Shown here piece after piece: positions 1 through 64,000 of a stretch of 64,000 nt of DNA. The notes under the pieces are model-generated. The model worked only from the letters and a program-made list of their open reading frames with translations, searched no databases and was not told the DNA's origin. Location: NCBI GenBank assembly GCA_019429005.1, contig JAHYJR010000003.1, positions 79,924 to 143,923 of the forward strand. Direction: 5' to 3'. The DNA comes from Nanobdellati archaeon. GTDB taxonomy: Archaea; EX4484-52; GLR71. The translations under genes and the position numbers were made by a program. Position 1 is the stretch's first letter. Each line of letters starts with the position of its first letter.

Positions 1-1
1 A

Positions 2-364
2 TACATTATCGAAGCAAAAGAACAATTTTACAAAAAAGACAACCTAAAACATATTATAAATAACCCAAACAATCAAGAATCTCGTGAAATAATAGTTAAA
101 AACATCAAAGGTATAGGATATAAAGAAGCAAGTCATTTTCTTAGAAACACAGGACACGGAAAATCAATTTCAATCCTTGACAGACACATATTAAAGAACC
201 TGAAAGCAAGTTATGTGATAGATGAAATACCCAAAACAATAACTAAAAAAAGATACATTGAAATTGAAAATAAAATGTTAGAATTTGCTGAATATATATC
301 AATACCAATTGAAGAATTAGATCTATTGTTCTGGTCAAAGGAAACAGGAATAATATTCAAATAG
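2..364 (+). CDS. ogg: N-glycosylase/DNA lyase, OGG2-like (3' part)
   Basis: This is the C-terminal 120 residues of a gene that begins outside the window. It carries the helix-hairpin-helix/GPD signature of archaeal OGG2 enzymes: KGIGYKEASHFLRN with the expected catalytic lysine (residue 41 of the fragment), followed by ILDRHILKNL with the catalytic aspartate (residue 60). The family removes 8-oxoguanine from DNA and nicks the abasic site. The short C-terminal tail after the HhH-GPD core fits OGG2 rather than OGG1. It ends in TAG and overlaps the convergent methyltransferase gene by 8 bp. Confidence 0.85.
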   Translation, partial: YIIEAKEQFYKKDNLKHIINNPNNQESREIIVKNIKGIGYKEASHFLRNTGHGKSISILDRHILKNLKASYVIDEIPKTITKKRYIEIENKMLEFAEYISIPIEELDLLFWSKETGIIFK

Positions 365-995
365 ATTTTGAAAATTCACAAAAATAATTATCGTGAGACC
401 TTTTACTCAACCCACAAACAAGACCTGATTCAGAGATAACCCTATCAAGTTCCCCTTCTTTAAAAAGATGATAAAACCGTTCATAAACATTATTCCACAT
501 GACATTAACATCTTGTGATTTTTCATCCTTAAAACGCTCCTGTTCATACACCCATGCACTTACAAGACCACATCCATCAGATTTTAAAACAGTCTTTATT
601 TCTAACAAAGAATCAAGTCGTGCCTTATCACTTACCATATGATGAACTGCAGCAATAAAAAGCACATTATCAAATACATCAGACTTAAACGGAAGATTTA
701 ATGCATCACAACAAATTAAATTAATTGTCACATTTTCGCACTTAGCTTTCTCTTTTACAAGCTTTAAAAGAGCTAAAGAAATATCAACACCAACAACATA
801 AAGCCCTTTTTTTGCAGCATAAATAGAATTTCGGCCGTTACCACACGCAACATCTATTAATAACCCTTTATCCAAAACATTTATAAAATCAGAACAATCT
901 TTCCATATATAACCACGTGTAGCATCAAAATGCTCTGCGATAATATCATAAGTATCTTTAATATTATCACGTAATTGATTTTTAGATTGAACCAT
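357..995 (-). CDS. Trm9/ALKBH8-like SAM methyltransferase, probably acting on tRNA wobble uridine
   Basis: A 212-residue class I methyltransferase. Motif I is DVACGNGRN (residues 48-56), followed by an acidic loop (VVGVDIS). The early AEHFDATRGYIW segment, the IAAVHHM motif and the later SAWVYEQ segment resemble the Trm9/ALKBH8 family, which methylates the carboxymethyl group on wobble uridine of tRNA. Substrate assignment is by family resemblance only, and a generic UbiE-like methyltransferase cannot be excluded. It is convergent with the OGG2 gene and divergent from the MBF1 gene. The start ATG has AT-rich, TATA-like sequence upstream and no clear ribosome binding site. Confidence 0.7.
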   Translation of the reverse strand: MVQSKNQLRDNIKDTYDIIAEHFDATRGYIWKDCSDFINVLDKGLLIDVACGNGRNSIYAAKKGLYVVGVDISLALLKLVKEKAKCENVTINLICCDALNLPFKSDVFDNVLFIAAVHHMVSDKARLDSLLEIKTVLKSDGCGLVSAWVYEQERFKDEKSQDVNVMWNNVYERFYHLFKEGELDRVISESGLVCGLSKRSHDNYFCEFSKSI

Positions 996-1133
996 AATAC
1001 AGTTTTATACTAAATATCTTATTAAATCTACTCAAAAAACAAAAACCTTTTAAAGCTTTTAGACATATAATTTTACTAACAGATAAGAAACATAATCTTA
1101 TTCTATTAATTTTACACAATCAAGGGATTATAA

Positions 1134-1664
1134 ATGACACGATGTGAAATCTGCGGTAGTGCTGCAAAAATTAGAAAAGTAAATCTTGAAGGCGGGACTA
1201 TAGAAGCATGCTTTTACTGCGTACCACGTACAAAAGTTGAAAGCCGAACTAAATTCGTTAAACGAAAACAGTTTGAAAATACAATAAACCGACCAAGAAA
1301 GGCATTGATAGATAACTATGCATCTTTAATCAAGAGTGAAAGAGAGAAAAATAATCTCACTCAAAAAGAATTTGCTCATAAAGTCGAAGAACATGAATCA
1401 ATTATTGTAAAAATTGAACAAGGTACATTCAGACCAAATTTTGCAGTTGCTAGAAAAATTGAACAATTATTCAAAATAACTCTTGTTAAACAGCTTGAAG
1501 TCAAAAAAGAGTTCGTTAAAAGCAATTACAAAAAAGATAATTACAAACCTAAAAATAAACTGGACAATATAATACATACTGAAAACAAAAAAAGACCAGC
1601 ACATAGTATAGGTTGTACAATTGCAGATTATATTAAGATAAACAAAAAACAATCTAAATCTTAA
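1134..1664 (+). CDS. Archaeal MBF1 homologue (zinc ribbon plus HTH)
   Basis: A 176-residue protein with an N-terminal zinc ribbon (CEIC at 4-7, CFYC at 26-29) and a Cro/C1-type helix-turn-helix at about residues 64-115 (TQKEFAHKVEEHESIIVKIE). This order is diagnostic of archaeal multiprotein bridging factor 1. In eukaryotes MBF1 is a transcriptional coactivator; in archaea a ribosome-associated role has also been proposed. The tail after residue 120 is lysine-rich and probably disordered. Its last 11 bp overlap the convergent DUF457-like gene. Confidence 0.85.
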   Translation: MTRCEICGSAAKIRKVNLEGGTIEACFYCVPRTKVESRTKFVKRKQFENTINRPRKALIDNYASLIKSEREKNNLTQKEFAHKVEEHESIIVKIEQGTFRPNFAVARKIEQLFKITLVKQLEVKKEFVKSNYKKDNYKPKNKLDNIIHTENKKRPAHSIGCTIADYIKINKKQSKS

Positions 1665-2109
1665 TTTTATCTATTATAATATGCGATAAATAGCCCACAA
1701 AACCAAATAAACCAGGGCTTATATTTCTATTTAATATAAAAGCTATAGCAGATAATACAATCAAAAAAATAATGCTAGATGTAAACGTATGTGTAATACC
1801 TCTATGTTTTGGTTTTAAAAACAAAATTATTTTATCTGCTGACAAAAACCATACAAATAACATAAACAGCATAAGAGGGACATCATTTACAAGTGATACG
1901 ATAATATAAATTGAAAATAATATTATTATTAAATCCCTTAACGTTTTAAACGCTTTTGAATTCTTATGATCTATATCCGGAAACAAACTTCCAATAAAAA
2001 GACATAATGCTGATAAGAAAAGAATCCCTTTATTTGCTATTGGAAAAATCGCATATAAAGCAATAAAAAACAAAAATCCAAACAATAGATGTGTCTTATA
2101 ATTAGGCAT
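1654..2109 (-). CDS. Membrane-bound metal-dependent hydrolase-like protein (YdjM/DUF457)
   Basis: A 151-residue integral membrane protein with about four hydrophobic segments. It has the motifs of the YdjM/DUF457 family: an N-terminal NYKTHLLFG histidine, GSLFPDIDHKNS after the second helix, and HRGITHTF in the middle. Family members are annotated as membrane-bound metal-dependent hydrolases, with no firmly known substrate. I chose the ATG at 2109 rather than the TTG one codon earlier. It starts 6 nt after the stop of the small zinc-ribbon gene, so the two are probably cotranscribed. Confidence 0.8.
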   Translation of the reverse strand: MPNYKTHLLFGFLFFIALYAIFPIANKGILFLSALCLFIGSLFPDIDHKNSKAFKTLRDLIIILFSIYIIVSLVNDVPLMLFMLFVWFLSADKIILFLKPKHRGITHTFTSSIIFLIVLSAIAFILNRNISPGLFGFVGYLSHIIIDKIKI

Positions 2110-2115
2110 CAAAAA

Positions 2116-2298
2116 TCAACTGAAATATCCTGTAGCATGATTCTCTTTTCCACATTTTGGACAAACATAATCAAAAGTATATTTAATCTGACTTATCATT
2201 GAACCATCAACAACAAATATTTTTTCCATCTTTGGATTATCTAATCTAAATGTATTTCCGCATTTACATTTAATATACATCTGATTTTCAACACTCAT
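2116..2298 (-). CDS. Small zinc-ribbon protein
   Basis: A 60-residue protein with two metal-binding pairs, CKCG near the N-terminus and CPKCG near the C-terminus, separated by a stretch predicted to form beta strands. The ATG at 2298 lies about 27 nt downstream of an AT-only TATA-like stretch, consistent with a leaderless message, so it is preferred over the TTG at 2307. It is followed closely by the DUF457-like membrane gene. The function is unknown; it could bind nucleic acid or be a rubredoxin-like or rubrerythrin-type ribbon. Confidence 0.6.
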   Translation of the reverse strand: MSVENQMYIKCKCGNTFRLDNPKMEKIFVVDGSMISQIKYTFDYVCPKCGKENHATGYFS

Positions 2299-2344
2299 AA
2301 TAATCAATTAGTTTTTATTATATATATATATAGTATAGAAGAAA

Positions 2345-2359
2345 GCGGGCATAACCCGC
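2345..2359 (-). terminator. Probable terminator hairpin after the small-gene cluster
   Basis: GCGGG and CCCGC form a 5-bp all-GC stem around a 5-nt loop, followed on the minus strand by a pyrimidine run (TTTCTTCT). It lies 22 nt after the stop of the 35-residue gene and is strikingly GC-rich for this genome. Confidence 0.5.
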
Positions 2360-2381
2360 AAAAAAATATGAAAAAATGACT

Positions 2382-2489
2382 TTAATAAAGCCATTTCATT
2401 GCTCTTGAACCAGTATAAACTTTATTTTTTTTATGCTGTTTCAAAAGCTGTGTCCACATTAAAGTTGGTTCTTCTGTATTTATCACCAT
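2382..2489 (-). CDS. Small protein, 35 residues, unknown function
   Basis: A short reading frame with a strong ribosome binding site (GAGGTGAT), placing the ATG 6 nt after GGTG, the spacing used by confident genes in this window. It begins 5 nt after the stop of the 81-residue gene, so it looks translationally linked. The protein starts MVINTEEPTLMWTQ and ends SRAMKWLY; it is basic in the middle with no signal peptide or membrane segment. A GC-rich hairpin follows 22 nt after the stop. I do not recognise the family. Confidence 0.55.
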   Translation of the reverse strand: MVINTEEPTLMWTQLLKQHKKNKVYTGSRAMKWLY

Positions 2490-2494
2490 ACATA

Positions 2495-2740
2495 TCACCT
2501 CGAGATTAATTGTGTTATATATTCCTGTGCATATTGCTCTTTTCGATAAGTTCCAAATGCGTAAGGAAATAATTTTTCAAGCTCATCAATACGCAACCGT
2601 ACTTTAGTTTTAATATTATGCCATTTTTTCTGATCATCCATATTCATATCCCTAAATTCTTGTAACAAAATGCCTTTTGTAGAAAATCCTTCATTTCTTA
2701 ATTCATTTTTAATCATAGCCAATTCAATAGATGTTCTCAT
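2495..2740 (-). CDS. Small helical protein, 81 residues, unknown function
   Basis: The start ATG at 2740 follows GGGGGT with an 8-nt gap and sits 2 nt past the stop of the upstream 44-residue gene. The protein is charged and probably all-helical (MRTSIELAMIKNELRNEG at the start, a KTKVRLRIDELEKLF helix in the middle), without cysteines or membrane segments. An in-frame upstream ATG at 2755 is ignored because it has no ribosome binding site and overlaps the previous gene. I do not recognise the family; position and spacing suggest it belongs to a small-protein operon. Confidence 0.6.
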   Translation of the reverse strand: MRTSIELAMIKNELRNEGFSTKGILLQEFRDMNMDDQKKWHNIKTKVRLRIDELEKLFPYAFGTYRKEQYAQEYITQLISR

Positions 2741-2742
2741 AC

Positions 2743-2877
2743 TTAAAACCCCCATTTTTGTTTCATATGCATCTCATATCTTTTCTTTTTAAAATAAGGT
2801 ACAGAGCTCCATGCGGACTCAAACCCGATTCCATATTTGGAATTCATCAATATCATCTGATCATCACTTAATTGCAT
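2743..2877 (-). CDS. Small protein, 44 residues, unknown function
   Basis: ATG at 2877 lies 6 nt after a GAGGGG ribosome binding site. The product starts MQLSDDQMILMNSKYG, has an aromatic FESAWSSVPYF centre and a basic tail ending KQKWGF. The stop is only 2 nt from the start of the 81-residue gene. The good ribosome binding site, tight spacing and shared strand with two similar neighbours support a real gene. No family is recognised. Confidence 0.5.
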   Translation of the reverse strand: MQLSDDQMILMNSKYGIGFESAWSSVPYFKKKRYEMHMKQKWGF

Positions 2878-2959
2878 ATATATCCCCTCTTAAACGAAAA
2901 AAGGTGTATTGGTTCTTTTTATGGTATAAATCCCAAAGACCAAAAGCACCTGTTATCAT
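2864..2959 (-). CDS. Possible 31-residue leader gene of the small-protein cluster
   Basis: A short frame starting MITGAFGLWDLYHKKN, preceded by AGGTGG, but with a gap of only about 2 nt to the ATG, shorter than elsewhere. It overlaps the next gene by 14 nt. It could be a leader peptide for translational coupling or a chance frame. Confidence 0.25.
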   Translation of the reverse strand: MITGAFGLWDLYHKKNQYTFFRLRGDIYAIK

Positions 2960-3188
2960 ACCACCTGGATTGGTAGGTAAAATTAGATTAACATTCTGGA
3001 TATATACCCCTTCTGGATACAAATACTACCGGTTGGGCCGGTTAAGAATTAATTACAAAATCAAAAAAAAATCACCAGATAACACATTTTCAGATTTAAA
3101 CGGTTATTAATCAAATTTAAAGATAAAAATAAAATTATCTAATCACAATATGTCAAGATATTTAAACATTAATTCTAAAAAATACATT

Positions 3189-3917
3189 ATGACTGCAGAA
3201 AACATAATCTTTTACAGTATACTTGCTGCTGTGATTACAATAGGTTCGGCAGGAATATTCCTAAAATATAAAAAATGGACACAAAATAATCTTATATTTC
3301 TTATTTCGTTTGCTTCCGGTTTTCTCCTTTCTGCCGCATTCATACATCTTATTCCTGAAGCAATTGAACTTTCAGGAAATAACGCAATGCTTTTACTTTT
3401 AATTGGTTTTTCACTCATATATGTTCTTGAAAAAACAATCATAATACATTCCTGTGCTGAAGCAAGTGAAGAACACTGTGAAGTACATAGCATGAGTAAA
3501 GGTGCAATAATTGGATTATCTATCCATTCCATATTTGATGGTATTGCAATCGGTGCTGGCTTTGAAATTAGCCAAACTATAGGACTTATTGCTGCAATAG
3601 GTGTTATCATACATAAACTTCCAGAAGGCCTATCAATTATGAGCATCATGCTTGCCGCAAAATATGATGATAAGAAAGCGATGACAAATGTAATAGGAAT
3701 TGCACTTTGCACACCACTAGGTGCTATTCTCGCATATTTATTCTTACAAAATGTATCTCAAATATTTATAGGTTACGCACTTGCATTTTCAGCTGGAACA
3801 TTCATCTATATCGCGGCATCAGACCTAATCCCACAAACCCATGAATACAAAAGTATCAATACACTTTTGATGTTTGGATTAGGAATTATTGTTTTATGGG
3901 CAATTGTTGGGATTTAA
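3189..3917 (+). CDS. ZIP-family divalent metal transporter
   Basis: A 242-residue polytopic membrane protein with the two ZIP metal-site helices: HSIFDGIAIG (helix IV) and HKLPEGLS (helix V). ZIP proteins import zinc, iron or manganese; the substrate cannot be told here. A loop with CAEASEEHCEVH may bind metal. The ATG at 3189 lies about 25 nt after an ATTTAAAC TATA-like box, fitting a leaderless message, and is preferred over an in-frame ATG at 3150 that precedes the box. It stands alone as a single-gene unit. Confidence 0.9.
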   Translation: MTAENIIFYSILAAVITIGSAGIFLKYKKWTQNNLIFLISFASGFLLSAAFIHLIPEAIELSGNNAMLLLLIGFSLIYVLEKTIIIHSCAEASEEHCEVHSMSKGAIIGLSIHSIFDGIAIGAGFEISQTIGLIAAIGVIIHKLPEGLSIMSIMLAAKYDDKKAMTNVIGIALCTPLGAILAYLFLQNVSQIFIGYALAFSAGTFIYIAASDLIPQTHEYKSINTLLMFGLGIIVLWAIVGI

Positions 3918-4018
3918 GATAATTAAATCTAAAAATACAAACCTAAAAAACAAAATTTAATAATTCTTTAAAACATATACCCAAACAGACTTATAAAGAA
4001 CCGTATAAATACAATACT

Positions 4019-5191
4019 ATGTTTGATTTCATATTACCAAATTATCATGATGGAAGTATTATCAATTTGATGAGCTCAATCTCAAATAATTTTGAACAGA
4101 AACATGAATACAAAGAACTACCTTCACTGACATCTGAAGAATTAAAGAGATCTCATAATGTCATATTGCTTGTGATTGATGGTCTTGGTTATGAATTTCT
4201 TAAAAAACAAAAAGAATCATACCTATTCGAAAATCTTAGAACTAATATTACTTCAACATTCATATCAACAACAGCTTGTGCCAACACAGCATTTAATGTA
4301 GGTTATCCGCCGCAACAACACGGATTAACTGGTTGGGATATCAACTTAAAAGAGGTTGGTTCAATAACAACAATTTTGCCTTTTGTACCTTTATTTGGTA
4401 AAGAGTCTTTAGATAAATCCAATTTTAAAATGGAAGATATCATAGATATGCCGTCATTTCATAAGAATTTTAATGCTAAATGTTTTGCATTAATCAATAA
4501 AAAACTAGCATCAAGCCAATTTACAAAAAATACATATAAAGACATGAAAATAATTCCAACAGCATCATACACAGATACATTTACAAAATTAAAAAAAATA
4601 ATTAATACAAAATCAAACAAACGAAAATTTGTTCATGCATACATAAACGATTTTGATTCTTATTCACATAATTACGGAATAAATAGCAGAACTGTTAAAG
4701 AACTATTTTTAGATTTAGATAAAAAAATCAAAACATTTTCAAAACAAATTAAAGACACAAATACAAAACTAATTATTGTTGCCGACCATGGATTAATAGA
4801 TGTCGAGATAGATAAACAAATTTGGGTTGAAAACATAGAAGGTTTAAGTGAATGTTTAACAATACCTCTTACAGGCGAATCCCGTCTTAGATATTGTTTT
4901 GTACGCCCACATAAAGTAAAAGATTTTGAAAGGATTATGAAAACAAAACTTTCTAAATATTGTTGGTGTTACAAGGGCGAAGAATTAATTAAACAAAATT
5001 TATATGGACTTGGAAAACCAAATAAAAAAATATTTGACCGTGTTGGAGATTATGTTTTAATCATGAAAGATAATTATCTCTTAAACGATAAATTAGCCAA
5101 CTTCGAAAAACCAAAAAGATCTCTGAAATCACACCACGGTGGAGTCAGTCCCGACGAAATGCTTGTACCTTTAATTGTTTTAGATTGTTAA
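4019..5191 (+). CDS. Type I phosphodiesterase/nucleotide pyrophosphatase (alkaline phosphatase superfamily)
   Basis: 390 residues. Metal and nucleophile motifs follow the superfamily order: LLVIDGLGYE (Asp54), STTACANTAF with the nucleophilic threonine near residue 84-85, NDFDSYSHNYG (Asp211/Asp213, His217), VADHG (Asp256-His257), and HHGGVSPDEM near the C-terminus. The family hydrolyses phosphodiester or pyrophosphate bonds, and the GVSPDEM ending is typical of archaeal members. No signal peptide, so a cytoplasmic enzyme on a soluble nucleotide or phosphonate is likely. A TATA-like TTATAAAG lies about 25 nt before the ATG. Confidence 0.85.
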   Translation: MFDFILPNYHDGSIINLMSSISNNFEQKHEYKELPSLTSEELKRSHNVILLVIDGLGYEFLKKQKESYLFENLRTNITSTFISTTACANTAFNVGYPPQQHGLTGWDINLKEVGSITTILPFVPLFGKESLDKSNFKMEDIIDMPSFHKNFNAKCFALINKKLASSQFTKNTYKDMKIIPTASYTDTFTKLKKIINTKSNKRKFVHAYINDFDSYSHNYGINSRTVKELFLDLDKKIKTFSKQIKDTNTKLIIVADHGLIDVEIDKQIWVENIEGLSECLTIPLTGESRLRYCFVRPHKVKDFERIMKTKLSKYCWCYKGEELIKQNLYGLGKPNKKIFDRVGDYVLIMKDNYLLNDKLANFEKPKRSLKSHHGGVSPDEMLVPLIVLDC

Positions 5192-5323
5192 TATTTTATA
5201 TTTTTGAGATTAATAACTATTCAAAAATTAAATAAATACATAATATTAAATAAAAACAAAATATTCTTGAAAATTAAATCATATACCAAATATTTAATAA
5301 ATCCCATACACAAATTTAAAAAT

Positions 5324-5494
5324 ATGGATAATTTGAAACCAGGACAAATTATCGATATGAACGGCGAAGAAAACAGCTCTCTTTTTTATAAATTATTAAA
5401 AGATGTTATTAATCAGACTAATTTTGATGAGATACAGACAAAAGTAAATAATTATCTTAAAAAATATGAAGATGATTCAACACCAAATTCTTGA
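5324..5494 (+). CDS. Small acidic protein, 56 residues, unknown
   Basis: The ATG at 5324 lies about 27 nt after a TATTTAATAAAT box, so it is read as leaderless; an upstream in-frame ATG at 5204 would add 40 lysine/isoleucine-rich residues that look non-coding. The product (MDNLKPGQIIDMNGEE at the start) ends in an amphipathic helix with NYLKKYEDD. No family is recognised. Confidence 0.45.
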   Translation: MDNLKPGQIIDMNGEENSSLFYKLLKDVINQTNFDEIQTKVNNYLKKYEDDSTPNS

Positions 5495-5643
5495 GGTTCT
5501 AAATTATAAAGAATAAATATTTAATTCAAACAATATCTCATTTTAGATTCACTTTTCCTTAAATAAATAGAACTCAGATAAACCAAACAATTTATAAAGA
5601 AATATAGATATAATGAATATTCCACAAAAAATAAGTGATATCA

Positions 5644-6177
5644 ATGGTAAAAATAAAAGGACATGAAATTAATCCGGTACTTACTAAAGTAGCATTTAAT
5701 CGTAAAGCTTTACAATTCAAGAATGATCTAATTTCAATCTTAAAAGAAATTGGTGTTGATGAGTACGACATAAAAATACCTCTAGAAGCAATCGCAATAA
5801 AAAATGTAAAAGCATCTGCAACTTGGTATGTTGATAACCATAGAATGCATTATAGTTATAATTTACAAAATAAATTTGTAGATAACCTATATGTTGTATT
5901 GAAAGTTATACAACTTGAAACAAAACAGGTTCTTTCTAAAGAAAAAACAATTAACGAATTTGTTTCAGCATTCAAAGAAGACAAAGATGTTGATAAAAAA
6001 CGAATCGAAGCAAGGAAACATCTAGGCCTCGAACATGATGAAACTGATTTTAACGTAATAAATAAAAAATACAAAGACATGGCAAGAGTATTACATCCAG
6101 ATATGCCAACAGGAGATATCGAAAAATTCAAAGATTTAAATGAAGCACATAAAACTCTGAAACGTGAATTAAGTTAA
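5644..6177 (+). CDS. DnaJ-domain protein
   Basis: A 177-residue protein whose C-terminal 55 residues form a J domain, with the diagnostic HPD motif in RVLHPDMPTGD and a preceding helix II (KKYKDMARVL). The N-terminal 110 residues are of unknown type, with predicted beta strands. J-domain proteins stimulate Hsp70 ATPase; a C-terminal J domain on a unique partner domain suggests targeting of Hsp70 to a specific substrate. The start is the ATG at 5644, 4 nt after GTGAT; the GTG at 5635 is part of that ribosome binding site. Confidence 0.8.
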   Translation: MVKIKGHEINPVLTKVAFNRKALQFKNDLISILKEIGVDEYDIKIPLEAIAIKNVKASATWYVDNHRMHYSYNLQNKFVDNLYVVLKVIQLETKQVLSKEKTINEFVSAFKEDKDVDKKRIEARKHLGLEHDETDFNVINKKYKDMARVLHPDMPTGDIEKFKDLNEAHKTLKRELS

Positions 6178-6396
6178 AAACGTCTTTTCATTAATAGAAT
6201 ATAACAACCAATAATGAAAAGTCTTAATTTTTGGAATACATAAAACATAATTTTTGAAAGTATCCAAAATGGTATACAACCAAAGAGAATATCTTATAAA
6301 TTAAATATAACTTTTTTTGAAAAAATATAAAACATATGATACAAATAGTATCGGAAGTGATTCTTAGGGAACAACAAAAAAATAAAAGAAAATAAA

Positions 6397-6759
6397 ATGA
6401 ATGCAATTTATACAGCGTCAGATATAAATCTAAAAGATATAAAAGAACTTTTTAATTATAATATAATATCTTTTAAAAGAACAACAATCATATATAAAAT
6501 AGTCGAAAACAGCTACCTATTTATCTATAAATTAGGTTCTGTTATATTTTACAATGTAGATAAAAACACACAAGAGATGATAATTAAAAAAATTAAATCA
6601 AAAATAGATACAAAAAATATTATTGATACATATTTCTATGAGACCTATAACCTATATGAAGATAAATCCTTAAAATCAAATCATATAATAGAATTCAATA
6701 GCACAAATCTTAAGAACATAAACTTTGAAAATATCAATATATTAAGCATGATTCTTGCA
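6397..6759 (+). pseudogene. DUF155/RMND1-like protein, 3'-truncated
   Basis: The first ~120 codons match the layout of the DUF155 (YagE/RMND1/Sif2-Sif3) family: a strand-rich segment with YLFIYKLGSVIFYNVDKN and a C-terminal helix entering INFENINILSMILA. In the family that helix normally continues with a QSVALxxYE-like stretch and two membrane helices. Here it stops exactly at ILA and runs into sequence that codes, on the other strand, for ribosomal protein uL14. The frame continues to 6915, but the residues after 6759 are antisense to uL14 and meaningless. A broken gene or a misassembly. Confidence 0.6.
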
Positions 6760-7058
6760 ATTTTATCAACAGCAAGGAATCTTTCAACAACTTCTTTAGC
6801 AACAATACCTTTGATTTCTTTACCCCTTGGTTCAAGTGTATCTTGTAATAATATAGCTGTATTTTCTGCAAATTTTATCCTGATTCCATTAGATCTTCTA
6901 TATTCTGCTCTTTGAGTAACTATAACAGCTTTAACAATTTCATATGCAATTTTTTGGTTTCCTTTTTTTACAGCACAGACTACAACATCACCAACACCTG
7001 CTTTAGGTTGTCTTCCACGTACACCTCTATAACCTCTAACAGATATGATTTCTAGCAT
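6747..7058 (-). pseudogene. Ribosomal protein uL14 (L14), 5'-truncated fragment
   Basis: About 103 codons clearly match archaeal uL14: LEIISVRGYRGVRGRQPKAG, AGVGDVVVCAVKKG, EYRRSNGIRIKFAENTAIL and EPRGKEIKGIVAKEVVER. The normal N-terminal ~30 residues (up to the SGAK region) are absent, because homology starts at the junction near 7058. The C-terminus also lacks its stop, reading from KIARI into the neighbouring gene fragment near 6747. There is no internal stop or frameshift, so the insertion or misjoin is recent. The functional copy should lie in the ribosomal protein operon, outside this window. Confidence 0.85.
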
Positions 7059-7748
7059 TCCATCAGGAAATTTTGGAGATATGATGGGGACAATATTAAC
7101 AAAAGAAATGGGATTACCTATTAAAAAAATCATTTGTGGCGTGAATGAGAATACAGAATTTCCACATTTCATAAACACGGAAAAATATGTTGTTTCACAG
7201 TCAAAAAATACACCTTCATCTGCAATGGATGTTTCACACCCAAGTAATTTGGCAAGATTAATTGAATTTTATGGTGGCTATATGTTTGATGAGAAAGATC
7301 CACAAACAAATAATATTATAAAACAAGAAATAATTGATAAAATGCCAAATTTAGAAACAATGAAAAAAGATATATATTCAATTGGAATTACAAATCCTAA
7401 ACATTATGAAACCATGAAAAAAGTATTTTATAAATACAACATAATCCTAGATTCTCATGGTGCTGTCGGATGGGACGCTCTTGAATATTACTTAGAAAAT
7501 AAACATAACCAACTTTCAATAATTTATGAGACACAAAACCCTGAAAATTTCCAAACGCTGTTAAAAAAGCAATTGGAATCACACCAGAAATCCCTAATAG
7601 GATGAAAGAACAAACAAAATCAAATGAAATATTTAATTCAATCCATAGCAGTCCATATAAGACTGAACAGGGTTTAAAATTAAGTAATTCTCAAATAACT
7701 AAAGCTAAATCAAAGATTAAAGATTTGTTTATAACAGTAATTATTTGA
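7057..7748 (+). pseudogene. thrC: Threonine synthase, 5'-truncated and frameshifted
   Basis: Homology to threonine synthase starts at SIPSGNFGDMMGTILTKEMG, a conserved motif in the middle of the enzyme, right at the junction with the uL14 fragment. It continues through ENTEFPHFINT and SSAMDVSHPSNLARLIEFYG, then a DSHGAVGW segment. Near 7545-7550 the frame breaks; adding one A to the AAAA run restores EKFPNAVKKAIGITPEIP and a natural C-terminus ending at 7748. The whole N-terminal PLP-binding lysine region is missing, so this copy is dead. Confidence 0.8.
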
Positions 7749-7970
7749 GAAACAACTGATTTAATCTTTCCAGAATATATTAAAAGAATTCGTTAATTTT
7801 TATCAACAATTGCAACAGTTATTGGTTTTATAGAACCCTAAGCAATTAATTGTCTCATTATTTTTTTATTTGGATAAATCATAATAATAATTAACTTCAA
7901 TCATTAAAATAGTCTAAGTTTATAACCCAATTATCAAAAAAATATATACTTTAAACGTTAATATAAAATT

Positions 7971-8420
7971 ATGAAGATTAATTTTATTTATTCACAAGTC
8001 TATTTTAGAAGTCTCAATCAACACAAGTCTGTAAAAAGAACATGGGATGAAGTCAAAAAAATAGGTACACAATTTGAAATAAAATATAAAACTGAAATAA
8101 ATAAAATTATTGATATAATCCCAAAAGTCACAAAGAAACCTTGGAGAAAAGAAAATACAGACATATATATTATCGATTGGGTCGGTCCTAGTTTTTCTCA
8201 CCCCCTCACATTAAAAGTTAGAAATGACTTACTCCTTATGCTTGTAATATTAACTCATGAACTGTTACATGACTTTTACTTAAATGAAAAAGACATAGAA
8301 CACATCGAGGAAACAATCAACAAAAATGTTGAAAATGTATTTAAAGAATTAAATATTGATGTTAAAGAACAACTACATATTCTACAAAGTTTTCACGAGA
8401 AACGATTTGGAAAAAAATGA
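7971..8420 (+). CDS. Putative zinc metallopeptidase-like protein (HELLH)
   Basis: A 149-residue soluble protein with a zincin motif, THELLHDFYL, at about residues 92-101, followed about 10 residues later by EHIEETIN, which could supply a third ligand. This HExxH arrangement resembles small M48/WSS1/SprT-like peptidases, but nothing outside the motif is recognisable. The ATG lies about 10 nt after an ATATAAAATT box with further A/T blocks upstream, so a leaderless start is likely. It is followed by the convergent RuBisCO gene. Confidence 0.5.
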   Translation: MKINFIYSQVYFRSLNQHKSVKRTWDEVKKIGTQFEIKYKTEINKIIDIIPKVTKKPWRKENTDIYIIDWVGPSFSHPLTLKVRNDLLLMLVILTHELLHDFYLNEKDIEHIEETINKNVENVFKELNIDVKEQLHILQSFHEKRFGKK

Positions 8421-8505
8421 AAAAAATAACTGATCTGATTCATAAACAACCAAATCAAACCAGATTCAAAATAAAAAATCTCTAACTATTCTCAGTCTTC
8501 CCAAC

Positions 8506-9939
8506 CTATTTGATTTCCTTTTCCTTACCTGAAAAAAACGTAATTGCCTCAGCAAGTTCAGGATGTTTTTTTGAATATTTAACAAGTTCAATACCCTTAA
8601 GATACGCATCACATGCTTGAACTAACGCACGAGCTCCAGCCTTTGTACCACTCGGATGTGCATGACACCCAGCACCCATGGTAGTTATAAAATCTACACC
8701 GCCAATTGCATCAATAAATGGTTTTAATAGTACGGGATTAAGACCGCCTGATACAATAGGACAACATTTTTTCAAACCTCTCCAACTATCATCAGATAAT
8801 ATAACATGGTGTGCAACATCTTCATGAACAAGTCTCAAAACATCTTCATCATTTTCAGGAACGTTTGCCCAGGACTGACTAAAGAAATGCCCTTGTGCTG
8901 ATAGATTCAATATATTATGTGCTGCAGTAATATCCTCTTTTTTATCACCCTTCATCTTTCCGATACCAGCCGTACCTGTATGAATTCCTGATGCACCAGC
9001 CAAACGCGCAAACTTAGACAAGACTAAAACTGAAAAACCGAATGGGCTTTCAGGCCGTGTAAATGCACCATGGGCAGCTCTATGGAAATGCAAAAACACA
9101 CCAGGATACCGTCTCCTTAAAGTCTGCACAGCCATCCAACCTGCAGTAATACCATCAATCAAAAAAGCATAACTTCCAGATTCAAAACCAGCATTACGAA
9201 TCAATTCACAACGCTCAATCATTGTATCAAAATCGGATGCAGATACATTAAAAGAATGCACTTTTTTCCGCCCAGTCTCTTTTACAGCCTTATCCATAGC
9301 TTCCTTAACATGCCGGACCATCTTATCATAAGGACAAAAATCTTGATTTGCTTGAGGTTCATCATTTTTTACAAAATCGCCACCACCAACCCAGAAATCA
9401 TAGCAGACTTCTGCATATTCGGCTGATGTAAGCCCCATCTTAGGTTTTACAATAGTCCCTAATATTGGTCTATCATATACATCAAGATATTTTCGCATAT
9501 CATCAATAGTATAACTAGGACCATCATATTGTTCAAGCATAGCTGGAGGGAACCAAAGGTCAAGTAACTTAAGAGCATCAACCTGTTTCATTCCAAGAAC
9601 ATTACCAACAACATATGTCAATATGTTCTGAATATTACCCATACGATCAAAAAGTCTCCATGGATATGCAATCCACACAAGATTTTGTTTCAAGTCAACC
9701 TTATAGACAAGTGCATTCATCTCCCTTGAAAAAGGAGTTTCAGTAGTAACTTTAAAATTGGTTCCAGTTGATGACTCTGCCGCGATTTCAGCAGCAGCTT
9801 GAAGCGTATTTAAACCATCACCAGGAATAAAATGAAAAACACATAAAAGATATTCTCCATTACGTGGATTAGATAAATCCAGATTAACATAAGCCGCTTG
9901 TTTTGAGTTCAATGATTTCAAATATTTCTTCAATGTCAT
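8506..9939 (-). CDS. rbcL: RuBisCO large subunit, form II/III-like
   Basis: A 477-residue RuBisCO. Active-site motifs present are GTIVKPKMGL, the carbamylated-lysine motif GGDFVKNDEPQANQ, FHRAAHGAFTR, IHTGTAGIGKMKGD (loop 6 lysine) and SGGLNP. YDGPSYTIDDMRKYL, YAEVCYDFWVGGGDF and GHG/AHGA-type motifs resemble form II and archaeal form II/III more than form III-b. Together with R15P isomerase (51171) and AMP phosphorylase (55840) it would complete the AMP pathway, giving two 3-phosphoglycerates from ribulose-1,5-bisphosphate and CO2. The ATG at 9939 follows GGTG by 7 nt. Loop 6 has Lys where GKMEG is usual. Confidence 0.95.
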   Translation of the reverse strand: MTLKKYLKSLNSKQAAYVNLDLSNPRNGEYLLCVFHFIPGDGLNTLQAAAEIAAESSTGTNFKVTTETPFSREMNALVYKVDLKQNLVWIAYPWRLFDRMGNIQNILTYVVGNVLGMKQVDALKLLDLWFPPAMLEQYDGPSYTIDDMRKYLDVYDRPILGTIVKPKMGLTSAEYAEVCYDFWVGGGDFVKNDEPQANQDFCPYDKMVRHVKEAMDKAVKETGRKKVHSFNVSASDFDTMIERCELIRNAGFESGSYAFLIDGITAGWMAVQTLRRRYPGVFLHFHRAAHGAFTRPESPFGFSVLVLSKFARLAGASGIHTGTAGIGKMKGDKKEDITAAHNILNLSAQGHFFSQSWANVPENDEDVLRLVHEDVAHHVILSDDSWRGLKKCCPIVSGGLNPVLLKPFIDAIGGVDFITTMGAGCHAHPSGTKAGARALVQACDAYLKGIELVKYSKKHPELAEAITFFSGKEKEIK

Positions 9940-9968
9940 TTTAAAGCACCATTTCAAGTTTTAAAAAT

Positions 9969-9987
9969 ATCATAATAATATTATGAT
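9969..9987 (-). promoter_or_regulatory. Candidate operator at the RuBisCO promoter
   Basis: ATCATAAT and ATTATGAT form an 8-bp inverted repeat around AAT, starting 30 bp upstream of the RuBisCO ATG. On the minus strand a TATAAAT box overlaps its upstream edge, so the repeat would cover the region between TATA box and transcription start, where an archaeal repressor would act. Chance is a real alternative in such AT-rich DNA. Confidence 0.4.
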
Positions 9988-10330
9988 TTATACAAATAAA
10001 TGTTATTAACAATAACACAAATTAAACATAATACATAATATTCAATTAATTTAGACAGATATAAATATATTCATACTAGCTTATCAAAAAGATATACAAA
10101 CATAAATTGCTTTTAAAAAACACAATAAAATGTAAAAATTAAATTAAAATTTAAATAGATTTTAAACTAAATAATTACTCTAAATATATTTAAAACTAAG
10201 ATTATATATATGAAAACTAAATTAACTCAATTAATAACGATTTTAATAATAACACTTTTTGCCTACATTTAGATAAAAAATCAGAACCTAACGATTCTAG
10301 ATTATAATCAACCCGACCATCCATCATATG
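9988..10330. other. AT-rich intergenic stretch without a supported gene
   Basis: Apart from the TATA-like box of the RuBisCO gene, I see only a 20-codon plus-strand frame at 10210-10272 (MKTKLTQLITILIITLFAYI), which looks like a signal-peptide remnant without a following gene. Nothing else is supported. Confidence 0.5.
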
Positions 10331-10541
10331 TCATTCTTCTAAAAACTTTTCATCTTCCATTTCTTCTAAAATACGTTTAAATTTTTTCCAAAGAAACGTC
10401 ATCATCTTAGGCATAATCTTTAAGTTTATTTACAGTTAAAAAATTCCTAATCGATAAAAAGGTATGTCCTATATGAACACCAGAATAAGTCTTTTGTGTC
10501 AATAAATATAAAATTCCACATTTAATACAAAGTTTATCCAT
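10331..10541 (-). pseudogene. Remnant of a small CxxC protein gene
   Basis: From the ATG at 10541 the frame reads MDKLCIKCGILYLLTQKTYS and continues to KLKDYA, then meets TAA. Beyond it, DDDVSLEK and, after a one-base shift in an A6 run, FKRILEEMEDEKFLEE read on as a plausible acidic C-terminus ending at 10331. One nonsense change and one A-tract shift would therefore have broken a protein of about 70 residues. The family is unknown. Confidence 0.35.
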
Positions 10542-10555
10542 AATATTATACTAAA

Positions 10556-10672
10556 TATTCCTTTTTATTAAACTATTTATAACAAAATAAACAGTATTCC
10601 TTTTTATTAAACTATTTATAACAAAATAAACAGTATTCCTTTTTATTAAACTATTTATAACAAAATAAACAG
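10556..10672. repeat. Three perfect 39-bp tandem repeats
   Basis: A 39-bp unit beginning TATTCCTTTTTATTAAAC and ending AACAAAATAAACAG occurs three times head to tail at 10556, 10595 and 10634. Each unit contains TTTATAA, which resembles a TATA box. It lies 63 bp upstream of the arsR operator. Confidence 0.95.
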
Positions 10673-10734
10673 AATTTATAAAAAATAATTAATTCTAACA
10701 ACCCATCTAAAAAGAAAAATTTATAAATATCAAA

Positions 10735-10754
10735 ATATCAATACATATTGATAT
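10735..10754 (+). promoter_or_regulatory. Palindromic operator of the arsR operon
   Basis: ATATCAATACATATTGATAT is a perfect 20-bp inverted repeat ending on the first two bases of the arsR start codon. A TTTATAAAT box lies about 27 nt before the ATG, so the palindrome covers the stretch from just past the TATA box to the transcription start. This is where a self-repressing ArsR dimer would block RNA polymerase. Confidence 0.75.
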
Positions 10755-11010
10755 GAATAAAGACTTAGCCTTAAAAATATTCAAAACGTTGGGCGAAAAA
10801 ACACGATTTAAAATAATTGAAACCTTACTAGATAAAGAACTTTGCGCTTGCGAAATCCCAAAAATTATAAACAGAACACAAAGCAATACATCTATGCACC
10901 TTACAAAACTGCAAGATCTAGATATGATTAAATCAAGACGTGATGGCAAAAAAAGATTATATTCAATAAAAAATGAAAATATCAAAAAAATTATGAAGAT
11001 GATTAAATGA
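10753..11010 (+). CDS. ArsR-family transcriptional repressor
   Basis: 85 residues of winged-helix fold: LALKIFKTLGEKTRFKIIETLL, then ELCACEIPKI, then a recognition region QSNTSMHLTKLQDLDMIKS and a wing with RRDGKKRLYSI. The ELCxC motif is the metalloid-sensing Cys pair of ArsR proteins. It probably represses its own operon through the perfect palindrome at its start and is released by arsenite, antimonite or a thiol-reactive signal. The start appears leaderless. Its stop overlaps the next gene by 4 nt (ATGA). Confidence 0.9.
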   Translation: MNKDLALKIFKTLGEKTRFKIIETLLDKELCACEIPKIINRTQSNTSMHLTKLQDLDMIKSRRDGKKRLYSIKNENIKKIMKMIK

Positions 11011-11240
11011 AAATTGAAATACTTGGAACCGGTTGTAATAATTGCTTAAAACTTGAAGAAAACGCAAAAAAAGCATTAAAAGACATAAATAAAAAAGATG
11101 TAGAACTCATAAAAATTACAGATATAACAGAAATACTAAGGTACGGTATAATGTCAACCCCTGCAATAATTATTGATGGCGAAATCAAAGCATATGGCAG
11201 AATCCCTGATATTGACGAGATTAAAACATGGGTAAAATAA
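11007..11240 (+). CDS. Thioredoxin-like redox disulfide protein
   Basis: 77 residues matching the small thioredoxin-fold family with an N-terminal active site, here GTGCNNCLKLEENA (CxxC at about residues 10-13), and the cis-proline region STPAIIIDGEIKAYGR. Such proteins commonly sit between an arsR regulator and a DUF318 permease. It could reduce the permease or the metalloid substrate. It overlaps arsR by 4 nt, and the permease starts 1 nt after its stop. Confidence 0.9.
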   Translation: MKIEILGTGCNNCLKLEENAKKALKDINKKDVELIKITDITEILRYGIMSTPAIIIDGEIKAYGRIPDIDEIKTWVK

Positions 11241-11241
11241 A

Positions 11242-12195
11242 ATGATTGATTTATTCTATCCATTTCAATGGGTTGCAAACAATATTACAAATAGACTTAA
11301 TCTTGAAGGACACATCGCAGATAGTGTAAACTTCATAATCTATGACGTAATAAAAATATTTTTTTTACTTATTGTGATGATATTCGCAATTTCATACATT
11401 AGAAGCTATATCACACCTGAAAAAACAAGAACAGTTATAGGCAATAAAAAAGGTCTTCGCTATCATTTTCTAGCATCAATAACAGGTGTCTTCACACCAT
11501 TTTGTTCATGTTCATCAGTACCATTATTTATTGGTTTTATTGAAGCTGGCGTTCCTTTAGGCGTAACATTCTCATTTTTAATAACAAGCCCGCTTGTTAA
11601 TGAAGCCGCAATTGCGATTCTTTGGGCAACATTCGGACTTAAATTAACAATAATATATGTGATATCTGGAATATTAATCGGTGTTATCTCGGGTTACATA
11701 ATTGGACTTTTAAAAATGGAAAAATATGTTGCAAGTTTTGTCTATGACATTAAAATGATGAAAATTAAAGAAGAAAAAAAGACACAAAAAGATAGAATCA
11801 AATATGCTAAAAAAGAAGTCAGAAATATTGTATCAAAAGTATGGCTATACATCATAATAGGTGTCACATTAGGTGGCTTATTCCACAGTTTTGCTCCAGA
11901 AGGTATACTTGAAAAATATGCAGGAAACAGTATCATTGGAGTACCCATCGCAACATTAATAGGTATACCATTATATTCAAATGCAATCGCAATGATACCA
12001 ATCATTGAGAGCCTTGTTGGGAAAGGATTACCACTTGGAACTGCCTTAGCATTCCTTATGGCTGTAACCGCATTATCATTACCAGAAATAATTATATTAA
12101 AAAAAGTCCTTAAAAAAGAATTAATTGCTGTTTTTGTAGGAATAACAGGATTTGCGATAATGATTACGGGGTACTTGTTTAATTTTATCGTTTGA
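11242..12195 (+). CDS. Permease of the DUF318/ArsP-like family
   Basis: A 317-residue membrane protein with about eight hydrophobic segments and the signature TPFCSCSSVPLFIGF near residue 90, plus a related SNAIAMIPIIESLVGKG motif in the second half. The CSCSS motif marks the DUF318 permeases that include organoarsenical exporter ArsP. It is the third gene of an arsR-thioredoxin-permease operon, which supports efflux of a metalloid or related toxic compound. The exact substrate is not determined by sequence. Confidence 0.85.
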   Translation: MIDLFYPFQWVANNITNRLNLEGHIADSVNFIIYDVIKIFFLLIVMIFAISYIRSYITPEKTRTVIGNKKGLRYHFLASITGVFTPFCSCSSVPLFIGFIEAGVPLGVTFSFLITSPLVNEAAIAILWATFGLKLTIIYVISGILIGVISGYIIGLLKMEKYVASFVYDIKMMKIKEEKKTQKDRIKYAKKEVRNIVSKVWLYIIIGVTLGGLFHSFAPEGILEKYAGNSIIGVPIATLIGIPLYSNAIAMIPIIESLVGKGLPLGTALAFLMAVTALSLPEIIILKKVLKKELIAVFVGITGFAIMITGYLFNFIV

Positions 12196-12285
12196 TAAAA
12201 TAATTATAAAAATTATATCAAATTTTACAGAAACTGTTATAAAGTTATCTTTACTAAGTAATAACATATAAACTAGGTGTTAATT

Positions 12286-13761
12286 ATGATTAAAGAAATC
12301 AAAATAAATAATAATAATAAATCGTTAATGGGTACCCCCAAAGAAATGAGACTCATTCTTCAAAAAATTGGATATGATAATGTTATTGTTTATGGATACG
12401 CTGGTACGCTTATTGCAGATAGTATCGATGACGAAACTAATGAAAAAATGAAAGATTTTAACAGAAAAAAATTACTATCTAACGTAACATACCATGAAAC
12501 ACCGATAGGTACAATATATAACACAGAGGGTAGTCTAAATAAACATGCAATTGCAGATGACCTTAAAATAGCAGTACTTGATAAAGAAATAGAATCTCAA
12601 GAACTTGTTGCCACAATAAAAACAGTTGCAGATCAAGTTTCAAAATATATTGGTGATGAATTATTAACAGGAACTGGTACTTTATCAGCAATAAGTGCCT
12701 ATTTTAGCAGCACCCTTACAGACGAAGATATTAATAAATATCCAGAATATTTTAATGAAAAAAATGGACAGATAACACTTTCTGAAGAAGGAAACAACAT
12801 GCTAAATATACTTAAAGACAGTTGGGATTATCTTCCACGAAATCTACGTTCTGCATGTAAAATGAATATAAAACCATATCTTTTAGAAGTATTTAAAGAT
12901 GTATCTGAAAATATACCCGTACAACTGGATAAATTCCAAGATTATATTCAAAAAGAATTAACATCAGAAACAATCAAGAAAAAAATCGACCAAGATTCTA
13001 AATTATTACGAAAATTAATTGATGATGGATATTATTGTGATTATTTTATTAATACAGATTATGATGAATTAATAAAAATCATAGAAATGGATCAAAATAA
13101 TTTAATCAACAATGAGACTTTTAAGAAAATAAAAAAATCAATACCTGTAAGACATCTAGACTCACAAAAATACCAACGACATCAAAAGGATAAAAAATAT
13201 TATGAACTAGAACAAGAACATAAATTATATAACGAATGGGGAAAAAAAATAAAAGATACAATAATGTCAATTGAAACAAACCAAAAAATAATCGAAGGAC
13301 ATGGTATAGACCCATTAAAACAACTAAAAATGCTTGAAGATACAGGATATATTTTTTTAAGAGAAGATGATAAAAAAATAAATATATACAAAGGACAAAA
13401 CTTTAATCTGCTTAATGAGGATAACACATCTTTCTGTCCAATAGGTCTTTCAGATAAATGGGATTCATGGAAAATTGAAAGACAGGGAAATATAACAATT
13501 TTAACAAAATATTTTAAAAATGTAAATGATAAATTAATAAGAATCTCAGTTAATTCATTAGGAAAATATAGCGTTGAAGGTAATGATCTAACTGTTTTTG
13601 ATGAAAATGTTAAAAAGGAATTAAATCTTGTTGAAGAAGTTATAAATTATAATCTTCCTAAAAACAAACGCAAAACTTTAGATTGGACAGAATATAATGA
13701 ATCACAACCAAAAACAAATACAATAAAACCTGTTAAACAAATCAAAAAACAATTATTTTAA
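12286..13761 (+). CDS. Large protein of unknown function, 491 residues
   Basis: The start ATG lies 6 nt after GGTG. The protein is charged, lysine/asparagine-rich and mostly helical, without cysteines of note, signal peptide or membrane segments. An N-terminal part (residues 1-60) has predicted strands (NVIVYGYAGTLIADSIDDE), the middle is helical, and a late segment (FCPIGLSDKWDSWKIERQGNITILTKYF) looks like a beta-rich module. I recognise no family. It stands alone between the permease and a broken MazG gene. Confidence 0.6.
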   Translation: MIKEIKINNNNKSLMGTPKEMRLILQKIGYDNVIVYGYAGTLIADSIDDETNEKMKDFNRKKLLSNVTYHETPIGTIYNTEGSLNKHAIADDLKIAVLDKEIESQELVATIKTVADQVSKYIGDELLTGTGTLSAISAYFSSTLTDEDINKYPEYFNEKNGQITLSEEGNNMLNILKDSWDYLPRNLRSACKMNIKPYLLEVFKDVSENIPVQLDKFQDYIQKELTSETIKKKIDQDSKLLRKLIDDGYYCDYFINTDYDELIKIIEMDQNNLINNETFKKIKKSIPVRHLDSQKYQRHQKDKKYYELEQEHKLYNEWGKKIKDTIMSIETNQKIIEGHGIDPLKQLKMLEDTGYIFLREDDKKINIYKGQNFNLLNEDNTSFCPIGLSDKWDSWKIERQGNITILTKYFKNVNDKLIRISVNSLGKYSVEGNDLTVFDENVKKELNLVEEVINYNLPKNKRKTLDWTEYNESQPKTNTIKPVKQIKKQLF

Positions 13762-13798
13762 TAATAAACGACCAATACAAATATTATAAGGTAAGATT

Positions 13799-14098
13799 AT
13801 AGATATTAAAGAAGCTCAAGACACAGTTTATGAACACTTAGTAAAGATATGTTATACAAAAAGCGAGACAACACCAACACATTCATTTTTGCATCTTGTT
13901 GAAGAAGTGGGTGAAGTCTCAAGAACATTGTTATACAAAGAAACAGAACGTGTTAACTTCAAAAATAACACAGATCCAGGTAAACTTGAAGATGAGATTG
14001 CTGACATATTCTGGCAGACACTCAAACTAGCGTAATATCTAAAAATAGATCTTGACCAAGCATTCATCAATAAGCTAGAAAAAAATAGGAATAAATAA
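13799..14098 (+). pseudogene. MazG-like nucleotide pyrophosphohydrolase, interrupted
   Basis: The reading frame gives IKEAQDTVYEHLVK, HLVEEVGEVSRTLL and LEDEIADIFWQTLKLA, the EExxE and DExxD metal motifs of the MazG/dUTPase-2 superfamily, which hydrolyses NTPs to NMPs. An in-frame TAA at 14033 interrupts it, after which YLKIDLDQAFINKLEKNRNK completes a natural C-terminus. The start also lacks ATG: GGTA is followed 5 nt later by ATA. Either the gene is dead or it starts at AUA and makes a truncated product. Confidence 0.75.
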
Positions 14099-14182
14099 AA
14101 CTCAAAAACAGATAAACAAATATCTAATAATTTATCAAAAAAATAAACCCAATATTAAATATATAACATAACAAATATTATC

Positions 14183-14833
14183 ATGGAACAACAAAAAATT
14201 ATCAATAAAACTATTGATTTTGTAAAAGAAACATTACAAGATACAGAAAGTGGCCACGACTGGTGGCATACATATCGTGTCTGGAAACTATCTAAACACA
14301 TTGCAAAAACAGAAAATGCAGATAATTTTATTGTTGAATTAGGCGCACTATTACATGATATAGCAGATTCAAAATTTCATGATAAAAACGAAAATATTGG
14401 ACCCAAAAAAGCAGAAGAATTTCTAAAAACCTTAAACTTAGACAGTAATATTATAGAACAGATCAAGAATATTATAAGTAACATATCTTTCAGAACACGG
14501 AATGAGACAACATTCAAATCAGTAGAACTTGACATTATACAAGATGCAGACCGCTTAGATGCACTTGGAGCTATCGGTATTGCAAGAGCCTTCAATTTCG
14601 GTGGCCATAAAAACAACACAATATATAATCCCTATATAAAACCAAATACTAACATGACAAAAGAAGAATACAAAATGCGAGATAAACCGACAATAAATCA
14701 TTTCTATGAGAAACTCTTATTATTAAAAGATCTTATGAACACAAAAGGCGGACAAAAAATTGCAGAACAAAGACACGCATTTATGGAACAATACCTTACC
14801 GAATTCTATAATGAATGGGAAGGTAAATCATAA
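14183..14833 (+). CDS. HD-domain phosphohydrolase (YedJ-like)
   Basis: 216 residues with the HD metal motifs in order: GHDWWHTYRVW (His), LLHDIAD (His-Asp) and IIQDADRLDALG (Asp). The following RAFNFGG and the C-terminal HAFMEQYLTEF segments fit the YedJ/YpgQ-type HD hydrolases, which remove phosphates from nucleotides or related compounds. It belongs to a run of nucleotide-metabolism genes (MazG remnant, 5'-nucleotidase, UMPH-1 remnant). Confidence 0.85.
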   Translation: MEQQKIINKTIDFVKETLQDTESGHDWWHTYRVWKLSKHIAKTENADNFIVELGALLHDIADSKFHDKNENIGPKKAEEFLKTLNLDSNIIEQIKNIISNISFRTRNETTFKSVELDIIQDADRLDALGAIGIARAFNFGGHKNNTIYNPYIKPNTNMTKEEYKMRDKPTINHFYEKLLLLKDLMNTKGGQKIAEQRHAFMEQYLTEFYNEWEGKS

Positions 14834-14884
14834 AGATATTAAAAAAACATAAAGCTTTTAAAGAGAATCCTATTAAATAAAATC

Positions 14885-15424
14885 ATGAAAATCTTAGTTG
14901 ACATGGATGGAGTTATTGCAGATTTCGAAAAAGGATTCCTGACCAATTTCACAGAAAAATACCCTGAAGAACAATTCATACCACTTAATAAAAGAACAGA
15001 GTTCAAACCACGAGATCAATACACAATAAAACAAAAACCTCTTGTTGAAAGCATATACAACGCACCTGGTTTTTATACGTCCTTACCGCCTATTGATGGT
15101 GGACTTGACGCATTAAAAGAAATTTCAGATAAAGGCCATAATGTATTTATTTGTACATCGCCACTTTCAAACTATCAAAATTGTGTTTCTGAAAAATATC
15201 AATGGGTAGATAATAACCTTGGTATAGATTGGACTAAAAAAATTATTATTATAAAAGATAAGACATTAATTTCAGCAGACCTACTTATCGACGATAAACC
15301 CGAAATAACAGGTTTAGAAACGCCATCATGGGAACATATAATATATGACCAACCATATAATCAAAATGTTAATTATAAAAGACGGATTAATTGGGCGAAT
15401 TATAAAACTATTTTAGACCTTTAA
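14885..15424 (+). CDS. 5'(3')-deoxyribonucleotidase-like HAD hydrolase
   Basis: 179 residues of the NT5C family. HAD motif I is DMDGVIADFE (Asp6, Asp8), motif II lies in ICTSPLSNYQNCVSEKYQWV and motif IV in DLLIDDKPE. The spacing and the TSPLSNY segment are characteristic of NT5C enzymes, which dephosphorylate (deoxy)nucleoside monophosphates. A TATA-like box (CTTTTAAAG) lies about 30 nt before the ATG. It may work with the HD hydrolase upstream in nucleotide turnover. Confidence 0.85.
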   Translation: MKILVDMDGVIADFEKGFLTNFTEKYPEEQFIPLNKRTEFKPRDQYTIKQKPLVESIYNAPGFYTSLPPIDGGLDALKEISDKGHNVFICTSPLSNYQNCVSEKYQWVDNNLGIDWTKKIIIIKDKTLISADLLIDDKPEITGLETPSWEHIIYDQPYNQNVNYKRRINWANYKTILDL

Positions 15425-15558
15425 AAACGTACTCTTGTAACACACTAACCTATAAACCAAAATTACTTTTTTCTTAAAAACACAACTAAATCAACATAAA
15501 ATCACTAATTTTATTATAATATATAATATATTTAAAATTTACTCGACATCATAACATT

Positions 15559-16424
15559 ATGAATCCAGATATAATCATATCTAATCCAAAAAAACTTGAA
15601 ATTCTTAAAAATAAAATAGCTTTAGATGGAATAAAAAACATACATATTATCTCTGATTTTGACAGAACCTTTACAAAAGCATTTGTTAATAGACAAAAAG
15701 TACCGTCTATGATTTCAGAATTACCTAATGGAAATTACTTAACAGACGATTATGCAAAAAAAGCTCATGCACTTTTCAATAAATACCATCCTATTGAAAT
15801 AGATATAAACATAACCGAAGAAAACAAAAAAAAGCTATGCATACTTGGTGGACTGAACATTTCAACCTTCTTATTGAATCTAAACTAAACAAAAAAGATC
15901 TTGATAAAGTAATAACCTCCGAAAATATCTGTCTTAGAGATGGCTCATATGAATTCATAAAAACCTTACATACAAATAATATACCGCTTATCATCATGTC
16001 TTCAAACGGTCTTGGTGGCGATACAATTTCAATGTTTCTTGAAAAAGAAAAAAGATTATATAATAATATTCACATAATATCAAACACATACATATGGGAT
16101 AAAGATGGATTTGCTATTGATATAAAAAAAACAATAATACATGTTGCAAACAAAGATGAAACCTCAATAAAAGATTATCCTGTTTTTAATAAAATAAAAG
16201 CAAGAAAAAATGTTATCCTTATTGAAGATTCCCTAACAGATGTTGATATGGTTAAAGGCTTTGATTATGACAATATTATAAAAATAGGATTTATAAATGA
16301 CAATATAGAAAAACATCTTGATTCGTACAAAAAAACTTTTGATGTTGTAATACTAAATGATTCAGATATGAGTTATATAAATCAATTATTAGATTATATA
16401 ATAAACAACAAAAAAGTCAAATAA
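15559..16424 (+). pseudogene. Pyrimidine 5'-nucleotidase (UMPH-1 family), frameshifted
   Basis: Two overlapping frames together make one protein: the first part has HAD motif I IISDFDRTFTKAF and FNKYHPIEID, the second THTWW-type TWWTEHFNLLIES, LRDGSYEF, MSSNGLGG and LIEDSLTDVDM. This order matches cytosolic 5'-nucleotidase III/UMPH-1. The frames join at an A8 run near 15825-15834; nine A residues would restore a continuous protein of about 288 residues. The rest of both halves looks intact, so this could be a recent mutation, a sequencing error or a slippage-rescued gene. Confidence 0.75.
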
Positions 16425-16433
16425 AAAACAATT

Positions 16434-17453
16434 TCAATTAATCTCATAATTTCGCCATCTACCAGAACCTATAGATTTCACAAGATTTTGTCTAACTAGT
16501 GATTCCATATGTTTACGATATGTTCTCTCAAGAATATCATCACCTGTAAGCTCAACATATTGTCTTAAAAGATCTCCTGAAGATATAGGACCTGAAGATT
16601 TCAAAATATCATAAAGTGTCTTTTTAATATCATCAAGAACAACCGTACGCTCATCTTTTTTGGAATCACAAACATTATCACATGCACGAATAACATCTTC
16701 TATAGAAATTGTATCCTTCGCCTGATTTTCAGCAAAAAGCGCAGAATTCCGTAAAATATCAATTGCAACACGCGAATCCCCATGGGATTTATGCGATATT
16801 ATCTTAAGATATTCAATCTTAATAGAGCCTGGATACAAAGCATATTCCGAACGTTCTTTCAATATATCAAAAAGCTCATCTGGTTTATATTCTGGAAATT
16901 CAATAGTTTCAAACGCAAGAGATGATTTAATCCTAGAATCAACATCAAAAAAGGCATACTTATTGTTTGAAACAAGAACAAGACCATAATTTTCTCTTGA
17001 AAACACATAAAGAAGTTCTTTTTCTTTCAACTGATCAACTTCATCAAGACAGATTATTACTTTTTTAGATGTTTTTTTTACATAATTACTAATAGCTTTA
17101 ACAAGCTCATCTCGCGGCTGCTTAAGATTTGTAAACACATTAAGAGAACTCACAATCTCATTAAGTATAGAATGTGAAGTCGAACATTTCCAACAATTAA
17201 CATAAACCGTTTTTACAGATTGTGTATGTCCCTCAAACTCCGAAAATATCCATTTAACAAGAGATGTCTTTCCAACACCCGTTGCTCCAAATAAAAATAT
17301 ATTACGAGGGGTTCGACCAAAAGATGCGGGTTTCAAAGCATTTGCAACGGCTTCAACTTGACCTTCACGATGCAATATTTTCTCAGGAATAAATACCTCA
17401 AGAAGTATTGATTCGTCTTTTATCACAGATTTTACCATATCAAAAAGTCCCAT
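16434..17453 (-). CDS. Orc1/Cdc6 replication initiator
   Basis: 339 residues with an AAA+ ATPase core: Walker A GATGVGKTSL at residues 56-65, Walker B VIICLDEVDQL near 135-145, sensor regions VLVSNNK and HGDSRVAIDILR, then a C-terminal winged helix (DILKSSGPISSGDLLRQYVEL, ending GSGRWRNYEIN). Archaeal Orc1/Cdc6 binds origin recognition boxes and loads MCM. Origins often lie beside the gene, but the 100-bp gap upstream shows no GC-rich origin recognition boxes that I can see. It is convergent with the UMPH-1 remnant. Confidence 0.9.
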   Translation of the reverse strand: MGLFDMVKSVIKDESILLEVFIPEKILHREGQVEAVANALKPASFGRTPRNIFLFGATGVGKTSLVKWIFSEFEGHTQSVKTVYVNCWKCSTSHSILNEIVSSLNVFTNLKQPRDELVKAISNYVKKTSKKVIICLDEVDQLKEKELLYVFSRENYGLVLVSNNKYAFFDVDSRIKSSLAFETIEFPEYKPDELFDILKERSEYALYPGSIKIEYLKIISHKSHGDSRVAIDILRNSALFAENQAKDTISIEDVIRACDNVCDSKKDERTVVLDDIKKTLYDILKSSGPISSGDLLRQYVELTGDDILERTYRKHMESLVRQNLVKSIGSGRWRNYEIN

Positions 17454-17553
17454 ATTATGGTTTCATCTAAGATAAAATATAAATATATCTATACTTTAAT
17501 AAACCGAACAACAAACCAAACAGATTTAAATCAACTAACACCAAAAAAACAAC

Positions 17554-17805
17554 ATGGAAACACTCATAATTGGATTTATAGCATCAATCCTTACAACAAT
17601 ATCCTTTATACCTCAAATTGTAACAATATATAAAACTAAAGACACTAAAAGCATCTCACTAAAAATGTACTTATTATTCTGTTCAGGTATAACATTATGG
17701 TTAATCTATGGACTACTAAAAAAAGATTTGCCAATAATTTTAGCAAATAGTATCACTTTAATATTATCTCTAATAATATTATCTATGAAATTAAAATATA
17801 AATAG
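17554..17805 (+). CDS. SemiSWEET/PQ-loop sugar transporter
   Basis: 83 residues, three membrane helices and the SemiSWEET signature: SFIPQIVTIYKTKDTKSIS with the PQ motif in helix 1, then LWLIYGLLKKDLPIILANSIT. These half-size transporters dimerise to move sugars or related small molecules. The ATG lies about 27 nt after a GATTTAAAT box, so it is probably leaderless. It ends in TAG and is convergent with the membrane HTH gene. Confidence 0.85.
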   Translation: METLIIGFIASILTTISFIPQIVTIYKTKDTKSISLKMYLLFCSGITLWLIYGLLKKDLPIILANSITLILSLIILSMKLKYK

Positions 17806-17841
17806 ATTAATCAGAATGACACAACATAAAATATCAAAAGA

Positions 17842-18411
17842 TTACCTTTTTAAAACAGCATATAATTCTTTATTTAGAACAATCTTATTGATTTTACCAT
17901 ATCTCTCTTTTTCGATTATACCTTTTAATTTAAGATTTTCTAAAATCCTATGAGTTTTTACTTTGTTAAGATCTGGAAGACGGCTTAACTCATATTGTGG
18001 AATACTACCACCTGACGATATTAAAGTATCAATCACTTTCTGTTCATATTTATTCAAAAATTTAAGTATTATTCGTGTATTTACATCAAGACTTTTTTCT
18101 TGTATGAATATCTTTTCAGACATGATATAATAAACAATAAGACCAACAATAATCCCTAAAAAGGCAAAAAAGGGTAAAAAATAAAAACTAGGTATTGCGA
18201 TAGTATCATTTTGACGCTCAACTATGGATTCTTTCAATTCGTCAAGAGACATACTATCAATAAGATCTACATTTAATCTTGTGCTCTGCTTAGTATCATG
18301 TTGATAATTATAATACATACTTACCGTCAATGCCAGAAATATAAAAGACATTATAATACCTATACCTAACAACATATTTCTGTTATTAGTAGATGGTTTT
18401 AATTGTGCCAT
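17842..18411 (-). CDS. Membrane-anchored winged-helix regulator
   Basis: 189 residues: two membrane helices (about 14-34 and 81-103) with a hydrophilic loop of about 45 residues between them, then a cytoplasmic C-terminal winged helix (QKVIDTLISSGGSIPQYELSRLPDLNKVKTHRIL with wing LKGIIEKERYGKINKIVL). The topology suggests sensing of an outside or membrane signal and direct DNA binding. It is divergent from a secreted protein gene whose promoter carries four phased repeats, the most likely target. The ATG at 18411 is chosen because a TTTAAAG box lies about 27 nt upstream. Confidence 0.7.
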   Translation of the reverse strand: MAQLKPSTNNRNMLLGIGIIMSFIFLALTVSMYYNYQHDTKQSTRLNVDLIDSMSLDELKESIVERQNDTIAIPSFYFLPFFAFLGIIVGLIVYYIMSEKIFIQEKSLDVNTRIILKFLNKYEQKVIDTLISSGGSIPQYELSRLPDLNKVKTHRILENLKLKGIIEKERYGKINKIVLNKELYAVLKR

Positions 18412-18478
18412 AAATATAAAGTACAATTAAACTTTAAATAAATTAAACATAAAAACAACCAAAAATACGCAATTTCGT

Positions 18479-18552
18479 AATAGTTTCAAAAAAACAAAAC
18501 AATGTTTCAAAGAATAATCAATAGTTTCAGAAAGGTATATCTATAGTTTCAA
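18479..18552 (+). promoter_or_regulatory. Four helically phased GTTTC repeats (operator array)
   Basis: The core AATAGTTTCAAA and close variants occurs four times, with GTTTC at 18483, 18504, 18524 and 18546. Spacings of 21, 20 and 22 bp equal two DNA turns, so all copies face the same side of the helix. A TATA-like TATATCTATA lies between copies three and four. This looks like a cooperative binding array for the gene at 18587. Confidence 0.6.
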
Positions 18553-18586
18553 ACTAAAAATATTTAAGAATGTGGAGGTGTCTACA

Positions 18587-19018
18587 ATGACAAAAAATAC
18601 AAAATATAAAATGAGTGTCTTGTTAATCGGCGCTTTAGTATTATTTAGTATAGTTGGTATGGTAAGTGCATACAAAGGTAATGCTACACCTGTAGGTCCT
18701 AACTATAATGAAGACATACATGAAGCAATGAAACAGGCTATAGAAAACGGAGATTATGATGCATGGATACAAATAAGAGAAGATAATAACATGCCAATGC
18801 ATTGTCGAATGTTTTCTATAATAAATGAAGAAAATTTCCATCTTTTTGCAGAAATGCATGAAGCAAATGAAAATGGTGATTTAGACAGAGCTGCAGAAAT
18901 AAAAGCTGAACTTGGTCTAGGTCAAGGAAATGGAAACTGTGGAATGGGAACTCATATGGGAAATAAAGGAAACGCACAAGGAACTCAATCAAATTTTGGT
19001 AACTGCCAATATCATTGA
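18587..19018 (+). CDS. Secreted small protein rich in Met, His and Cys
   Basis: 143 residues after the ATG, which follows GGAGGTG. An N-terminal signal peptide (KMSVLLIGALVLFSIVGMVSA) is followed by two related helical motifs, HEAMKQAIENGDYDAW and HEANENGDLDRAAEIKAELG, then a Gly/Asn/Met/His-rich tail with CGMGTHMG and NCQYH. Three cysteines and clustered Met/His suggest metal binding outside the cell, similar in style to CpxP/Spy-like stress proteins, but I do not recognise a named family. Its promoter has an operator array beside a divergent membrane HTH regulator. Confidence 0.65.
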   Translation: MTKNTKYKMSVLLIGALVLFSIVGMVSAYKGNATPVGPNYNEDIHEAMKQAIENGDYDAWIQIREDNNMPMHCRMFSIINEENFHLFAEMHEANENGDLDRAAEIKAELGLGQGNGNCGMGTHMGNKGNAQGTQSNFGNCQYH

Positions 19019-19046
19019 GATGAGTAACAAACAAAAAAAATAAGTT

Positions 19047-19070
19047 TTAAGGGGTTTAAAAAACCCTTAA
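19047..19070 (+). terminator. Hairpin between the secreted-protein gene and the SHOCT gene
   Basis: TTAAGGG and CCCTTAA form a 7-bp stem around a 10-nt loop, 28 nt past the stop at 19018. No long T-run follows, so it may be an attenuator or mRNA-stabilising element rather than a full terminator. Confidence 0.4.
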
Positions 19071-19115
19071 GAACCCTAATATAATAAAATAATATACGAA
19101 CAAAGGTGATAATAT

Positions 19116-19319
19116 ATGTATATGTACCCCGGATTAAATTTTATATCAATGATATTATTCAATGGACTCTTTTTCATAATAACTGTTGTATTAGTGTTAT
19201 GGCTTGCAAAAAATATCAAATTAAGTTCAGACCCAATAAAAATACTTGATTCAAGATATGCTAAAGGTGAAATTACTAAAAAAGAATATATCGAAATAAA
19301 AAAAGATTTACAAAACTAA
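19116..19319 (+). CDS. Small membrane protein with SHOCT domain
   Basis: 67 residues: one membrane helix (about 8-30, ILFNGLFFIITVVLVLWLA) followed by a SHOCT motif, PIKILDSRYAKGEITKKEYIEIKKDL. SHOCT is a short helical oligomerisation domain found at protein C-termini. The ATG lies 7 nt after GGTG. It follows the secreted-protein gene by 97 nt on the same strand, and the pair may form one envelope-stress unit. Confidence 0.8.
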   Translation: MYMYPGLNFISMILFNGLFFIITVVLVLWLAKNIKLSSDPIKILDSRYAKGEITKKEYIEIKKDLQN

Positions 19320-19320
19320 A

Positions 19321-19359
<39 letters not shown>

Positions 19360-19411
19360 AAAAAATTAAATTATATAACATATCAGATAGAAATATCTCT
19401 TGTTGATAAAA

Positions 19412-19767
19412 ATGCCACAAATAACACCGATTAAAAAAATGTTTTTCAAAGAAAAATACATAAATATGATTCTTAAAGGTGAAAAGAGTCTTGAAGGAAA
19501 ATCGGTTACAATAACATCAAAAAAATAAAAGTTAATGATTATATCTATATAAATGAAATCCATAAAACAAAAATCATAAGTATACACACTTATGACACAT
19601 TCGAAAACGCATTGAAACATCATAATTTCAAACAACTTATACCAGATGCAAAATCACTTGAAGACACATTAAAAATATACAATAAATTATTTCCATCTTG
19701 GAAACAAGAAAAATATGGTGTATATATTTTCGGGATTAAGTTATTTAAAACGAAATCAAATTTATAA
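19412..19767 (+). pseudogene. ASCH-domain protein, frameshifted
   Basis: The first frame reads KMFFKEKYINMILKGEKSLEGK, the ligand-loop start of ASCH domains, and stops at an A7 run near 19530. In the shifted frame it continues KIKVNDYIYINEIHKTKIIS, TYDTFENALKHH and YGVYIFGIKLF, a normal ASCH C-terminal half. One additional A would join them into about 118 residues. ASCH (EVE-like) domains bind RNA or modified nucleotides. The remaining sequence is clean, so the lesion is recent, an error, or rescued by slippage. Confidence 0.65.
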
Positions 19768-20135
19768 ACATCAGACAAAAATACAATATTTATCTACAAA
19801 CTTATCCGACGTTATATTCTCTATCTTGTACGATGGCAGTTAAGCACACCAATATTAGCAATAGTCTTGATTGCCTTATCAATAATGAACAAATGGCATG
19901 CAACAGCAATTGCAAACCTTATCTGAGGTCTCATGTTTTTTGGGGTAGATAGATTCATATTTACCTCAGATCTCTAGGTACTCAATGGGATGTCAAAGAC
20001 AATATTAAATGTTCAGATTGTAAAAAAACGGCTCGAAGATACCGTCTTATAAAAACACGAAACTATGACAAGACCAAAGATAATAATCCAAAATTTAGAT
20101 GTGAAACTTGCTCCCAAAAAAAACAAAACAACTAA
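19768..20135 (+). pseudogene. Membrane protein with C-terminal zinc ribbon, multiply broken
   Basis: The frame reads IYKLIRRYILYLVRWQLSTP, then LAIVLIALSIMNKWHATAIA, two or three membrane helices, but is interrupted by TGA (in NLI-GGLMFF region) and TAG, and then shifts frame into DNIKCSDCKKTARRYRLIKT and FRCETCSQKK, a four-cysteine zinc ribbon. No ATG is present at the start. The combination of short membrane domain and zinc ribbon recalls small conserved archaeal membrane proteins, but I cannot name the family. Clearly decayed. Confidence 0.6.
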
Positions 20136-20225
20136 AGAAAAGTGGGGTTAAAATCTAACAAAAACCCAAAAATACAATAACAAACTCAAAAGAAATATAA
20201 TAATAACAACACAAATAATTATTAT

Positions 20226-22478
20226 ATGAAACCTATAAAGATAATAACATTAATTTCAATAATTCTGCTCTTATTACCTTTTACAGTTTCAGGTCTTCTC
20301 GGATATTATCACGAACAAAACATTGGTATCTCAACAGGAAACAATAATTATGAATTAAGAAATCCTACAAGTGTTACATCCACACTTGAATATATCTATA
20401 TTGTAGATTCACTTAACAATAGAATACAAGTTTTTAATAAAAATAATACTTATGTAACAACAATAGGTGGTATCTTTGGTTCGGGAGATTATAGCTTAAA
20501 ATATCCAAGAGATCTTGCAATAGATGGTGACATAATATACATAGCAGATACCGAAAATAATCGTATACAAATCTTCAAAGGAATATCCTATTATGGAACA
20601 ATCGGAACATATGGTACTGAAAATGGTAATTTCAAATACCCAACAGGGGTTGAAACAGACGAAAACGGAACCTTATATGTAGCAGATAAAAATAACAACA
20701 GAATACAGATATTTTATCCAAATGGAACTTATAAGACTAAAATAGGATATAACAACGGTACTGGAAATTATGAATTCCAAGCACCAACAGATATTGCAGT
20801 AACATCAAAAAATGATATACTAGTTATTGATTCAAAAAACAATAGAATTCAAATATACAACAACGATTTGACATACAAAAAAACTATTGGTGGAACTGAA
20901 GGCGTTGGAGATTATCAGTTTAATAACCCTAATGGAATTTCAATTGATGATTATGACAATATATATGTTTCTGATACAGGAAACAATAGAATTCAAATAT
21001 TTTCTAAAGATTACAAATATTCAAAAACACTTTTTTATAATGGACAAAGTGAATTCGCACTATCTAAACCTTCAAATTCTTATGTAGATTACAGAACATT
21101 ATATATCGCAGATACTGGAAACAATAAAATAAAAATATTTAGAATGGATTGCCTTACAAATTCAGATTGTTATGATAAAAATCCGGGAACTATTGACACT
21201 TGCATAAAAACAAGTACTGAAAATTATTGTAAAAATGAACAGATTACAAACTGTGTTACAGGAGATAATTATTGTCCAATAACATGCACATATAAAACAG
21301 ATTATGATTGCACACCAGAATGTGGAAATAATATTTGTGAAAAAGATGAAAATCAAACATGCTGTATTGACTGTGGAAACAAAGAAGGATACTCTTGTGC
21401 AAACAATTTCTTATATGAAAAGATACCTGTCTGTGGCGATGGTGTCTTAGATGACAATGAAATCTGCTGTCTTGATAGTGGCTGCAAAGAGGGTTATACT
21501 TGTGTTGATGACTATACATGCCGAATCGATGGAACTTGTGGCGACAGAACCTGTAACTGGAATGAGAATGAAAAAAACTGTTGTACGGACTGTAACTATT
21601 GTCTTCCAGGATACACTTGCATTACAAACCAATGTAGTCCTTCAAACATAAATAAAATACAAAATTACTGTGAAAATGACGCTTCTTGTAATGATAACAA
21701 CACATGCACAAAAAATACATGTAATTTATACCCTCGATATTGTATAACTGAAACAATTGAACAATGCATAAATGATGATAGTTGTTGTCAAAGCCCATGC
21801 ACACATCTAAACGATAATGATTGTCAAAAACCAATAGCACCAGAAAAAACCTATGGCGCTATATGTGGTAATAAACAATGTGATATATTAGAATCAACTG
21901 AAACTTGTTGTATTGACTGTGGATGTAAAACAGACTATGAATGCGGCAAAGAAACAAACAAATGTGAAAAAACAAAAGAACTTCTAATAAAAGAAAGTAT
22001 AGAAAAACAAGATTCATTCAAAACAAAAGATATGAACCTAAAAGATAATGGATTCACCCTTATCTCAAGTGCAATAATAACAGACACATTAGAAAACAAT
22101 AATATCATTAAATTTGTATATACTTATTCAAACAATAAACAAGAAACAGTAAACATTGAAGGTATAGCAGACGGATCTGGATACATTACATATATTGAAG
22201 GCAGCTATGTAAATATCACAATATACTTTGTCTACGCATTCATATTTTTCATAATATTTATTATAATACTGTTCTTATACATAAGACAAAAATTAATTAA
22301 AAAAGAAATTAAAAAAACAAAAGATAAAACACGAAAAATATTCAATGACCACATAACCGAATTTGATCAACTTATAGATAACTTAAAAAATAATGAAAAA
22401 GGATTTTTGAAAAGACGTCTTAATAGATGGGAAAATGAAGTTAAAGAAACTTATAAAAAAGATAAGAGTGAAGATTAA
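20226..22478 (+). CDS. Surface NHL-propeller protein with Cys-rich stalk and membrane anchor
   Basis: 750 residues. Signal peptide (1-23), then six NHL repeats of about 45 residues (each ending like DSLNNRIQVF, DTENNRIQIF, DTGNNKIKIF), giving a six-bladed propeller, then a Cys-rich region (about 310-620) with repeated CGxxxCxxxExxxxCCxDCG modules that are probably disulfide-bonded. Near residue 660-685 is one membrane helix, followed by about 65 charged cytoplasmic residues. The design is an outward-facing binding propeller on a stalk. It begins a tight same-strand run with a K+ channel 29 nt downstream. Confidence 0.8.
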   Translation: MKPIKIITLISIILLLLPFTVSGLLGYYHEQNIGISTGNNNYELRNPTSVTSTLEYIYIVDSLNNRIQVFNKNNTYVTTIGGIFGSGDYSLKYPRDLAIDGDIIYIADTENNRIQIFKGISYYGTIGTYGTENGNFKYPTGVETDENGTLYVADKNNNRIQIFYPNGTYKTKIGYNNGTGNYEFQAPTDIAVTSKNDILVIDSKNNRIQIYNNDLTYKKTIGGTEGVGDYQFNNPNGISIDDYDNIYVSDTGNNRIQIFSKDYKYSKTLFYNGQSEFALSKPSNSYVDYRTLYIADTGNNKIKIFRMDCLTNSDCYDKNPGTIDTCIKTSTENYCKNEQITNCVTGDNYCPITCTYKTDYDCTPECGNNICEKDENQTCCIDCGNKEGYSCANNFLYEKIPVCGDGVLDDNEICCLDSGCKEGYTCVDDYTCRIDGTCGDRTCNWNENEKNCCTDCNYCLPGYTCITNQCSPSNINKIQNYCENDASCNDNNTCTKNTCNLYPRYCITETIEQCINDDSCCQSPCTHLNDNDCQKPIAPEKTYGAICGNKQCDILESTETCCIDCGCKTDYECGKETNKCEKTKELLIKESIEKQDSFKTKDMNLKDNGFTLISSAIITDTLENNNIIKFVYTYSNNKQETVNIEGIADGSGYITYIEGSYVNITIYFVYAFIFFIIFIIILFLYIRQKLIKKEIKKTKDKTRKIFNDHITEFDQLIDNLKNNEKGFLKRRLNRWENEVKETYKKDKSED

Positions 22479-22507
22479 TATAATATACATAAAAAAGGGT
22501 AAACGCT

Positions 22508-22801
22508 ATCGAAAAAAAATTATTTATTATTGTCTTATTGCTTTTCACAACGGGAACAATAGTATATCATGAACTTGAAACTTGGTCTTGGGTTGATTCC
22601 ATATATTTCTCAGTCACAACACTTACGACCATAGGTTACGGTGATCTTTATCCAACACGAGATATAACAAAAATATTCACTGTATTATATATTTTCAGTG
22701 GTATCTCAACAATATTTTATGTAATTACACACTCTAACAAATATATAATGCGACTTGAAAGAAAAATAGAAAACCTGTCAAAAAAAGTGTTAAAATCTTA
22801 A
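22508..22801 (+). CDS. Minimal two-helix potassium channel
   Basis: 97 residues counted from an AUC at 22508. TM1 is LFIIVLLLFTTGTIVYH, the pore helix and filter are YFSVTTLTTIGYGDLYPT with the K+-selective TIGYGD, and TM2 is TVLYIFSGISTIFYVI, followed by a short basic coiled coil. The first ATG-type codon in frame would delete half of TM1. The AUC lies 7 nt after GGGT, the spacing used by normal starts here, so a non-canonical start is likely. It lacks a RCK domain; regulation may come from neighbours. Confidence 0.85.
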   Translation: MEKKLFIIVLLLFTTGTIVYHELETWSWVDSIYFSVTTLTTIGYGDLYPTRDITKIFTVLYIFSGISTIFYVITHSNKYIMRLERKIENLSKKVLKS

Positions 22802-22842
22802 TAAACTAATAAATAACAAAATCAAATAATAAGGTGATTTGA

Positions 22843-23151
22843 ATGAATTACGACAAAAAAATTGAAACTCTTTCAAAAAATATTGAAGATCTTAAAAAGA
22901 TGATATTAATTATTGGAAAAAATATAGATTCATACAAAAAAACTATAGATACTACAAATCAAAATCTTGAAACATTGCCTGTAAAATTAGAAGCAATATT
23001 TTCAAAAATAGATTCTGAAGTAACATTAAGTCAACTTAAAGCGGGACTAGATGAACTTAAACTTACAACAAATGATATACAGACAAACGTTGATGAGATT
23101 TCAAGAATACTTATTGAAGAAGTTGCAGAAGGATCAAAAAGACTTTACTAA
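22843..23151 (+). CDS. Coiled-coil protein, 102 residues
   Basis: ATG 6 nt after GGTG. The protein is almost entirely heptad-like helix (KKIETLSKNIEDLKKMILII, then KLEAIFSKIDSEVTLSQLK), resembling a homo-oligomerising bundle, with no membrane segment. It lies between the K+ channel and the HisRS-like gene with gaps of 41 and 18 nt, so it is part of the same transcription unit. It might oligomerise with the channel tail, but this is only inferred from position. Confidence 0.65.
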   Translation: MNYDKKIETLSKNIEDLKKMILIIGKNIDSYKKTIDTTNQNLETLPVKLEAIFSKIDSEVTLSQLKAGLDELKLTTNDIQTNVDEISRILIEEVAEGSKRLY

Positions 23152-23169
23152 CTTAAAAAAGTGATTATC

Positions 23170-24432
23170 TTGCCTGAACAAAATATAGATATATCTAAAA
23201 ATGTATATCCCGCAGACATAATTAAAATAAAATGGATATATAAAAATATTAGAGATACACTAAACAGCATTGGATTCAAAGAAGTTGAACCGACTTCAAA
23301 AAACAGTAAAGATTTGACCGAAATACTCCAAAAAGAAGGTGTAGAGGATTTATGCCTAATTAATTATGAAAATAACAAAAAAGACTCCTTTGTATATGAT
23401 ACTTCAACTAACATAATTGAAATGTCAAAAGAAGTAAGATTACCAAAACCAATGAGATGGTATGCAATCTCAAAAATATACAGAAAAGAACAGAATAAAT
23501 TAAAAAACAAAAGATCATGTTCAGCATGCATAATGGGTTCAAAAGATGTTTTTGCAGACTCTGAACAAATATATGCAATATTAAATATTCTAACACCTCT
23601 TGGAATTGAACCCGTTGTACATATAGGACACAGAGAACTTATGTCTGAAATTTTAAAATATATGGGCATCGAAGAGAACGTTATAGACCAAGCACTAACT
23701 ATATTTAAAGACTCAAAAATTGATGGAATTCAAGCAACATTTAAAAAATTTAATTTGTTAGGCGTTGAAAAAATTATTGTAACAGAAATACTTAATTTAC
23801 TCAAATTTGAAGGATTATCAAAAGACCTTATAAATCATCTTAAAAACACATTTAATGACAATGATGAAATTAGTATACTTATAGAAGAACTCAATCTGTT
23901 TATAGATGAATTAGACAATTATAATATATTACGATTCTGTAAACTAGATCTTAAAATAATAGGTACAACCTACAACGATGGTATTGTATTTGAAGTATAT
24001 GATATTAAAAATAATAAATTCCAAATTGCTTCAGGTGGACGAGTTAACATGCTTGCCGAACTTCTTTCAAACAATGAAATGCCATCAACTGCATTAAATA
24101 TAGATGTTGATATGATTTACAATTTAATTGAAAAGAAAAAAATTGTGACTAAAATTGAACAAACTATAGATATTTATGTCGCACCAGAAAGCCTAAATTC
24201 TAGACGTAATGCAATAATGATTGCAAAACAATTTAGAAAGAAAAAAGGTATCGTTGAAATTGACATAAGTGGCAGAAGTTTGGACAAACAAATATTACAT
24301 GCAAAAAAACTTAAAATTCCAAAAATAATAATAATACGAGATGATGACCTTAAAAATGGATTTGTCATAATGGAAGATTTTAAAACAAAAGAAAACACAA
24401 AAATCATTCTAAAAGGTAAAACAATAAAATAA
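23170..24432 (+). CDS. HisRS-like class II aminoacyl-tRNA synthetase paralogue
   Basis: 420 residues from a TTG start 4 nt after GTGAT. The layout follows histidyl-tRNA synthetase: catalytic core with a motif-2-like YAISKIYRKEQ, an insertion, VFEVYDIKNNKFQIASGGR (motif region normally GGGRYD), and a C-terminal anticodon-binding domain (IDIYVAPESLNSRRNAIMIAKQFR). The histidine-specific RGLDYYTG motif is replaced by GTTYNDG and the motif 3 arginine (usually GVDRL-like) is not seen. It is either a very divergent HisRS or a non-catalytic paralogue; HisZ normally lacks the C-terminal domain present here. Confidence 0.7.
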   Translation: MPEQNIDISKNVYPADIIKIKWIYKNIRDTLNSIGFKEVEPTSKNSKDLTEILQKEGVEDLCLINYENNKKDSFVYDTSTNIIEMSKEVRLPKPMRWYAISKIYRKEQNKLKNKRSCSACIMGSKDVFADSEQIYAILNILTPLGIEPVVHIGHRELMSEILKYMGIEENVIDQALTIFKDSKIDGIQATFKKFNLLGVEKIIVTEILNLLKFEGLSKDLINHLKNTFNDNDEISILIEELNLFIDELDNYNILRFCKLDLKIIGTTYNDGIVFEVYDIKNNKFQIASGGRVNMLAELLSNNEMPSTALNIDVDMIYNLIEKKKIVTKIEQTIDIYVAPESLNSRRNAIMIAKQFRKKKGIVEIDISGRSLDKQILHAKKLKIPKIIIIRDDDLKNGFVIMEDFKTKENTKIILKGKTIK

Positions 24433-24451
24433 TTTTAAAGGGATGTCAAAT

Positions 24452-26242
24452 ATGATATACATACCAGATACTAGTGTAATTATTGATGGAAAAATAACTG
24501 AACTAATAAAAAACAAAAAATTAAAAGGTACTATAATTATTCCAGAATTTGTAATCTGTGAACTTGAAAATCAAGCAAACCGTGGACGTGAAACTGGTTT
24601 TATTGGTCTTGACGAAATAAAAAATATTCGAGAATTAGCTAAAAAAAATAAAATAACAATTTCTGAACTTGGTCGAAAACCAACATCTGAAGAAATCAAA
24701 CTTGCAAATACAGGCCGTATTGATGCACTTATTAGGGATATTGCAAAAAATGAAAAAGGCGAACTTCTTACATCAGACATTGTACAAGCAAAAACTGCTG
24801 AAGCTCAAGGTATAAAAGTAACTTATTTTGAAAAAATAAAAATAAAAACAGAACATCTCAAAAAATACTTTGATAAAAACACTATGAGTGTACACCTTAA
24901 AGATGGTATGAGACCAAAAGCAAAAAAAGGTCTCCCTGGACAATTTAAACTAGTTGAAATTGGAAAAGAAATATTAACAAAAGAACAACTTGAAGAGATT
25001 GCAATTGAGATACTTGAAGCACAAAGAACAAGCGATAAATCATTTATTGAAATAGCAAAACATAAAGTAACAGTAATACAACTTGGAAATTGTAGAATTG
25101 CAATCACAAGACCACCTTTTTCAGAAAAGATGGAAATAACAGCAGTAAGACCAATTGTAAATGTAAACCTTGATAGTTATAAAATACCAAAAAGACTTAA
25201 AGAACGTCTTGATACAAAATCAGAAGGCATAATTGTTGCAGGACCTCCAGGTCATGGGAAATCAACATTATCACAAGCACTTGCAAATTATTTTGACGAA
25301 AAGAAAATGATTGTAAAAACAATGGAACAACCAAGAGATTTACAATTAAATCCATCAATAACACAATATGGGCCACTTGAAGGTAGCATGGAAAAAACAG
25401 CAGACATACTTCTTCTTGTAAGACCTGATTTAACTATATATGACGAAATTAGAAAAACATCAGATTTTAAAATATTTGCAGATATGCGACTTGCAGGTGT
25501 CGGTATGATTGGTGTTATACACGCAACAAGACCAATTGATGCAATACATAGATTTCTCGGACGAACCGAACTTGGACTTTTACCACAAATCATTGATACA
25601 ATACTTTTTGTATATGAAGGTAAGATTTCTAAAGTTTACTCACTTAAGCTTATGATTAAAGTGCCAACAGGCATGGTTGAACAAGACCTTGCAAGACCTG
25701 TCATAGAGGTTACAGATTTTGAAACAGGTACCTTAGAGTATGAGATTTACACCTATGGTGAACAAACAATCGCAATAGCTATAGAAGGCGAAGCAACTTC
25801 AAAAATACAAAAACTCGCAGAAGAGCAGATTAAAAAAGTTGTAGGTCAATTTTCAAAAGATATAAAAATCACAATCGTATCAGATGATCGTGTTGTACTA
25901 AATATACCAGATAGAGATATTGCGTCATTTATAGGTACAAAAGGTAAAAATATTTCAAAAATAGAAGAAAAACTAGGAATACATATTAGCGTAGAACCAA
26001 TTATAGACACACTCAAAAGAACCGTATCCTATGCTATTACAGAATCTGGAGGATATCTCAATATGCAAATTACAGACACATTAAAAATAAATGAAAAATT
26101 TGCAGACATCTACAAAGATAAAGAATTTCTTTTTAATGCTACAATAGGTAAAAAAGATATAATTAAAATAAAAAAAATCTCTGAAATTGGACAAAAAGTG
26201 CTTCAAGCATTCACACTTAAAAATTTGAGAGTTCTTGTATAA
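24452..26242 (+). CDS. PIN-ATPase-KH protein (PilT N-terminus/VapC-like ATPase)
   Basis: 596 residues with three domains: a PIN nuclease domain (MIYIPDTSVIIDGKI, Asp-rich sites, RIDALIRD, LLTSD), a secretion-type ATPase core with P-loop GPPGHGKSTLSQALA near residue 270 and IYDEIRKTSDF, and a C-terminal KH RNA-binding domain (FIGTKGKNISKIEEKLG). This is the archaeal COG1855 architecture, thought to act in RNA processing or ribosome assembly. The ATG at 24452 starts the PIN fold directly; the ATG at 24443 overlaps the ribosome binding site GGGATG. Last gene of a five-gene run. Confidence 0.9.
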   Translation: MIYIPDTSVIIDGKITELIKNKKLKGTIIIPEFVICELENQANRGRETGFIGLDEIKNIRELAKKNKITISELGRKPTSEEIKLANTGRIDALIRDIAKNEKGELLTSDIVQAKTAEAQGIKVTYFEKIKIKTEHLKKYFDKNTMSVHLKDGMRPKAKKGLPGQFKLVEIGKEILTKEQLEEIAIEILEAQRTSDKSFIEIAKHKVTVIQLGNCRIAITRPPFSEKMEITAVRPIVNVNLDSYKIPKRLKERLDTKSEGIIVAGPPGHGKSTLSQALANYFDEKKMIVKTMEQPRDLQLNPSITQYGPLEGSMEKTADILLLVRPDLTIYDEIRKTSDFKIFADMRLAGVGMIGVIHATRPIDAIHRFLGRTELGLLPQIIDTILFVYEGKISKVYSLKLMIKVPTGMVEQDLARPVIEVTDFETGTLEYEIYTYGEQTIAIAIEGEATSKIQKLAEEQIKKVVGQFSKDIKITIVSDDRVVLNIPDRDIASFIGTKGKNISKIEEKLGIHISVEPIIDTLKRTVSYAITESGGYLNMQITDTLKINEKFADIYKDKEFLFNATIGKKDIIKIKKISEIGQKVLQAFTLKNLRVLV

Positions 26243-26373
26243 AATTAATACATAACCACACACAAAAGATAAAGGTACCGTAATTCACATCTTTAAGTGG
26301 TAAGGCGTATATAATTACAAAAAAATACATACTAATTCTATAACAGCAATATAACTCAAAAAAGGAGATAGCT

Positions 26374-26604
26374 ATGGTAGAATTTATAACAATAAAACAA
26401 AAAGAGATGAAATTTGGGACCAACAACTTTGTTGAAGTCGCAAACAAGAAAGCAGTGACAAGTGACGGTGAAAAGCCATTCATATCAATAACAAGAGGCT
26501 ATTACACAGAAGACAAACAAAAAAAATTCACAAAAGCAATATCACTACCACTAGAAGAAACTTTAATAAATGAAGTAATTGACGCAATTGGAAAAGTTAT
26601 TTAA
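26374..26604 (+). CDS. Small PC4-like protein, paralogue of 28945-29199
   Basis: 76 residues, ATG 6 nt after GGAG. The sequence alternates strands (MKFGTNNFVEVANKKAV, PFISITRGYYTEDKQKK) and ends in a helix, a layout reminiscent of PC4-type single-stranded DNA-binding proteins. The assignment is tentative. A close paralogue lies at 28945-29199 on the other strand, about 45% identical by eye over the core. The 131-bp leader upstream shows no gene. Confidence 0.55.
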   Translation: MVEFITIKQKEMKFGTNNFVEVANKKAVTSDGEKPFISITRGYYTEDKQKKFTKAISLPLEETLINEVIDAIGKVI

Positions 26605-26636
26605 GCGATTCATTTCGCTTATTTTTTATTTTTTTA

Positions 26637-27416
26637 TTATGGCACAAGCTCAAGTCTTAATTTGCCATCTTTAAACTCTTTCTTTTCAAGACGCCACTCT
26701 TCTGGAATTTGTATTATTTTAAAATATAATTTATCTTGAGTCAATGCACGAATTTCAATAGATTCTTTAAACCGCTTAATCTCAATATCAGATACAGACT
26801 TAACATCTGGTAAATTTGTCTCAATAATAATTTCGGTAGGAAGTCGTTTTATATTTATTTCAGGTTCTTCAGTTTTTGTTGGTATTTTTTTTAGATTAGA
26901 CAGATCCTCTTTTAGTTCAGAATCTTTTCGGATAGAAAAATCACTTTTAGGAACACGAATACCAAATTGATTTGCAATTTCTTTCTCAAGATGAGCTTTA
27001 TCAACATCGCCAATAGTCCGTATATTCACTATAGGTTTCATACCTGAACCTGTTTTTATACTGATGCTAAAACCGGATTTCTTTATATTGGGCTTAGCAC
27101 TCATATTAAAAGGTGTTATATTAAAGAATTCAATATCTCTGTCTCTATTTTTAATATCTTTCTCAAATTGTTTCTTAATAAAACCCATATCCTTATTTAG
27201 ACTTTCAAAAATATTGTTAATAGAAAAATCACCGCTTATATGCAAAGGTTTGCCAGAAGGCAAAGGTTTATCAGATTGCATAGGTTTATCAGAATGTATA
27301 GATTTACCAGATTGCATAGGTTTATCAAACTGTATAGGTTTTAATAACTTAAATCCGCACTTGGAACAAAATTCCCAAGTTTCGTCAACCTTATTTCCAC
27401 ATTTAGGACAATACAT
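26637..27416 (-). CDS. Zinc ribbon protein with C-terminal Hsp20-like domain
   Basis: 259 residues. The N-terminus is a zinc ribbon (MYCPKCGNKVDETWEFCSKCG). A linker of about 30 residues follows with a degenerate heptapeptide repeat (SGKSIHSDKPMQSDKPLPSG). The C-terminal ~75 residues form an alpha-crystallin/CS-like sandwich (EIIIETNLPDVKSVSDIEIK, FKDGKLRLEL). The combination suggests a chaperone-like domain guided by a ribbon. The ATG at 27416 puts the first cysteine at residue 3; a TTG at 27425 is less likely. Confidence 0.65.
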   Translation of the reverse strand: MYCPKCGNKVDETWEFCSKCGFKLLKPIQFDKPMQSGKSIHSDKPMQSDKPLPSGKPLHISGDFSINNIFESLNKDMGFIKKQFEKDIKNRDRDIEFFNITPFNMSAKPNIKKSGFSISIKTGSGMKPIVNIRTIGDVDKAHLEKEIANQFGIRVPKSDFSIRKDSELKEDLSNLKKIPTKTEEPEINIKRLPTEIIIETNLPDVKSVSDIEIKRFKESIEIRALTQDKLYFKIIQIPEEWRLEKKEFKDGKLRLELVP

Positions 27417-27425
27417 AGATACCAA

Positions 27426-27744
27426 AGATATATAGTTTCCAATATTTTTTATAATTTTCTATTAATTAAAAAATAATAACTCCTTATAATCCTAAAAAAG
27501 ATTTAAAAATTAATAACAACAAATTAACAATATAATATCAACATTAACATAATAACTCTCGTCGACAATATAGGATTTAACAGACATTATTAATTATATA
27601 TCTAAAAACAACAAAAAAAACTAAAAACAACAAAAAAAACTAAAAACAACAAAAAAAACTAAAAACAACAAAAAAAACTAAAAACAACAAAAAAAACTAA
27701 AAACAACAAAAAAATATAAAATATAAGATTATTAAGATGATTAC
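27426..27744. other. AT-rich intergenic stretch before the 370-residue gene
   Basis: No gene is supported. It holds a six-copy 19-bp A-rich repeat (annotated separately) and a TATA-like AATATAAAAT directly before the start of the next gene. Confidence 0.6.
27602..27715. repeat. Six tandem copies of a 19-bp A-rich repeat
   Basis: The unit CTAAAAACAACAAAAAAAA recurs six times head to tail from 27602, with the last copy slightly changed. The plus strand is almost free of G and T, so the array is stiff A-tract DNA. It ends 30 bp before the start of the gene at 27745. Confidence 0.95.
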
Positions 27745-28857
27745 ATGGTTATCCAAAATATTAAAAATAATGTTATAGACAACATAAACAAATATCTAAA
27801 AATAATGTCAGATATAGAAAAAAAACAAATAAAAGATAGAATAACAAAAATAAATTCAAAATATAAAACAATAATAAGCCTTAAAAACTCTGAAAAAACA
27901 AAAAAAGACATCGACACAACCTTTTTCAGTTTTGAAGACCTACCACCCACTGGAAAAGAATATTGGTTTCTTAAATTCGTATCAACTAAAAAAGACGATA
28001 ACAGACAACTTATCTTAATGTTTGGCGAAGGTGCTGAAACAATAAAAATAAATAAACAGCAAATAGATCAAAATACAAATCAAGATAACAAACAAGATAA
28101 AAATGGATATATGACCGTTTGGTATTATGATTCAAATAAAAAATTAATATTTGACGAAAAATGTACAATATCAATAGACAAAAATAACATAAAAACCACA
28201 AACAAACAAAACCATATCAATTATAATGGTAAATTTCCAAAATATTCACTTGATATAACAAAAAATAACAAAACAATATGTAACCTTAAAATAAAAATAC
28301 CTGAAAAAACAACAAATTCTTTTGAATTTTATCATAACTTCAAATCCCTCCTTGGTTTTGCATTAATTAATATATACCTCGATTTTGATGGAACACTTAA
28401 TGGTAAAAATTTTAAAGGTAAAGCATATATCCAAAAAGTAATTGTTATAGGTCCATTTATACCTTGGAGATGGGGTCGAATTGTATTTTCAAACGGGTCC
28501 ATATTAACATATTATGTACCAACAATAGATATAATGAAACTCAGTTACAAACTAGATTCAATTCTTGAATTTTATGATAACACTACAAACAAAAAATATA
28601 GTTATCAAGATATAAAAATCAAAAAAATTGGACATATCAACCCACGATGGATTATTACAGCAGATAATGATAATTTTTTTGTATCTATAAAAACATATTC
28701 ATCCCATAAATTTGGATTTAAAAAAATAGGATCTTTCACTTACATAGAATATTTAAGCAAAGTGACTGACATATTTATAGAAAATTCAAAAATAGATACA
28801 ACAAAATTAGGTTCTGGTTTGGGATTAACCGAAGATGCAACAGGTTATATTTTATAA
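27745..28857 (+). CDS. Beta-rich protein, possibly CrtC/lipocalin-like
   Basis: 370 residues. The N-terminal 60 are helical, the rest is strand-rich: EYWFLKFVSTKKDDNRQLIL, then YLDFDGTLNGKNFKGKAYIQ and GPFIPWRWGRIVFSNGSILT. The WRWGRI motif preceded by a glycine/proline loop resembles the hydroxyneurosporene synthase (CrtC)/AttH-like lipocalin superfamily, but the match is weak and catalytic residues are unverified. No signal peptide. ATG starts directly after a TATA-rich stretch. An A-rich tandem repeat lies upstream. Confidence 0.45.
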   Translation: MVIQNIKNNVIDNINKYLKIMSDIEKKQIKDRITKINSKYKTIISLKNSEKTKKDIDTTFFSFEDLPPTGKEYWFLKFVSTKKDDNRQLILMFGEGAETIKINKQQIDQNTNQDNKQDKNGYMTVWYYDSNKKLIFDEKCTISIDKNNIKTTNKQNHINYNGKFPKYSLDITKNNKTICNLKIKIPEKTTNSFEFYHNFKSLLGFALINIYLDFDGTLNGKNFKGKAYIQKVIVIGPFIPWRWGRIVFSNGSILTYYVPTIDIMKLSYKLDSILEFYDNTTNKKYSYQDIKIKKIGHINPRWIITADNDNFFVSIKTYSSHKFGFKKIGSFTYIEYLSKVTDIFIENSKIDTTKLGSGLGLTEDATGYIL

Positions 28858-28944
28858 AAATAAGTGAAAACAAGACTAAAAATCAAAAATAAATATAATG
28901 TCTACCAAAAATAATGGTAGAACATAAAACCAACAAAAAATAAT

Positions 28945-29199
28945 TTATTTTGTCTTTAAAACATCAAGAAGTGCTTTTGATATTGCTTCAATTACTTCTT
29001 TATCACTAGGCATAGCAACAGATTTCTTAAATCGTGGTTCTTCTTCTTCTTTTGTGAAGAAACCTCTTGAAATGGAGATAAATGTATTCTCTTCACCATC
29101 TTCAGGTATCGCTTTTTTCTTAGCAATTTCAATAAAGTTGTTTTCACCAAACTTAACTTCAATAGATTTTATTGTTTCAAATGTTACGTTTCCAGACAT
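28945..29199 (-). CDS. Small PC4-like protein, paralogue of 26374-26604
   Basis: 84 residues, ATG 5 nt after GGGTGA. SIEVKFGENNFIEIAKKKAI and FISISRGFFTKEEEE match the paralogue at 26374 closely, and both end in a hydrophobic helix (VIEAISKALLDVL). The fold may be PC4-like, meaning a small single-stranded nucleic acid binder; this is inferred from strand pattern, not from a firm motif. Convergent with the gene at 27745. Confidence 0.6.
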   Translation of the reverse strand: MSGNVTFETIKSIEVKFGENNFIEIAKKKAIPEDGEENTFISISRGFFTKEEEEPRFKKSVAMPSDKEVIEAISKALLDVLKTK

Positions 29200-29357
29200 T
29201 TATTTCACCCAAATCAAAGATTATTGATTCAAATATAATAACACACATATTTTTATATATCTTTTGTTAACAAAAAAGGACTGCTAGACCTATAAAAACG
29301 ACAAATACCGACATAATCGTGCAACCTTAAAAAAGTTTTATAAAACAGCATCAACTC

Positions 29358-29376
29358 AATAGAATTATATTCTATT
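29358..29376. promoter_or_regulatory. 19-bp inverted repeat upstream of the arginase remnant
   Basis: AATAGAAT and ATTCTATT flank TAT, 48 bp before the ATG of the broken arginase gene. It may be an old operator; in AT-rich DNA chance is possible. Confidence 0.3.
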
Positions 29377-29423
29377 TGTATCTTAAATAAAACAAAAATA
29401 ACTAAAAAACAGAAATAACCATT

Positions 29424-30320
29424 ATGTATAACAAAAAAAGAACCAATTCTAATTAAAGCACCTTACACAGATAAAAGAACCATAAATAATAAGATATGGC
29501 AAAATAACAAATGTGAATGCACATTAAGAGATGGTTCAGACGCCTTATTGAACAATATAAACCCACAATATAATATAACTACAATAAATATCCCCAATTA
29601 TATTAAAAGCGAACTTAATGTTCAAAATTACGAAAGATTTGAACAATTCTATTCAGACAAATACAAAAACGACAAAATCCCAATAACAATCGGTGGTGTA
29701 CATGGAATTAGTGTTCCTGCAACAATTGCACTTTCAAAAACAAATAAAAAAGAATCAACAATAAAAGACTAAACAGAGATCTTGATGCCCTAGGATATAA
29801 ACAAGATAATATATCACCATGGAATTGAACAAAACCTTGGCTTGATAAATTTGAATTTTATATGATAATAGATTCAGTACCAAAAATAGATGCAATGCAT
29901 ATCAGAAGTTATTATGATGAAAAAAATAACAATAACAACCTATTTACACGAAGTCTTGAAGAAGAAATAAGTAGAACAATAACAGCAATTAAAACCGATA
30001 AAAATATTGAATTTATAACAAAACAAAACATACCCAATATTTTAGATAAAACAAAAGAATTTTGCAACAAATTAAATAAAAAACCATTATATTTATCAAT
30101 AGATGTTGACGTTTTCAAAGAGGTTAATGCAAGTAAAATAGGTTTAACGTCATTAACTTATGGAACTATTGATGTAAACCATTTTGAAACAATATTTGAC
30201 ACAATATTACAAAACGCAAATATATGTGGTATCGATATAACAGAAGTAAATACACTAGACCCTAAATCTATTGATTGTGGAAATATCGTTTTATCCACAA
30301 TACTTGAAAAATTAACATAA
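29424..30320 (+). pseudogene. Arginase/agmatinase-family protein, decayed
   Basis: Pieces of one ureohydrolase are spread over shifted frames: KKEPILIKAPYTDKRTINNK, then PITIGGVHGISVPATIAL (normally GGDHS), then an area with TAA and TGA stops where the DAHxD motif should be, and finally LYLSIDVDVFKEVNASKIG and GIDITEVNTLD (normally SxDxDxxDP and EVNP). At least two stops and several lost metal ligands (Asp to Val, Asp to Lys) show it is non-functional. The start region also needs a frame change in an A7 run. Confidence 0.75.
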
Positions 30321-30461
30321 AAACTAAAAAATATAAAAAAGTTATCAGCCCGCCCATCAATCATCATATATCAGTATCAAATAAGCTCATCATCTAACTA
30401 AATTATTATTAGTAAGTTATCTTTAAAAAAACCATATTATATTTATAAAAATCAAAATAAA

Positions 30462-30492
30462 CGTCAAAACACGTATAAAACGACATTTGACG
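30462..30492 (+). promoter_or_regulatory. Inverted repeat flanking a TATA box
   Basis: CGTCAAA and TTTGACG are separated by 17 bp that contain CGTATAAAA, a TATA-like box. A dimer bound to both arms would cover the promoter of the HAD gene at 30554. G/C-containing arms make this less likely to be chance than most palindromes here. Confidence 0.45.
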
Positions 30493-30553
30493 AACGAAAC
30501 TTTATATCGTAACGAATTAAAATATAGATACAAGTAACTAACAAGGTAATTAA

Positions 30554-31303
30554 ATGAATAAAAAAGGACTTTTTATAACAGATCTTGATATGTCTGCAAT
30601 AAACATGCATTCTGTACTTAAACTTGCAATAGATACAATAGACTATTTCAAAAAAACAGATGACCCTAGATATGAATATGCAAAAGAGACATATAAACAA
30701 ATAATGCACTCAGATAAAAAAAGACAAGAAACAGGTGAAATAGATACAATCCTACATAATGGTAAAAGAATGAAAATACTTACAGAGAACATAATAGGAT
30801 TACCTGCAACATATCTTGATGCAATAAAAAAACAAGTAAATAACACAATCATGCCAGGTTTTGATAATGCAATCAATCATGCAAATAGTAAAGGATTAAA
30901 ATCACATATTATCACAATGAGTTTTGATTACTTTATTTCTGACATTGCAGACAAATGGTCTTCAAATTATTATGCAAATAAAATCAAACTCGATGAAACG
31001 CACCAAAATATAGAAAGCACAAATATTTTAGTTCAAGATGGGATATCTAAAGCAAATATAATCGACACACTTATACAAAATTATACAGATGAAACGGGAG
31101 AACTACCAGACATACACATCCATGGTGATGGTGAAAGTGATATGGATATGTTTAGAAAAGCTATAAAACTTAAAGAATTAGGAAAAATAGAACAATTATT
31201 CATATATGTGCCTATAAATGGAACAAAAGAAGCACTAGATATTGCAACAAACCCATATACCATAGGTGATATAGACACACACCTTATAAATAATACAAAA
31301 TAA
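30554..31303 (+). CDS. HAD-superfamily phosphatase
   Basis: 249 residues. Motif I is FITDLDMSAI (Asp-x-Asp), the helical cap covers about residues 20-90, motif II is HIITMSFDY and motif IV is IHGDGESDMDMF. The GDGESDMDMF form resembles phosphoserine-phosphatase-like HAD enzymes. The start ATG lies 5 nt after GGTA. The substrate is unknown. Upstream lies an inverted repeat around the TATA box, suggesting repression. Confidence 0.75.
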   Translation: MNKKGLFITDLDMSAINMHSVLKLAIDTIDYFKKTDDPRYEYAKETYKQIMHSDKKRQETGEIDTILHNGKRMKILTENIIGLPATYLDAIKKQVNNTIMPGFDNAINHANSKGLKSHIITMSFDYFISDIADKWSSNYYANKIKLDETHQNIESTNILVQDGISKANIIDTLIQNYTDETGELPDIHIHGDGESDMDMFRKAIKLKELGKIEQLFIYVPINGTKEALDIATNPYTIGDIDTHLINNTK

Positions 31304-31423
31304 TTTAAAAAATATGATTAATAACAATTAAAAAAACAGCTTTGTGTCAATTGACACAAAATTAAAAATTAATTCTAAAAAACTGAAAAAGAATCAAACA
31401 AAATCATAAAATATAAATCAATT

Positions 31424-31966
31424 TTAATCTTCTGGTATAATAGTACTTTTGCCTTTAGCTTGAGGTATAACACGTATATTTGCACCACTAAATTCTTTCT
31501 CAAGCTGCTTACCTGAAAATATACGATCTAAAGTTAATGCAAGCGCACTCACTTCTGAATGCGGTGAATTACCAACAGCAACATTAAAATCTGCAAGATC
31601 ATACATCTCACCAGGAACTTTTTGTGAACCTATTACTATTAACATACTACCTTTTAACTTAATACTATCTTTAATTTTATCAATCACAGTCGGTAAATTA
31701 AGCCCATACATAGTTAAGTGAACAATCACTGAAGTATCAATATATGGTTTTATTGCTTTTTTCCAGTTTTTAATATATTCTACAGTAAAATCACCACCCC
31801 AACGAGAAGATGTTTTCTTAAGACTTTCAATAGTATTATCTTCCCTATCTCCTGTAATAATTATTTTAGATGCACCAAAAGACCGTGCAACAAGACCACA
31901 ATGTGTAGTAATTCGTGAATCTCTACCAATCCTATGTCCAAGACGCAAAACTGTTATATCAACCAT
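31424..31966 (-). CDS. tRNA ribose 2'-O-methyltransferase aTrm56
   Basis: 180 residues matching archaeal Trm56, a SPOUT enzyme that methylates the 2'-OH of C56 in the T-loop of tRNA: VLRLGHRIGRDSRITTHCGL at the N-terminus, WGGDFTVE, VHLTMYGLNLPTV, then the knot region LIVIGSQKVPGEMYDLADFNVAVGNSPHSE cut by short motifs (IGSQKVPGE, NVAVGNSPHSEVSAL). The ATG at 31966 begins the first strand directly. Archaea lacking this enzyme use a C/D guide RNA instead. Upstream are 17-bp tandem repeats. Confidence 0.92.
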   Translation of the reverse strand: MVDITVLRLGHRIGRDSRITTHCGLVARSFGASKIIITGDREDNTIESLKKTSSRWGGDFTVEYIKNWKKAIKPYIDTSVIVHLTMYGLNLPTVIDKIKDSIKLKGSMLIVIGSQKVPGEMYDLADFNVAVGNSPHSEVSALALTLDRIFSGKQLEKEFSGANIRVIPQAKGKSTIIPED

Positions 31967-31980
31967 ATTTATCAAATATT

Positions 31981-32058
31981 ATAGTATATCCAAAATTATA
32001 TTATATCGATTATTATATTATATCCAAAATGATATTATATCTAAACTCATATTATATA
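31981..32058. repeat. Five copies of ATATTATATC at exact 17-bp spacing
   Basis: ATATTATATC or a one-base variant starts at 31981, 31998, 32015, 32032 and 32049, each exactly 17 bp apart. The array begins 15 bp upstream of the trm56 start, overlapping its promoter. Confidence 0.85.
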
Positions 32059-32147
32059 CAAAACTTTAAGTTTATGTGTATATTTACATCAAAAATACAA
32101 TCTACAATAAAAACAAGACACACCAACAATAATTTAAAGATTCCGTA

Positions 32148-32421
32148 ATACTTCAGTGAAGTAAAGTTCACTGAACAATTAATACATAACTTAATAAATT
32201 AATAATAAAACGCCATTATTTTTATAAAAATCAAATAAAGATCAAATAACAAACTATAAATTAAAAAAAATAAAATAAAAAAGATTTAAACATATTCAAA
32301 AAATCTTGAAAATTATTTTTTATAAAAATATAACAAAATAAGTAACAAAAATAAAAAAAGTAAACATAAAAACAGACACCCTTTCAAATAAATACAGTTC
32401 AGTCTTAATTCACTGAAGTAT
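32148..32421. mobile_element. Possible MITE-like element with 25-29-bp inverted ends
   Basis: The left end (32148-32176) reads ATACTTCAGTGAA, a short spacer, then ACTGAAC. The right end (32397-32421) is the reverse complement of nearly the same sequence, sharing ATACTTCAGTGAA and ACTGAAC with a 3-bp gap. The left arm itself also folds (TTCAGTGAA-6 nt-TTCACTGAA). About 220 bp of AT-rich, non-coding DNA lies between. No target-site duplication is obvious, so an RNA element or paired operator is an alternative. Confidence 0.4.
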
Positions 32422-32563
32422 ATATAACCCAAACAACACAAATTAATACAAAATCAAAAACAAAATATAAAACAACAAAAGGGATAATACAACATATAAA
32501 ATCGATAACAATCAAATAAGTATCTATTTATAGATATACTCTACAACCCATAAAAATTCAAGA

Positions 32564-33490
32564 TTATTTACGTTCAAGAAGAACAACACGACTTGCTTCA
32601 CTTTCATTAGTAACTGAATAATTTAATAATTTTGCAAGTTTTTCTGCAAAATGTAAAACTTCACTATGAACAGGCATAGCATCATAATCTAAACGATGCT
32701 TAGAAAAACCAACCCACATATAGGCTTTAACCTCAACAAACTTTGGATTTACCTTCAATATCAATTTCACATAATTCTCAAAATCATCCATATTGAGTCC
32801 TTTTACAAGAGTAAGTCTAACTGCTTTTTTACCTTTGAATTTACTAAGAGTATTAATAGTCTTTTCAAACCGAGACCAATAATCCTTAAACATAGGAACA
32901 CAGGTTTTTTTATACAGCTCTTTTGTTGGTGCATCAATAGATAAATAAAATTGAGTCGGCCCACCCATATCACAGATTTTTTGAACAGTATCAGGAAATT
33001 GTCCATTTGTTACAAGAAATGTCGTAAACCCTCGCTTATTACAAACATCAATAAGACCCGCAATCTTAGGATATGCTGTAGGTTCCCCAGTTAATGATAT
33101 TGCAACATTTATAGGATCTTGTGCTTCTTCCCATTTAACCATATCAGTACCACTAAAACCCTTAAACCCCGTTATAAGAGACCTCTGCATACGAATTGCA
33201 CCATCAAGTATTTCTTCAGGATCATCAGAATCAGAACCCAATTCAGAAGCTTCAGTTTTATCAGTAGAACGCCAACAAAACACACATTTATTTGGGCACC
33301 AGGCCACAGCAGGTGTCATTTGCAAACAACGATGACTTTTGATACCATAAAATTTTTCTTTATAACAAACACTGTCACCACGAAGACTTTTCTTTAACCA
33401 AGTACATAACTTTACAGCCGAATGATTACCTACAATACGATATTGCTGTTTTTCAAGAAGTAATTTATAATTATCATCAAGTTTTACCAT
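32564..33490 (-). CDS. taw1: 4-demethylwyosine synthase (radical SAM, tRNA wyosine pathway)
   Basis: 308 residues with the TYW1/Taw1 signature: an additional cysteine cluster region (KSHRCLQMTPAVAWCPNKCV), the radical-SAM CxxxCxxC in CPNKCVFCWR, and AISLTGEPTAYPKI. The enzyme condenses pyruvate carbons onto N1-methylguanosine-37 of tRNA-Phe to form the imidazopurine ring of wyosine. The ATG at 33490 is chosen since MVKLDDNY is the natural start of the fold. Only Taw1 of the wyosine pathway is seen in this window. Confidence 0.9.
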   Translation of the reverse strand: MVKLDDNYKLLLEKQQYRIVGNHSAVKLCTWLKKSLRGDSVCYKEKFYGIKSHRCLQMTPAVAWCPNKCVFCWRSTDKTEASELGSDSDDPEEILDGAIRMQRSLITGFKGFSGTDMVKWEEAQDPINVAISLTGEPTAYPKIAGLIDVCNKRGFTTFLVTNGQFPDTVQKICDMGGPTQFYLSIDAPTKELYKKTCVPMFKDYWSRFEKTINTLSKFKGKKAVRLTLVKGLNMDDFENYVKLILKVNPKFVEVKAYMWVGFSKHRLDYDAMPVHSEVLHFAEKLAKLLNYSVTNESEASRVVLLERK

Positions 33491-33542
33491 AATAACTATT
33501 AGAATAAACAAATTTTATTAAATAATAAGTCTAAAAAAACAT

Positions 33543-35222
33543 TCATTCAATATAATCTAAAAGGGATTTAAACACAACAGGATCATCAATAAGTACTTCA
33601 AGATCCATTTTACTTAAAGGCCGATTATCTACGATAGTTAAAGCACGTTTTGGTCCAATTCCAGGAACAAATTCAAGACATTTTTTAGAACAATTATTAA
33701 TATCAAGAGGATAAGGCACACAAGTTATAGACCTATAACCCCACCCAACAACTTTTGCATCAAACATACCTTTGTTTATAACGCAAGGAATTCCAACAAG
33801 AATTGGATAAGATCCAGATTGCCTTGCAAAAGCAATATCTTTATCTTGAAATTCAAATTTAAGATTTGTAAGCAAAACACCTTTAGGCACTAGTCGTTCT
33901 AATATCACACGATCTATCTCAGTACGCACTTTATATTTATAATGAGTAAAGTAACGATGATGTTTACGCACTAACTTATCACCTAAAGATTCCATACGCG
34001 TACCTGGAAAAACTGCAACCTGCCTAAGATTAATTCTGCGAACAAGAAGACCCTCATCAAGAAGAGATTTAAGAAACGCAAAATTAAGTTGAAATGTCTT
34101 TTTAGTCTCACCAAAAAGCCCAAAAACAAAATTAATTCCAGGGAGAAGCATAGGCATACCGTTATTACCACGAACAGCACCAACTTTATTTAAAAGCCGC
34201 ACTGCAAAAAGAACCTCATCAGGTGTAGTATTAAGATTATTTGCCAAAATCACAACAGGATCAGCACTTTCCATACCAAAAGCAGCAACATTACCAGGTG
34301 TACAATATTTAACAAGTGTTTTTGCTATTTTTTCGCATTCGACTGGATATTTTGCGATAACGTGAGGATTCGCATTATCTATATGAAGTGTTTTTAGTTC
34401 GGGTGCAACTTTACATATACCCGAAAACAACAATTCTATAGATTCAGGATTAGGAACACTATCTTTTGACATATATGAAAAGATACATGGTTGTCTACCT
34501 AAACGAAAATGCCTAGCTCCAAAGGAATAAAGAGCTTGAACCTCATCAATTATATCTTTCTCTAACCTAAACTTAGATTTACCAAAACGCAACGGCTCAG
34601 TACAAAATGAACAAAACGAATCACGACCACAACCACGATACGACTCTAACTCACACATTAACAAACTATCAAAATCAGGATGCTGTGTTATAATTTCAGC
34701 ACCAAGTATTGCAAAATCACGTAAAAGTTTGTAATCACGCAATTTTGTAACATCTAAAGATTCAGCAGAACCGCCCGATTTAAGATAACTATAAATAAAA
34801 AGTTCAATATCTCCAGAAACAACAAAATCAAAGACAGATTTAAGTTTTTCAAGTTCAGTATTCTTTATTACAGAACCGCCACAAGCAGATGTCCCTGAAG
34901 CTGCAACCGGACCACCTAGAAACTTTAAGCATTTAAGAGGTACAAAATAAGTAACAATTTCTTCAAAAGAAATAGGTGTACCTGCAATATACTTACCAGG
35001 CGTATGAACTCCTGCTATTGCAATAACAATATCAGCCTTATACAATAGAGCAGATTTATCATTTTGAGAACGCACATCATCAATTGTCAAATAATTAATT
35101 TCTTCAGATATACCTAAAACTTTACGTATAGCACCAAAAACATATCTCGGATAGGTACCAATGTAGGGTGGCACACCAAGACCTGCAGGTTCATCTGTAT
35201 ATCCATCAAAAATGACAATCAT
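33543..35222 (-). CDS. Radical SAM protein with C-terminal HhH domain
   Basis: 559 residues. The N-terminal 190 resemble a cobalamin-binding-like Rossmann domain (IAIAGVHTPGKYIAG, KFLGGPVAASG). The radical-SAM cluster motif is ELESYRGCGRDSFCSFC, followed by a barrel (VAAFGMESADP, PGINFVFGLFGET) and a C-terminal helix-hairpin-helix (FVPGIGPKRALTI). This matches an archaeal radical-SAM family conserved next to RNA-modification genes; its reaction is unknown to me. The adjacent Taw1 gene suggests an RNA or DNA substrate. Confidence 0.8.
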   Translation of the reverse strand: MIVIFDGYTDEPAGLGVPPYIGTYPRYVFGAIRKVLGISEEINYLTIDDVRSQNDKSALLYKADIVIAIAGVHTPGKYIAGTPISFEEIVTYFVPLKCLKFLGGPVAASGTSACGGSVIKNTELEKLKSVFDFVVSGDIELFIYSYLKSGGSAESLDVTKLRDYKLLRDFAILGAEIITQHPDFDSLLMCELESYRGCGRDSFCSFCTEPLRFGKSKFRLEKDIIDEVQALYSFGARHFRLGRQPCIFSYMSKDSVPNPESIELLFSGICKVAPELKTLHIDNANPHVIAKYPVECEKIAKTLVKYCTPGNVAAFGMESADPVVILANNLNTTPDEVLFAVRLLNKVGAVRGNNGMPMLLPGINFVFGLFGETKKTFQLNFAFLKSLLDEGLLVRRINLRQVAVFPGTRMESLGDKLVRKHHRYFTHYKYKVRTEIDRVILERLVPKGVLLTNLKFEFQDKDIAFARQSGSYPILVGIPCVINKGMFDAKVVGWGYRSITCVPYPLDINNCSKKCLEFVPGIGPKRALTIVDNRPLSKMDLEVLIDDPVVFKSLLDYIE

Positions 35223-35244
35223 ACTAATGTTTAAGTAAGTTAAT

Positions 35245-35304
35245 TTTAAAAACAATAAGACAAATTTAAAAACAATAAGACAAATTTAAAAACAATAAGA
35301 CAAA
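35245..35304. repeat. Three tandem copies of a 20-bp repeat
   Basis: TTTAAAAACAATAAGACAAA occurs at 35245, 35265 and 35285, followed by a partial copy. It lies just upstream of the radical-SAM gene start and includes TTTAAA steps usable as TATA boxes for that gene. Confidence 0.95.
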
Positions 35305-35389
35305 TTTAAAAATAATTTAAAAATAAAAAAAGATTCAAAAACCTTTAAAATACCTTTAAAAATTAGTCTCAACTCTCACATTTAAAAGC

Positions 35390-36298
35390 CTATTTTATCT
35401 CAAGAGTTAAAAAATCGTATGCAAGCAGAGTATTCTTAAACACAGAAGTTGCATCCTTAAGAAGTTCTAATAAAGTATCATCACCCTCATTCTGATACCT
35501 CCTACTTATATGCGTAAGAATAAGTTGTTTCACACCTGCAAGCTTTGCAACATTTGCAGCATCGAGAGATGTGGAATGTCCTCGCTCATCAACATGTTCC
35601 ATATTTGATGAAAATGTCGCATCATGTATAAGAAGATCTGCACTTTCAGAATATTTTATTACGTTACGACTATACCTAGTATCACCAGTATATACAACTT
35701 TACGACCAGGAATCTCAACAACTATATCTTCAGGACGAATAACTTCACCCTTAAACTTTATTGTCTTACCAGACTTAAGTTCCCCTACAATAGGACTTGT
35801 TTCAAGTCCCAGAGCTTTTGCTTTATCCATATCTGCTTTTTTCCGTAAATCCTCACAAAGTGAATACCCAAGAGATGGAATGCCATGAAGTGTCTTAAAA
35901 GCTATTATCTCATAACCATCACACCTAACAACATCAGCATCCTTAAGCTCAATTGCTTCAACTTCAAAACCCCTATAATAATAACCAATATTCAAAAATT
36001 GTTCTAAAAACTTTTTTGTTCCCTCTGGACCATATACCAAAAGTTTCTTTTTTCGACCCTCAAGAGACATTGTCTGCACAAGACCAAGGATACCCGCAAA
36101 ATGATCAGCATGCCAATGTGTAATAAAAATCTTATCAATTTTCATAAATTTAAGATTCTTATCCATAAGCTGTCTTTGAGTACCTTCACCACAATCAAAA
36201 AGAATCCGATCACCTTTGAACATAACAAAGACAGATGGTAAATTTCTTTCACGTGTTGGTATACTTGCAGTTGTTCCAAGAAATGTAACTGTAATCAT
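35390..36298 (-). CDS. rnz: Ribonuclease Z (tRNA 3' endonuclease)
   Basis: 302 residues of metallo-beta-lactamase fold with the tRNase Z features: FLGTTASIPTRERNLPS, DCGEGTQRQL, metal motif THWHADHFAG, an exosite-like insertion with YGPEGTKKFLEQF, TGDTRYS, HDATF, and the terminal LTHISRRY. It cuts 3' trailers off pre-tRNAs. About 45% of leucines are CTT by eye, in contrast to the TTA-rich hisD gene nearby. Confidence 0.93.
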   Translation of the reverse strand: MITVTFLGTTASIPTRERNLPSVFVMFKGDRILFDCGEGTQRQLMDKNLKFMKIDKIFITHWHADHFAGILGLVQTMSLEGRKKKLLVYGPEGTKKFLEQFLNIGYYYRGFEVEAIELKDADVVRCDGYEIIAFKTLHGIPSLGYSLCEDLRKKADMDKAKALGLETSPIVGELKSGKTIKFKGEVIRPEDIVVEIPGRKVVYTGDTRYSRNVIKYSESADLLIHDATFSSNMEHVDERGHSTSLDAANVAKLAGVKQLILTHISRRYQNEGDDTLLELLKDATSVFKNTLLAYDFLTLEIK

Positions 36299-36390
36299 AA
36301 TAATATTTTAACACCAAATCTTTTATTTTAATAAGCAAACTCTCACATTTTAACAATCATTTTAAAAAAATAAATATATATAATACAAAA

Positions 36391-36840
36391 ATGGTAAAAT
36401 ACCCACTAGCAGTAAAAAATAAAATCCCAAACCCTGAAGAACAAGATGAATTTGATGAGTCTTGGGAAGCTGTATATAGACTTTTGGGTGTTGGAAATTC
36501 ATTTGATACAGAAAACCACAAAATGCATACATTACCAACAACAAACACAAATACAAAATTCATCAACTACCTTGACACACAGACAGATACAATAACAAAC
36601 ATAAAAGAAGACCTTGAATCAATGAACATCTTTGGCTATGAAAGTCAAGATAAAACATACCTTGAAAAACTTGTAAAAGATATTTCTGAAAATCTAGAAT
36701 ATGGCGAAATCAACAAAAAACAAATTGAAGACGCAAAAAATCTTAGAGACTCACTCAAACAAGAATACATAACATGGCAAAATAACAATTCACGCAAAGA
36801 TTTGCACGAAGAAACAAAGGAATGGTATAAAATACGATAA
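36391..36840 (+). CDS. Hypothetical acidic helical protein, 149 residues
   Basis: The frame starts MVKYPLAVKNKIPNPEEQDE and is followed by alternating helices; the second half (YLEKLVKDISENLEYGEINK) looks coiled-coil-like. No cysteines, signal peptide or membrane segment. A TATAATAC-like box sits just upstream of the ATG. I recognise no family. The gene is divergent from rnz and convergent with trmG10. Confidence 0.5.
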   Translation: MVKYPLAVKNKIPNPEEQDEFDESWEAVYRLLGVGNSFDTENHKMHTLPTTNTNTKFINYLDTQTDTITNIKEDLESMNIFGYESQDKTYLEKLVKDISENLEYGEINKKQIEDAKNLRDSLKQEYITWQNNNSRKDLHEETKEWYKIR

Positions 36841-36921
36841 AACATCAAAAAAAGCAAACAAATTAATTAAACAGCTAATTCTCCGAAAAATACAAAAAAC
36901 AATCTAAAGTACACTTTACCC

Positions 36922-37914
36922 TTATACCAACTTAAAAAGATAAATGTATTTTGTAAGATTTTTATGTATGTAACTCTCACATTTTCTAACCAATTTTAAA
37001 AAATGAGGTATTTCTATATCGCCCACATTGGTTGATACAGCAGCATAACATCCAATTTTAAGCATATTAGGAATCAATAACAAAAATTGTTGCATAAAAT
37101 CTTTAGGTGTGACATCAAGTTTTGTATTTCGACCATAAGGCAAATCTGTAACAATACAATCAAACTTATCCTTAAAAGACTTAGATGCAATAAAAGAATC
37201 CGCACATAAAATATTATGCTCCAAAATACCATAATGTTTAAGATTAGCTATTGTACCTTCAACCATTACCCTATCAAGATCAATTCCAGTAATTTTTGCA
37301 CCAATAAGAGCTGACTCAATCAAAAGCCCACCTGTACCTACAAAAGGATCAATAACAGATTTACCCGAAGAAACTCTTGCAATGTTACACATAGCTTTTG
37401 CAACTTTAGGCTTCAAAGACACAGGATGAAAAAAGGGACGTTTAACAGGCATTCTTTCTGAAAATGACGACACTCCAAATTCTTTGATAAGTATACCAAA
37501 AATCTGTTCACTACCAAAAAGATAAACACGGAAACTAGTCTTTGGATCCTTAAGATTAAACTTATACCCTAAGTTAAACAAAAATGCACCCATCTTCTTT
37601 TCAATAACACTTCTATCTTGATTTTGTTCGGGATTTATTCTTGTAACTCTCACATTTACAGGTGATTTTATTAGATGTTGATACATATTAAAATCAACAA
37701 CATCAAGACCATTCATACCCCCTATACACAGACCAACCTCTCTAGTATGTGACAAGTCAGTAAAATCAATGTTTTCAGCTATAGATTCAATAATAATTGC
37801 ATTATCTAAATCCTGCTTAACAGAATACGATATATTTTGCACCTCAAGGCGTGAAAAAAGATCTTCTTTCGCAAGACAAAGATTATCTTTTGAAAAAACA
37901 ATAATATACTCCAT
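36922..37914 (-). CDS. tRNA (guanine10-N2)-methyltransferase TrmG10/Trm11
   Basis: 330 residues with an N-terminal THUMP-type domain (NVRVTRINPEQNQDRSVIEK) and a methyltransferase domain: DPFVGTGGLLIES (motif I), ITGIDLDRVMVEG and catalytic DLPYGRNTK (motif IV, the DPPY/DLPYG of N2-guanine methylases). Archaeal enzymes dimethylate G10 in many tRNAs. The short THUMP region fits the Trm11 family. Its 3' end points toward the small acidic protein gene. Confidence 0.92.
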   Translation of the reverse strand: MEYIIVFSKDNLCLAKEDLFSRLEVQNISYSVKQDLDNAIIIESIAENIDFTDLSHTREVGLCIGGMNGLDVVDFNMYQHLIKSPVNVRVTRINPEQNQDRSVIEKKMGAFLFNLGYKFNLKDPKTSFRVYLFGSEQIFGILIKEFGVSSFSERMPVKRPFFHPVSLKPKVAKAMCNIARVSSGKSVIDPFVGTGGLLIESALIGAKITGIDLDRVMVEGTIANLKHYGILEHNILCADSFIASKSFKDKFDCIVTDLPYGRNTKLDVTPKDFMQQFLLLIPNMLKIGCYAAVSTNVGDIEIPHFLKLVRKCESYIHKNLTKYIYLFKLV

Positions 37915-38555
37915 ATTTAACCCAGTTCAATACTTTAAAACGTAATTTTATTATATTTACTGCATTTTTAACACTTTTTAGTTATTTTTTAAGATTTTTA
38001 CAAACATTATCATATTTTAAATTTTCGGCATAACACACAATAAATCTATAGCTATATATCAATATAAAATTATACTTAATATACACAGATATTTAATATA
38101 TTTTTATAAATTTATGAAAGTATAAGATAATACAAATATACAATAATATATTTAGATATTTATACAATTATACAATTATACAATTATACAATTATACAAT
38201 TATACAATTATACAAATATAAACAAAACACAATACATAACTATACACTTATAATAAAATATAATTACAAAATAATTATAATACATAATAATAAATTAATA
38301 CTAATATATTATCATAAAACAATAATCAAAGATAAGTATAAAAGCATATTAAAAAACGAAAGAGATAAATAGATTAGATTAATTTAAATATAGGCACTAG
38401 GCACTTTAAAAATTTAAAAAAATAAAAAATAAAAAATAAAAAATAAAATTCAACTAAATGAAAACTAAAAATAAAAATAATACAAAATTCATGCTTAGAC
38501 ACTAGTAACCAAAAAATAAAAACGATAAATTAAAAACAAAAATTATTAGCAATTT
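37915..38555. other. 641-bp, almost pure A/T, gene-free region
   Basis: No coding frame is supported. It holds an 8-bp microsatellite (38161-38213), an AAAAAAT microsatellite near 38415-38450 and a short direct repeat of AGGCACT at about 38394. It separates the TrmG10 gene from hisD and is the least G+C-containing stretch in the window. Confidence 0.7.
38161..38213. repeat. TATACAAT microsatellite
   Basis: Six perfect tandem copies of TATACAAT from 38161 plus a partial seventh. Such arrays vary in length between close strains. Confidence 0.95.
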
Positions 38556-39803
38556 CTATTTTTTTATTCTTATATCTGCTGCATTTTTATGTCCTTTAAG
38601 TCCTTCAAGATCAGCCATTCGGGATGCAATTTTACCTAAAGCAATACAACTATTTTTATCAATCTCTTGATAAGTTAAAATTTTAATAAAATCTTTAACA
38701 GATAATCCTCCAGTATATTTTGAAGCACCATTAGTTGGTAATGTATGATTAGTCCCACTACAATAATCACCAAATACTTCTGCAGAATAATTTCCAATAA
38801 ACAAAGATCCATAATTAGTCAATTCAGAAATTAACTGTTCCTTATCTTTAACTTGTATTTCTAAATGTTCTGGTGCTCTTCTATTAGCGATTTTAATTGC
38901 TTCAGTCAAATTATTAACAAGAACAATTTTACCATTATTCAAAGCGATTTTTGCAACATCTTTAGTTGATAATTTTTCCAATTGAATTTTTAACTCATTA
39001 TTAACTTCTTCTGCTAGTTCTTTAGAAGTTGTCAATAAATCACATCTTGCATTTGGATCGTGTTCTGCTTGAGCCAATAAATCTGCTGCAATAAATTCCG
39101 GATTACCCGTTTCATCTGCAATAATCAAAACTTCGCTTGGACCAGCAATAAAATCAATACCTACAAAACCATAAACTTCTTTTTTTGCAACAGCAACAAA
39201 TTCATTTCCCGGTCCAACTATTTTATTTACTTTAGGTACTAATTTTGTACCATAAGCCATAGCTCCTATAGCTTGAATTCCACCAATATTAAATATTTTA
39301 TCCGCACCAGCAATATCTGCTGCAACAATAGTTATAGAATCAATTTTAGGTGAACATACGATTATTTCTTTTACGCCAGCAACTTTTGCAGGAATCACAC
39401 TCATCAAAGCTGAAGAAGGTAAAGGATATCTTCCCCCTGGAACATAACAACCCACTTTTTCTATTGGAATTATTTTTTGTCCAAGTATAACTCCGTCTTT
39501 TTTAATTTCGAAATTTTTAAATGTTTTAAATTGTTCTTTTGCAAAAAATGTTATATTTTTGGCAGCTTCCTTAAGAATTGAAACATCTTCTGAATTAACT
39601 TTTTTATATGCATCTTCAATTTGTTTTTTTGTAATTAAAGTATTTTCTAAATCTAAATTATCAAACTTCTTTGTGTATTTATTAACGGCTTTATCTCCAT
39701 CTGTTTTAACTTCATTTAATATTTGATTTACAACTTCAATTTTTTCTAGTTCTAGATATTCATAATATTTATTTGTTAAATCATTAGAATTTATTATCTC
39801 CAT
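38556..39803 (-). CDS. hisD: Histidinol dehydrogenase
   Basis: 415 residues with typical HisD motifs: VPGGRYPLPSSALMSVIPAK, VNKIVGPGNEFVAVAKKEVY, AGPSEVLIIAD, AEHDPNARCDLLT and the terminal CSGTNHTLPTNG. It oxidises L-histidinol to histidine at the last step of the pathway. No other his gene is in the window, so it may be an orphan or serve another dehydrogenation. Its leucine codons are mostly TTA/CTA while neighbouring minus-strand genes favour CTT, and it is flanked by AT-only DNA, which suggests a foreign origin. Confidence 0.92.
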   Translation of the reverse strand: MEIINSNDLTNKYYEYLELEKIEVVNQILNEVKTDGDKAVNKYTKKFDNLDLENTLITKKQIEDAYKKVNSEDVSILKEAAKNITFFAKEQFKTFKNFEIKKDGVILGQKIIPIEKVGCYVPGGRYPLPSSALMSVIPAKVAGVKEIIVCSPKIDSITIVAADIAGADKIFNIGGIQAIGAMAYGTKLVPKVNKIVGPGNEFVAVAKKEVYGFVGIDFIAGPSEVLIIADETGNPEFIAADLLAQAEHDPNARCDLLTTSKELAEEVNNELKIQLEKLSTKDVAKIALNNGKIVLVNNLTEAIKIANRRAPEHLEIQVKDKEQLISELTNYGSLFIGNYSAEVFGDYCSGTNHTLPTNGASKYTGGLSVKDFIKILTYQEIDKNSCIALGKIASRMADLEGLKGHKNAADIRIKK

Positions 39804-39903
39804 AGTATTACATTACATTATTGTTATATATAAATCCTTTTATAGAGAATTTCAAAACTATAATTACATATAACAACCTTTAAACAACAAAAATAATAAC
39901 ATC

Positions 39904-40698
39904 TCATACAGATTTAATCCAACTCTTAAACAGCAAAGCATCTTGTTCAATAAGGGGACTTTCAGAAATGATTGTAACATTATACTGATTTTCATTAAGA
40001 ATTTCTGCCAAAAGCCTAAAGTCTGGCTCACTTGAAGACAATGGAAGATGATGCTTTTCGTTACCATTCTCATATTTTATACCAGTCATATGACAATGCA
40101 ACTGCTTTACACCTATTTTATCAAACTTGTCAAGAATTACCTTAAAATCCTCTTTAGTTTTCAATCCACCATTACCCCTTGCATGTACATGCGCAAAATC
40201 TATAACAGGCGCAACATTTTCACAATCTTCAGTTAATTTTACAATTTCATTAACCGTACCAAACTGTTTCTGACGACCCATCGTCTCAATACCAAGTTTA
40301 GCTTTACTTTCAAATTGACAACATGCATCCTTTATCATTTTATAAACATCTTGTGCAGGTCGCTCCATATAAAAACCAGCATGAACAACAACAATTTTAG
40401 CACCGCAAATATCTGCAATGTTTAATGTTTCAGCTATAAGATTTTTACTATTTTCAATAACTTTTGGATTTTTTGATGCAAGATTAATAAAATATGGTGC
40501 ATGGCACGACAGAGAAACATCAAATTTGCGCGCAACTTTACCTACTTCTCGTGCAGATTCCTCTGTAAGATAAATACGTTTGACAAACTCTAATTCAAGT
40601 GCAGACAAACCTAACTTTGACACGCAATCTATTGCATCAGCGGTTTTCTTTCCCTTACAAATAAGCGGAATCCCTGCAGAACCAATACGAATTCTCAT
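39904..40698 (-). CDS. nfo: Endonuclease IV (AP endonuclease, TIM-barrel)
   Basis: 264 residues with the Nfo fold: IGSAGIPLICKGKK, SCHAPYFINLAS, AKIVVVHAGFYM, LGIETMGRQKQFG, VIDFAHVHARG, KQLHCHMTG and a final IISESPL. The histidines and acids form the tri-zinc site. It cuts the backbone 5' of abasic sites, so it would follow the OGG2 glycosylase at the start of the window in base-excision repair. The first residue begins the barrel directly. Confidence 0.87.
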   Translation of the reverse strand: MRIRIGSAGIPLICKGKKTADAIDCVSKLGLSALELEFVKRIYLTEESAREVGKVARKFDVSLSCHAPYFINLASKNPKVIENSKNLIAETLNIADICGAKIVVVHAGFYMERPAQDVYKMIKDACCQFESKAKLGIETMGRQKQFGTVNEIVKLTEDCENVAPVIDFAHVHARGNGGLKTKEDFKVILDKFDKIGVKQLHCHMTGIKYENGNEKHHLPLSSSEPDFRLLAEILNENQYNVTIISESPLIEQDALLFKSWIKSV

Positions 40699-40800
40699 AG
40701 CTTATTATTAGGTTTTAGGTTATATATTTCTTGAGAAATATTACAAAACTTATACTAAACAAAACCAACCTTTTTAAATTTAATTCTATGTACACAGATT

Positions 40801-41527
40801 ATGTCTAAAGTCTATTTACTACAAGACGGTGATATTCAACCTAGTGACGATGATGAAATATACGCACCTCTAACAATTAAACTGGTAGAATATATTATGG
40901 ATCCAGCATCAGCTAAATTTAGAAATCTCAAGATAAATATGAATCCACAATACCTATTAATTGACGCAGGTGGACCAACAGATACTGTAGAAGACCTTAA
41001 TACTTAGCTAGAAAAAGCTAAAATCACAAATCAAGATATTAATTAAGTCATAACCACGCACAACCACCCCCAATCACGTAGGACTTGCAAAATTTATAGG
41101 CGATGAAAATGGCACAACAATATATGGTCCTGATTCAACATACCACAACAGAAAAGGTTTATATTCAGAAAGAACACCTGAACATAATTTTAATTGGGAC
41201 ATAACTTTTGTTGACACATCGGGCCACGAAAGTACTAAAGACAGATCTGTAATTGTAACTAAAGATGATGGTTTTACAGCAATTGTAGGCGATTTAATGC
41301 TTAACAGACTAGAATATGACGAGCCATATAATATAAAACAATGGGAACCAGACAACAGCTCAGACATTAACAACTCAAGACTAGATATACTTATGGGTTA
41401 TCCAGACATTACTGAAATAATACCTGGCCATGGTGCACCTTTTAAAGTAAACAGAATTAAAAAAATATCAAAATTAAAAAACAAAAAAAATATTGAATTT
41501 AAGATAAAATCAAAAAAACAATCTTAA
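40801..41527 (+). pseudogene. Metallo-beta-lactamase fold protein (MBLAC1-like), broken
   Basis: Reads MSKVYLLQDGDIQPSDDDEI, then YLLIDAGGPTDTVEDLNT, then TAG; LEKAKITNQDIN, then TAA; VITTHNHP, then a one-base shift inside the HxHxDH metal motif (CACCCC carries an extra C). The rest continues with GLAKFIGDENG, DTSGHES, VGDLMLN and IIPGHGAPFKVNR. Two stops and one frameshift make it dead, with the shift destroying the zinc-binding motif. The order of motifs resembles MBLAC1-type proteins. Confidence 0.75.
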
Positions 41528-41533
41528 TTTATC

Positions 41534-43471
41534 TCAATCAATCTTTTTAGTATCAATCTTATCTGTAATTTCTTTTATAAAAGCATCAACCGATACACCA
41601 TATGTAACTTTACCCAAACGTGTCCTGACTGTAACTGATTTTTTCTCAATCTCTTTATCACCAACAACTAGCATATACGGGATTTTCTGAAGCTGAGCCT
41701 CACGTATCTTATACTCAACAGTCTCAGTCCTGAAATCACTCTCAACACGAATACCTAAAGCAGATAATTTAGCAATAACTTCTTCAGCATAATCTTGATG
41801 CCTATCAGCAATTGTTATCATCTTAACTTGAACTGGCGCAATCCATGTTGGGAATGCTCCTGCATATTTCTCAATAAGCATAGCAAGCGTTCGCTCATAA
41901 CAGCCAATAGATGAACGATGTACAACCATAGGTCTTTGCTTAGAATTATCTTTAGCCACATAAGTCATATCAAATCGCTCAGGTAATGCAAAATCAATCT
42001 GTACAGTTATGATAGTATCTTCTTTACCATACACATTTTTAGCTTGAATATCTAATTTAGGGCCATAAAATGCAGCTTCACCATTGGCCTCAACATAATC
42101 AAGTTTAAGATGATCTAAAATAGTCTTCATCATCTTCTGTGATTTATCCCAAGCATCCGGATTATCAATATATTTTTTCTTATTAGCAGGATCCCATTTA
42201 GAGAACCTATACCAAATATCTTTATCAATACCCAATATTTTCATAACTGATGTTATAAAACTAAGAGCCTTCTTAAATTCATCCTCAAGCTGTTCCTGCA
42301 TACAGATGATATGACCTTCAGATAAAGTAAACTGTCTCATCCGTGTAAGACCATGCATCTCACCTGAAGACTCATTTCTAAACAAACTAGACGTTTCATA
42401 ATATCTTAAAGGCAAATCTTTGTAACTTCGTTGACTTGATTTATAAATCATAAATTGGAAAGGACATGTCATAGGCCTTAAAGCTAAAATCTCATCTTTA
42501 CCATCAATCAAAAACATATCATCTTTATAATGATCCCAATGCCCAGAGATTTTATACAAATCACTTTTTGCCATAAATGGTGTTTTTGTAACTTGATATC
42601 CTCTTTTTTCTTCTTCATCCTCAATAAATCTCTGAAGAATCTGTATAATCTTTGCACCCTTAGGCATAAGAAGCGGTAACCCTTGACCTATAGCATCATT
42701 AGTTGTAAAAAGTTCAAGCTCACGCCCAATCTTGTTATGATCCCTCTTTTCAGCCTCAGCAATCATCTCAAGATGCTCTGATAACTCACTTTTTTTAGGA
42801 AAAGACACACCATAAATCCTTGAAAGCATCTTATTCTTAGAGTCCCCCTTCCAATATGCACCAGACACTTTAGTAAGCTTAATAGCTTTCAAAACACCAC
42901 TTGATGCGACATGAGGTCCACGGCAAAGATCAATAAAATCACCAGATTTATAGAATGTAATTTCTTCACCATCAGGAATCACATTGATAAGCTCCACCTT
43001 ATACTCATTTTTATCTTTCTTGAAATGTGCCAAAGCATCCTTTTTGCTCATTACAATTCGCTCAAAAGATTCATCTTTTTTAATAATCTCTTTCATCTTA
43101 GATTCAATTTTGTAAAGGTCTTCAGGCGAAAAAGGTTTAGCTACATCAAAATCATAATAAAAACCATCTTCAATTGAAGGACCAATTGTAGGTTTTGCAT
43201 CTGGATAAAGTGTAATTACAGCCTGTGCTAAAACATGTGCAGTTGAATGCCGAAATATGTCAAGACCTTCAGGAGATTTCATTGTGATTATTGATATCTT
43301 TGTATCGCCCATAATCTTATGTGTCATATCAACAAGGGTGCCATCAATCTTTCCAGCAACAGCAGCTCTCGCAAGACCCTCACCAATCGATAATGCCACA
43401 TCTTTGACTGTTGTGCCCTTAATGACTTTAATCTTAGAATTATCCGGAAGTATTATTGTAATATTGCTCAT
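41534..43471 (-). CDS. thrS: Threonyl-tRNA synthetase, bacterial-type
   Basis: 645 residues: TGS domain (TIILPDNSKIKVIKGTTVKD), second editing domain (FRHSTAHVLAQAVITLYPDA with HxxxH and CRGPHVASSG), class II catalytic core (ALRPMTCPFQFMIYKSS, motif 2 YETSSLFRNESSGEMHGLTRMRQF split, HRSSIGCYERTLAMLIE) and C-terminal anticodon domain. Many archaea have an archaeal-type ThrRS with a DTD-like editing domain; the HxxxH editing domain here is the bacterial type and suggests ancient gene transfer. It is convergent with a broken MBL gene. Confidence 0.95.
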   Translation of the reverse strand: MSNITIILPDNSKIKVIKGTTVKDVALSIGEGLARAAVAGKIDGTLVDMTHKIMGDTKISIITMKSPEGLDIFRHSTAHVLAQAVITLYPDAKPTIGPSIEDGFYYDFDVAKPFSPEDLYKIESKMKEIIKKDESFERIVMSKKDALAHFKKDKNEYKVELINVIPDGEEITFYKSGDFIDLCRGPHVASSGVLKAIKLTKVSGAYWKGDSKNKMLSRIYGVSFPKKSELSEHLEMIAEAEKRDHNKIGRELELFTTNDAIGQGLPLLMPKGAKIIQILQRFIEDEEEKRGYQVTKTPFMAKSDLYKISGHWDHYKDDMFLIDGKDEILALRPMTCPFQFMIYKSSQRSYKDLPLRYYETSSLFRNESSGEMHGLTRMRQFTLSEGHIICMQEQLEDEFKKALSFITSVMKILGIDKDIWYRFSKWDPANKKKYIDNPDAWDKSQKMMKTILDHLKLDYVEANGEAAFYGPKLDIQAKNVYGKEDTIITVQIDFALPERFDMTYVAKDNSKQRPMVVHRSSIGCYERTLAMLIEKYAGAFPTWIAPVQVKMITIADRHQDYAEEVIAKLSALGIRVESDFRTETVEYKIREAQLQKIPYMLVVGDKEIEKKSVTVRTRLGKVTYGVSVDAFIKEITDKIDTKKID

Positions 43472-43734
43472 AAAAAATCACTTTTATCTATAATTATATT
43501 TCTAATACTAATAGAACTAGTTATATTTAAATTATATATAGGATGAACTAAAGAAACCACTGATTCAAATTTACCGTACTGTAAAGCATCCACCCATAAA
43601 AACCAATTAATAGTTAGATATTTAGCTTTATAAATGTTTTTAAAATTAAATAAAAGAAAAAGATATTAAGATTCACACAAACCTATACTTTAAAAAAAAT
43701 TAAACGGTTTATTAAAAATAATCCTTAAACAAAC

Positions 43735-44595
43735 CTATTTTTTAAATTCCTTATCAAAAGAAGCATCAACACGTTTCTGATATTCATCAATGTCCTCATC
43801 AGTCAAATGCTTAAATCTCTTCTGAGCACGCAAATAATCCTTAACAGGTACACCCTTAGGCTTATGAGTTAAAGTCTTTTCACCATCAATAATCTCAAAC
43901 AAGGACCACATCTTACTTTCAACTGCAAGCTTTGCAACGTCAACAGTCTTTGATGACTCAAAATACCATCCGACAGGACACGGTGCATGGATATGAACAT
44001 ATTTAGGACCCTTGATGCTAAGTGCTTTTCTAATTTTCATTTTTAAATCAGCCGGAAATGCAATTGATGCAGTTGCAACATAAGGCAGATTATGGGCAAC
44101 AGCAATAGCAGGCACATCTTTTTTCCATTGAATCTTACCTTTACTTACTAAACCCGATGGTGTTGTAGTAGTTGACGCACGCCATGGAGTTGAACCAGAT
44201 CTCTGTATACCTGTATTCATATATGCCTCATTATCATAACAAATTACAAGAACATCTTGACCACGCTCCCAAAGACCGCTTACAGCCTGAAAACCAATAT
44301 CAAGCATACCACCATCACCGCCTAAAGCAATAACAGCCGTTTTATCATTACCTTGAGCAATAAGTGCTTCCTTAACACCAGATGCAACAGCTGCCGCATT
44401 TTCAAATGTTACATGTATCCATGGAACTTTCCAAGATGTCATAGGATACTGACTTGTTGTAACTTCAATACACCCTGTAGCATTACATATAACAATATCT
44501 TCACCTGTAGCTTCAAGAAGAGTCCTTATAGCAATCGCTGGACCGCATCCAGCACAAGTGCTATATCCCGGTGCAAGTAAACTTTTATCATCCAT
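43735..44595 (-). CDS. porB: Pyruvate:ferredoxin oxidoreductase, beta subunit
   Basis: 286 residues, last gene of porCDAB. Thiamine-pyrophosphate and Fe-S motifs are visible: CAGCGPAIAIR, CNATGCIEVTTSQYP, and GGDGGMLDIGFQAVSG with NEAYMNTGIQ. The ATG at 44595 follows GTGAT; an in-frame ATA at 44604 is ignored. The subunit binds TPP and the internal cluster for pyruvate decarboxylation to acetyl-CoA, feeding electrons to ferredoxin. Confidence 0.95.
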   Translation of the reverse strand: MDDKSLLAPGYSTCAGCGPAIAIRTLLEATGEDIVICNATGCIEVTTSQYPMTSWKVPWIHVTFENAAAVASGVKEALIAQGNDKTAVIALGGDGGMLDIGFQAVSGLWERGQDVLVICYDNEAYMNTGIQRSGSTPWRASTTTTPSGLVSKGKIQWKKDVPAIAVAHNLPYVATASIAFPADLKMKIRKALSIKGPKYVHIHAPCPVGWYFESSKTVDVAKLAVESKMWSLFEIIDGEKTLTHKPKGVPVKDYLRAQKRFKHLTDEDIDEYQKRVDASFDKEFKK

Positions 44596-44610
44596 AAATA
44601 TCACAAATTT

Positions 44611-45750
44611 TTAACTTAACCACACAATCTTCCCATTATCCATAGTATCTGCAGATTCAATTATCTTTTCAATGTCATCAGTTTTCACATCAACACCGCC
44701 AATACCACAAACAACACCAATTATTTTCGGTTTTTTATCCAATGAATAAAGAGCACTTCTAATCTCTTCAAAAAGAGATCCACCAGAAGTTCCAAGAGAT
44801 ATATCTTTTTCAAAAATTATTACAGTTTCTTTATCTTTAAGTGCATCTATAATGTCACATTTAGGAAACGGTCTAAATGACACAATCCTAAGAAGCCCGC
44901 AATCATCCCGTTTGTTAACAACATAACGCAAATTTCCTGCAAGAGAACCCATTGTAATTATAGATATTTTCCTATCATTTTTATAAGTATCAATAAGACC
45001 ATTACCAGATGACCTCTTGAACTTTTTTGAAAACTCCTCATTCACTTCACGTATAACAATATTAGATTTATCAATCGTTTTACTAAGCTCATGACGAAGT
45101 GTATTATATGGCTTAGGATATGCAAATGTCCCTTGAGACATTGGCCTTTTAGAATCTAAATAAGCATGCGTAGGTTTATATTTTGGAATAAAATTACCGA
45201 TACTTTTAGGGATATCAACAGGTTCCATTGTATGTGATAAGAAAAATCCATCCATACATACCATAATCGGTAACAAAACACGTTTGTCTTCAGCAATCCT
45301 AAACGCTTTAATTGTAAGATCAACAGCTTCCTGATTAGTCTCAGCATAAAGCTGTATCCAACCAGTATCTCTTTCAGATACAGAATCTTGATAATCATTC
45401 CAAATATTAATAGGTGCAGATAACGCACGGTTTACAACATTCATAACAATAGGAAGTCTCATACCAGCTGCAGCAAATAAAACCTCATGCATAAGAGCTA
45501 AACCTTGAGATGATGTTGCAGTATAAGATCTTGATCCTGCCGCACTTGAACCAATAACAGCAGAAAGTGCAGAAAACTCCGATTCAACCTCAATATGCTG
45601 ACACTTCAATTTGCCATCTGCGATAAGTGTTGCAATCTCTTGAGCAATATGTGTCTGCGGTGTTATAGGATAAAATGCAATTACATCAGGATTGCACAAC
45701 CTAACAGATTCGGCAACAGCCATACTTCCTTCAAGAACATTAAGTGTCAT
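44611..45750 (-). CDS. porA: Pyruvate:ferredoxin oxidoreductase, alpha subunit
   Basis: 379 residues: AFYPITPQTHIAQEIA, HIEVESEFSALSAVIGSSAAG, ATSSQGLALMHEVLF and the C-terminal KDISLGTSGGSLFEEIRSAL. This is the pyruvate-binding alpha subunit. Its ATG overlaps the porD stop by 4 nt (ATGA), and porB starts 15 nt after its stop, giving strict operon structure. Confidence 0.95.
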   Translation of the reverse strand: MTLNVLEGSMAVAESVRLCNPDVIAFYPITPQTHIAQEIATLIADGKLKCQHIEVESEFSALSAVIGSSAAGSRSYTATSSQGLALMHEVLFAAAGMRLPIVMNVVNRALSAPINIWNDYQDSVSERDTGWIQLYAETNQEAVDLTIKAFRIAEDKRVLLPIMVCMDGFFLSHTMEPVDIPKSIGNFIPKYKPTHAYLDSKRPMSQGTFAYPKPYNTLRHELSKTIDKSNIVIREVNEEFSKKFKRSSGNGLIDTYKNDRKISIITMGSLAGNLRYVVNKRDDCGLLRIVSFRPFPKCDIIDALKDKETVIIFEKDISLGTSGGSLFEEIRSALYSLDKKPKIIGVVCGIGGVDVKTDDIEKIIESADTMDNGKIVWLS

Positions 45751-46019
45751 TTGTCTTCCCTCTTACTTGTTATAGACTTAAAAGGACACACATTTTCACA
45801 AATAAGGCATCCTTTACAATAATCATAATCAATAATACATTTTTTATTTTCAATAACAATACAACCATCTGGACAAAACTGCTTACAAATACCACAACCA
45901 GTACATATATCCATGTTGACAGTGGGTATCTCAGTTCGCCATGAACCTGTTTTTTTCATTTTAGTGTTTCCAACATCTGTTACAATACCAGCAATATTAA
46001 CTTTTTCATCTTCTGCCAT
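45747..46019 (-). CDS. porD: Pyruvate:ferredoxin oxidoreductase, delta subunit (ferredoxin-like)
   Basis: 90 residues with two 4Fe-4S motifs: CTGCGICKQFCPDGC and CKGCLICENVCPF. It carries electrons out of the complex. The ATG at 46019 lies 5 nt after GGTG; an upstream in-frame ATG at 46046 lacks a ribosome binding site and overlaps porC. It overlaps porA by 4 nt. Confidence 0.93.
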   Translation of the reverse strand: MAEDEKVNIAGIVTDVGNTKMKKTGSWRTEIPTVNMDICTGCGICKQFCPDGCIVIENKKCIIDYDYCKGCLICENVCPFKSITSKREDK

Positions 46020-46023
46020 GACA

Positions 46024-46551
46024 TCACCTACACTCCTTATATGCACGCTTCACAGCTTCAACATTTTTATCAGCAATATCGCCTTTAAAATGTTCTTTAA
46101 TAGCAGCGATAAGAGACTTAAATGTAACTTGACCTGTTGCTTTCACAAAAGCACCCAATATCGGTGTATTTACAAGATTTTTTCCAAAAATATCAAAAGC
46201 AATCTTTGTCGCATCAACCCTAAAGACTTTAGCATCAGACTTAAAATCAACTGAAACGTCTGAATTAACAATAATAACACCACCTTCTTTAAGTCCTGCT
46301 AGAACATCAACTACACCTATAAGTGTTTTATCTAAAATCATAACATAATCAGGAGTATATACTTGTTGACGTACAAGAATAAATGAATCATCAATTCGAC
46401 AATACGCTTCAACGGGACTACCACGTCTATCTACACCAAAAAACGGAAAAGCTTGACAAGATTTACCATCTTTAAATGCAGCACTTGCAAGAAGTTTTGC
46501 TGATGTAACGGCACCCATTCCACCCCTTCCATGAATACGTATTTCTTTAAT
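46024..46551 (-). CDS. porC: Pyruvate:ferredoxin oxidoreductase, gamma subunit
   Basis: 175 residues if translation begins at AUU 46551 (or AUA 46554), giving the conserved N-terminus IKEIRIHGRGGMGAVTSAKL. The first ATG in frame (46518) would delete the IHGRGG core strand present in all family members. No ATG, GTG or TTG lies upstream in frame before a ribosome binding site GGTG, which is 7 nt from the AUU. The gene opens the operon porCDAB and its gene order is the normal archaeal one. Confidence 0.88.
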   Translation of the reverse strand: MKEIRIHGRGGMGAVTSAKLLASAAFKDGKSCQAFPFFGVDRRGSPVEAYCRIDDSFILVRQQVYTPDYVMILDKTLIGVVDVLAGLKEGGVIIVNSDVSVDFKSDAKVFRVDATKIAFDIFGKNLVNTPILGAFVKATGQVTFKSLIAAIKEHFKGDIADKNVEAVKRAYKECR

Positions 46552-46687
46552 TATTATGCACCTTTAACTAATTGAATATTTTAAGTAAAACATAATTATA
46601 CGCCATCCCTATTTATTAGTTACGGTCAAATCGAAATTAAAACAAAAAGCAGAATAATAACTCAATATAATAAATCAATATATTAAC

Positions 46688-47491
46688 TCAATAAAATAAT
46701 TGTACAAATTTTAACATAACATCAAAACCAAAAAAGGACAAAAGTATAATCATAGCTAAAACCTCTAAATAAGACCATTTCTTTGTACCTTTAATTAAAT
46801 CAGTTACAGTAAGGCATATCCACAGCAAAAAGACATAACCGCTCATAAGCGAAAAAAGTGAAAAACTAGAATGTGACCAAGCACCTAAAATCTCACCTGC
46901 AATTTCATCAAAAACTGTAAAAAGTCCGACAAAAAATGCAAGACGCATCATATTCGCAGTTTTAAATATCAAAAATGCAAACGCAAACTCAAATAATATC
47001 AAAAAAGGTTTCAAAGCCAAATCCAAAAAGAAATAATCAATTATAAACATAGCAAAAATAAAAAATAAAATGAAATAATTTACATATGAAAACCATTTAT
47101 GTTCCGAATATTTTTGTTCAAAAACTTTCCACAAATTATAAGATGCCCAAAATATAGCACCATAACCAGGAATAACCCAAAGAGGAACACCGCCTATAAC
47201 ACCATTAAGATATGTAAAATAGCCAATCTTAACACCAATCAATTCATGCACAAAACCTATAACAGATGCAAGAACTAAAAAGACTTTACCACGAAGATCA
47301 CTTTCTTTCCAGAAAAACAACCAAAGAATAAAAAGCACAAAAGCTGATGTGAACTCATCACCAGTCTGTGTATAAAATATCAAAGTGCCAACTATTGATA
47401 TGACCATGAACAAGAAAAAATCCCACGCATTATTAAGTAAAATCTTTTTATCCTTATCAAAAGCCGCTTTTAATGACTGGAAATTGAACAT
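46688..47491 (-). CDS. Polytopic membrane protein, carotenoid-enzyme-like (tentative)
   Basis: 267 residues with about eight membrane helices. GFVHELIGVKIGYFTYLNG and GVPLWVIPGYGAIFWASYNLW in the first half resemble the DUF422/CruF type hydratases and lycopene-cyclase-like membrane enzymes of carotenoid synthesis, in which a VxExxGVxTG motif is common. The match is only suggestive. A phytoene-desaturase-like gene lies 5 kb downstream (52093). The ATG is the only reasonable start. Confidence 0.5.
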   Translation of the reverse strand: MFNFQSLKAAFDKDKKILLNNAWDFFLFMVISIVGTLIFYTQTGDEFTSAFVLFILWLFFWKESDLRGKVFLVLASVIGFVHELIGVKIGYFTYLNGVIGGVPLWVIPGYGAIFWASYNLWKVFEQKYSEHKWFSYVNYFILFFIFAMFIIDYFFLDLALKPFLILFEFAFAFLIFKTANMMRLAFFVGLFTVFDEIAGEILGAWSHSSFSLFSLMSGYVFLLWICLTVTDLIKGTKKWSYLEVLAMIILLSFFGFDVMLKFVQLFY

Positions 47492-47636
47492 AAGTATATA
47501 ATCGCAAGTAAGATTTATAAACTTTGAATAAACTAGTGAAAATCAAAAAACAGATAAAAATTGACTATTATTTGAGTATAACAAATGACAAAAACGTTAA
47601 TAAAAAACAAAAACGAATATCTTATTAGTGATAAAT

Positions 47637-47843
47637 ATGCCAACCTATTCAACTCAACCAAATAAAGAAGAATATTGTGGATTATCTATTAAAACAAATG
47701 AAGCAGGTAAAGAATTTAACATATACGGTGGTGGCATTGTAGGTGATATAAATTTTAATATAGCTGAAAAAATAAAACCAACTAATATAAATGATAAAAT
47801 TCAAGAAACTAAAGACATAATTCATAAGATTTTAACAAAATAA
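47637..47843 (+). CDS. Small protein, 68 residues, tandem paralogue
   Basis: ATG 4 nt after GTGAT. The product (MPTYSTQPNKEEYCGLSIKT) has FNIYGGGIVGDINFNIAEKI in the middle and a helical tail (IQETKDIIHKIL). A second copy, interrupted by a stop, follows at 47997 with the same promoter-leader motif TATTAGTGAT. The family is unknown; both have a GGG-turn flanked by strands. Confidence 0.5.
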   Translation: MPTYSTQPNKEEYCGLSIKTNEAGKEFNIYGGGIVGDINFNIAEKIKPTNINDKIQETKDIIHKILTK

Positions 47844-47996
47844 AAATCTAACCAATTTAAACCCCACACAATTTTATAACAAATACAAAAAGTTCTATTA
47901 AAATAAAAAAGCTAATTATCAAAATAACAAATCTTACATTAATAATAAAAACAAACAATTAATAAAATCCGAAAACTAATATTTATTAGTGATAAT

Positions 47997-48203
47997 ATGA
48001 CAAAACTTATAACGCCTTCAGATAATAATCCAAATGGTAGGATTCAAACTAAATTAGATTAATATGGACGTGGATATAATGTATACCGTGGCGGATTCAA
48101 AGGCAATATTAATTTTGAACTAGATATCCAAAACAAAAGTATCATTAACGAACAAAAGATTCAAGATACAAAAAACAAGATCATTGAATTAATAAAAAAA
48201 TAA
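47997..48203 (+). pseudogene. Second copy of the 68-residue protein, with a stop codon
   Basis: From ATG 47997 the frame reads MTKLITPSDNNPNGRIQTKL, meets TAA at 48060, then continues YGRGYNVYRGGFKGNINFEL and a helical tail (IQDTKNKIIELIKK) like its neighbour at 47637. One nonsense change would have inactivated it. The upstream leader TTTATTAGTGATAAT copies that of the neighbour. Confidence 0.6.
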
Positions 48204-48335
48204 AACTAAAATCAAATTAGATGCCACCACAAGCATAACAACCACAACGATTTCTCTTTAAAACATCCAAACCAGATACAAAACATTTTAACATATAACA
48301 AAACCTATAAATTAATTTCGCGATAAATACAGATT

Positions 48336-49370
48336 ATGGGAATCAAAATTGGAAAAATCATACCCAAAAAAGAAATCACACTTCAAGAACTAAAGGGTAA
48401 AACAGTTGCAATTGATGCATTTAACATAATATACCAATTCTTAACAACAATAAAAGATTGGGAAACTGGCGAACCGTTCAAAAACAGTAAAGGTAATGTG
48501 ACATCACACATATCTGGACTTTTCTATAGAAGCATAAATCTTATGAATGAAGGTATAAATCTCGTTTATGTGTTTGACGGCAAGAAACCAGATTTCAAAT
48601 CAAAAACAACTGAAATGAGAAAAGAAACAAAAATAGCTGCAAAAGAAAAACTAAATATTGCGCTTAAAGAAAATGATAAAGAAGGCATAAAAAGATATGC
48701 TCAAGCAACATCCTATATCACAAGTGAAATGATTAAAGATGCAAAAGAACTTCTTGACGCAATGGGAATCCCTTATGTTCAGGCACCAAGCGAAGGTGAA
48801 GCACAAGCATCTGTAATGACTAGAAACGGTACTGTCTATGCTACAGTCAGCCAAGATATAGACACAATGCTTTTCGGTTGCCCTAGACTAATTAGAAATC
48901 TGTCAACAACACAAAAGAAAAAAGTTCCAGGCAGAAATATCTGGATTAAAACATCGCCTGAAATCATAACACTTGCAGATGTACTAAACGAACTTGAACT
49001 AACACAAGATCAAATAATTGTACTTGGCATTTTGGTTGGAACCGATTTCAATCCAGGCGGTATCCTTGGCCTTGGACCTAAAAAAGCATTAAAACTAGTA
49101 AAAGAGAAAAAGACACTTGAAGCCACAATAAACTCAGTAGAATGGAACACAGAGGTAAACGCTAAAGACATATTTGATTTCTTTAAATCACCACCAGTAA
49201 CAGATGATTATTCGTTAGAACAACGAAAACCAGACATAGATAAAATCCATAAACTCCTTATAGGTAAACATGAATTCGCAATAGAGCGCGTTGATAACTC
49301 ACTTAAAAAATTAGAAAACATCAAAAAGAAAAAACAACAAAGCAGTCTTTTTCAATGGAAACAAAAATAA
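48336..49370 (+). CDS. fen: Flap endonuclease 1
   Basis: 344 residues with FEN1/XPG features: AIDAFNIIYQFLTT, YVFDGKKPDFK, the helical arch, PYVQAPSEGEAQASVM, SQDIDTMLFG, the HhH LVGTDFNPGGILGLGPKKAL and a C-terminal PIP box QSSLFQWK for PCNA binding. It removes 5' flaps in Okazaki fragment processing and long-patch repair. The start MGIKIGKIIPKKEI is normal for the family. Confidence 0.95.
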   Translation: MGIKIGKIIPKKEITLQELKGKTVAIDAFNIIYQFLTTIKDWETGEPFKNSKGNVTSHISGLFYRSINLMNEGINLVYVFDGKKPDFKSKTTEMRKETKIAAKEKLNIALKENDKEGIKRYAQATSYITSEMIKDAKELLDAMGIPYVQAPSEGEAQASVMTRNGTVYATVSQDIDTMLFGCPRLIRNLSTTQKKKVPGRNIWIKTSPEIITLADVLNELELTQDQIIVLGILVGTDFNPGGILGLGPKKALKLVKEKKTLEATINSVEWNTEVNAKDIFDFFKSPPVTDDYSLEQRKPDIDKIHKLLIGKHEFAIERVDNSLKKLENIKKKKQQSSLFQWKQK

Positions 49371-49373
49371 ATA

Positions 49374-50006
49374 TTATTTAAATCCTGATTTGCCTTTCAT
49401 ACTTACAAACCGACAGACCCCATAATTTGTTTTTTCGATTGCATTACCACGTTTTGTACCAACAATAAGTTCCTGCATAAGTACTGTACCGATAGGTATC
49501 ACAATAAGCCCATTCTCTTTAAGCTGACTACTAAGTTCTTCTGGAATCTTGGGAGCTGCACAAGTTACAATAATCTTATCATATGGAGCATATTCTTTAA
49601 GCCCAATACTTCCATCACCCTTCACAATATCTACATTTTTATATTCCTTAAGATACTTTTTAGATAAATCATAAAGACCATCAACAATCTCAACAGTATG
49701 AATTTTTCCAGAATCTGATACAAGCTTAGACATTATAGCAGCATTCCAACCAGACCCCGTACCAATCTCAAGAACGTTATCACCCTCTTTAAGATCAAGT
49801 AATTCTATCATGATAGCAACCATATGTGGCGCACTCATAGTCTGATCAAAACCAATCGGAATAGGTTCATCAACATACGCATAAGGCTTACCTTCTTTAA
49901 GCAAGAAATCAATCCGAGGCACACTATAAAACGCACTAATAATTTTTTCAGTCTTGAGATGACCCTCACTTATAAGACGACTTATAAGGTGCGAATATTC
50001 ATTCAT
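49374..50006 (-). CDS. pcm: Protein-L-isoaspartate O-methyltransferase
   Basis: 210 residues with the PCMT pattern: QTMSAPHMVAIMIELLDLKE (substrate and SAM loop), VLEIGTGSGWNAAIMSKLV (motif I), HTVEIVDGL and VTCAAPKIPEELSSQL. It repairs damaged aspartate and asparagine residues. It is convergent with fen, separated by 3 bp. Confidence 0.93.
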   Translation of the reverse strand: MNEYSHLISRLISEGHLKTEKIISAFYSVPRIDFLLKEGKPYAYVDEPIPIGFDQTMSAPHMVAIMIELLDLKEGDNVLEIGTGSGWNAAIMSKLVSDSGKIHTVEIVDGLYDLSKKYLKEYKNVDIVKGDGSIGLKEYAPYDKIIVTCAAPKIPEELSSQLKENGLIVIPIGTVLMQELIVGTKRGNAIEKTNYGVCRFVSMKGKSGFK

Positions 50007-50180
50007 ATATTTTATTTGTCTAGAAAACTAAAAAATGTGTTGGATTGTTTTATTATGTCACCAATAAAATCACAAAAACAAACTATACTATACCCAAACC
50101 CGCACAAAGATTACAACCCAACAACAACTTTCTACCCCAAAAAAAGAAAATTTAATATACATTAGAAACTAAACTAAAAT

Positions 50181-51128
50181 ATGGCAATTTTTAGATGGAT
50201 CTACAACCGATTTAATACGGATAAAAAACAGAACCTAAAAGATATAAAAGATCATAATGAGACCCATAAGAAGCATCATGAAGACCTTGTTAATGTTATA
50301 TCACAAGGTTTTTCAATACACAAGAACAAAATTGATTCAATACATAATCGTATGAATGACCTTGAAAATAGACCACATCACGTTGTGACTGAAAAAATTC
50401 TACAACCTCAATACATAAAAGTCCAGGACTCTGAACAGCTAATTGAGCTTGAAAACATGATAAGAAATGAAATACTGAAAATTAATTCTAATATAAGTGA
50501 CATGGCAAAAAATATCAATATATTAAATCAAGAAAAAAATACAACTGAACTTTCAAAAGAAGTACATCACCTATACAAAAAGATAGATAATATTGAAAAC
50601 AGGTTACAGACAATCATACCAAACGAGAAAATAGATAATATAACACATGAACTTAATCAAATTAAAACAGATTTCAATCAAATTACAAAAGATATAAATG
50701 AAAAGATTGATGTCAAACTCAAAAAAATTGAAGATAACCAAAAAAAAATAAATGATTTTAAATATGAAACAAACCACATCGTCAATATACAACCGATTAA
50801 CGATAATCTATATGAAATAACAGAAGATAGTCTTACAGATGCACAAAAAAAAGCTCTTATAATAATAATTGCATTGTCAGGTGAATCAAAAACAAACAAA
50901 GCTGCAAACGAAGATATAATAAAAGAAATGTATCCGCAACATAAAGTTGAAGATAGAAGATCAACTGTCGCAAATTATATCAGAGAACTTGAAAAGATAG
51001 GACTTATAAGCCGTGAAAAAAAAGGTAGGAACACATTTATTTCTGCAACAGATAAAGCACATGAACTTATAGATAACCATAAAAATAAGACACTATTGCG
51101 TAAGAAAAAAATGATTAAACAAGAATAA
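50181..51128 (+). CDS. Coiled-coil protein with C-terminal winged helix
   Basis: 315 residues. Residues about 20-200 form a coiled coil with histidine patches (IKDHNETHKKHHEDLVNVIS), and residues about 225-290 form a winged-helix domain (KALIIIIALSGESKTNKAANE followed by RRSTVANYIRELEKIGLISR). The ATG lies about 27 nt after TTTAATATAC, so leaderless. A long coil with one HTH could be a DNA-organising or regulatory protein; no family is recognised. Next comes R15P isomerase on the same strand. Confidence 0.6.
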   Translation: MAIFRWIYNRFNTDKKQNLKDIKDHNETHKKHHEDLVNVISQGFSIHKNKIDSIHNRMNDLENRPHHVVTEKILQPQYIKVQDSEQLIELENMIRNEILKINSNISDMAKNINILNQEKNTTELSKEVHHLYKKIDNIENRLQTIIPNEKIDNITHELNQIKTDFNQITKDINEKIDVKLKKIEDNQKKINDFKYETNHIVNIQPINDNLYEITEDSLTDAQKKALIIIIALSGESKTNKAANEDIIKEMYPQHKVEDRRSTVANYIRELEKIGLISREKKGRNTFISATDKAHELIDNHKNKTLLRKKKMIKQE

Positions 51129-51170
51129 TCATAAATTTAAATACGCAAAAACCAAATGATGTGGATACCA

Positions 51171-52088
51171 ATGGAAACCATTAATAAACAGATACAACAG
51201 ATAATGCAAGATATCAAAAATCTTAAGGTTCAAGGTGCTAGTGAAGTTGCAAAAGCAGGAATCCACTGTATAAAAATTATAATTAAAAATAATCCAAAAC
51301 TATCAAAAAAAGAACTATTACAAACTATACAAAAAAATACAAAAGACTTGATTAGATTAAGACCAACGGAACCAGCACTTCAAAATAGCTTAAAACAATT
51401 AATTAGGGAATTTAACAAAACCAATCTTGAAGGCCAAAAACTCAATAAACATATGATTATATTTTGTGATAATTATATAGATAACATAAAAGATATTGTA
51501 ATAAAAATCGCAAAAAGTGGTTCTGAAATCATCAAAGATAATGATATAATTATGACACATTGTCACAGTCATACGGTTGTCGCCATACTTAAAGAAGCAA
51601 AAAAACAAGGTAAAAAGTTCAATGTAATTGTAACCGAAACAAGACCGCGACTTCAAGGAAAAATAACGGCCAACGAACTTTCAAAAGTAAATATCCCTGT
51701 AACTTATATCGTTGATTCAGCAGCCGCCCTATTTATGAAAGATACAACAAAGGTACTTGTAGGTGCAGATGCAATAAGTCTGGATGGTAGTGTCACAAAC
51801 AAGATAGGAACATATTTAATTGCTCTTGCTGCAAAAGACTTTAATGTGCCTGTATTTGTAGCATGTGCAAGCCATAAATTTGATTCCAGAACAATTCTCG
51901 GTTTTGATGTACCTATTGAAGAGCGAGACACAGATGAGATTATCACCAAAAAAGAACTTAATTACAAGACATTAAAAATTATAAATCCTGCATTTGATAC
52001 CACCCCCAAAAAATACATAAAACAAATAATAACTGAAAAAGGTATCTTAACACCTTCAAACATAAATAAATTATCTAAATTAATGTGA
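51171..52088 (+). CDS. Ribose-1,5-bisphosphate isomerase (AMP pathway)
   Basis: 305 residues of the eIF2B-like superfamily, of which this subfamily (E2b2) converts ribose-1,5-bisphosphate to ribulose-1,5-bisphosphate. Motifs: HCHSHTVVAILKEAKKQGK, VTETRPRLQGKITANEL, VDSAAALFMKD, VGADAISLDGSVTNKIGTY, and CASHKFDSRTI. It links AMP phosphorylase (55840) to RuBisCO (8506). The ATG at 51171 follows GTGGAT; an ATG at 51156 is too close to the TATA box. FAD-dependent gene 52093 follows 4 nt later. Confidence 0.88.
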   Translation: METINKQIQQIMQDIKNLKVQGASEVAKAGIHCIKIIIKNNPKLSKKELLQTIQKNTKDLIRLRPTEPALQNSLKQLIREFNKTNLEGQKLNKHMIIFCDNYIDNIKDIVIKIAKSGSEIIKDNDIIMTHCHSHTVVAILKEAKKQGKKFNVIVTETRPRLQGKITANELSKVNIPVTYIVDSAAALFMKDTTKVLVGADAISLDGSVTNKIGTYLIALAAKDFNVPVFVACASHKFDSRTILGFDVPIEERDTDEIITKKELNYKTLKIINPAFDTTPKKYIKQIITEKGILTPSNINKLSKLM

Positions 52089-52092
52089 TAAT

Positions 52093-53469
52093 ATGGTTAA
52101 AAAACAATTGAAAAGCGATGTTATTATTATTGGTGCAGGTATAAGTGGACTTCTTACAGCTCTTGCACTTACAAAAGAAGGTAAAAAAGTTATAATTATA
52201 GAAAAATCAAAAATTCTTGGTGGAAATGCTAGAAGCTACGACATATCAGGATTTAGAGTAGATACAGGTGTTCATGCCATAACAAGCACAAATGAAGGTC
52301 CATTATTTGAACTTGTTGAAAAATATTTCGACAAAAAACCAAAATATTTACCTCACGGCGAATATTACATAAGAACAAAAGACAAATTGGTGCAAATGCC
52401 ATGGACAATAAATGAATGGCGAAAGATAGACATATTTCCACAAAAAGACAAACTGATAATGCTCGGACTTCTTACAAAAAATATTGTAAAAACCACCATA
52501 ACAAAAAAAGAAAGCAAAGAATCTGTATATGATGTCATAAAAATATATTCATTAACAGACAATAGTATGCGATTTATAGATATGTTATGTTACCTATTGA
52601 CAGGCGAATCAATGAGAGAAACTCCTGCTTGGAGAATTACAAAAGGTGCAGGATACATATCTGAAAACAAAATTAAAAAAATAGAAATGCTATATATGAT
52701 TAAAAATCTCTTCAGATTCAATGGTTCAACAGTCCAAGGATATCCAAAAGGTGGCATAGGTACAATAACTAACGCTTTGATAAAATCAATTCCAATAGAT
52801 AAAATACAATATCTACTTGAAGAACAAGTTACAGAAATAATTACTAAAAACAATAAAGCCATTGGTGTAGAAACTGAAATCGGAACATATAAAGCAAACA
52901 CAATCGTATATTCAGGTTTCATGAAAGACCTTCCTAACTTAACAGATAGTTTGCCTCAAGATTTCAAAAATAAACTAAAAAAAATAAAACAAACTGAAAG
53001 TCTTACAATCTGGCTTGGACTTAAAAAACCTCTTCACTGGTTCAATTATAAAGGTTCTGAAATGTGGTATGAGGATGGCGAATATTTCTGGGCTATGCCT
53101 GTATCAAATTATGATCTTGACCTTGCACCAGGCGGTATGCAACTTGTAGGTTTTACATTCATAATAAAAGGCGATAAAAAAGAATTTGAAAAAAAGGCAG
53201 AAAAAACAATATACAAAACATTTCCCGGCATAGAAAAACAGATGGCTATGAAACATATACAGATAACAATACCTGAAAAAGCAGCAATAACAAAAGATAC
53301 ATTTTTCCCAAACCCAAAATCACCAATTGATAATCTATACCTTGTCGGAACAGATACAGATTATAGAAGCATGGGTCTTACAAGAGCAGCATACTCAGTA
53401 ATTGAAGCACTCAATTATATGAGACAAGACAATGTCATAACAAACGATGACAAAATCAATGAAAAATAA
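52093..53469 (+). CDS. FAD-dependent oxidoreductase, phytoene desaturase-like
   Basis: 458 residues. The N-terminus is a dinucleotide-binding fold VIIIGAGISGLLTALALTKE with EKSKILGGNARSYD and FRVDTGVHAIT; the C-terminus has LYLVGTDTDYRSMGLTRAAY, the FAD-loop ending of the amine oxidase/phytoene desaturase family. The substrate could be a carotenoid or an isoprenoid chain, as expected for archaeal membrane lipids, or geranylgeranyl groups. It begins 4 nt after the R15P isomerase stop and precedes trkA. Confidence 0.75.
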   Translation: MVKKQLKSDVIIIGAGISGLLTALALTKEGKKVIIIEKSKILGGNARSYDISGFRVDTGVHAITSTNEGPLFELVEKYFDKKPKYLPHGEYYIRTKDKLVQMPWTINEWRKIDIFPQKDKLIMLGLLTKNIVKTTITKKESKESVYDVIKIYSLTDNSMRFIDMLCYLLTGESMRETPAWRITKGAGYISENKIKKIEMLYMIKNLFRFNGSTVQGYPKGGIGTITNALIKSIPIDKIQYLLEEQVTEIITKNNKAIGVETEIGTYKANTIVYSGFMKDLPNLTDSLPQDFKNKLKKIKQTESLTIWLGLKKPLHWFNYKGSEMWYEDGEYFWAMPVSNYDLDLAPGGMQLVGFTFIIKGDKKEFEKKAEKTIYKTFPGIEKQMAMKHIQITIPEKAAITKDTFFPNPKSPIDNLYLVGTDTDYRSMGLTRAAYSVIEALNYMRQDNVITNDDKINEK

Positions 53470-53554
53470 CTTTAACAAAACATAAAATAACATTCATAAC
53501 AATATTTATAACCCAAAAGACATAATTTATATATTAAAGATATAGGTGAAATGA

Positions 53555-54193
53555 TTGAAAATAATAATTGTTGGTGGCGGAGCAATAGGTAAACATGCAG
53601 CAGATATACTTTCAAAAAAGAATAACAATATCACAATTTTAGAAAAAGATAAAAAAAGAGCTAATGAACTTGCAAATTCCCTTGATTCTCTAGTTATAAA
53701 TGATGAAGGTACAGATATGATATCTTTAAAGAATGCGGGTATTGAGACAACAGACGCTTTTATCGCATTAACTGGTGATGATAAAGTAAATCTTATGGGT
53801 TGTGAAATTGCAAAAAATATAGGTGTTCCTCATATAATAACAAGAATAAACAATCCCGGAAATGAAGAACTATTTGTAAAACTAGGTATAAACATGCTAA
53901 TTCCAGTAACACAAGATGCTGTAAACCTTATTGACAATCACTTAAGTTCTCCAGGAACAAGAGTTCTTGCAGAGATTGGAGACAATAAAGCACAAATTAT
54001 TGAGATCATGATTCCTGAATCAAGCAAATTTGTAGGTCATAAGGGTGTGAAAATTGATGACGGTACAATAAGTGCAATATATCGTAACGGACTTATAATC
54101 ATGCCAGAAAAAAACATAACAATCAATGCTGGTGATGTTGTCATAATTGTCGCAAAAACCGAACATATATCAAAAATAACAAAACAATTATAA
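53555..54193 (+). CDS. trkA: TrkA potassium uptake regulatory protein
   Basis: 212 residues from a TTG start 7 nt after GGTG. An RCK-N Rossmann domain (KIIIVGGGAIGKHAADILSK, DKDKKRA..., ALTGDDKVNLMGCEIAK) is followed by an RCK-C (TrkA-C) domain (KAQIIEIMIPESSKFVGHKG). It gates the TrkH channel and binds NAD(H) or nucleotide. TrkH starts 23 nt later. Confidence 0.9.
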   Translation: MKIIIVGGGAIGKHAADILSKKNNNITILEKDKKRANELANSLDSLVINDEGTDMISLKNAGIETTDAFIALTGDDKVNLMGCEIAKNIGVPHIITRINNPGNEELFVKLGINMLIPVTQDAVNLIDNHLSSPGTRVLAEIGDNKAQIIEIMIPESSKFVGHKGVKIDDGTISAIYRNGLIIMPEKNITINAGDVVIIVAKTEHISKITKQL

Positions 54194-54216
54194 TTAAATA
54201 TAATAGGTGAAATAAG

Positions 54217-55599
54217 ATAAAAACTGTTATAAGCACAATGGGATTGCTTCTTGAGATTTTTTCAATATTTCTAATTATACCAATAACAGTTGCATTCCTA
54301 TATAATGAACCCACAACACCTTTTTTTATAACACTTACAATATCAATATTATTAGGCGTATTACTTGAAAAATCATTCAAAAGAGAAGAACTTACACTTG
54401 GACGCGGTATAGCATTAACAGCATTATCCTTTGTTGTATTCTCACTACTTGGTTCAATACCTTTTGGATTCCTAATCGAAAATATGCATACAAACACAAA
54501 TATAATTGATCCTCTTTTTGAAAGTGTAAGTGGATTCACAACAACCGGACTTACCATATTTAAGAGCGTTGAAATTCTACCAAAAAGCATACTATTTTGG
54601 AGAAGTATGACACAATGGCTTGGTGGTATGGGTATCATTATAATATTCTTATCTTTACTTAGAGGACTTCCAACATCATCAATCGCATTATATCAGGCGC
54701 AAGGCCTTCCAGAAAAAACAGAACCATCAATCAACCAAACAACAAAAGTCATGCTTAAGATATATCTGACATATACAATACTTGGAATCATTGCACTTTA
54801 TCTTGCAGGACTCAATCTTTTTGATGCAACAAACACTACATTTACCGCAATCTCAACCGGAGGCTTTGCCGTAGTTGATACATTTTATGACAATAATCTA
54901 ATTCTTGGAATCATATCAATCCTTATGCTTCTAGGTTCAATCAATTTCATACTTCACGACAAATTATTCAAAAAAAGATTTAAAGAATTTATAGAATCAA
55001 TAGAAGTCAAATCATTTTCAATATTCCTATTGACCATAATAACTCTAACATACATATCAACAGGAATGCTTAAAATTAGCATTTTTGAGATGATAAGCAC
55101 ACTTACTGCAACAGGTTTTTCAATCACTAACATATCACTTCTTGGAGCCCCTATTATACTTATAATGATAATTTCAATGATTGTCGGTAGTTTTGCAGGT
55201 TCAACTGCAGGTGGTATAAAACAATTACGATTTTTCGTATCTATAAAATCAACAATTTGGACAATACAAAAATTCATCAGCCCAAAAAACGCAATAATTC
55301 CGTTCAAAATTGGAAAGACTGTGGTTGATGAGGATACAATAAAAGTAACTCAAATTTTTGTAATAACATATCTTGGTATACTTGTGCTTGGAACAATCAT
55401 GTTATCTTTCAGCGGATATTCTCTTGAAGATTCACTATTCCAAGCTGCATCTGCACAAGGTACTGTTGGGCTTAATACCGTACCAATTCACGATATGCCC
55501 CTCTTTGGAAAAATAACCCTTATCTGTATGATGCTTCTTGGCCGTCTTGAGATATTTCCAATATTTATACTAATCAAAAAAAGTCTTGAAAAATTTTAA
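54217..55599 (+). CDS. trkH: TrkH potassium uptake channel
   Basis: 461 residues from an AUA at 54217, 7 nt after GGTG. Four pore-type repeats are seen, e.g. FESVSGFTTTGLTIF, FTAISTGGFAVVD, LTATGFSITN and ASAQGTVGLNT. Residues before the first in-frame ATG (54238), KTVISTMG, give a normal-length first helix, so the AUA start is probable. It imports K+ with TrkA. Confidence 0.88.
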   Translation: MKTVISTMGLLLEIFSIFLIIPITVAFLYNEPTTPFFITLTISILLGVLLEKSFKREELTLGRGIALTALSFVVFSLLGSIPFGFLIENMHTNTNIIDPLFESVSGFTTTGLTIFKSVEILPKSILFWRSMTQWLGGMGIIIIFLSLLRGLPTSSIALYQAQGLPEKTEPSINQTTKVMLKIYLTYTILGIIALYLAGLNLFDATNTTFTAISTGGFAVVDTFYDNNLILGIISILMLLGSINFILHDKLFKKRFKEFIESIEVKSFSIFLLTIITLTYISTGMLKISIFEMISTLTATGFSITNISLLGAPIILIMIISMIVGSFAGSTAGGIKQLRFFVSIKSTIWTIQKFISPKNAIIPFKIGKTVVDEDTIKVTQIFVITYLGILVLGTIMLSFSGYSLEDSLFQAASAQGTVGLNTVPIHDMPLFGKITLICMMLLGRLEIFPIFILIKKSLEKF

Positions 55600-55839
55600 A
55601 AAGACCTTAGATTTTTTAATCCAATCAAGAAAAAACATAATAAAACAAGAACCCATTAGAATATATACTAATTAAAATTATCAAAATTATAATAATACGC
55701 TAAATCAAAATAATAATAATAATAATAGAACTCAAAATAATCTTTATAAATCAAAAATAATAACATAAATCAAAATAAACAAAATCAAATTATAATAATT
55801 ATTATAATAATAATAATAACAAAAAATAGGTGTTTTAAA
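55600..55839. other. AT-rich intergenic region before AMP phosphorylase
   Basis: No gene is supported. It contains AATAAT microsatellite runs (about 55708-55724 and 55806-55821) and a palindrome of 20 bp annotated separately. Confidence 0.6.
55789..55808 (+). promoter_or_regulatory. 20-bp palindrome upstream of AMP phosphorylase
   Basis: ATTATAATAATTATTATAAT is a perfect palindrome 31 bp upstream of the TTG start. It resembles the inverted repeat at the RuBisCO promoter (ATCATAAT-AAT-ATTATGAT). An all-A/T palindrome is weak evidence by itself in this composition. Confidence 0.35.
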
Positions 55840-57339
55840 TTGTTAGAACTAAAAGTTAAATTTATTGATATAGACCCTAATTATCCTCTAGTCATATTAA
55901 ATAAAGAAGATATGGCAGATATCGCTGCAAATACAACAGATCGTGTTGAAGTTACATACGGAAACAAAAGTAAAATTGTAGTTGTAGATAGCACAGAAAA
56001 ACTTGTTAAAAAAGGTTACATAGGCTTAAACAGAAAAGCTATGAAATACGGTATTACAAGCGGAACAAAAGTATTTATAGATCCAGCTGAAACACCTGAA
56101 AGTGTAGAATACATAAAGAAAAAGCTCAAAGGAATTGAACTTTCAAGAAAAGAATGTAACACAATAATAGATGATATAAATGCAAACAAATTAAGTGATA
56201 TTGAACTTGGAGCATTTGTATCTGCAATATATGTTCATGATTACACACCTAAAGAACTTGTCGCAATCACAGAACGAATGGTATCAACAGGAATCCAATT
56301 CAAATGGAAAAATAATACTGTTGTTGCAGACAAACACTGTATAGGTGGCGTTCCCGGAAACAGAACAACGCCAATTGTAATTGCAATTGCTGCTACATGC
56401 GGTATCACAATACCAAAAACAAGTTCTCGTGCAATAACCTCTCCTGCAGGCACAGCAGATACACTTGAAGTATTTTGTAATGTTAACTTAACAATGAAAC
56501 AGATTGAAAAAATTGTTGAAAAAACAGGTGCTTGTTTTGCTTGGGGTGGTTCAGTTGACCTTGCACCATCAGATGATAAAATAATCAAAGCAGAATATCC
56601 GCTATCTCTTGACCCTGAAGGGCAATTAATAGCATCAGTTCTTGCAAAGAAAAAAGCAATCGGTTCAAATGCAGTTGTAATAGATATCCCTTATGGCTTT
56701 GAATCTAAAGTAGACAGCCTTGAAAATGCAGAAAAACTTGCAGGAAAATTCAAGATGGTAGGTAAAAAACTTGATATGAACGTAGACTGTGCTATAACAC
56801 ACGGTAACCAACCAATTGGAAACGGTATAGGCCCAGTCCTTGAATGCATTGATATAATTGAAGTATTGAATGGTCGAGGTCCAGATGACTTGAGAGAAAA
56901 ATGTCTTGAACTTGCTGGAATTCTTTTGAGACTTGTTGGAAAAGGCGATATAAAAACAGCAGAAAATATCCTTGATTCAAAAAAAGCATTAAAAAAATTC
57001 AATGACATAATCGTAATGCAAGGTGGTAAAAAAGATATTGATTTATACAAACTTCTTGGAAAATATAAAAAGACCATATTTGCAAAAAGCAATGGAAAAG
57101 TCACAAAAATCTTTAACAAACAAATTACACGCATAGCAAGAATTGCGGGTGCACCAAAAGACAAAGGTGCTGGAATTTACCTATACACTAAACTTGATAC
57201 AAATATCAAAAAAGGCGATAGATTATTTGATATATATGCCGAAACGGAATTCAAGCTCAAACATGCATTATATCTTTTAAAAGCTAAAAACCCTGTTCTT
57301 ATTGAAGCAAAAAAAGGTATTCTCGTCGAAGAAATTTGA
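55840..57339 (+). CDS. deoA: AMP phosphorylase (archaeal DeoA)
   Basis: 499 residues from a TTG start 7 nt after GGTG. The thymidine-phosphorylase-like core has VADKHCIGGVPGNRTTPIVI, TSPAGTADTLEVF (residues about 200-212) and a glycine loop WGGSVDLAPSDDK, plus the N-terminal ~85-residue extension (LELKVKFIDIDPNYPLVILN) that marks archaeal AMP phosphorylases. It cleaves AMP (also CMP, UMP) with phosphate to base and ribose-1,5-bisphosphate. Partner enzymes lie at 51171 and 8506. Confidence 0.93.
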   Translation: MLELKVKFIDIDPNYPLVILNKEDMADIAANTTDRVEVTYGNKSKIVVVDSTEKLVKKGYIGLNRKAMKYGITSGTKVFIDPAETPESVEYIKKKLKGIELSRKECNTIIDDINANKLSDIELGAFVSAIYVHDYTPKELVAITERMVSTGIQFKWKNNTVVADKHCIGGVPGNRTTPIVIAIAATCGITIPKTSSRAITSPAGTADTLEVFCNVNLTMKQIEKIVEKTGACFAWGGSVDLAPSDDKIIKAEYPLSLDPEGQLIASVLAKKKAIGSNAVVIDIPYGFESKVDSLENAEKLAGKFKMVGKKLDMNVDCAITHGNQPIGNGIGPVLECIDIIEVLNGRGPDDLREKCLELAGILLRLVGKGDIKTAENILDSKKALKKFNDIIVMQGGKKDIDLYKLLGKYKKTIFAKSNGKVTKIFNKQITRIARIAGAPKDKGAGIYLYTKLDTNIKKGDRLFDIYAETEFKLKHALYLLKAKNPVLIEAKKGILVEEI

Positions 57340-57381
57340 AAAGATATATAAAGTTTTTCCCTAGTAGTAATAACAGTTAAA

Positions 57382-58626
57382 ATGTTAGATTTACAATTTA
57401 AAGGTTATGATGCTACACAGCATCAATTATGTTTTACATATCTTTCAGATTTCAAAAAAAACAAAAAAGATTATACAACAAAAATAGACAAATACAGATT
57501 AATCTTAAAAGAAGATATAACACATATTTTTGAAAATATTGAACAAGATATTTCTAAAAAAACTATTAATGAATATAACGATATAATTACAAAAATAATA
57601 GATCAAGATAAACTAAGTACTAAAGAATTAATAAACGTTGTAACTAATTTTGAAGATATTATGAATTCAACACTAACATATCTTAAATCTAATAATTTAG
57701 AATTTCCTATATATGAAACATATATTGAAACCTATAAACAACTAAATCAAAAAGATATTGAACTCAAAAAAATCAGTAAAACAATGGAAAGACAAAACTC
57801 AAAAAAGATATCACGCGACCCCAAAAAAAGCACAAAAACAGAAAATCTACAAACAAATTTAAAAATAATGATTGAATTTAATTTTGAAGATAATAAACGA
57901 AAAAAAATAATATCTAAATTAAATAAAATTGAAAAAAGTAATGAATTCTTAAAAGAATGTGAAACATTAAAAAATTATATTATTTCTGAAAAAGAAAAAA
58001 CTGAACAAAAATTAGAAAACACGCACAAGAACATACAATATATCAAAAACATAATACAGATTAATAATTGTATAGTTGAAGAGTTACGAAACTCAGATGC
58101 GACTGCAATTGAAAATGAGATACATGCCACAATTATTGAACCTAATATGACAGAGATACAAAAAATTATAGCTTCTAAAAAAAATCTAATATCTGAAAAA
58201 ACAAAACGTCTTGATAACCTTATAACACATATTGAACTTGATAAAAAACATTTAGATGCACTACATAATTATCAGGATCCAAATACTAACCTAGATTACA
58301 ACACATTATTATCAATCAAAAACTACAACGTCTACAAAATTGGTGACAAATCAACTGCAAAGGCAAAAAATATTCTTTCTGAACTATCAAATGAAAATAT
58401 TGAATACTTATCTTCATATTTAAAATTGAGAAAAACAATTGAACAGGATAATAACTGTGTAACAACAACAGAAAAAAGACTTGAAAATGATAGTATAGAA
58501 CATGTGCCTTGTGAAACTACAAGAAATATTATAGAACAAATAAACGATGCTAAACAGATGATACAGAAACTTGAAAAAACAGAACTACCTATAGACTGGG
58601 TTATTAATCATAATAATAAATATTAA
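57382..58626 (+). CDS. Long coiled-coil protein, 414 residues (tandem paralogue 1)
   Basis: Starts MLDLQFKGYDATQHQLCFTY and is helical throughout, with no membrane segment or cysteine cluster. Internal segments KIEKSNEFLKECETLKNYII and LSELSNENIEYLSSYLKLRK match positions of the following gene (58639), so the two are diverged duplicates. Gap to the next gene is 12 bp, with a small ribosome binding site (GAGACGAT). The function is unknown; they may form a heteromeric bundle. It follows AMP phosphorylase by 42 bp. Confidence 0.6.
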   Translation: MLDLQFKGYDATQHQLCFTYLSDFKKNKKDYTTKIDKYRLILKEDITHIFENIEQDISKKTINEYNDIITKIIDQDKLSTKELINVVTNFEDIMNSTLTYLKSNNLEFPIYETYIETYKQLNQKDIELKKISKTMERQNSKKISRDPKKSTKTENLQTNLKIMIEFNFEDNKRKKIISKLNKIEKSNEFLKECETLKNYIISEKEKTEQKLENTHKNIQYIKNIIQINNCIVEELRNSDATAIENEIHATIIEPNMTEIQKIIASKKNLISEKTKRLDNLITHIELDKKHLDALHNYQDPNTNLDYNTLLSIKNYNVYKIGDKSTAKAKNILSELSNENIEYLSSYLKLRKTIEQDNNCVTTTEKRLENDSIEHVPCETTRNIIEQINDAKQMIQKLEKTELPIDWVINHNNKY

Positions 58627-58638
58627 GAGACGATAAAA

Positions 58639-60015
58639 ATGGAAAATACTGAAATTGGATATGATGAAGAATTACATAAAAAAAGCACTTTTTGGCTTAA
58701 GACTTTAACAAACTTAAGAGATGAATATGCTGAAAATGTAGTTGGATATACTGAAGTTATTGATAGCACTGAAACAGAACCAGAATACACATTTGAAGCA
58801 ATTAGTAAATATATCACACATGAGACAAATCAAAACGAAATTGATAAGTTATATCATCAATATCATAAAATAATGGACTACCCCGAAGAGTCAAAAGAGG
58901 ATTTTATACATTTTGCAGACCGTACACTCCACATAAAAACATCAGCAGCAGAATATCTTGAACAAAATGGATTACAAATACCATTATACAGAAAACATAT
59001 AAAATGGGGTAAAAAACTTAACGAATTACAAGATACTTATATTGGATATATGAGAGAACTTGATAATAACATACAAAAAATATGTACTAAAGGATTAAAA
59101 CCAAAAGATATCGACAAAATGAAAATAACTGAAAAAACATTTAAAAATAATTTTAAAGATCTAGATATTAAAAAAGAAGAGTATCGTTATAAATTAAAAA
59201 AAATTAATAACAGCGATGAATTCAAAACAGAATGCGAAAATGTTAGAAAATATATAAAGGATAAAAAGATTAAAGCTGAAAAATGCATAGAAATTATAAA
59301 TAATAAAATTGAGATATTTAAAGATTATGTTGAACACAGCGATTCCATAGTTTCAACAATCAATTCATCTCAACATTATGCTATCGAAGAACTTGAGCTT
59401 AAACCAATTATTGAGCGAAGCAGAGATATACTAAAAACGGTTTTAGATGATAAAAATACAGAATATTTAGGTTTAACAAAACGAAATAAAATACTTAGAG
59501 AATCTATTGACCTTAAACTTTCTGATATCTCAACCCTAAATGACCTTGATAATATAAAACTCAAGATGGATTATATTACAATTAAAGAGATTAAAAACGG
59601 AGAACATGATGATCTCATTAAATATATGAACAAAAGCCCTGCAAAAATCCAAAAGATATTATCAAAAACAAGCGATTCAGATATTGAGCATTTAGTAGCA
59701 CACCTTGCTCTTAAGAAAAAAATCGAAATGACAAATGATTATATAATAGATTTAGAGCAAGCTCTTGAAGGAAACTATAATGTAAATACAGACGAATTAA
59801 AACCTATTATAAATGAAATCCAAACAGCAACAAGCCATATAGAAAACCTTCCAGACTTTGATTTGAACACAACATCAGTAATGTCAATAGAAGCAAAAAT
59901 GCCTATCCTATCAGACCTTAAAGCACTAGATATTGAGTTTATAAAAAAGTTAGATCTAAACAATCTGGATTTTGAAAATCTAGATTTAAACAATCTAGGT
60001 TCAAAAAAGATTTGA
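58639..60015 (+). CDS. Long coiled-coil protein, 458 residues (tandem paralogue 2)
   Basis: Starts MENTEIGYDEELHKKSTFWL, sharing GYDxxxH with its neighbour and KINNSDEFKTECENVRKYIK and LSKTSDSDIEHLVAHLALKK in the body. The last 25 residues turn into a pentapeptide-like repeat (LDLNNLDFENLDLNNLG), a short right-handed beta-helix motif absent from its paralogue. A perfect 11-bp stem hairpin follows 13 nt after the stop. The function is unknown. Confidence 0.6.
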   Translation: MENTEIGYDEELHKKSTFWLKTLTNLRDEYAENVVGYTEVIDSTETEPEYTFEAISKYITHETNQNEIDKLYHQYHKIMDYPEESKEDFIHFADRTLHIKTSAAEYLEQNGLQIPLYRKHIKWGKKLNELQDTYIGYMRELDNNIQKICTKGLKPKDIDKMKITEKTFKNNFKDLDIKKEEYRYKLKKINNSDEFKTECENVRKYIKDKKIKAEKCIEIINNKIEIFKDYVEHSDSIVSTINSSQHYAIEELELKPIIERSRDILKTVLDDKNTEYLGLTKRNKILRESIDLKLSDISTLNDLDNIKLKMDYITIKEIKNGEHDDLIKYMNKSPAKIQKILSKTSDSDIEHLVAHLALKKKIEMTNDYIIDLEQALEGNYNVNTDELKPIINEIQTATSHIENLPDFDLNTTSVMSIEAKMPILSDLKALDIEFIKKLDLNNLDFENLDLNNLGSKKI

Positions 60016-60028
60016 TTTGAAAAAAGTT

Positions 60029-60052
60029 TCTGTCTTAAATTTTTAAGACAGA
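60029..60052 (+). terminator. Strong hairpin after the coiled-coil pair
   Basis: TCTGTCTTAAA and TTTAAGACAGA form a perfect 11-bp stem with a 2-nt loop, 13 nt after the stop at 60015. It lies between convergent genes (60015 and 60077) and could end transcription of both. Confidence 0.7.
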
Positions 60053-60076
60053 TTCAACTTAAATCATTAAAAAAAA

Positions 60077-60475
60077 TTAAAGAACAATATCAAGTTCTAA
60101 AAAAGAATACCCCTCTTCTGAACCTTCATAACCAAAATCCTTTCTAATTTCCTGATATTTCTCTTCCATTTCAGATTTTTCACCGTAATAAATTAAAGAA
60201 ATATCAAAAACGCCATCAATACTAGACGCTTTGTCAGTATATAATGGATTTGCTTCAAAAGACTCTAATAATTGTTTTGAAAACAAAGATATATCAAAAA
60301 AAGCATCATAAGATTCGGTTTTAAGATTATCCGATTCCGTTATCATATTATCAAAAACGTTCATTGCGTCTAATCTTAAATGATTATTATAACCTTTAGT
60401 TTCAAACATTTTATAATAAATGCAAGGATTAAGCTCAATTCTTATTAACCCTCTATAAAATTTTTTATCTTCCAT
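60077..60475 (-). CDS. Hypothetical acidic protein, 132 residues
   Basis: Starts MEDKKFYRGLIRIELNPCIY and has a mixed alpha/beta profile with a single cysteine. Acidic overall (SEEGYSFLELDIVL at the end). It lies 30 bp downstream of the mevalonate operon on the same strand and may be its last gene. I recognise no family. Confidence 0.5.
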   Translation of the reverse strand: MEDKKFYRGLIRIELNPCIYYKMFETKGYNNHLRLDAMNVFDNMITESDNLKTESYDAFFDISLFSKQLLESFEANPLYTDKASSIDGVFDISLIYYGEKSEMEEKYQEIRKDFGYEGSEEGYSFLELDIVL

Positions 60476-60505
60476 AAGTACCTTTTAATAATAAACTTTA
60501 TATGA

Positions 60506-61456
60506 TTAATCTAAGCAGACACCCCTAACATTAGTCTCAACCGGAATAATTATACCGCCTTTATCAGTTATAGATTTCATAACTTTATCTTTATCTTCAG
60601 CTAATGCAATCATGCAATCACCGCCACCCGCACCCGATAATTTGGCACCAAATGCACCAGATGTAAGTGAATTTTCTATAAGATTATTTAATTCAGGAGT
60701 ACTTACACCCAAAGAAGAAAGTATCTCTTGATTCAAATTCATCAATTTTCCAAGATAAGCATTATCGCTTTGTGCAATACAACCTTTTGCCTTATTTACA
60801 ATATCTGTAATATTATCAAACATAACTTCAATCTTTTTTGGATTATCTGAAATCTGTTGTTTTACCATATTAATAAGAGGTACAGTATCCGCTTTAATCC
60901 CTGTATAACCCACAACAATCGGCACATTATAATCAAGATTTTCAATAACTTTTCCGCCTGTAACAAAATATAAAGTACCGCCATAAATTGCAGCAGCCAC
61001 ATCAAAACCACTACCAACACCCTGTATATCAAGAACAGTCTTATATGAAAGATTAAACAACATCTTTTTATCCATTGCAATATCAAACAATTTAGATAAT
61101 GCATATAATGTAGAGACCGTTACAGCTGAAGAACTTCCAAAACCAAACTTGCTTGAAAACTCGCTTTTTGTTGAAATCTCCAAACCTTGAGAAATCCCAT
61201 ATTCCCTGAAAAAATTCCGAACTGCTGTAAGCACAAATCTCACAGCTTTAGGATGCTCGCAATTTAAATCTTCTATACCCGTAACATATCTCTTAACACT
61301 CATTTCAGGAGCTCGTACAATTATAGCATTATCAGGACGAACATCAATCTTAACAGACATCCTATGATTTACCGCAGTCACAATACACGGCCTATCATAC
61401 ACAACTGAATGCTCACCAAAAAGCATCAATTTACCAGGTGCTGAAACTTTAACCAT
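60506..61456 (-). CDS. Phosphomevalonate kinase (GHMP family)
   Basis: 316 residues. GHMP motifs are APGKLMLFGEHSVVYDR, GFGSSSAVTVSTLYA (ATP loop) and SGAGGGDCMIAL at the C-terminus. VLDIQGVGSGFDVAAAIYGG is more typical of phosphomevalonate kinase than of mevalonate kinase, so I assign PMK; the reverse assignment is possible. The ATG at 61456 follows GAGGGT and lies 2 nt past the stop of the mevalonate kinase gene. Confidence 0.75.
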   Translation of the reverse strand: MVKVSAPGKLMLFGEHSVVYDRPCIVTAVNHRMSVKIDVRPDNAIIVRAPEMSVKRYVTGIEDLNCEHPKAVRFVLTAVRNFFREYGISQGLEISTKSEFSSKFGFGSSSAVTVSTLYALSKLFDIAMDKKMLFNLSYKTVLDIQGVGSGFDVAAAIYGGTLYFVTGGKVIENLDYNVPIVVGYTGIKADTVPLINMVKQQISDNPKKIEVMFDNITDIVNKAKGCIAQSDNAYLGKLMNLNQEILSSLGVSTPELNNLIENSLTSGAFGAKLSGAGGGDCMIALAEDKDKVMKSITDKGGIIIPVETNVRGVCLD

Positions 61457-61457
61457 G

Positions 61458-62462
61458 TCAATCAACCCTCGTACCATTTACACCAAGCTTTGCAACAAAT
61501 GCCTTGAATCCCTTGGCTTTAAAAACGTCAGTTATCTCTTCAGAATGTTTCTTATCTTTAGAAAGAACAATACACGTTCCACCACCCCATCCCCCCGTAG
61601 GTTTCGCACCAAAAGCACCTGCATTTATTGCAATCTTAACAATTTCGTCCAATGTCGGTGTTGAAATCTCAAGAGTTCTTAAAATATTATAAAATTCAGT
61701 CATCTTTTGACCAACTCCTTCAAGATCATTTTCCATAAGTGCCTGAAGACCCTCTTTTGAAATCTTATCAAGTTTATCCATTACGCCGTTTACAAAAACA
61801 GAATCTTCTTCCAATCGTTTTTTGACAAATAAAACTGTGTCAGCGGTTCGTGCAACATCACCGCTATCTACAATGACAATATAAGGCTCAACATTAAGAT
61901 TGAGCGTTTTAATGCCAATCGATTTCCTATATGATATCCAACCACCATTTGCGATAGTGTATGCATCTATACCAGATGGCGTACCATGAACAACCTTATC
62001 ACCCTCATTTGCGAAAAAAGCGGTATCATCTGTAACGTTTAAACATTCAAGAACACCTTTTGAAATTGCATTAAAAACCGATGCACTTGAACCAAGATTT
62101 TTAGGTACATGTGAACTGATAATAATATTCAATCCTTTGAAACCATATTTTTGCATGATTTTTCCAACAACAACAAAAGATGGAAGAAGCAGATCTTCTT
62201 GTGCCATAGACTTTATTTCATCAATATTTTCTTGAGCTCTCAAATCATCAATCATGTTTACAATCTTTGACAAGTCATCTAAAGACATTTTTTTTGTTAA
62301 ACCTAAATCTTTTGATATTATCTCAACAAAATCATCATCAACAGATTTTATTTTTACCTTAGAATAAATTCCGCATGCTGACGCAATACCTAACTTATCA
62401 TAGACGACAGCATGCTCACCAAAAAGGATTATTTTTGCAGGACTTAATATTGTACATTCCAT
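61458..62462 (-). CDS. Mevalonate kinase (GHMP family)
   Basis: 334 residues. SPAKIILFGEHAVVYDKLGI, LGSSASVFNAIS (ATP loop), GTPSGIDAYTIANGGWISYR (substrate region typical of mevalonate kinases) and a C-terminal PTGGWGGGTCIVLS. It phosphorylates mevalonate. The ATG at 62462 lies 7 nt after GGAGTG. Gene order with mvaD and PMK is continuous. Confidence 0.8.
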   Translation of the reverse strand: MECTILSPAKIILFGEHAVVYDKLGIASACGIYSKVKIKSVDDDFVEIISKDLGLTKKMSLDDLSKIVNMIDDLRAQENIDEIKSMAQEDLLLPSFVVVGKIMQKYGFKGLNIIISSHVPKNLGSSASVFNAISKGVLECLNVTDDTAFFANEGDKVVHGTPSGIDAYTIANGGWISYRKSIGIKTLNLNVEPYIVIVDSGDVARTADTVLFVKKRLEEDSVFVNGVMDKLDKISKEGLQALMENDLEGVGQKMTEFYNILRTLEISTPTLDEIVKIAINAGAFGAKPTGGWGGGTCIVLSKDKKHSEEITDVFKAKGFKAFVAKLGVNGTRVD

Positions 62463-62493
62463 ACAGATACACTCCACATTTAAAACTTGATAA

Positions 62494-63486
62494 TTAAAAC
62501 AAATGCTCATATATAATTTTCGCGTCACGACCTAACTTACAACTAATGACATCAATCACACCATCAACAGCTTTTAATCTTGAGATAATTTCTTGCTCAT
62601 CCTTTTCTAAACATAACAATTTTACCTGAGGCCCCGCATCAATTGTAAAATAGGATTCTAACCCATTCTCTCTCCATAACTTAACAGCATTCATTATCCT
62701 TATCGTAGATGGATTCCAATAAATTATTGAGGGAACGGTTGCTATCATCAATGCATGCATTTTAAGTGCATTATGTTCCGATGTTTTTCCAAGAAGTGAA
62801 AAATCTTTATTTTTAAATGCCTCTTTCACATCAAGTATATCCTTATCAACAGATTTAAGCCAACCATCATAAAATGGACAAGTCTCAACTGTCTGTTTCA
62901 TTCCAGAGCGACTTTTTACTTCCTTTTCAGATAATGTAACAACCCCAACAACAACCCTTAATTCAGGCCAATAATCATAAGATTCAATCTTTTTTGCATA
63001 ACTATCTGTTCCATCTCCAGCTTCACCTTTATTCCATTCAACAAAACCACCATAAATGGATCTGCACGAAGACCCAGAACCACGCCTTGCAAGAATTGAA
63101 AGATCTTTCTTATCTAAGTTCAACCCAATAGCATCTGTTGCAGCCATCACAAGAGCAGCAGAACCAGATGCAGAACTAGCAAGACCTGCGGCTGTCGGAA
63201 AATTATTTTTTGATACGACTTTTGCTTTCTGTGACGATTTAGCAATTTCCCTAACCATATCTAACTGCGACAAAACCCGTTCTTTATCTTTTCCAGATGT
63301 GACTTTGTCATCTAAAATAAAAATATCCTCATCATAGTCATCACTAAACTCAACTGTTGTAATTGTGCTAAGCTCACTGAGCGTTACAGACACATTTGAA
63401 TTCTGTGGAAGTATCAATTTTTCATCTCTCTTGCCCCAGTATTTCACAAGAGCTATATTAGCATTTGCTAAAGCTGTCGATTTCAT
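62494..63486 (-). CDS. mvaD: Diphosphomevalonate decarboxylase
   Basis: 330 residues with MVD features: ANANIALVKYWGKRDEKLIL, AAGLASSASGSAALVMAATD (ATP loop), RRGSGSSCRSIYGGFVEWNK and YFTIDAGPQVKLL containing the catalytic Asp. It makes isopentenyl diphosphate from mevalonate-5-diphosphate, the classical rather than the archaeal alternative route. It opens the operon mvaD-mvk-pmk. A related phosphomevalonate decarboxylase is possible but the motif set fits MVD. Confidence 0.85.
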   Translation of the reverse strand: MKSTALANANIALVKYWGKRDEKLILPQNSNVSVTLSELSTITTVEFSDDYDEDIFILDDKVTSGKDKERVLSQLDMVREIAKSSQKAKVVSKNNFPTAAGLASSASGSAALVMAATDAIGLNLDKKDLSILARRGSGSSCRSIYGGFVEWNKGEAGDGTDSYAKKIESYDYWPELRVVVGVVTLSEKEVKSRSGMKQTVETCPFYDGWLKSVDKDILDVKEAFKNKDFSLLGKTSEHNALKMHALMIATVPSIIYWNPSTIRIMNAVKLWRENGLESYFTIDAGPQVKLLCLEKDEQEIISRLKAVDGVIDVISCKLGRDAKIIYEHLF

Positions 63487-63588
63487 AAAACATCAATTCC
63501 TCTTAAATATAACAGATTTATGTTTACATTTAAAGATATGTACATTTTTCAAAAAAAGTTCGTCAAAATACGTATATATCATATACTA

Positions 63589-63798
63589 TTAAATATGCTT
63601 AAGAATACAATCTAATAAATTGATAATATTTGTTTCAAGACGTTTATTAAATTCTCTTGAAAGTGTCTGCTGTGGAATACCTGTCTTTTTTGATAAATCA
63701 GTAGCAGAAAACATCTAATAATTATTATCAGAAAATTGTATGAGTGACATTACCCATTTTTTAGTAATATTACTCGTTTTTAAGTTTATAATTCCCAT
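63589..63798 (-). pseudogene. Small HTH regulator interrupted by an amber codon
   Basis: From the ATG at 63798 the frame reads MGIINLKTSNITKKWVMSLI, meets TAG after DNNY, then continues MFSATDLSKKTGIPQQTLSR and ends HI-stop at 63589. The join is smooth and the second half is a textbook helix-turn-helix, so the amber looks like a single mutation (or a TAG read through). About 69 residues, a MarR/IclR-like small regulator. The second ATG could still make a 41-residue HTH. Confidence 0.6.
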
Positions 63799-64000
63799 AG
63801 ATATTTAGTATTTTTTTTGTTTATATATTTTTTATAATAGATACATATAACAACAAACAACGATGTAATAAATTACAACACTAAAAACGCATATAGTCAG
63901 CTATTTTATCTACTGCGCAGTTCTTAATATACTATTTTTTTCTTAAAAACGTATTATATATACAATTTTACCACTCAAAATGTATCATTAATGTATTATA
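63799..64000. other. AT-rich end region without a supported gene
   Basis: I see no coding frame with a ribosome binding site or recognisable product in these last 200 bp. Confidence 0.6.

Follow-up and report, generated by a model that had tools for sequence, protein, structure and literature searches.

An antisense piece of the uL14 gene between two broken genes in an archaeal genome: a probable scar of DNA repair

The window analyzed here is a whole stretch of 64,000 nucleotides, positions 79,924 to 143,923 of contig C8 in a draft genome (G000) of 1.08 Mb and 15 contigs. This genome presumably belongs to EX4484-52, a candidate phylum of the DPANN archaea in the GTDB naming. As shown in Table 1, two broken genes on the forward strand flank a piece of the ribosomal protein gene uL14 (rpl14), which runs antisense to both of them. 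An earlier sequence-only reading had described this locus as three broken genes fused. All three parts are present, but the locus is described more simply as two broken ends with a single scrap inserted between them.

Table 1. Features of the locus in window coordinates.
Feature	Positions	Strand	Evidence
Truncated gene of uncertain identity (weakly DUF155-like); 117 codons starting at ATG, own stop absent	6397-6747	+	ORF list; PF02582, 17.6 bits
Partial, decaying uL14 (rpl14) copy, codons 28-131	6748-7059	-	305/312 identity to own gene; PF00238, 82.4 bits
Right join, stretch ATGATTTC(A/T)AGCATT common to antisense uL14 and thrC	7045-7059		Edge alignment
Threonine synthase (thrC), C-terminal half, no start, frameshift near 7551	7045-7748	+	TIGR00260; alignment with intact ThrC

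The left open reading frame had been read as a gene that stops exactly where uL14 starts. Instead, the frame stayed open for another 56 codons inside the antisense uL14 sequence, as far as a TGA at 6913-6915. It had also been called DUF155-like. A weak match to this family (PF02582) is indeed present, but the label is hard to uphold. When the left piece was searched alone, its match (E 0.004) missed the gathering cut-off of 27 bits and covered profile positions 1-68 of 174, which is half of the profile at most. Membership in DUF155 is thus doubtful from the profile score, although a truncated member would score low anyway. No further DUF155 member was found at an E value of 0.001 in the same 34 genomes of the order and phylum or in 31 further genomes. 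The stump had no convincing relatives in the order and gave no significant match in a PDB sequence search. We therefore call it the stump of an uncertain gene, because its DUF155 match is below the curated cut-off and convincing relatives are absent from the order. The left gene was not seen next to thrC in any case, either by tblastn of the stump on the related loci that were compared or among the neighbors of the three nearest archaeal thrC genes.

Sought elsewhere in the genome, an intact uL14 gene was found on contig C13. This gene is complete, encodes 132 amino acids and lies within a ribosomal-protein gene cluster. The antisense piece aligned with it without gaps. The piece begins only with codon 28 of the gene and ends ahead of the final codon and the stop, and it contains neither frameshifts nor internal stops. 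Its homology to the uL14 family was confirmed with the Pfam profile. The edges of the piece are sharp, as had been claimed for the junctions: beyond the match, identity fell at once to background, with 30% and 25% in the two 60-nt flanks. The last 15 bases of the piece are common to thrC, so its exact end is ambiguous.

The genome has two uL14 copies in all, of which only the one on contig C13 is intact. We compared the copy number across 33 further species of the same order. The order relatives included Candidatus Aenigmarchaeota archaeon ex4484_52 (NJDR01000008.1; G022 below) and Nanohalarchaeota archaeon B72_G9 (QMVA01000019.1; G029). A uL14 match was found in 32 of the 33 species. None of the 33 had a second full copy, and the extra matches were pieces at contig ends. 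For this order, then, a truncated extra copy of uL14 is as unusual as the sequence-only reading had supposed.

To the right of the piece lies a remnant of thrC. It matched NCBIfam TIGR00260 with 63.6 bits over profile positions 187-329 of 340, which is homology to the C-terminal half. The natural C-terminus is retained at 7745 and is followed by the stop at 7746-7748. The reading frame is not intact, with the N-terminal half absent and the frame shifted within the remaining part. The thrC sequence starts at the right edge of the uL14 piece, where MISSIPSGNFGDMM aligns with MIASIPCGNFADMM of the G022 ThrC; the uL14 fragment does end where threonine synthase begins, just as had been noted. The remnant is 49% identical to ThrC of G022. 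The nearest ThrC proteins, which are 53-61% identical, come from other DPANN archaea and some bacterial bins.

No second thrC was found in the genome, and no thrC was found in other members of the family. A search of the genome for homoserine kinase (thrB) gave no match over the cut-off. Two weak matches on C8, at 140507 and 143023, probably represent different members of this kinase superfamily. In G022, thrB and thrC are neighbors.

Short words shared at the joins had also been reported. This was right in one respect, as antisense uL14 and thrC share the stretch listed in Table 1 at the right join; the other word, ATTCCATCAGG, is thrC sequence. No extra bases lie at this join. To examine the similarity, we took the thrC of G022, a gene uninvolved in the event. 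Its segment GAAATGATTGCAAGTATT and the antisense uL14 segment GATATGATTTCAAGCATT are alike at 15 of 18 bases. A similarity of 15/18 or better was reached by only 8 of the 540,148 position pairs of uL14 and the G022 thrC (1.5e-5). The right join therefore probably arose where the two sequences happened to be similar. A short similarity beyond chance at a join and a donor that is retained elsewhere in the same genome, here uL14 on C13, are both features of a templated insertion. With four other, more distant thrC genes, 13, 11, 9 and 9 of 18 bases were alike. This smaller excess is as expected if these genes have diverged further from the lost sequence.

The uL14 piece differs from the intact gene at seven positions. 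One of them (7053) lies inside the stretch common to thrC and need not be a uL14 mutation. At the other six positions, G/C in the gene is always replaced by A/T in the copy (6/6). Four of these six changes alter the protein (H66Y, V68I, P122L and G125D), which contradicts the claim that uL14 is otherwise undamaged. Gly125, now Asp in the copy, is Gly in 25 of the 25 order relatives aligned there. The position of Pro122 is occupied by Pro, Ser or Ala in relatives.

Without constraint, 76% of changes are expected to be protein-altering. For functional genes we used five pairs of uL14 genes with 3-8% divergence, in which 7 of 100 changed codons were protein-altering (0/11, 4/12, 1/21, 2/24 and 0/32). 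Six substitutions in the copy are few, but the difference between 4/6 and 7/100 has a Fisher exact p of 0.0009. Constraint on the copy is relaxed relative to functional genes. Because of this difference, the copy looks like a drifting pseudogene, and its pattern of change looks like neutral, AT-biased decay.

The piece also stood out when we compared 284 kb of the genome with itself. No other pair of distant loci was nearly identical; the remaining close repeats were local. When window positions 1-20000 were compared with the whole genome, only the uL14 match and one hairpin were found. The hairpin is long and spans 52 bases, at 19317-19368 of the window, which agree at 85% with their reverse complement. 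At 10556-10676 of the window, a unit of about 39 bases occurs three times in tandem, with 98% similarity between the copies, directly upstream of an ORF at 10753 that was named by eye as a small ArsR-like regulator. Near the start of contig C13 (L032) there is a 789-bp direct duplication with 93% identity (1038-1826 and 2139-2927).

To the left of the locus, at 4019-5191 of the window, there is an ORF of 390 amino acids, phosphodiesterase- or alkaline-phosphatase-like by eye. All eight other genomes of the family lacked a relative of this gene, and synteny with the family was not obtained. Because the ORF is absent from these eight genomes, the stretch around it may be a variable region.

We think it likely that the locus, as reconstructed from one assembly, is a real genomic scar, in which part of rpl14 was copied by template switching during microhomology-guided repair of a break. 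In such an event, a break would occur, or a fork would stall, within the left gene, within thrC or between the two. Joining of the ends would be guided by microhomology, with the cell's own rpl14 gene serving as a temporary template. Starting at one of the broken ends, synthesis would extend over about 300 nt of rpl14, in antisense orientation to the neighboring genes, and the end would then be rejoined to thrC at the short stretch that resembles uL14 by accident. In the process, the left gene would lose its 3′ part and thrC its 5′ half. The product would encode nothing useful and would drift under AT-biased mutation. We infer that one event lies behind both joins and that a deletion accompanied the insertion.

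Elements of this route have been described in other archaea. In Haloferax volcanii, microhomology-mediated deletions are reported to arise upon cutting of the genome (PMC7521656). In Saccharolobus islandicus, the primase PriSL is reported to pair strands over microhomologies of a few bases and to continue synthesis across breaks in the template, and substitutions in this species are biased from GC to AT (PMC12019639). The archaeal primase PriSL would be one candidate for the enzyme.

The sequence-only reading had left the choice between a recent multi-step rearrangement and an assembly chimera. The results agree with a rearrangement followed by decay, and a chimera is unlikely. In a chimera of assembly or amplification the joins would be absent in the cell, and uL14 of this strain or of a co-occurring strain would have been misplaced between two pieces. 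We consider this improbable, mainly because the differences of the copy are decay-like in their share of protein-altering changes and in their uniform direction. A chimera within the same strain predicts a copy identical to the gene, but six differences were seen; a chimera with another strain predicts mostly silent differences, which is not what the six are. It is true that the locus is known from a single assembly and that the exact 24-mer of the right join occurred in no other record of the genome and viral contig collections. Short similar stretches at joins are also found in amplification chimeras. On the other hand, no word of at least 15 nt around either join recurred in the sampled rest of the genome, so the words at the joins are shorter than the overlaps on which assemblers normally merge.

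Two other explanations accept the joins as real. The left gene and thrC may have been broken earlier by other events, with the uL14 piece as a later, unrelated insertion into dead DNA. The lack of a thrB match over the cut-off, which means that thrC may have been useless earlier, and the separate frameshift in thrC both speak for this order of events. However, thrC homology starts exactly at the right edge of uL14, and at the left edge the frame of the left gene has not yet closed, which fits an insertion that was itself the break. In addition, about 2% divergence in the insert and one frameshift with no stop in 700 bases of thrC are compatible with one age. We regard such stepwise decay as rather unlikely. 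Far less probable, in our view, is a trans-acting antisense RNA, which would use the left stump's promoter and would tune or dampen uL14 expression. Some 300 nt of a + strand transcript over the piece would be complementary to uL14 mRNA, with a 98% match. Such a copy was found in one genome only, however, and its changes resemble drift.

A repair scar of this type is a known kind of event and involves no new gene, system or kind of element. As an example it is clean: a fragment of a distant gene was captured, probably in the course of DNA repair, by an uncultured archaeon of the DPANN, and the donor, the insert and one similarity patch can all be identified. The scar could hint at the repair route of these reduced genomes. 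It is also a warning to annotators, since a duplicated marker gene, uL14 for instance, can pass for contamination. Otherwise it is ordinary genome decay.

The closest comparison is with the templated insertions, or filler DNA, of eukaryotes, which arise in polymerase-theta joining and T-DNA integration. These likewise place a short copy of a distant sequence between broken ends; the donor stays where it was, and a join shows short similarity. In contrast, the scar is archaeal and its insert of about 300 nt is longer than typical filler DNA. Archaeal microhomology joining by PriSL in Saccharolobus islandicus is likewise guided by short similarity; the outcomes given in the available part of that report are deletions and small indels, and capture of 300 nt of another gene is not among them (PMC12019639). 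Pseudogenes and gene remnants in reduced prokaryotic genomes show the same truncation, frameshift and unconstrained AT-biased change. Unlike ordinary pseudogenes, the scar includes part of a second copy of an essential gene that is normally single-copy and that the genome retains in intact form.
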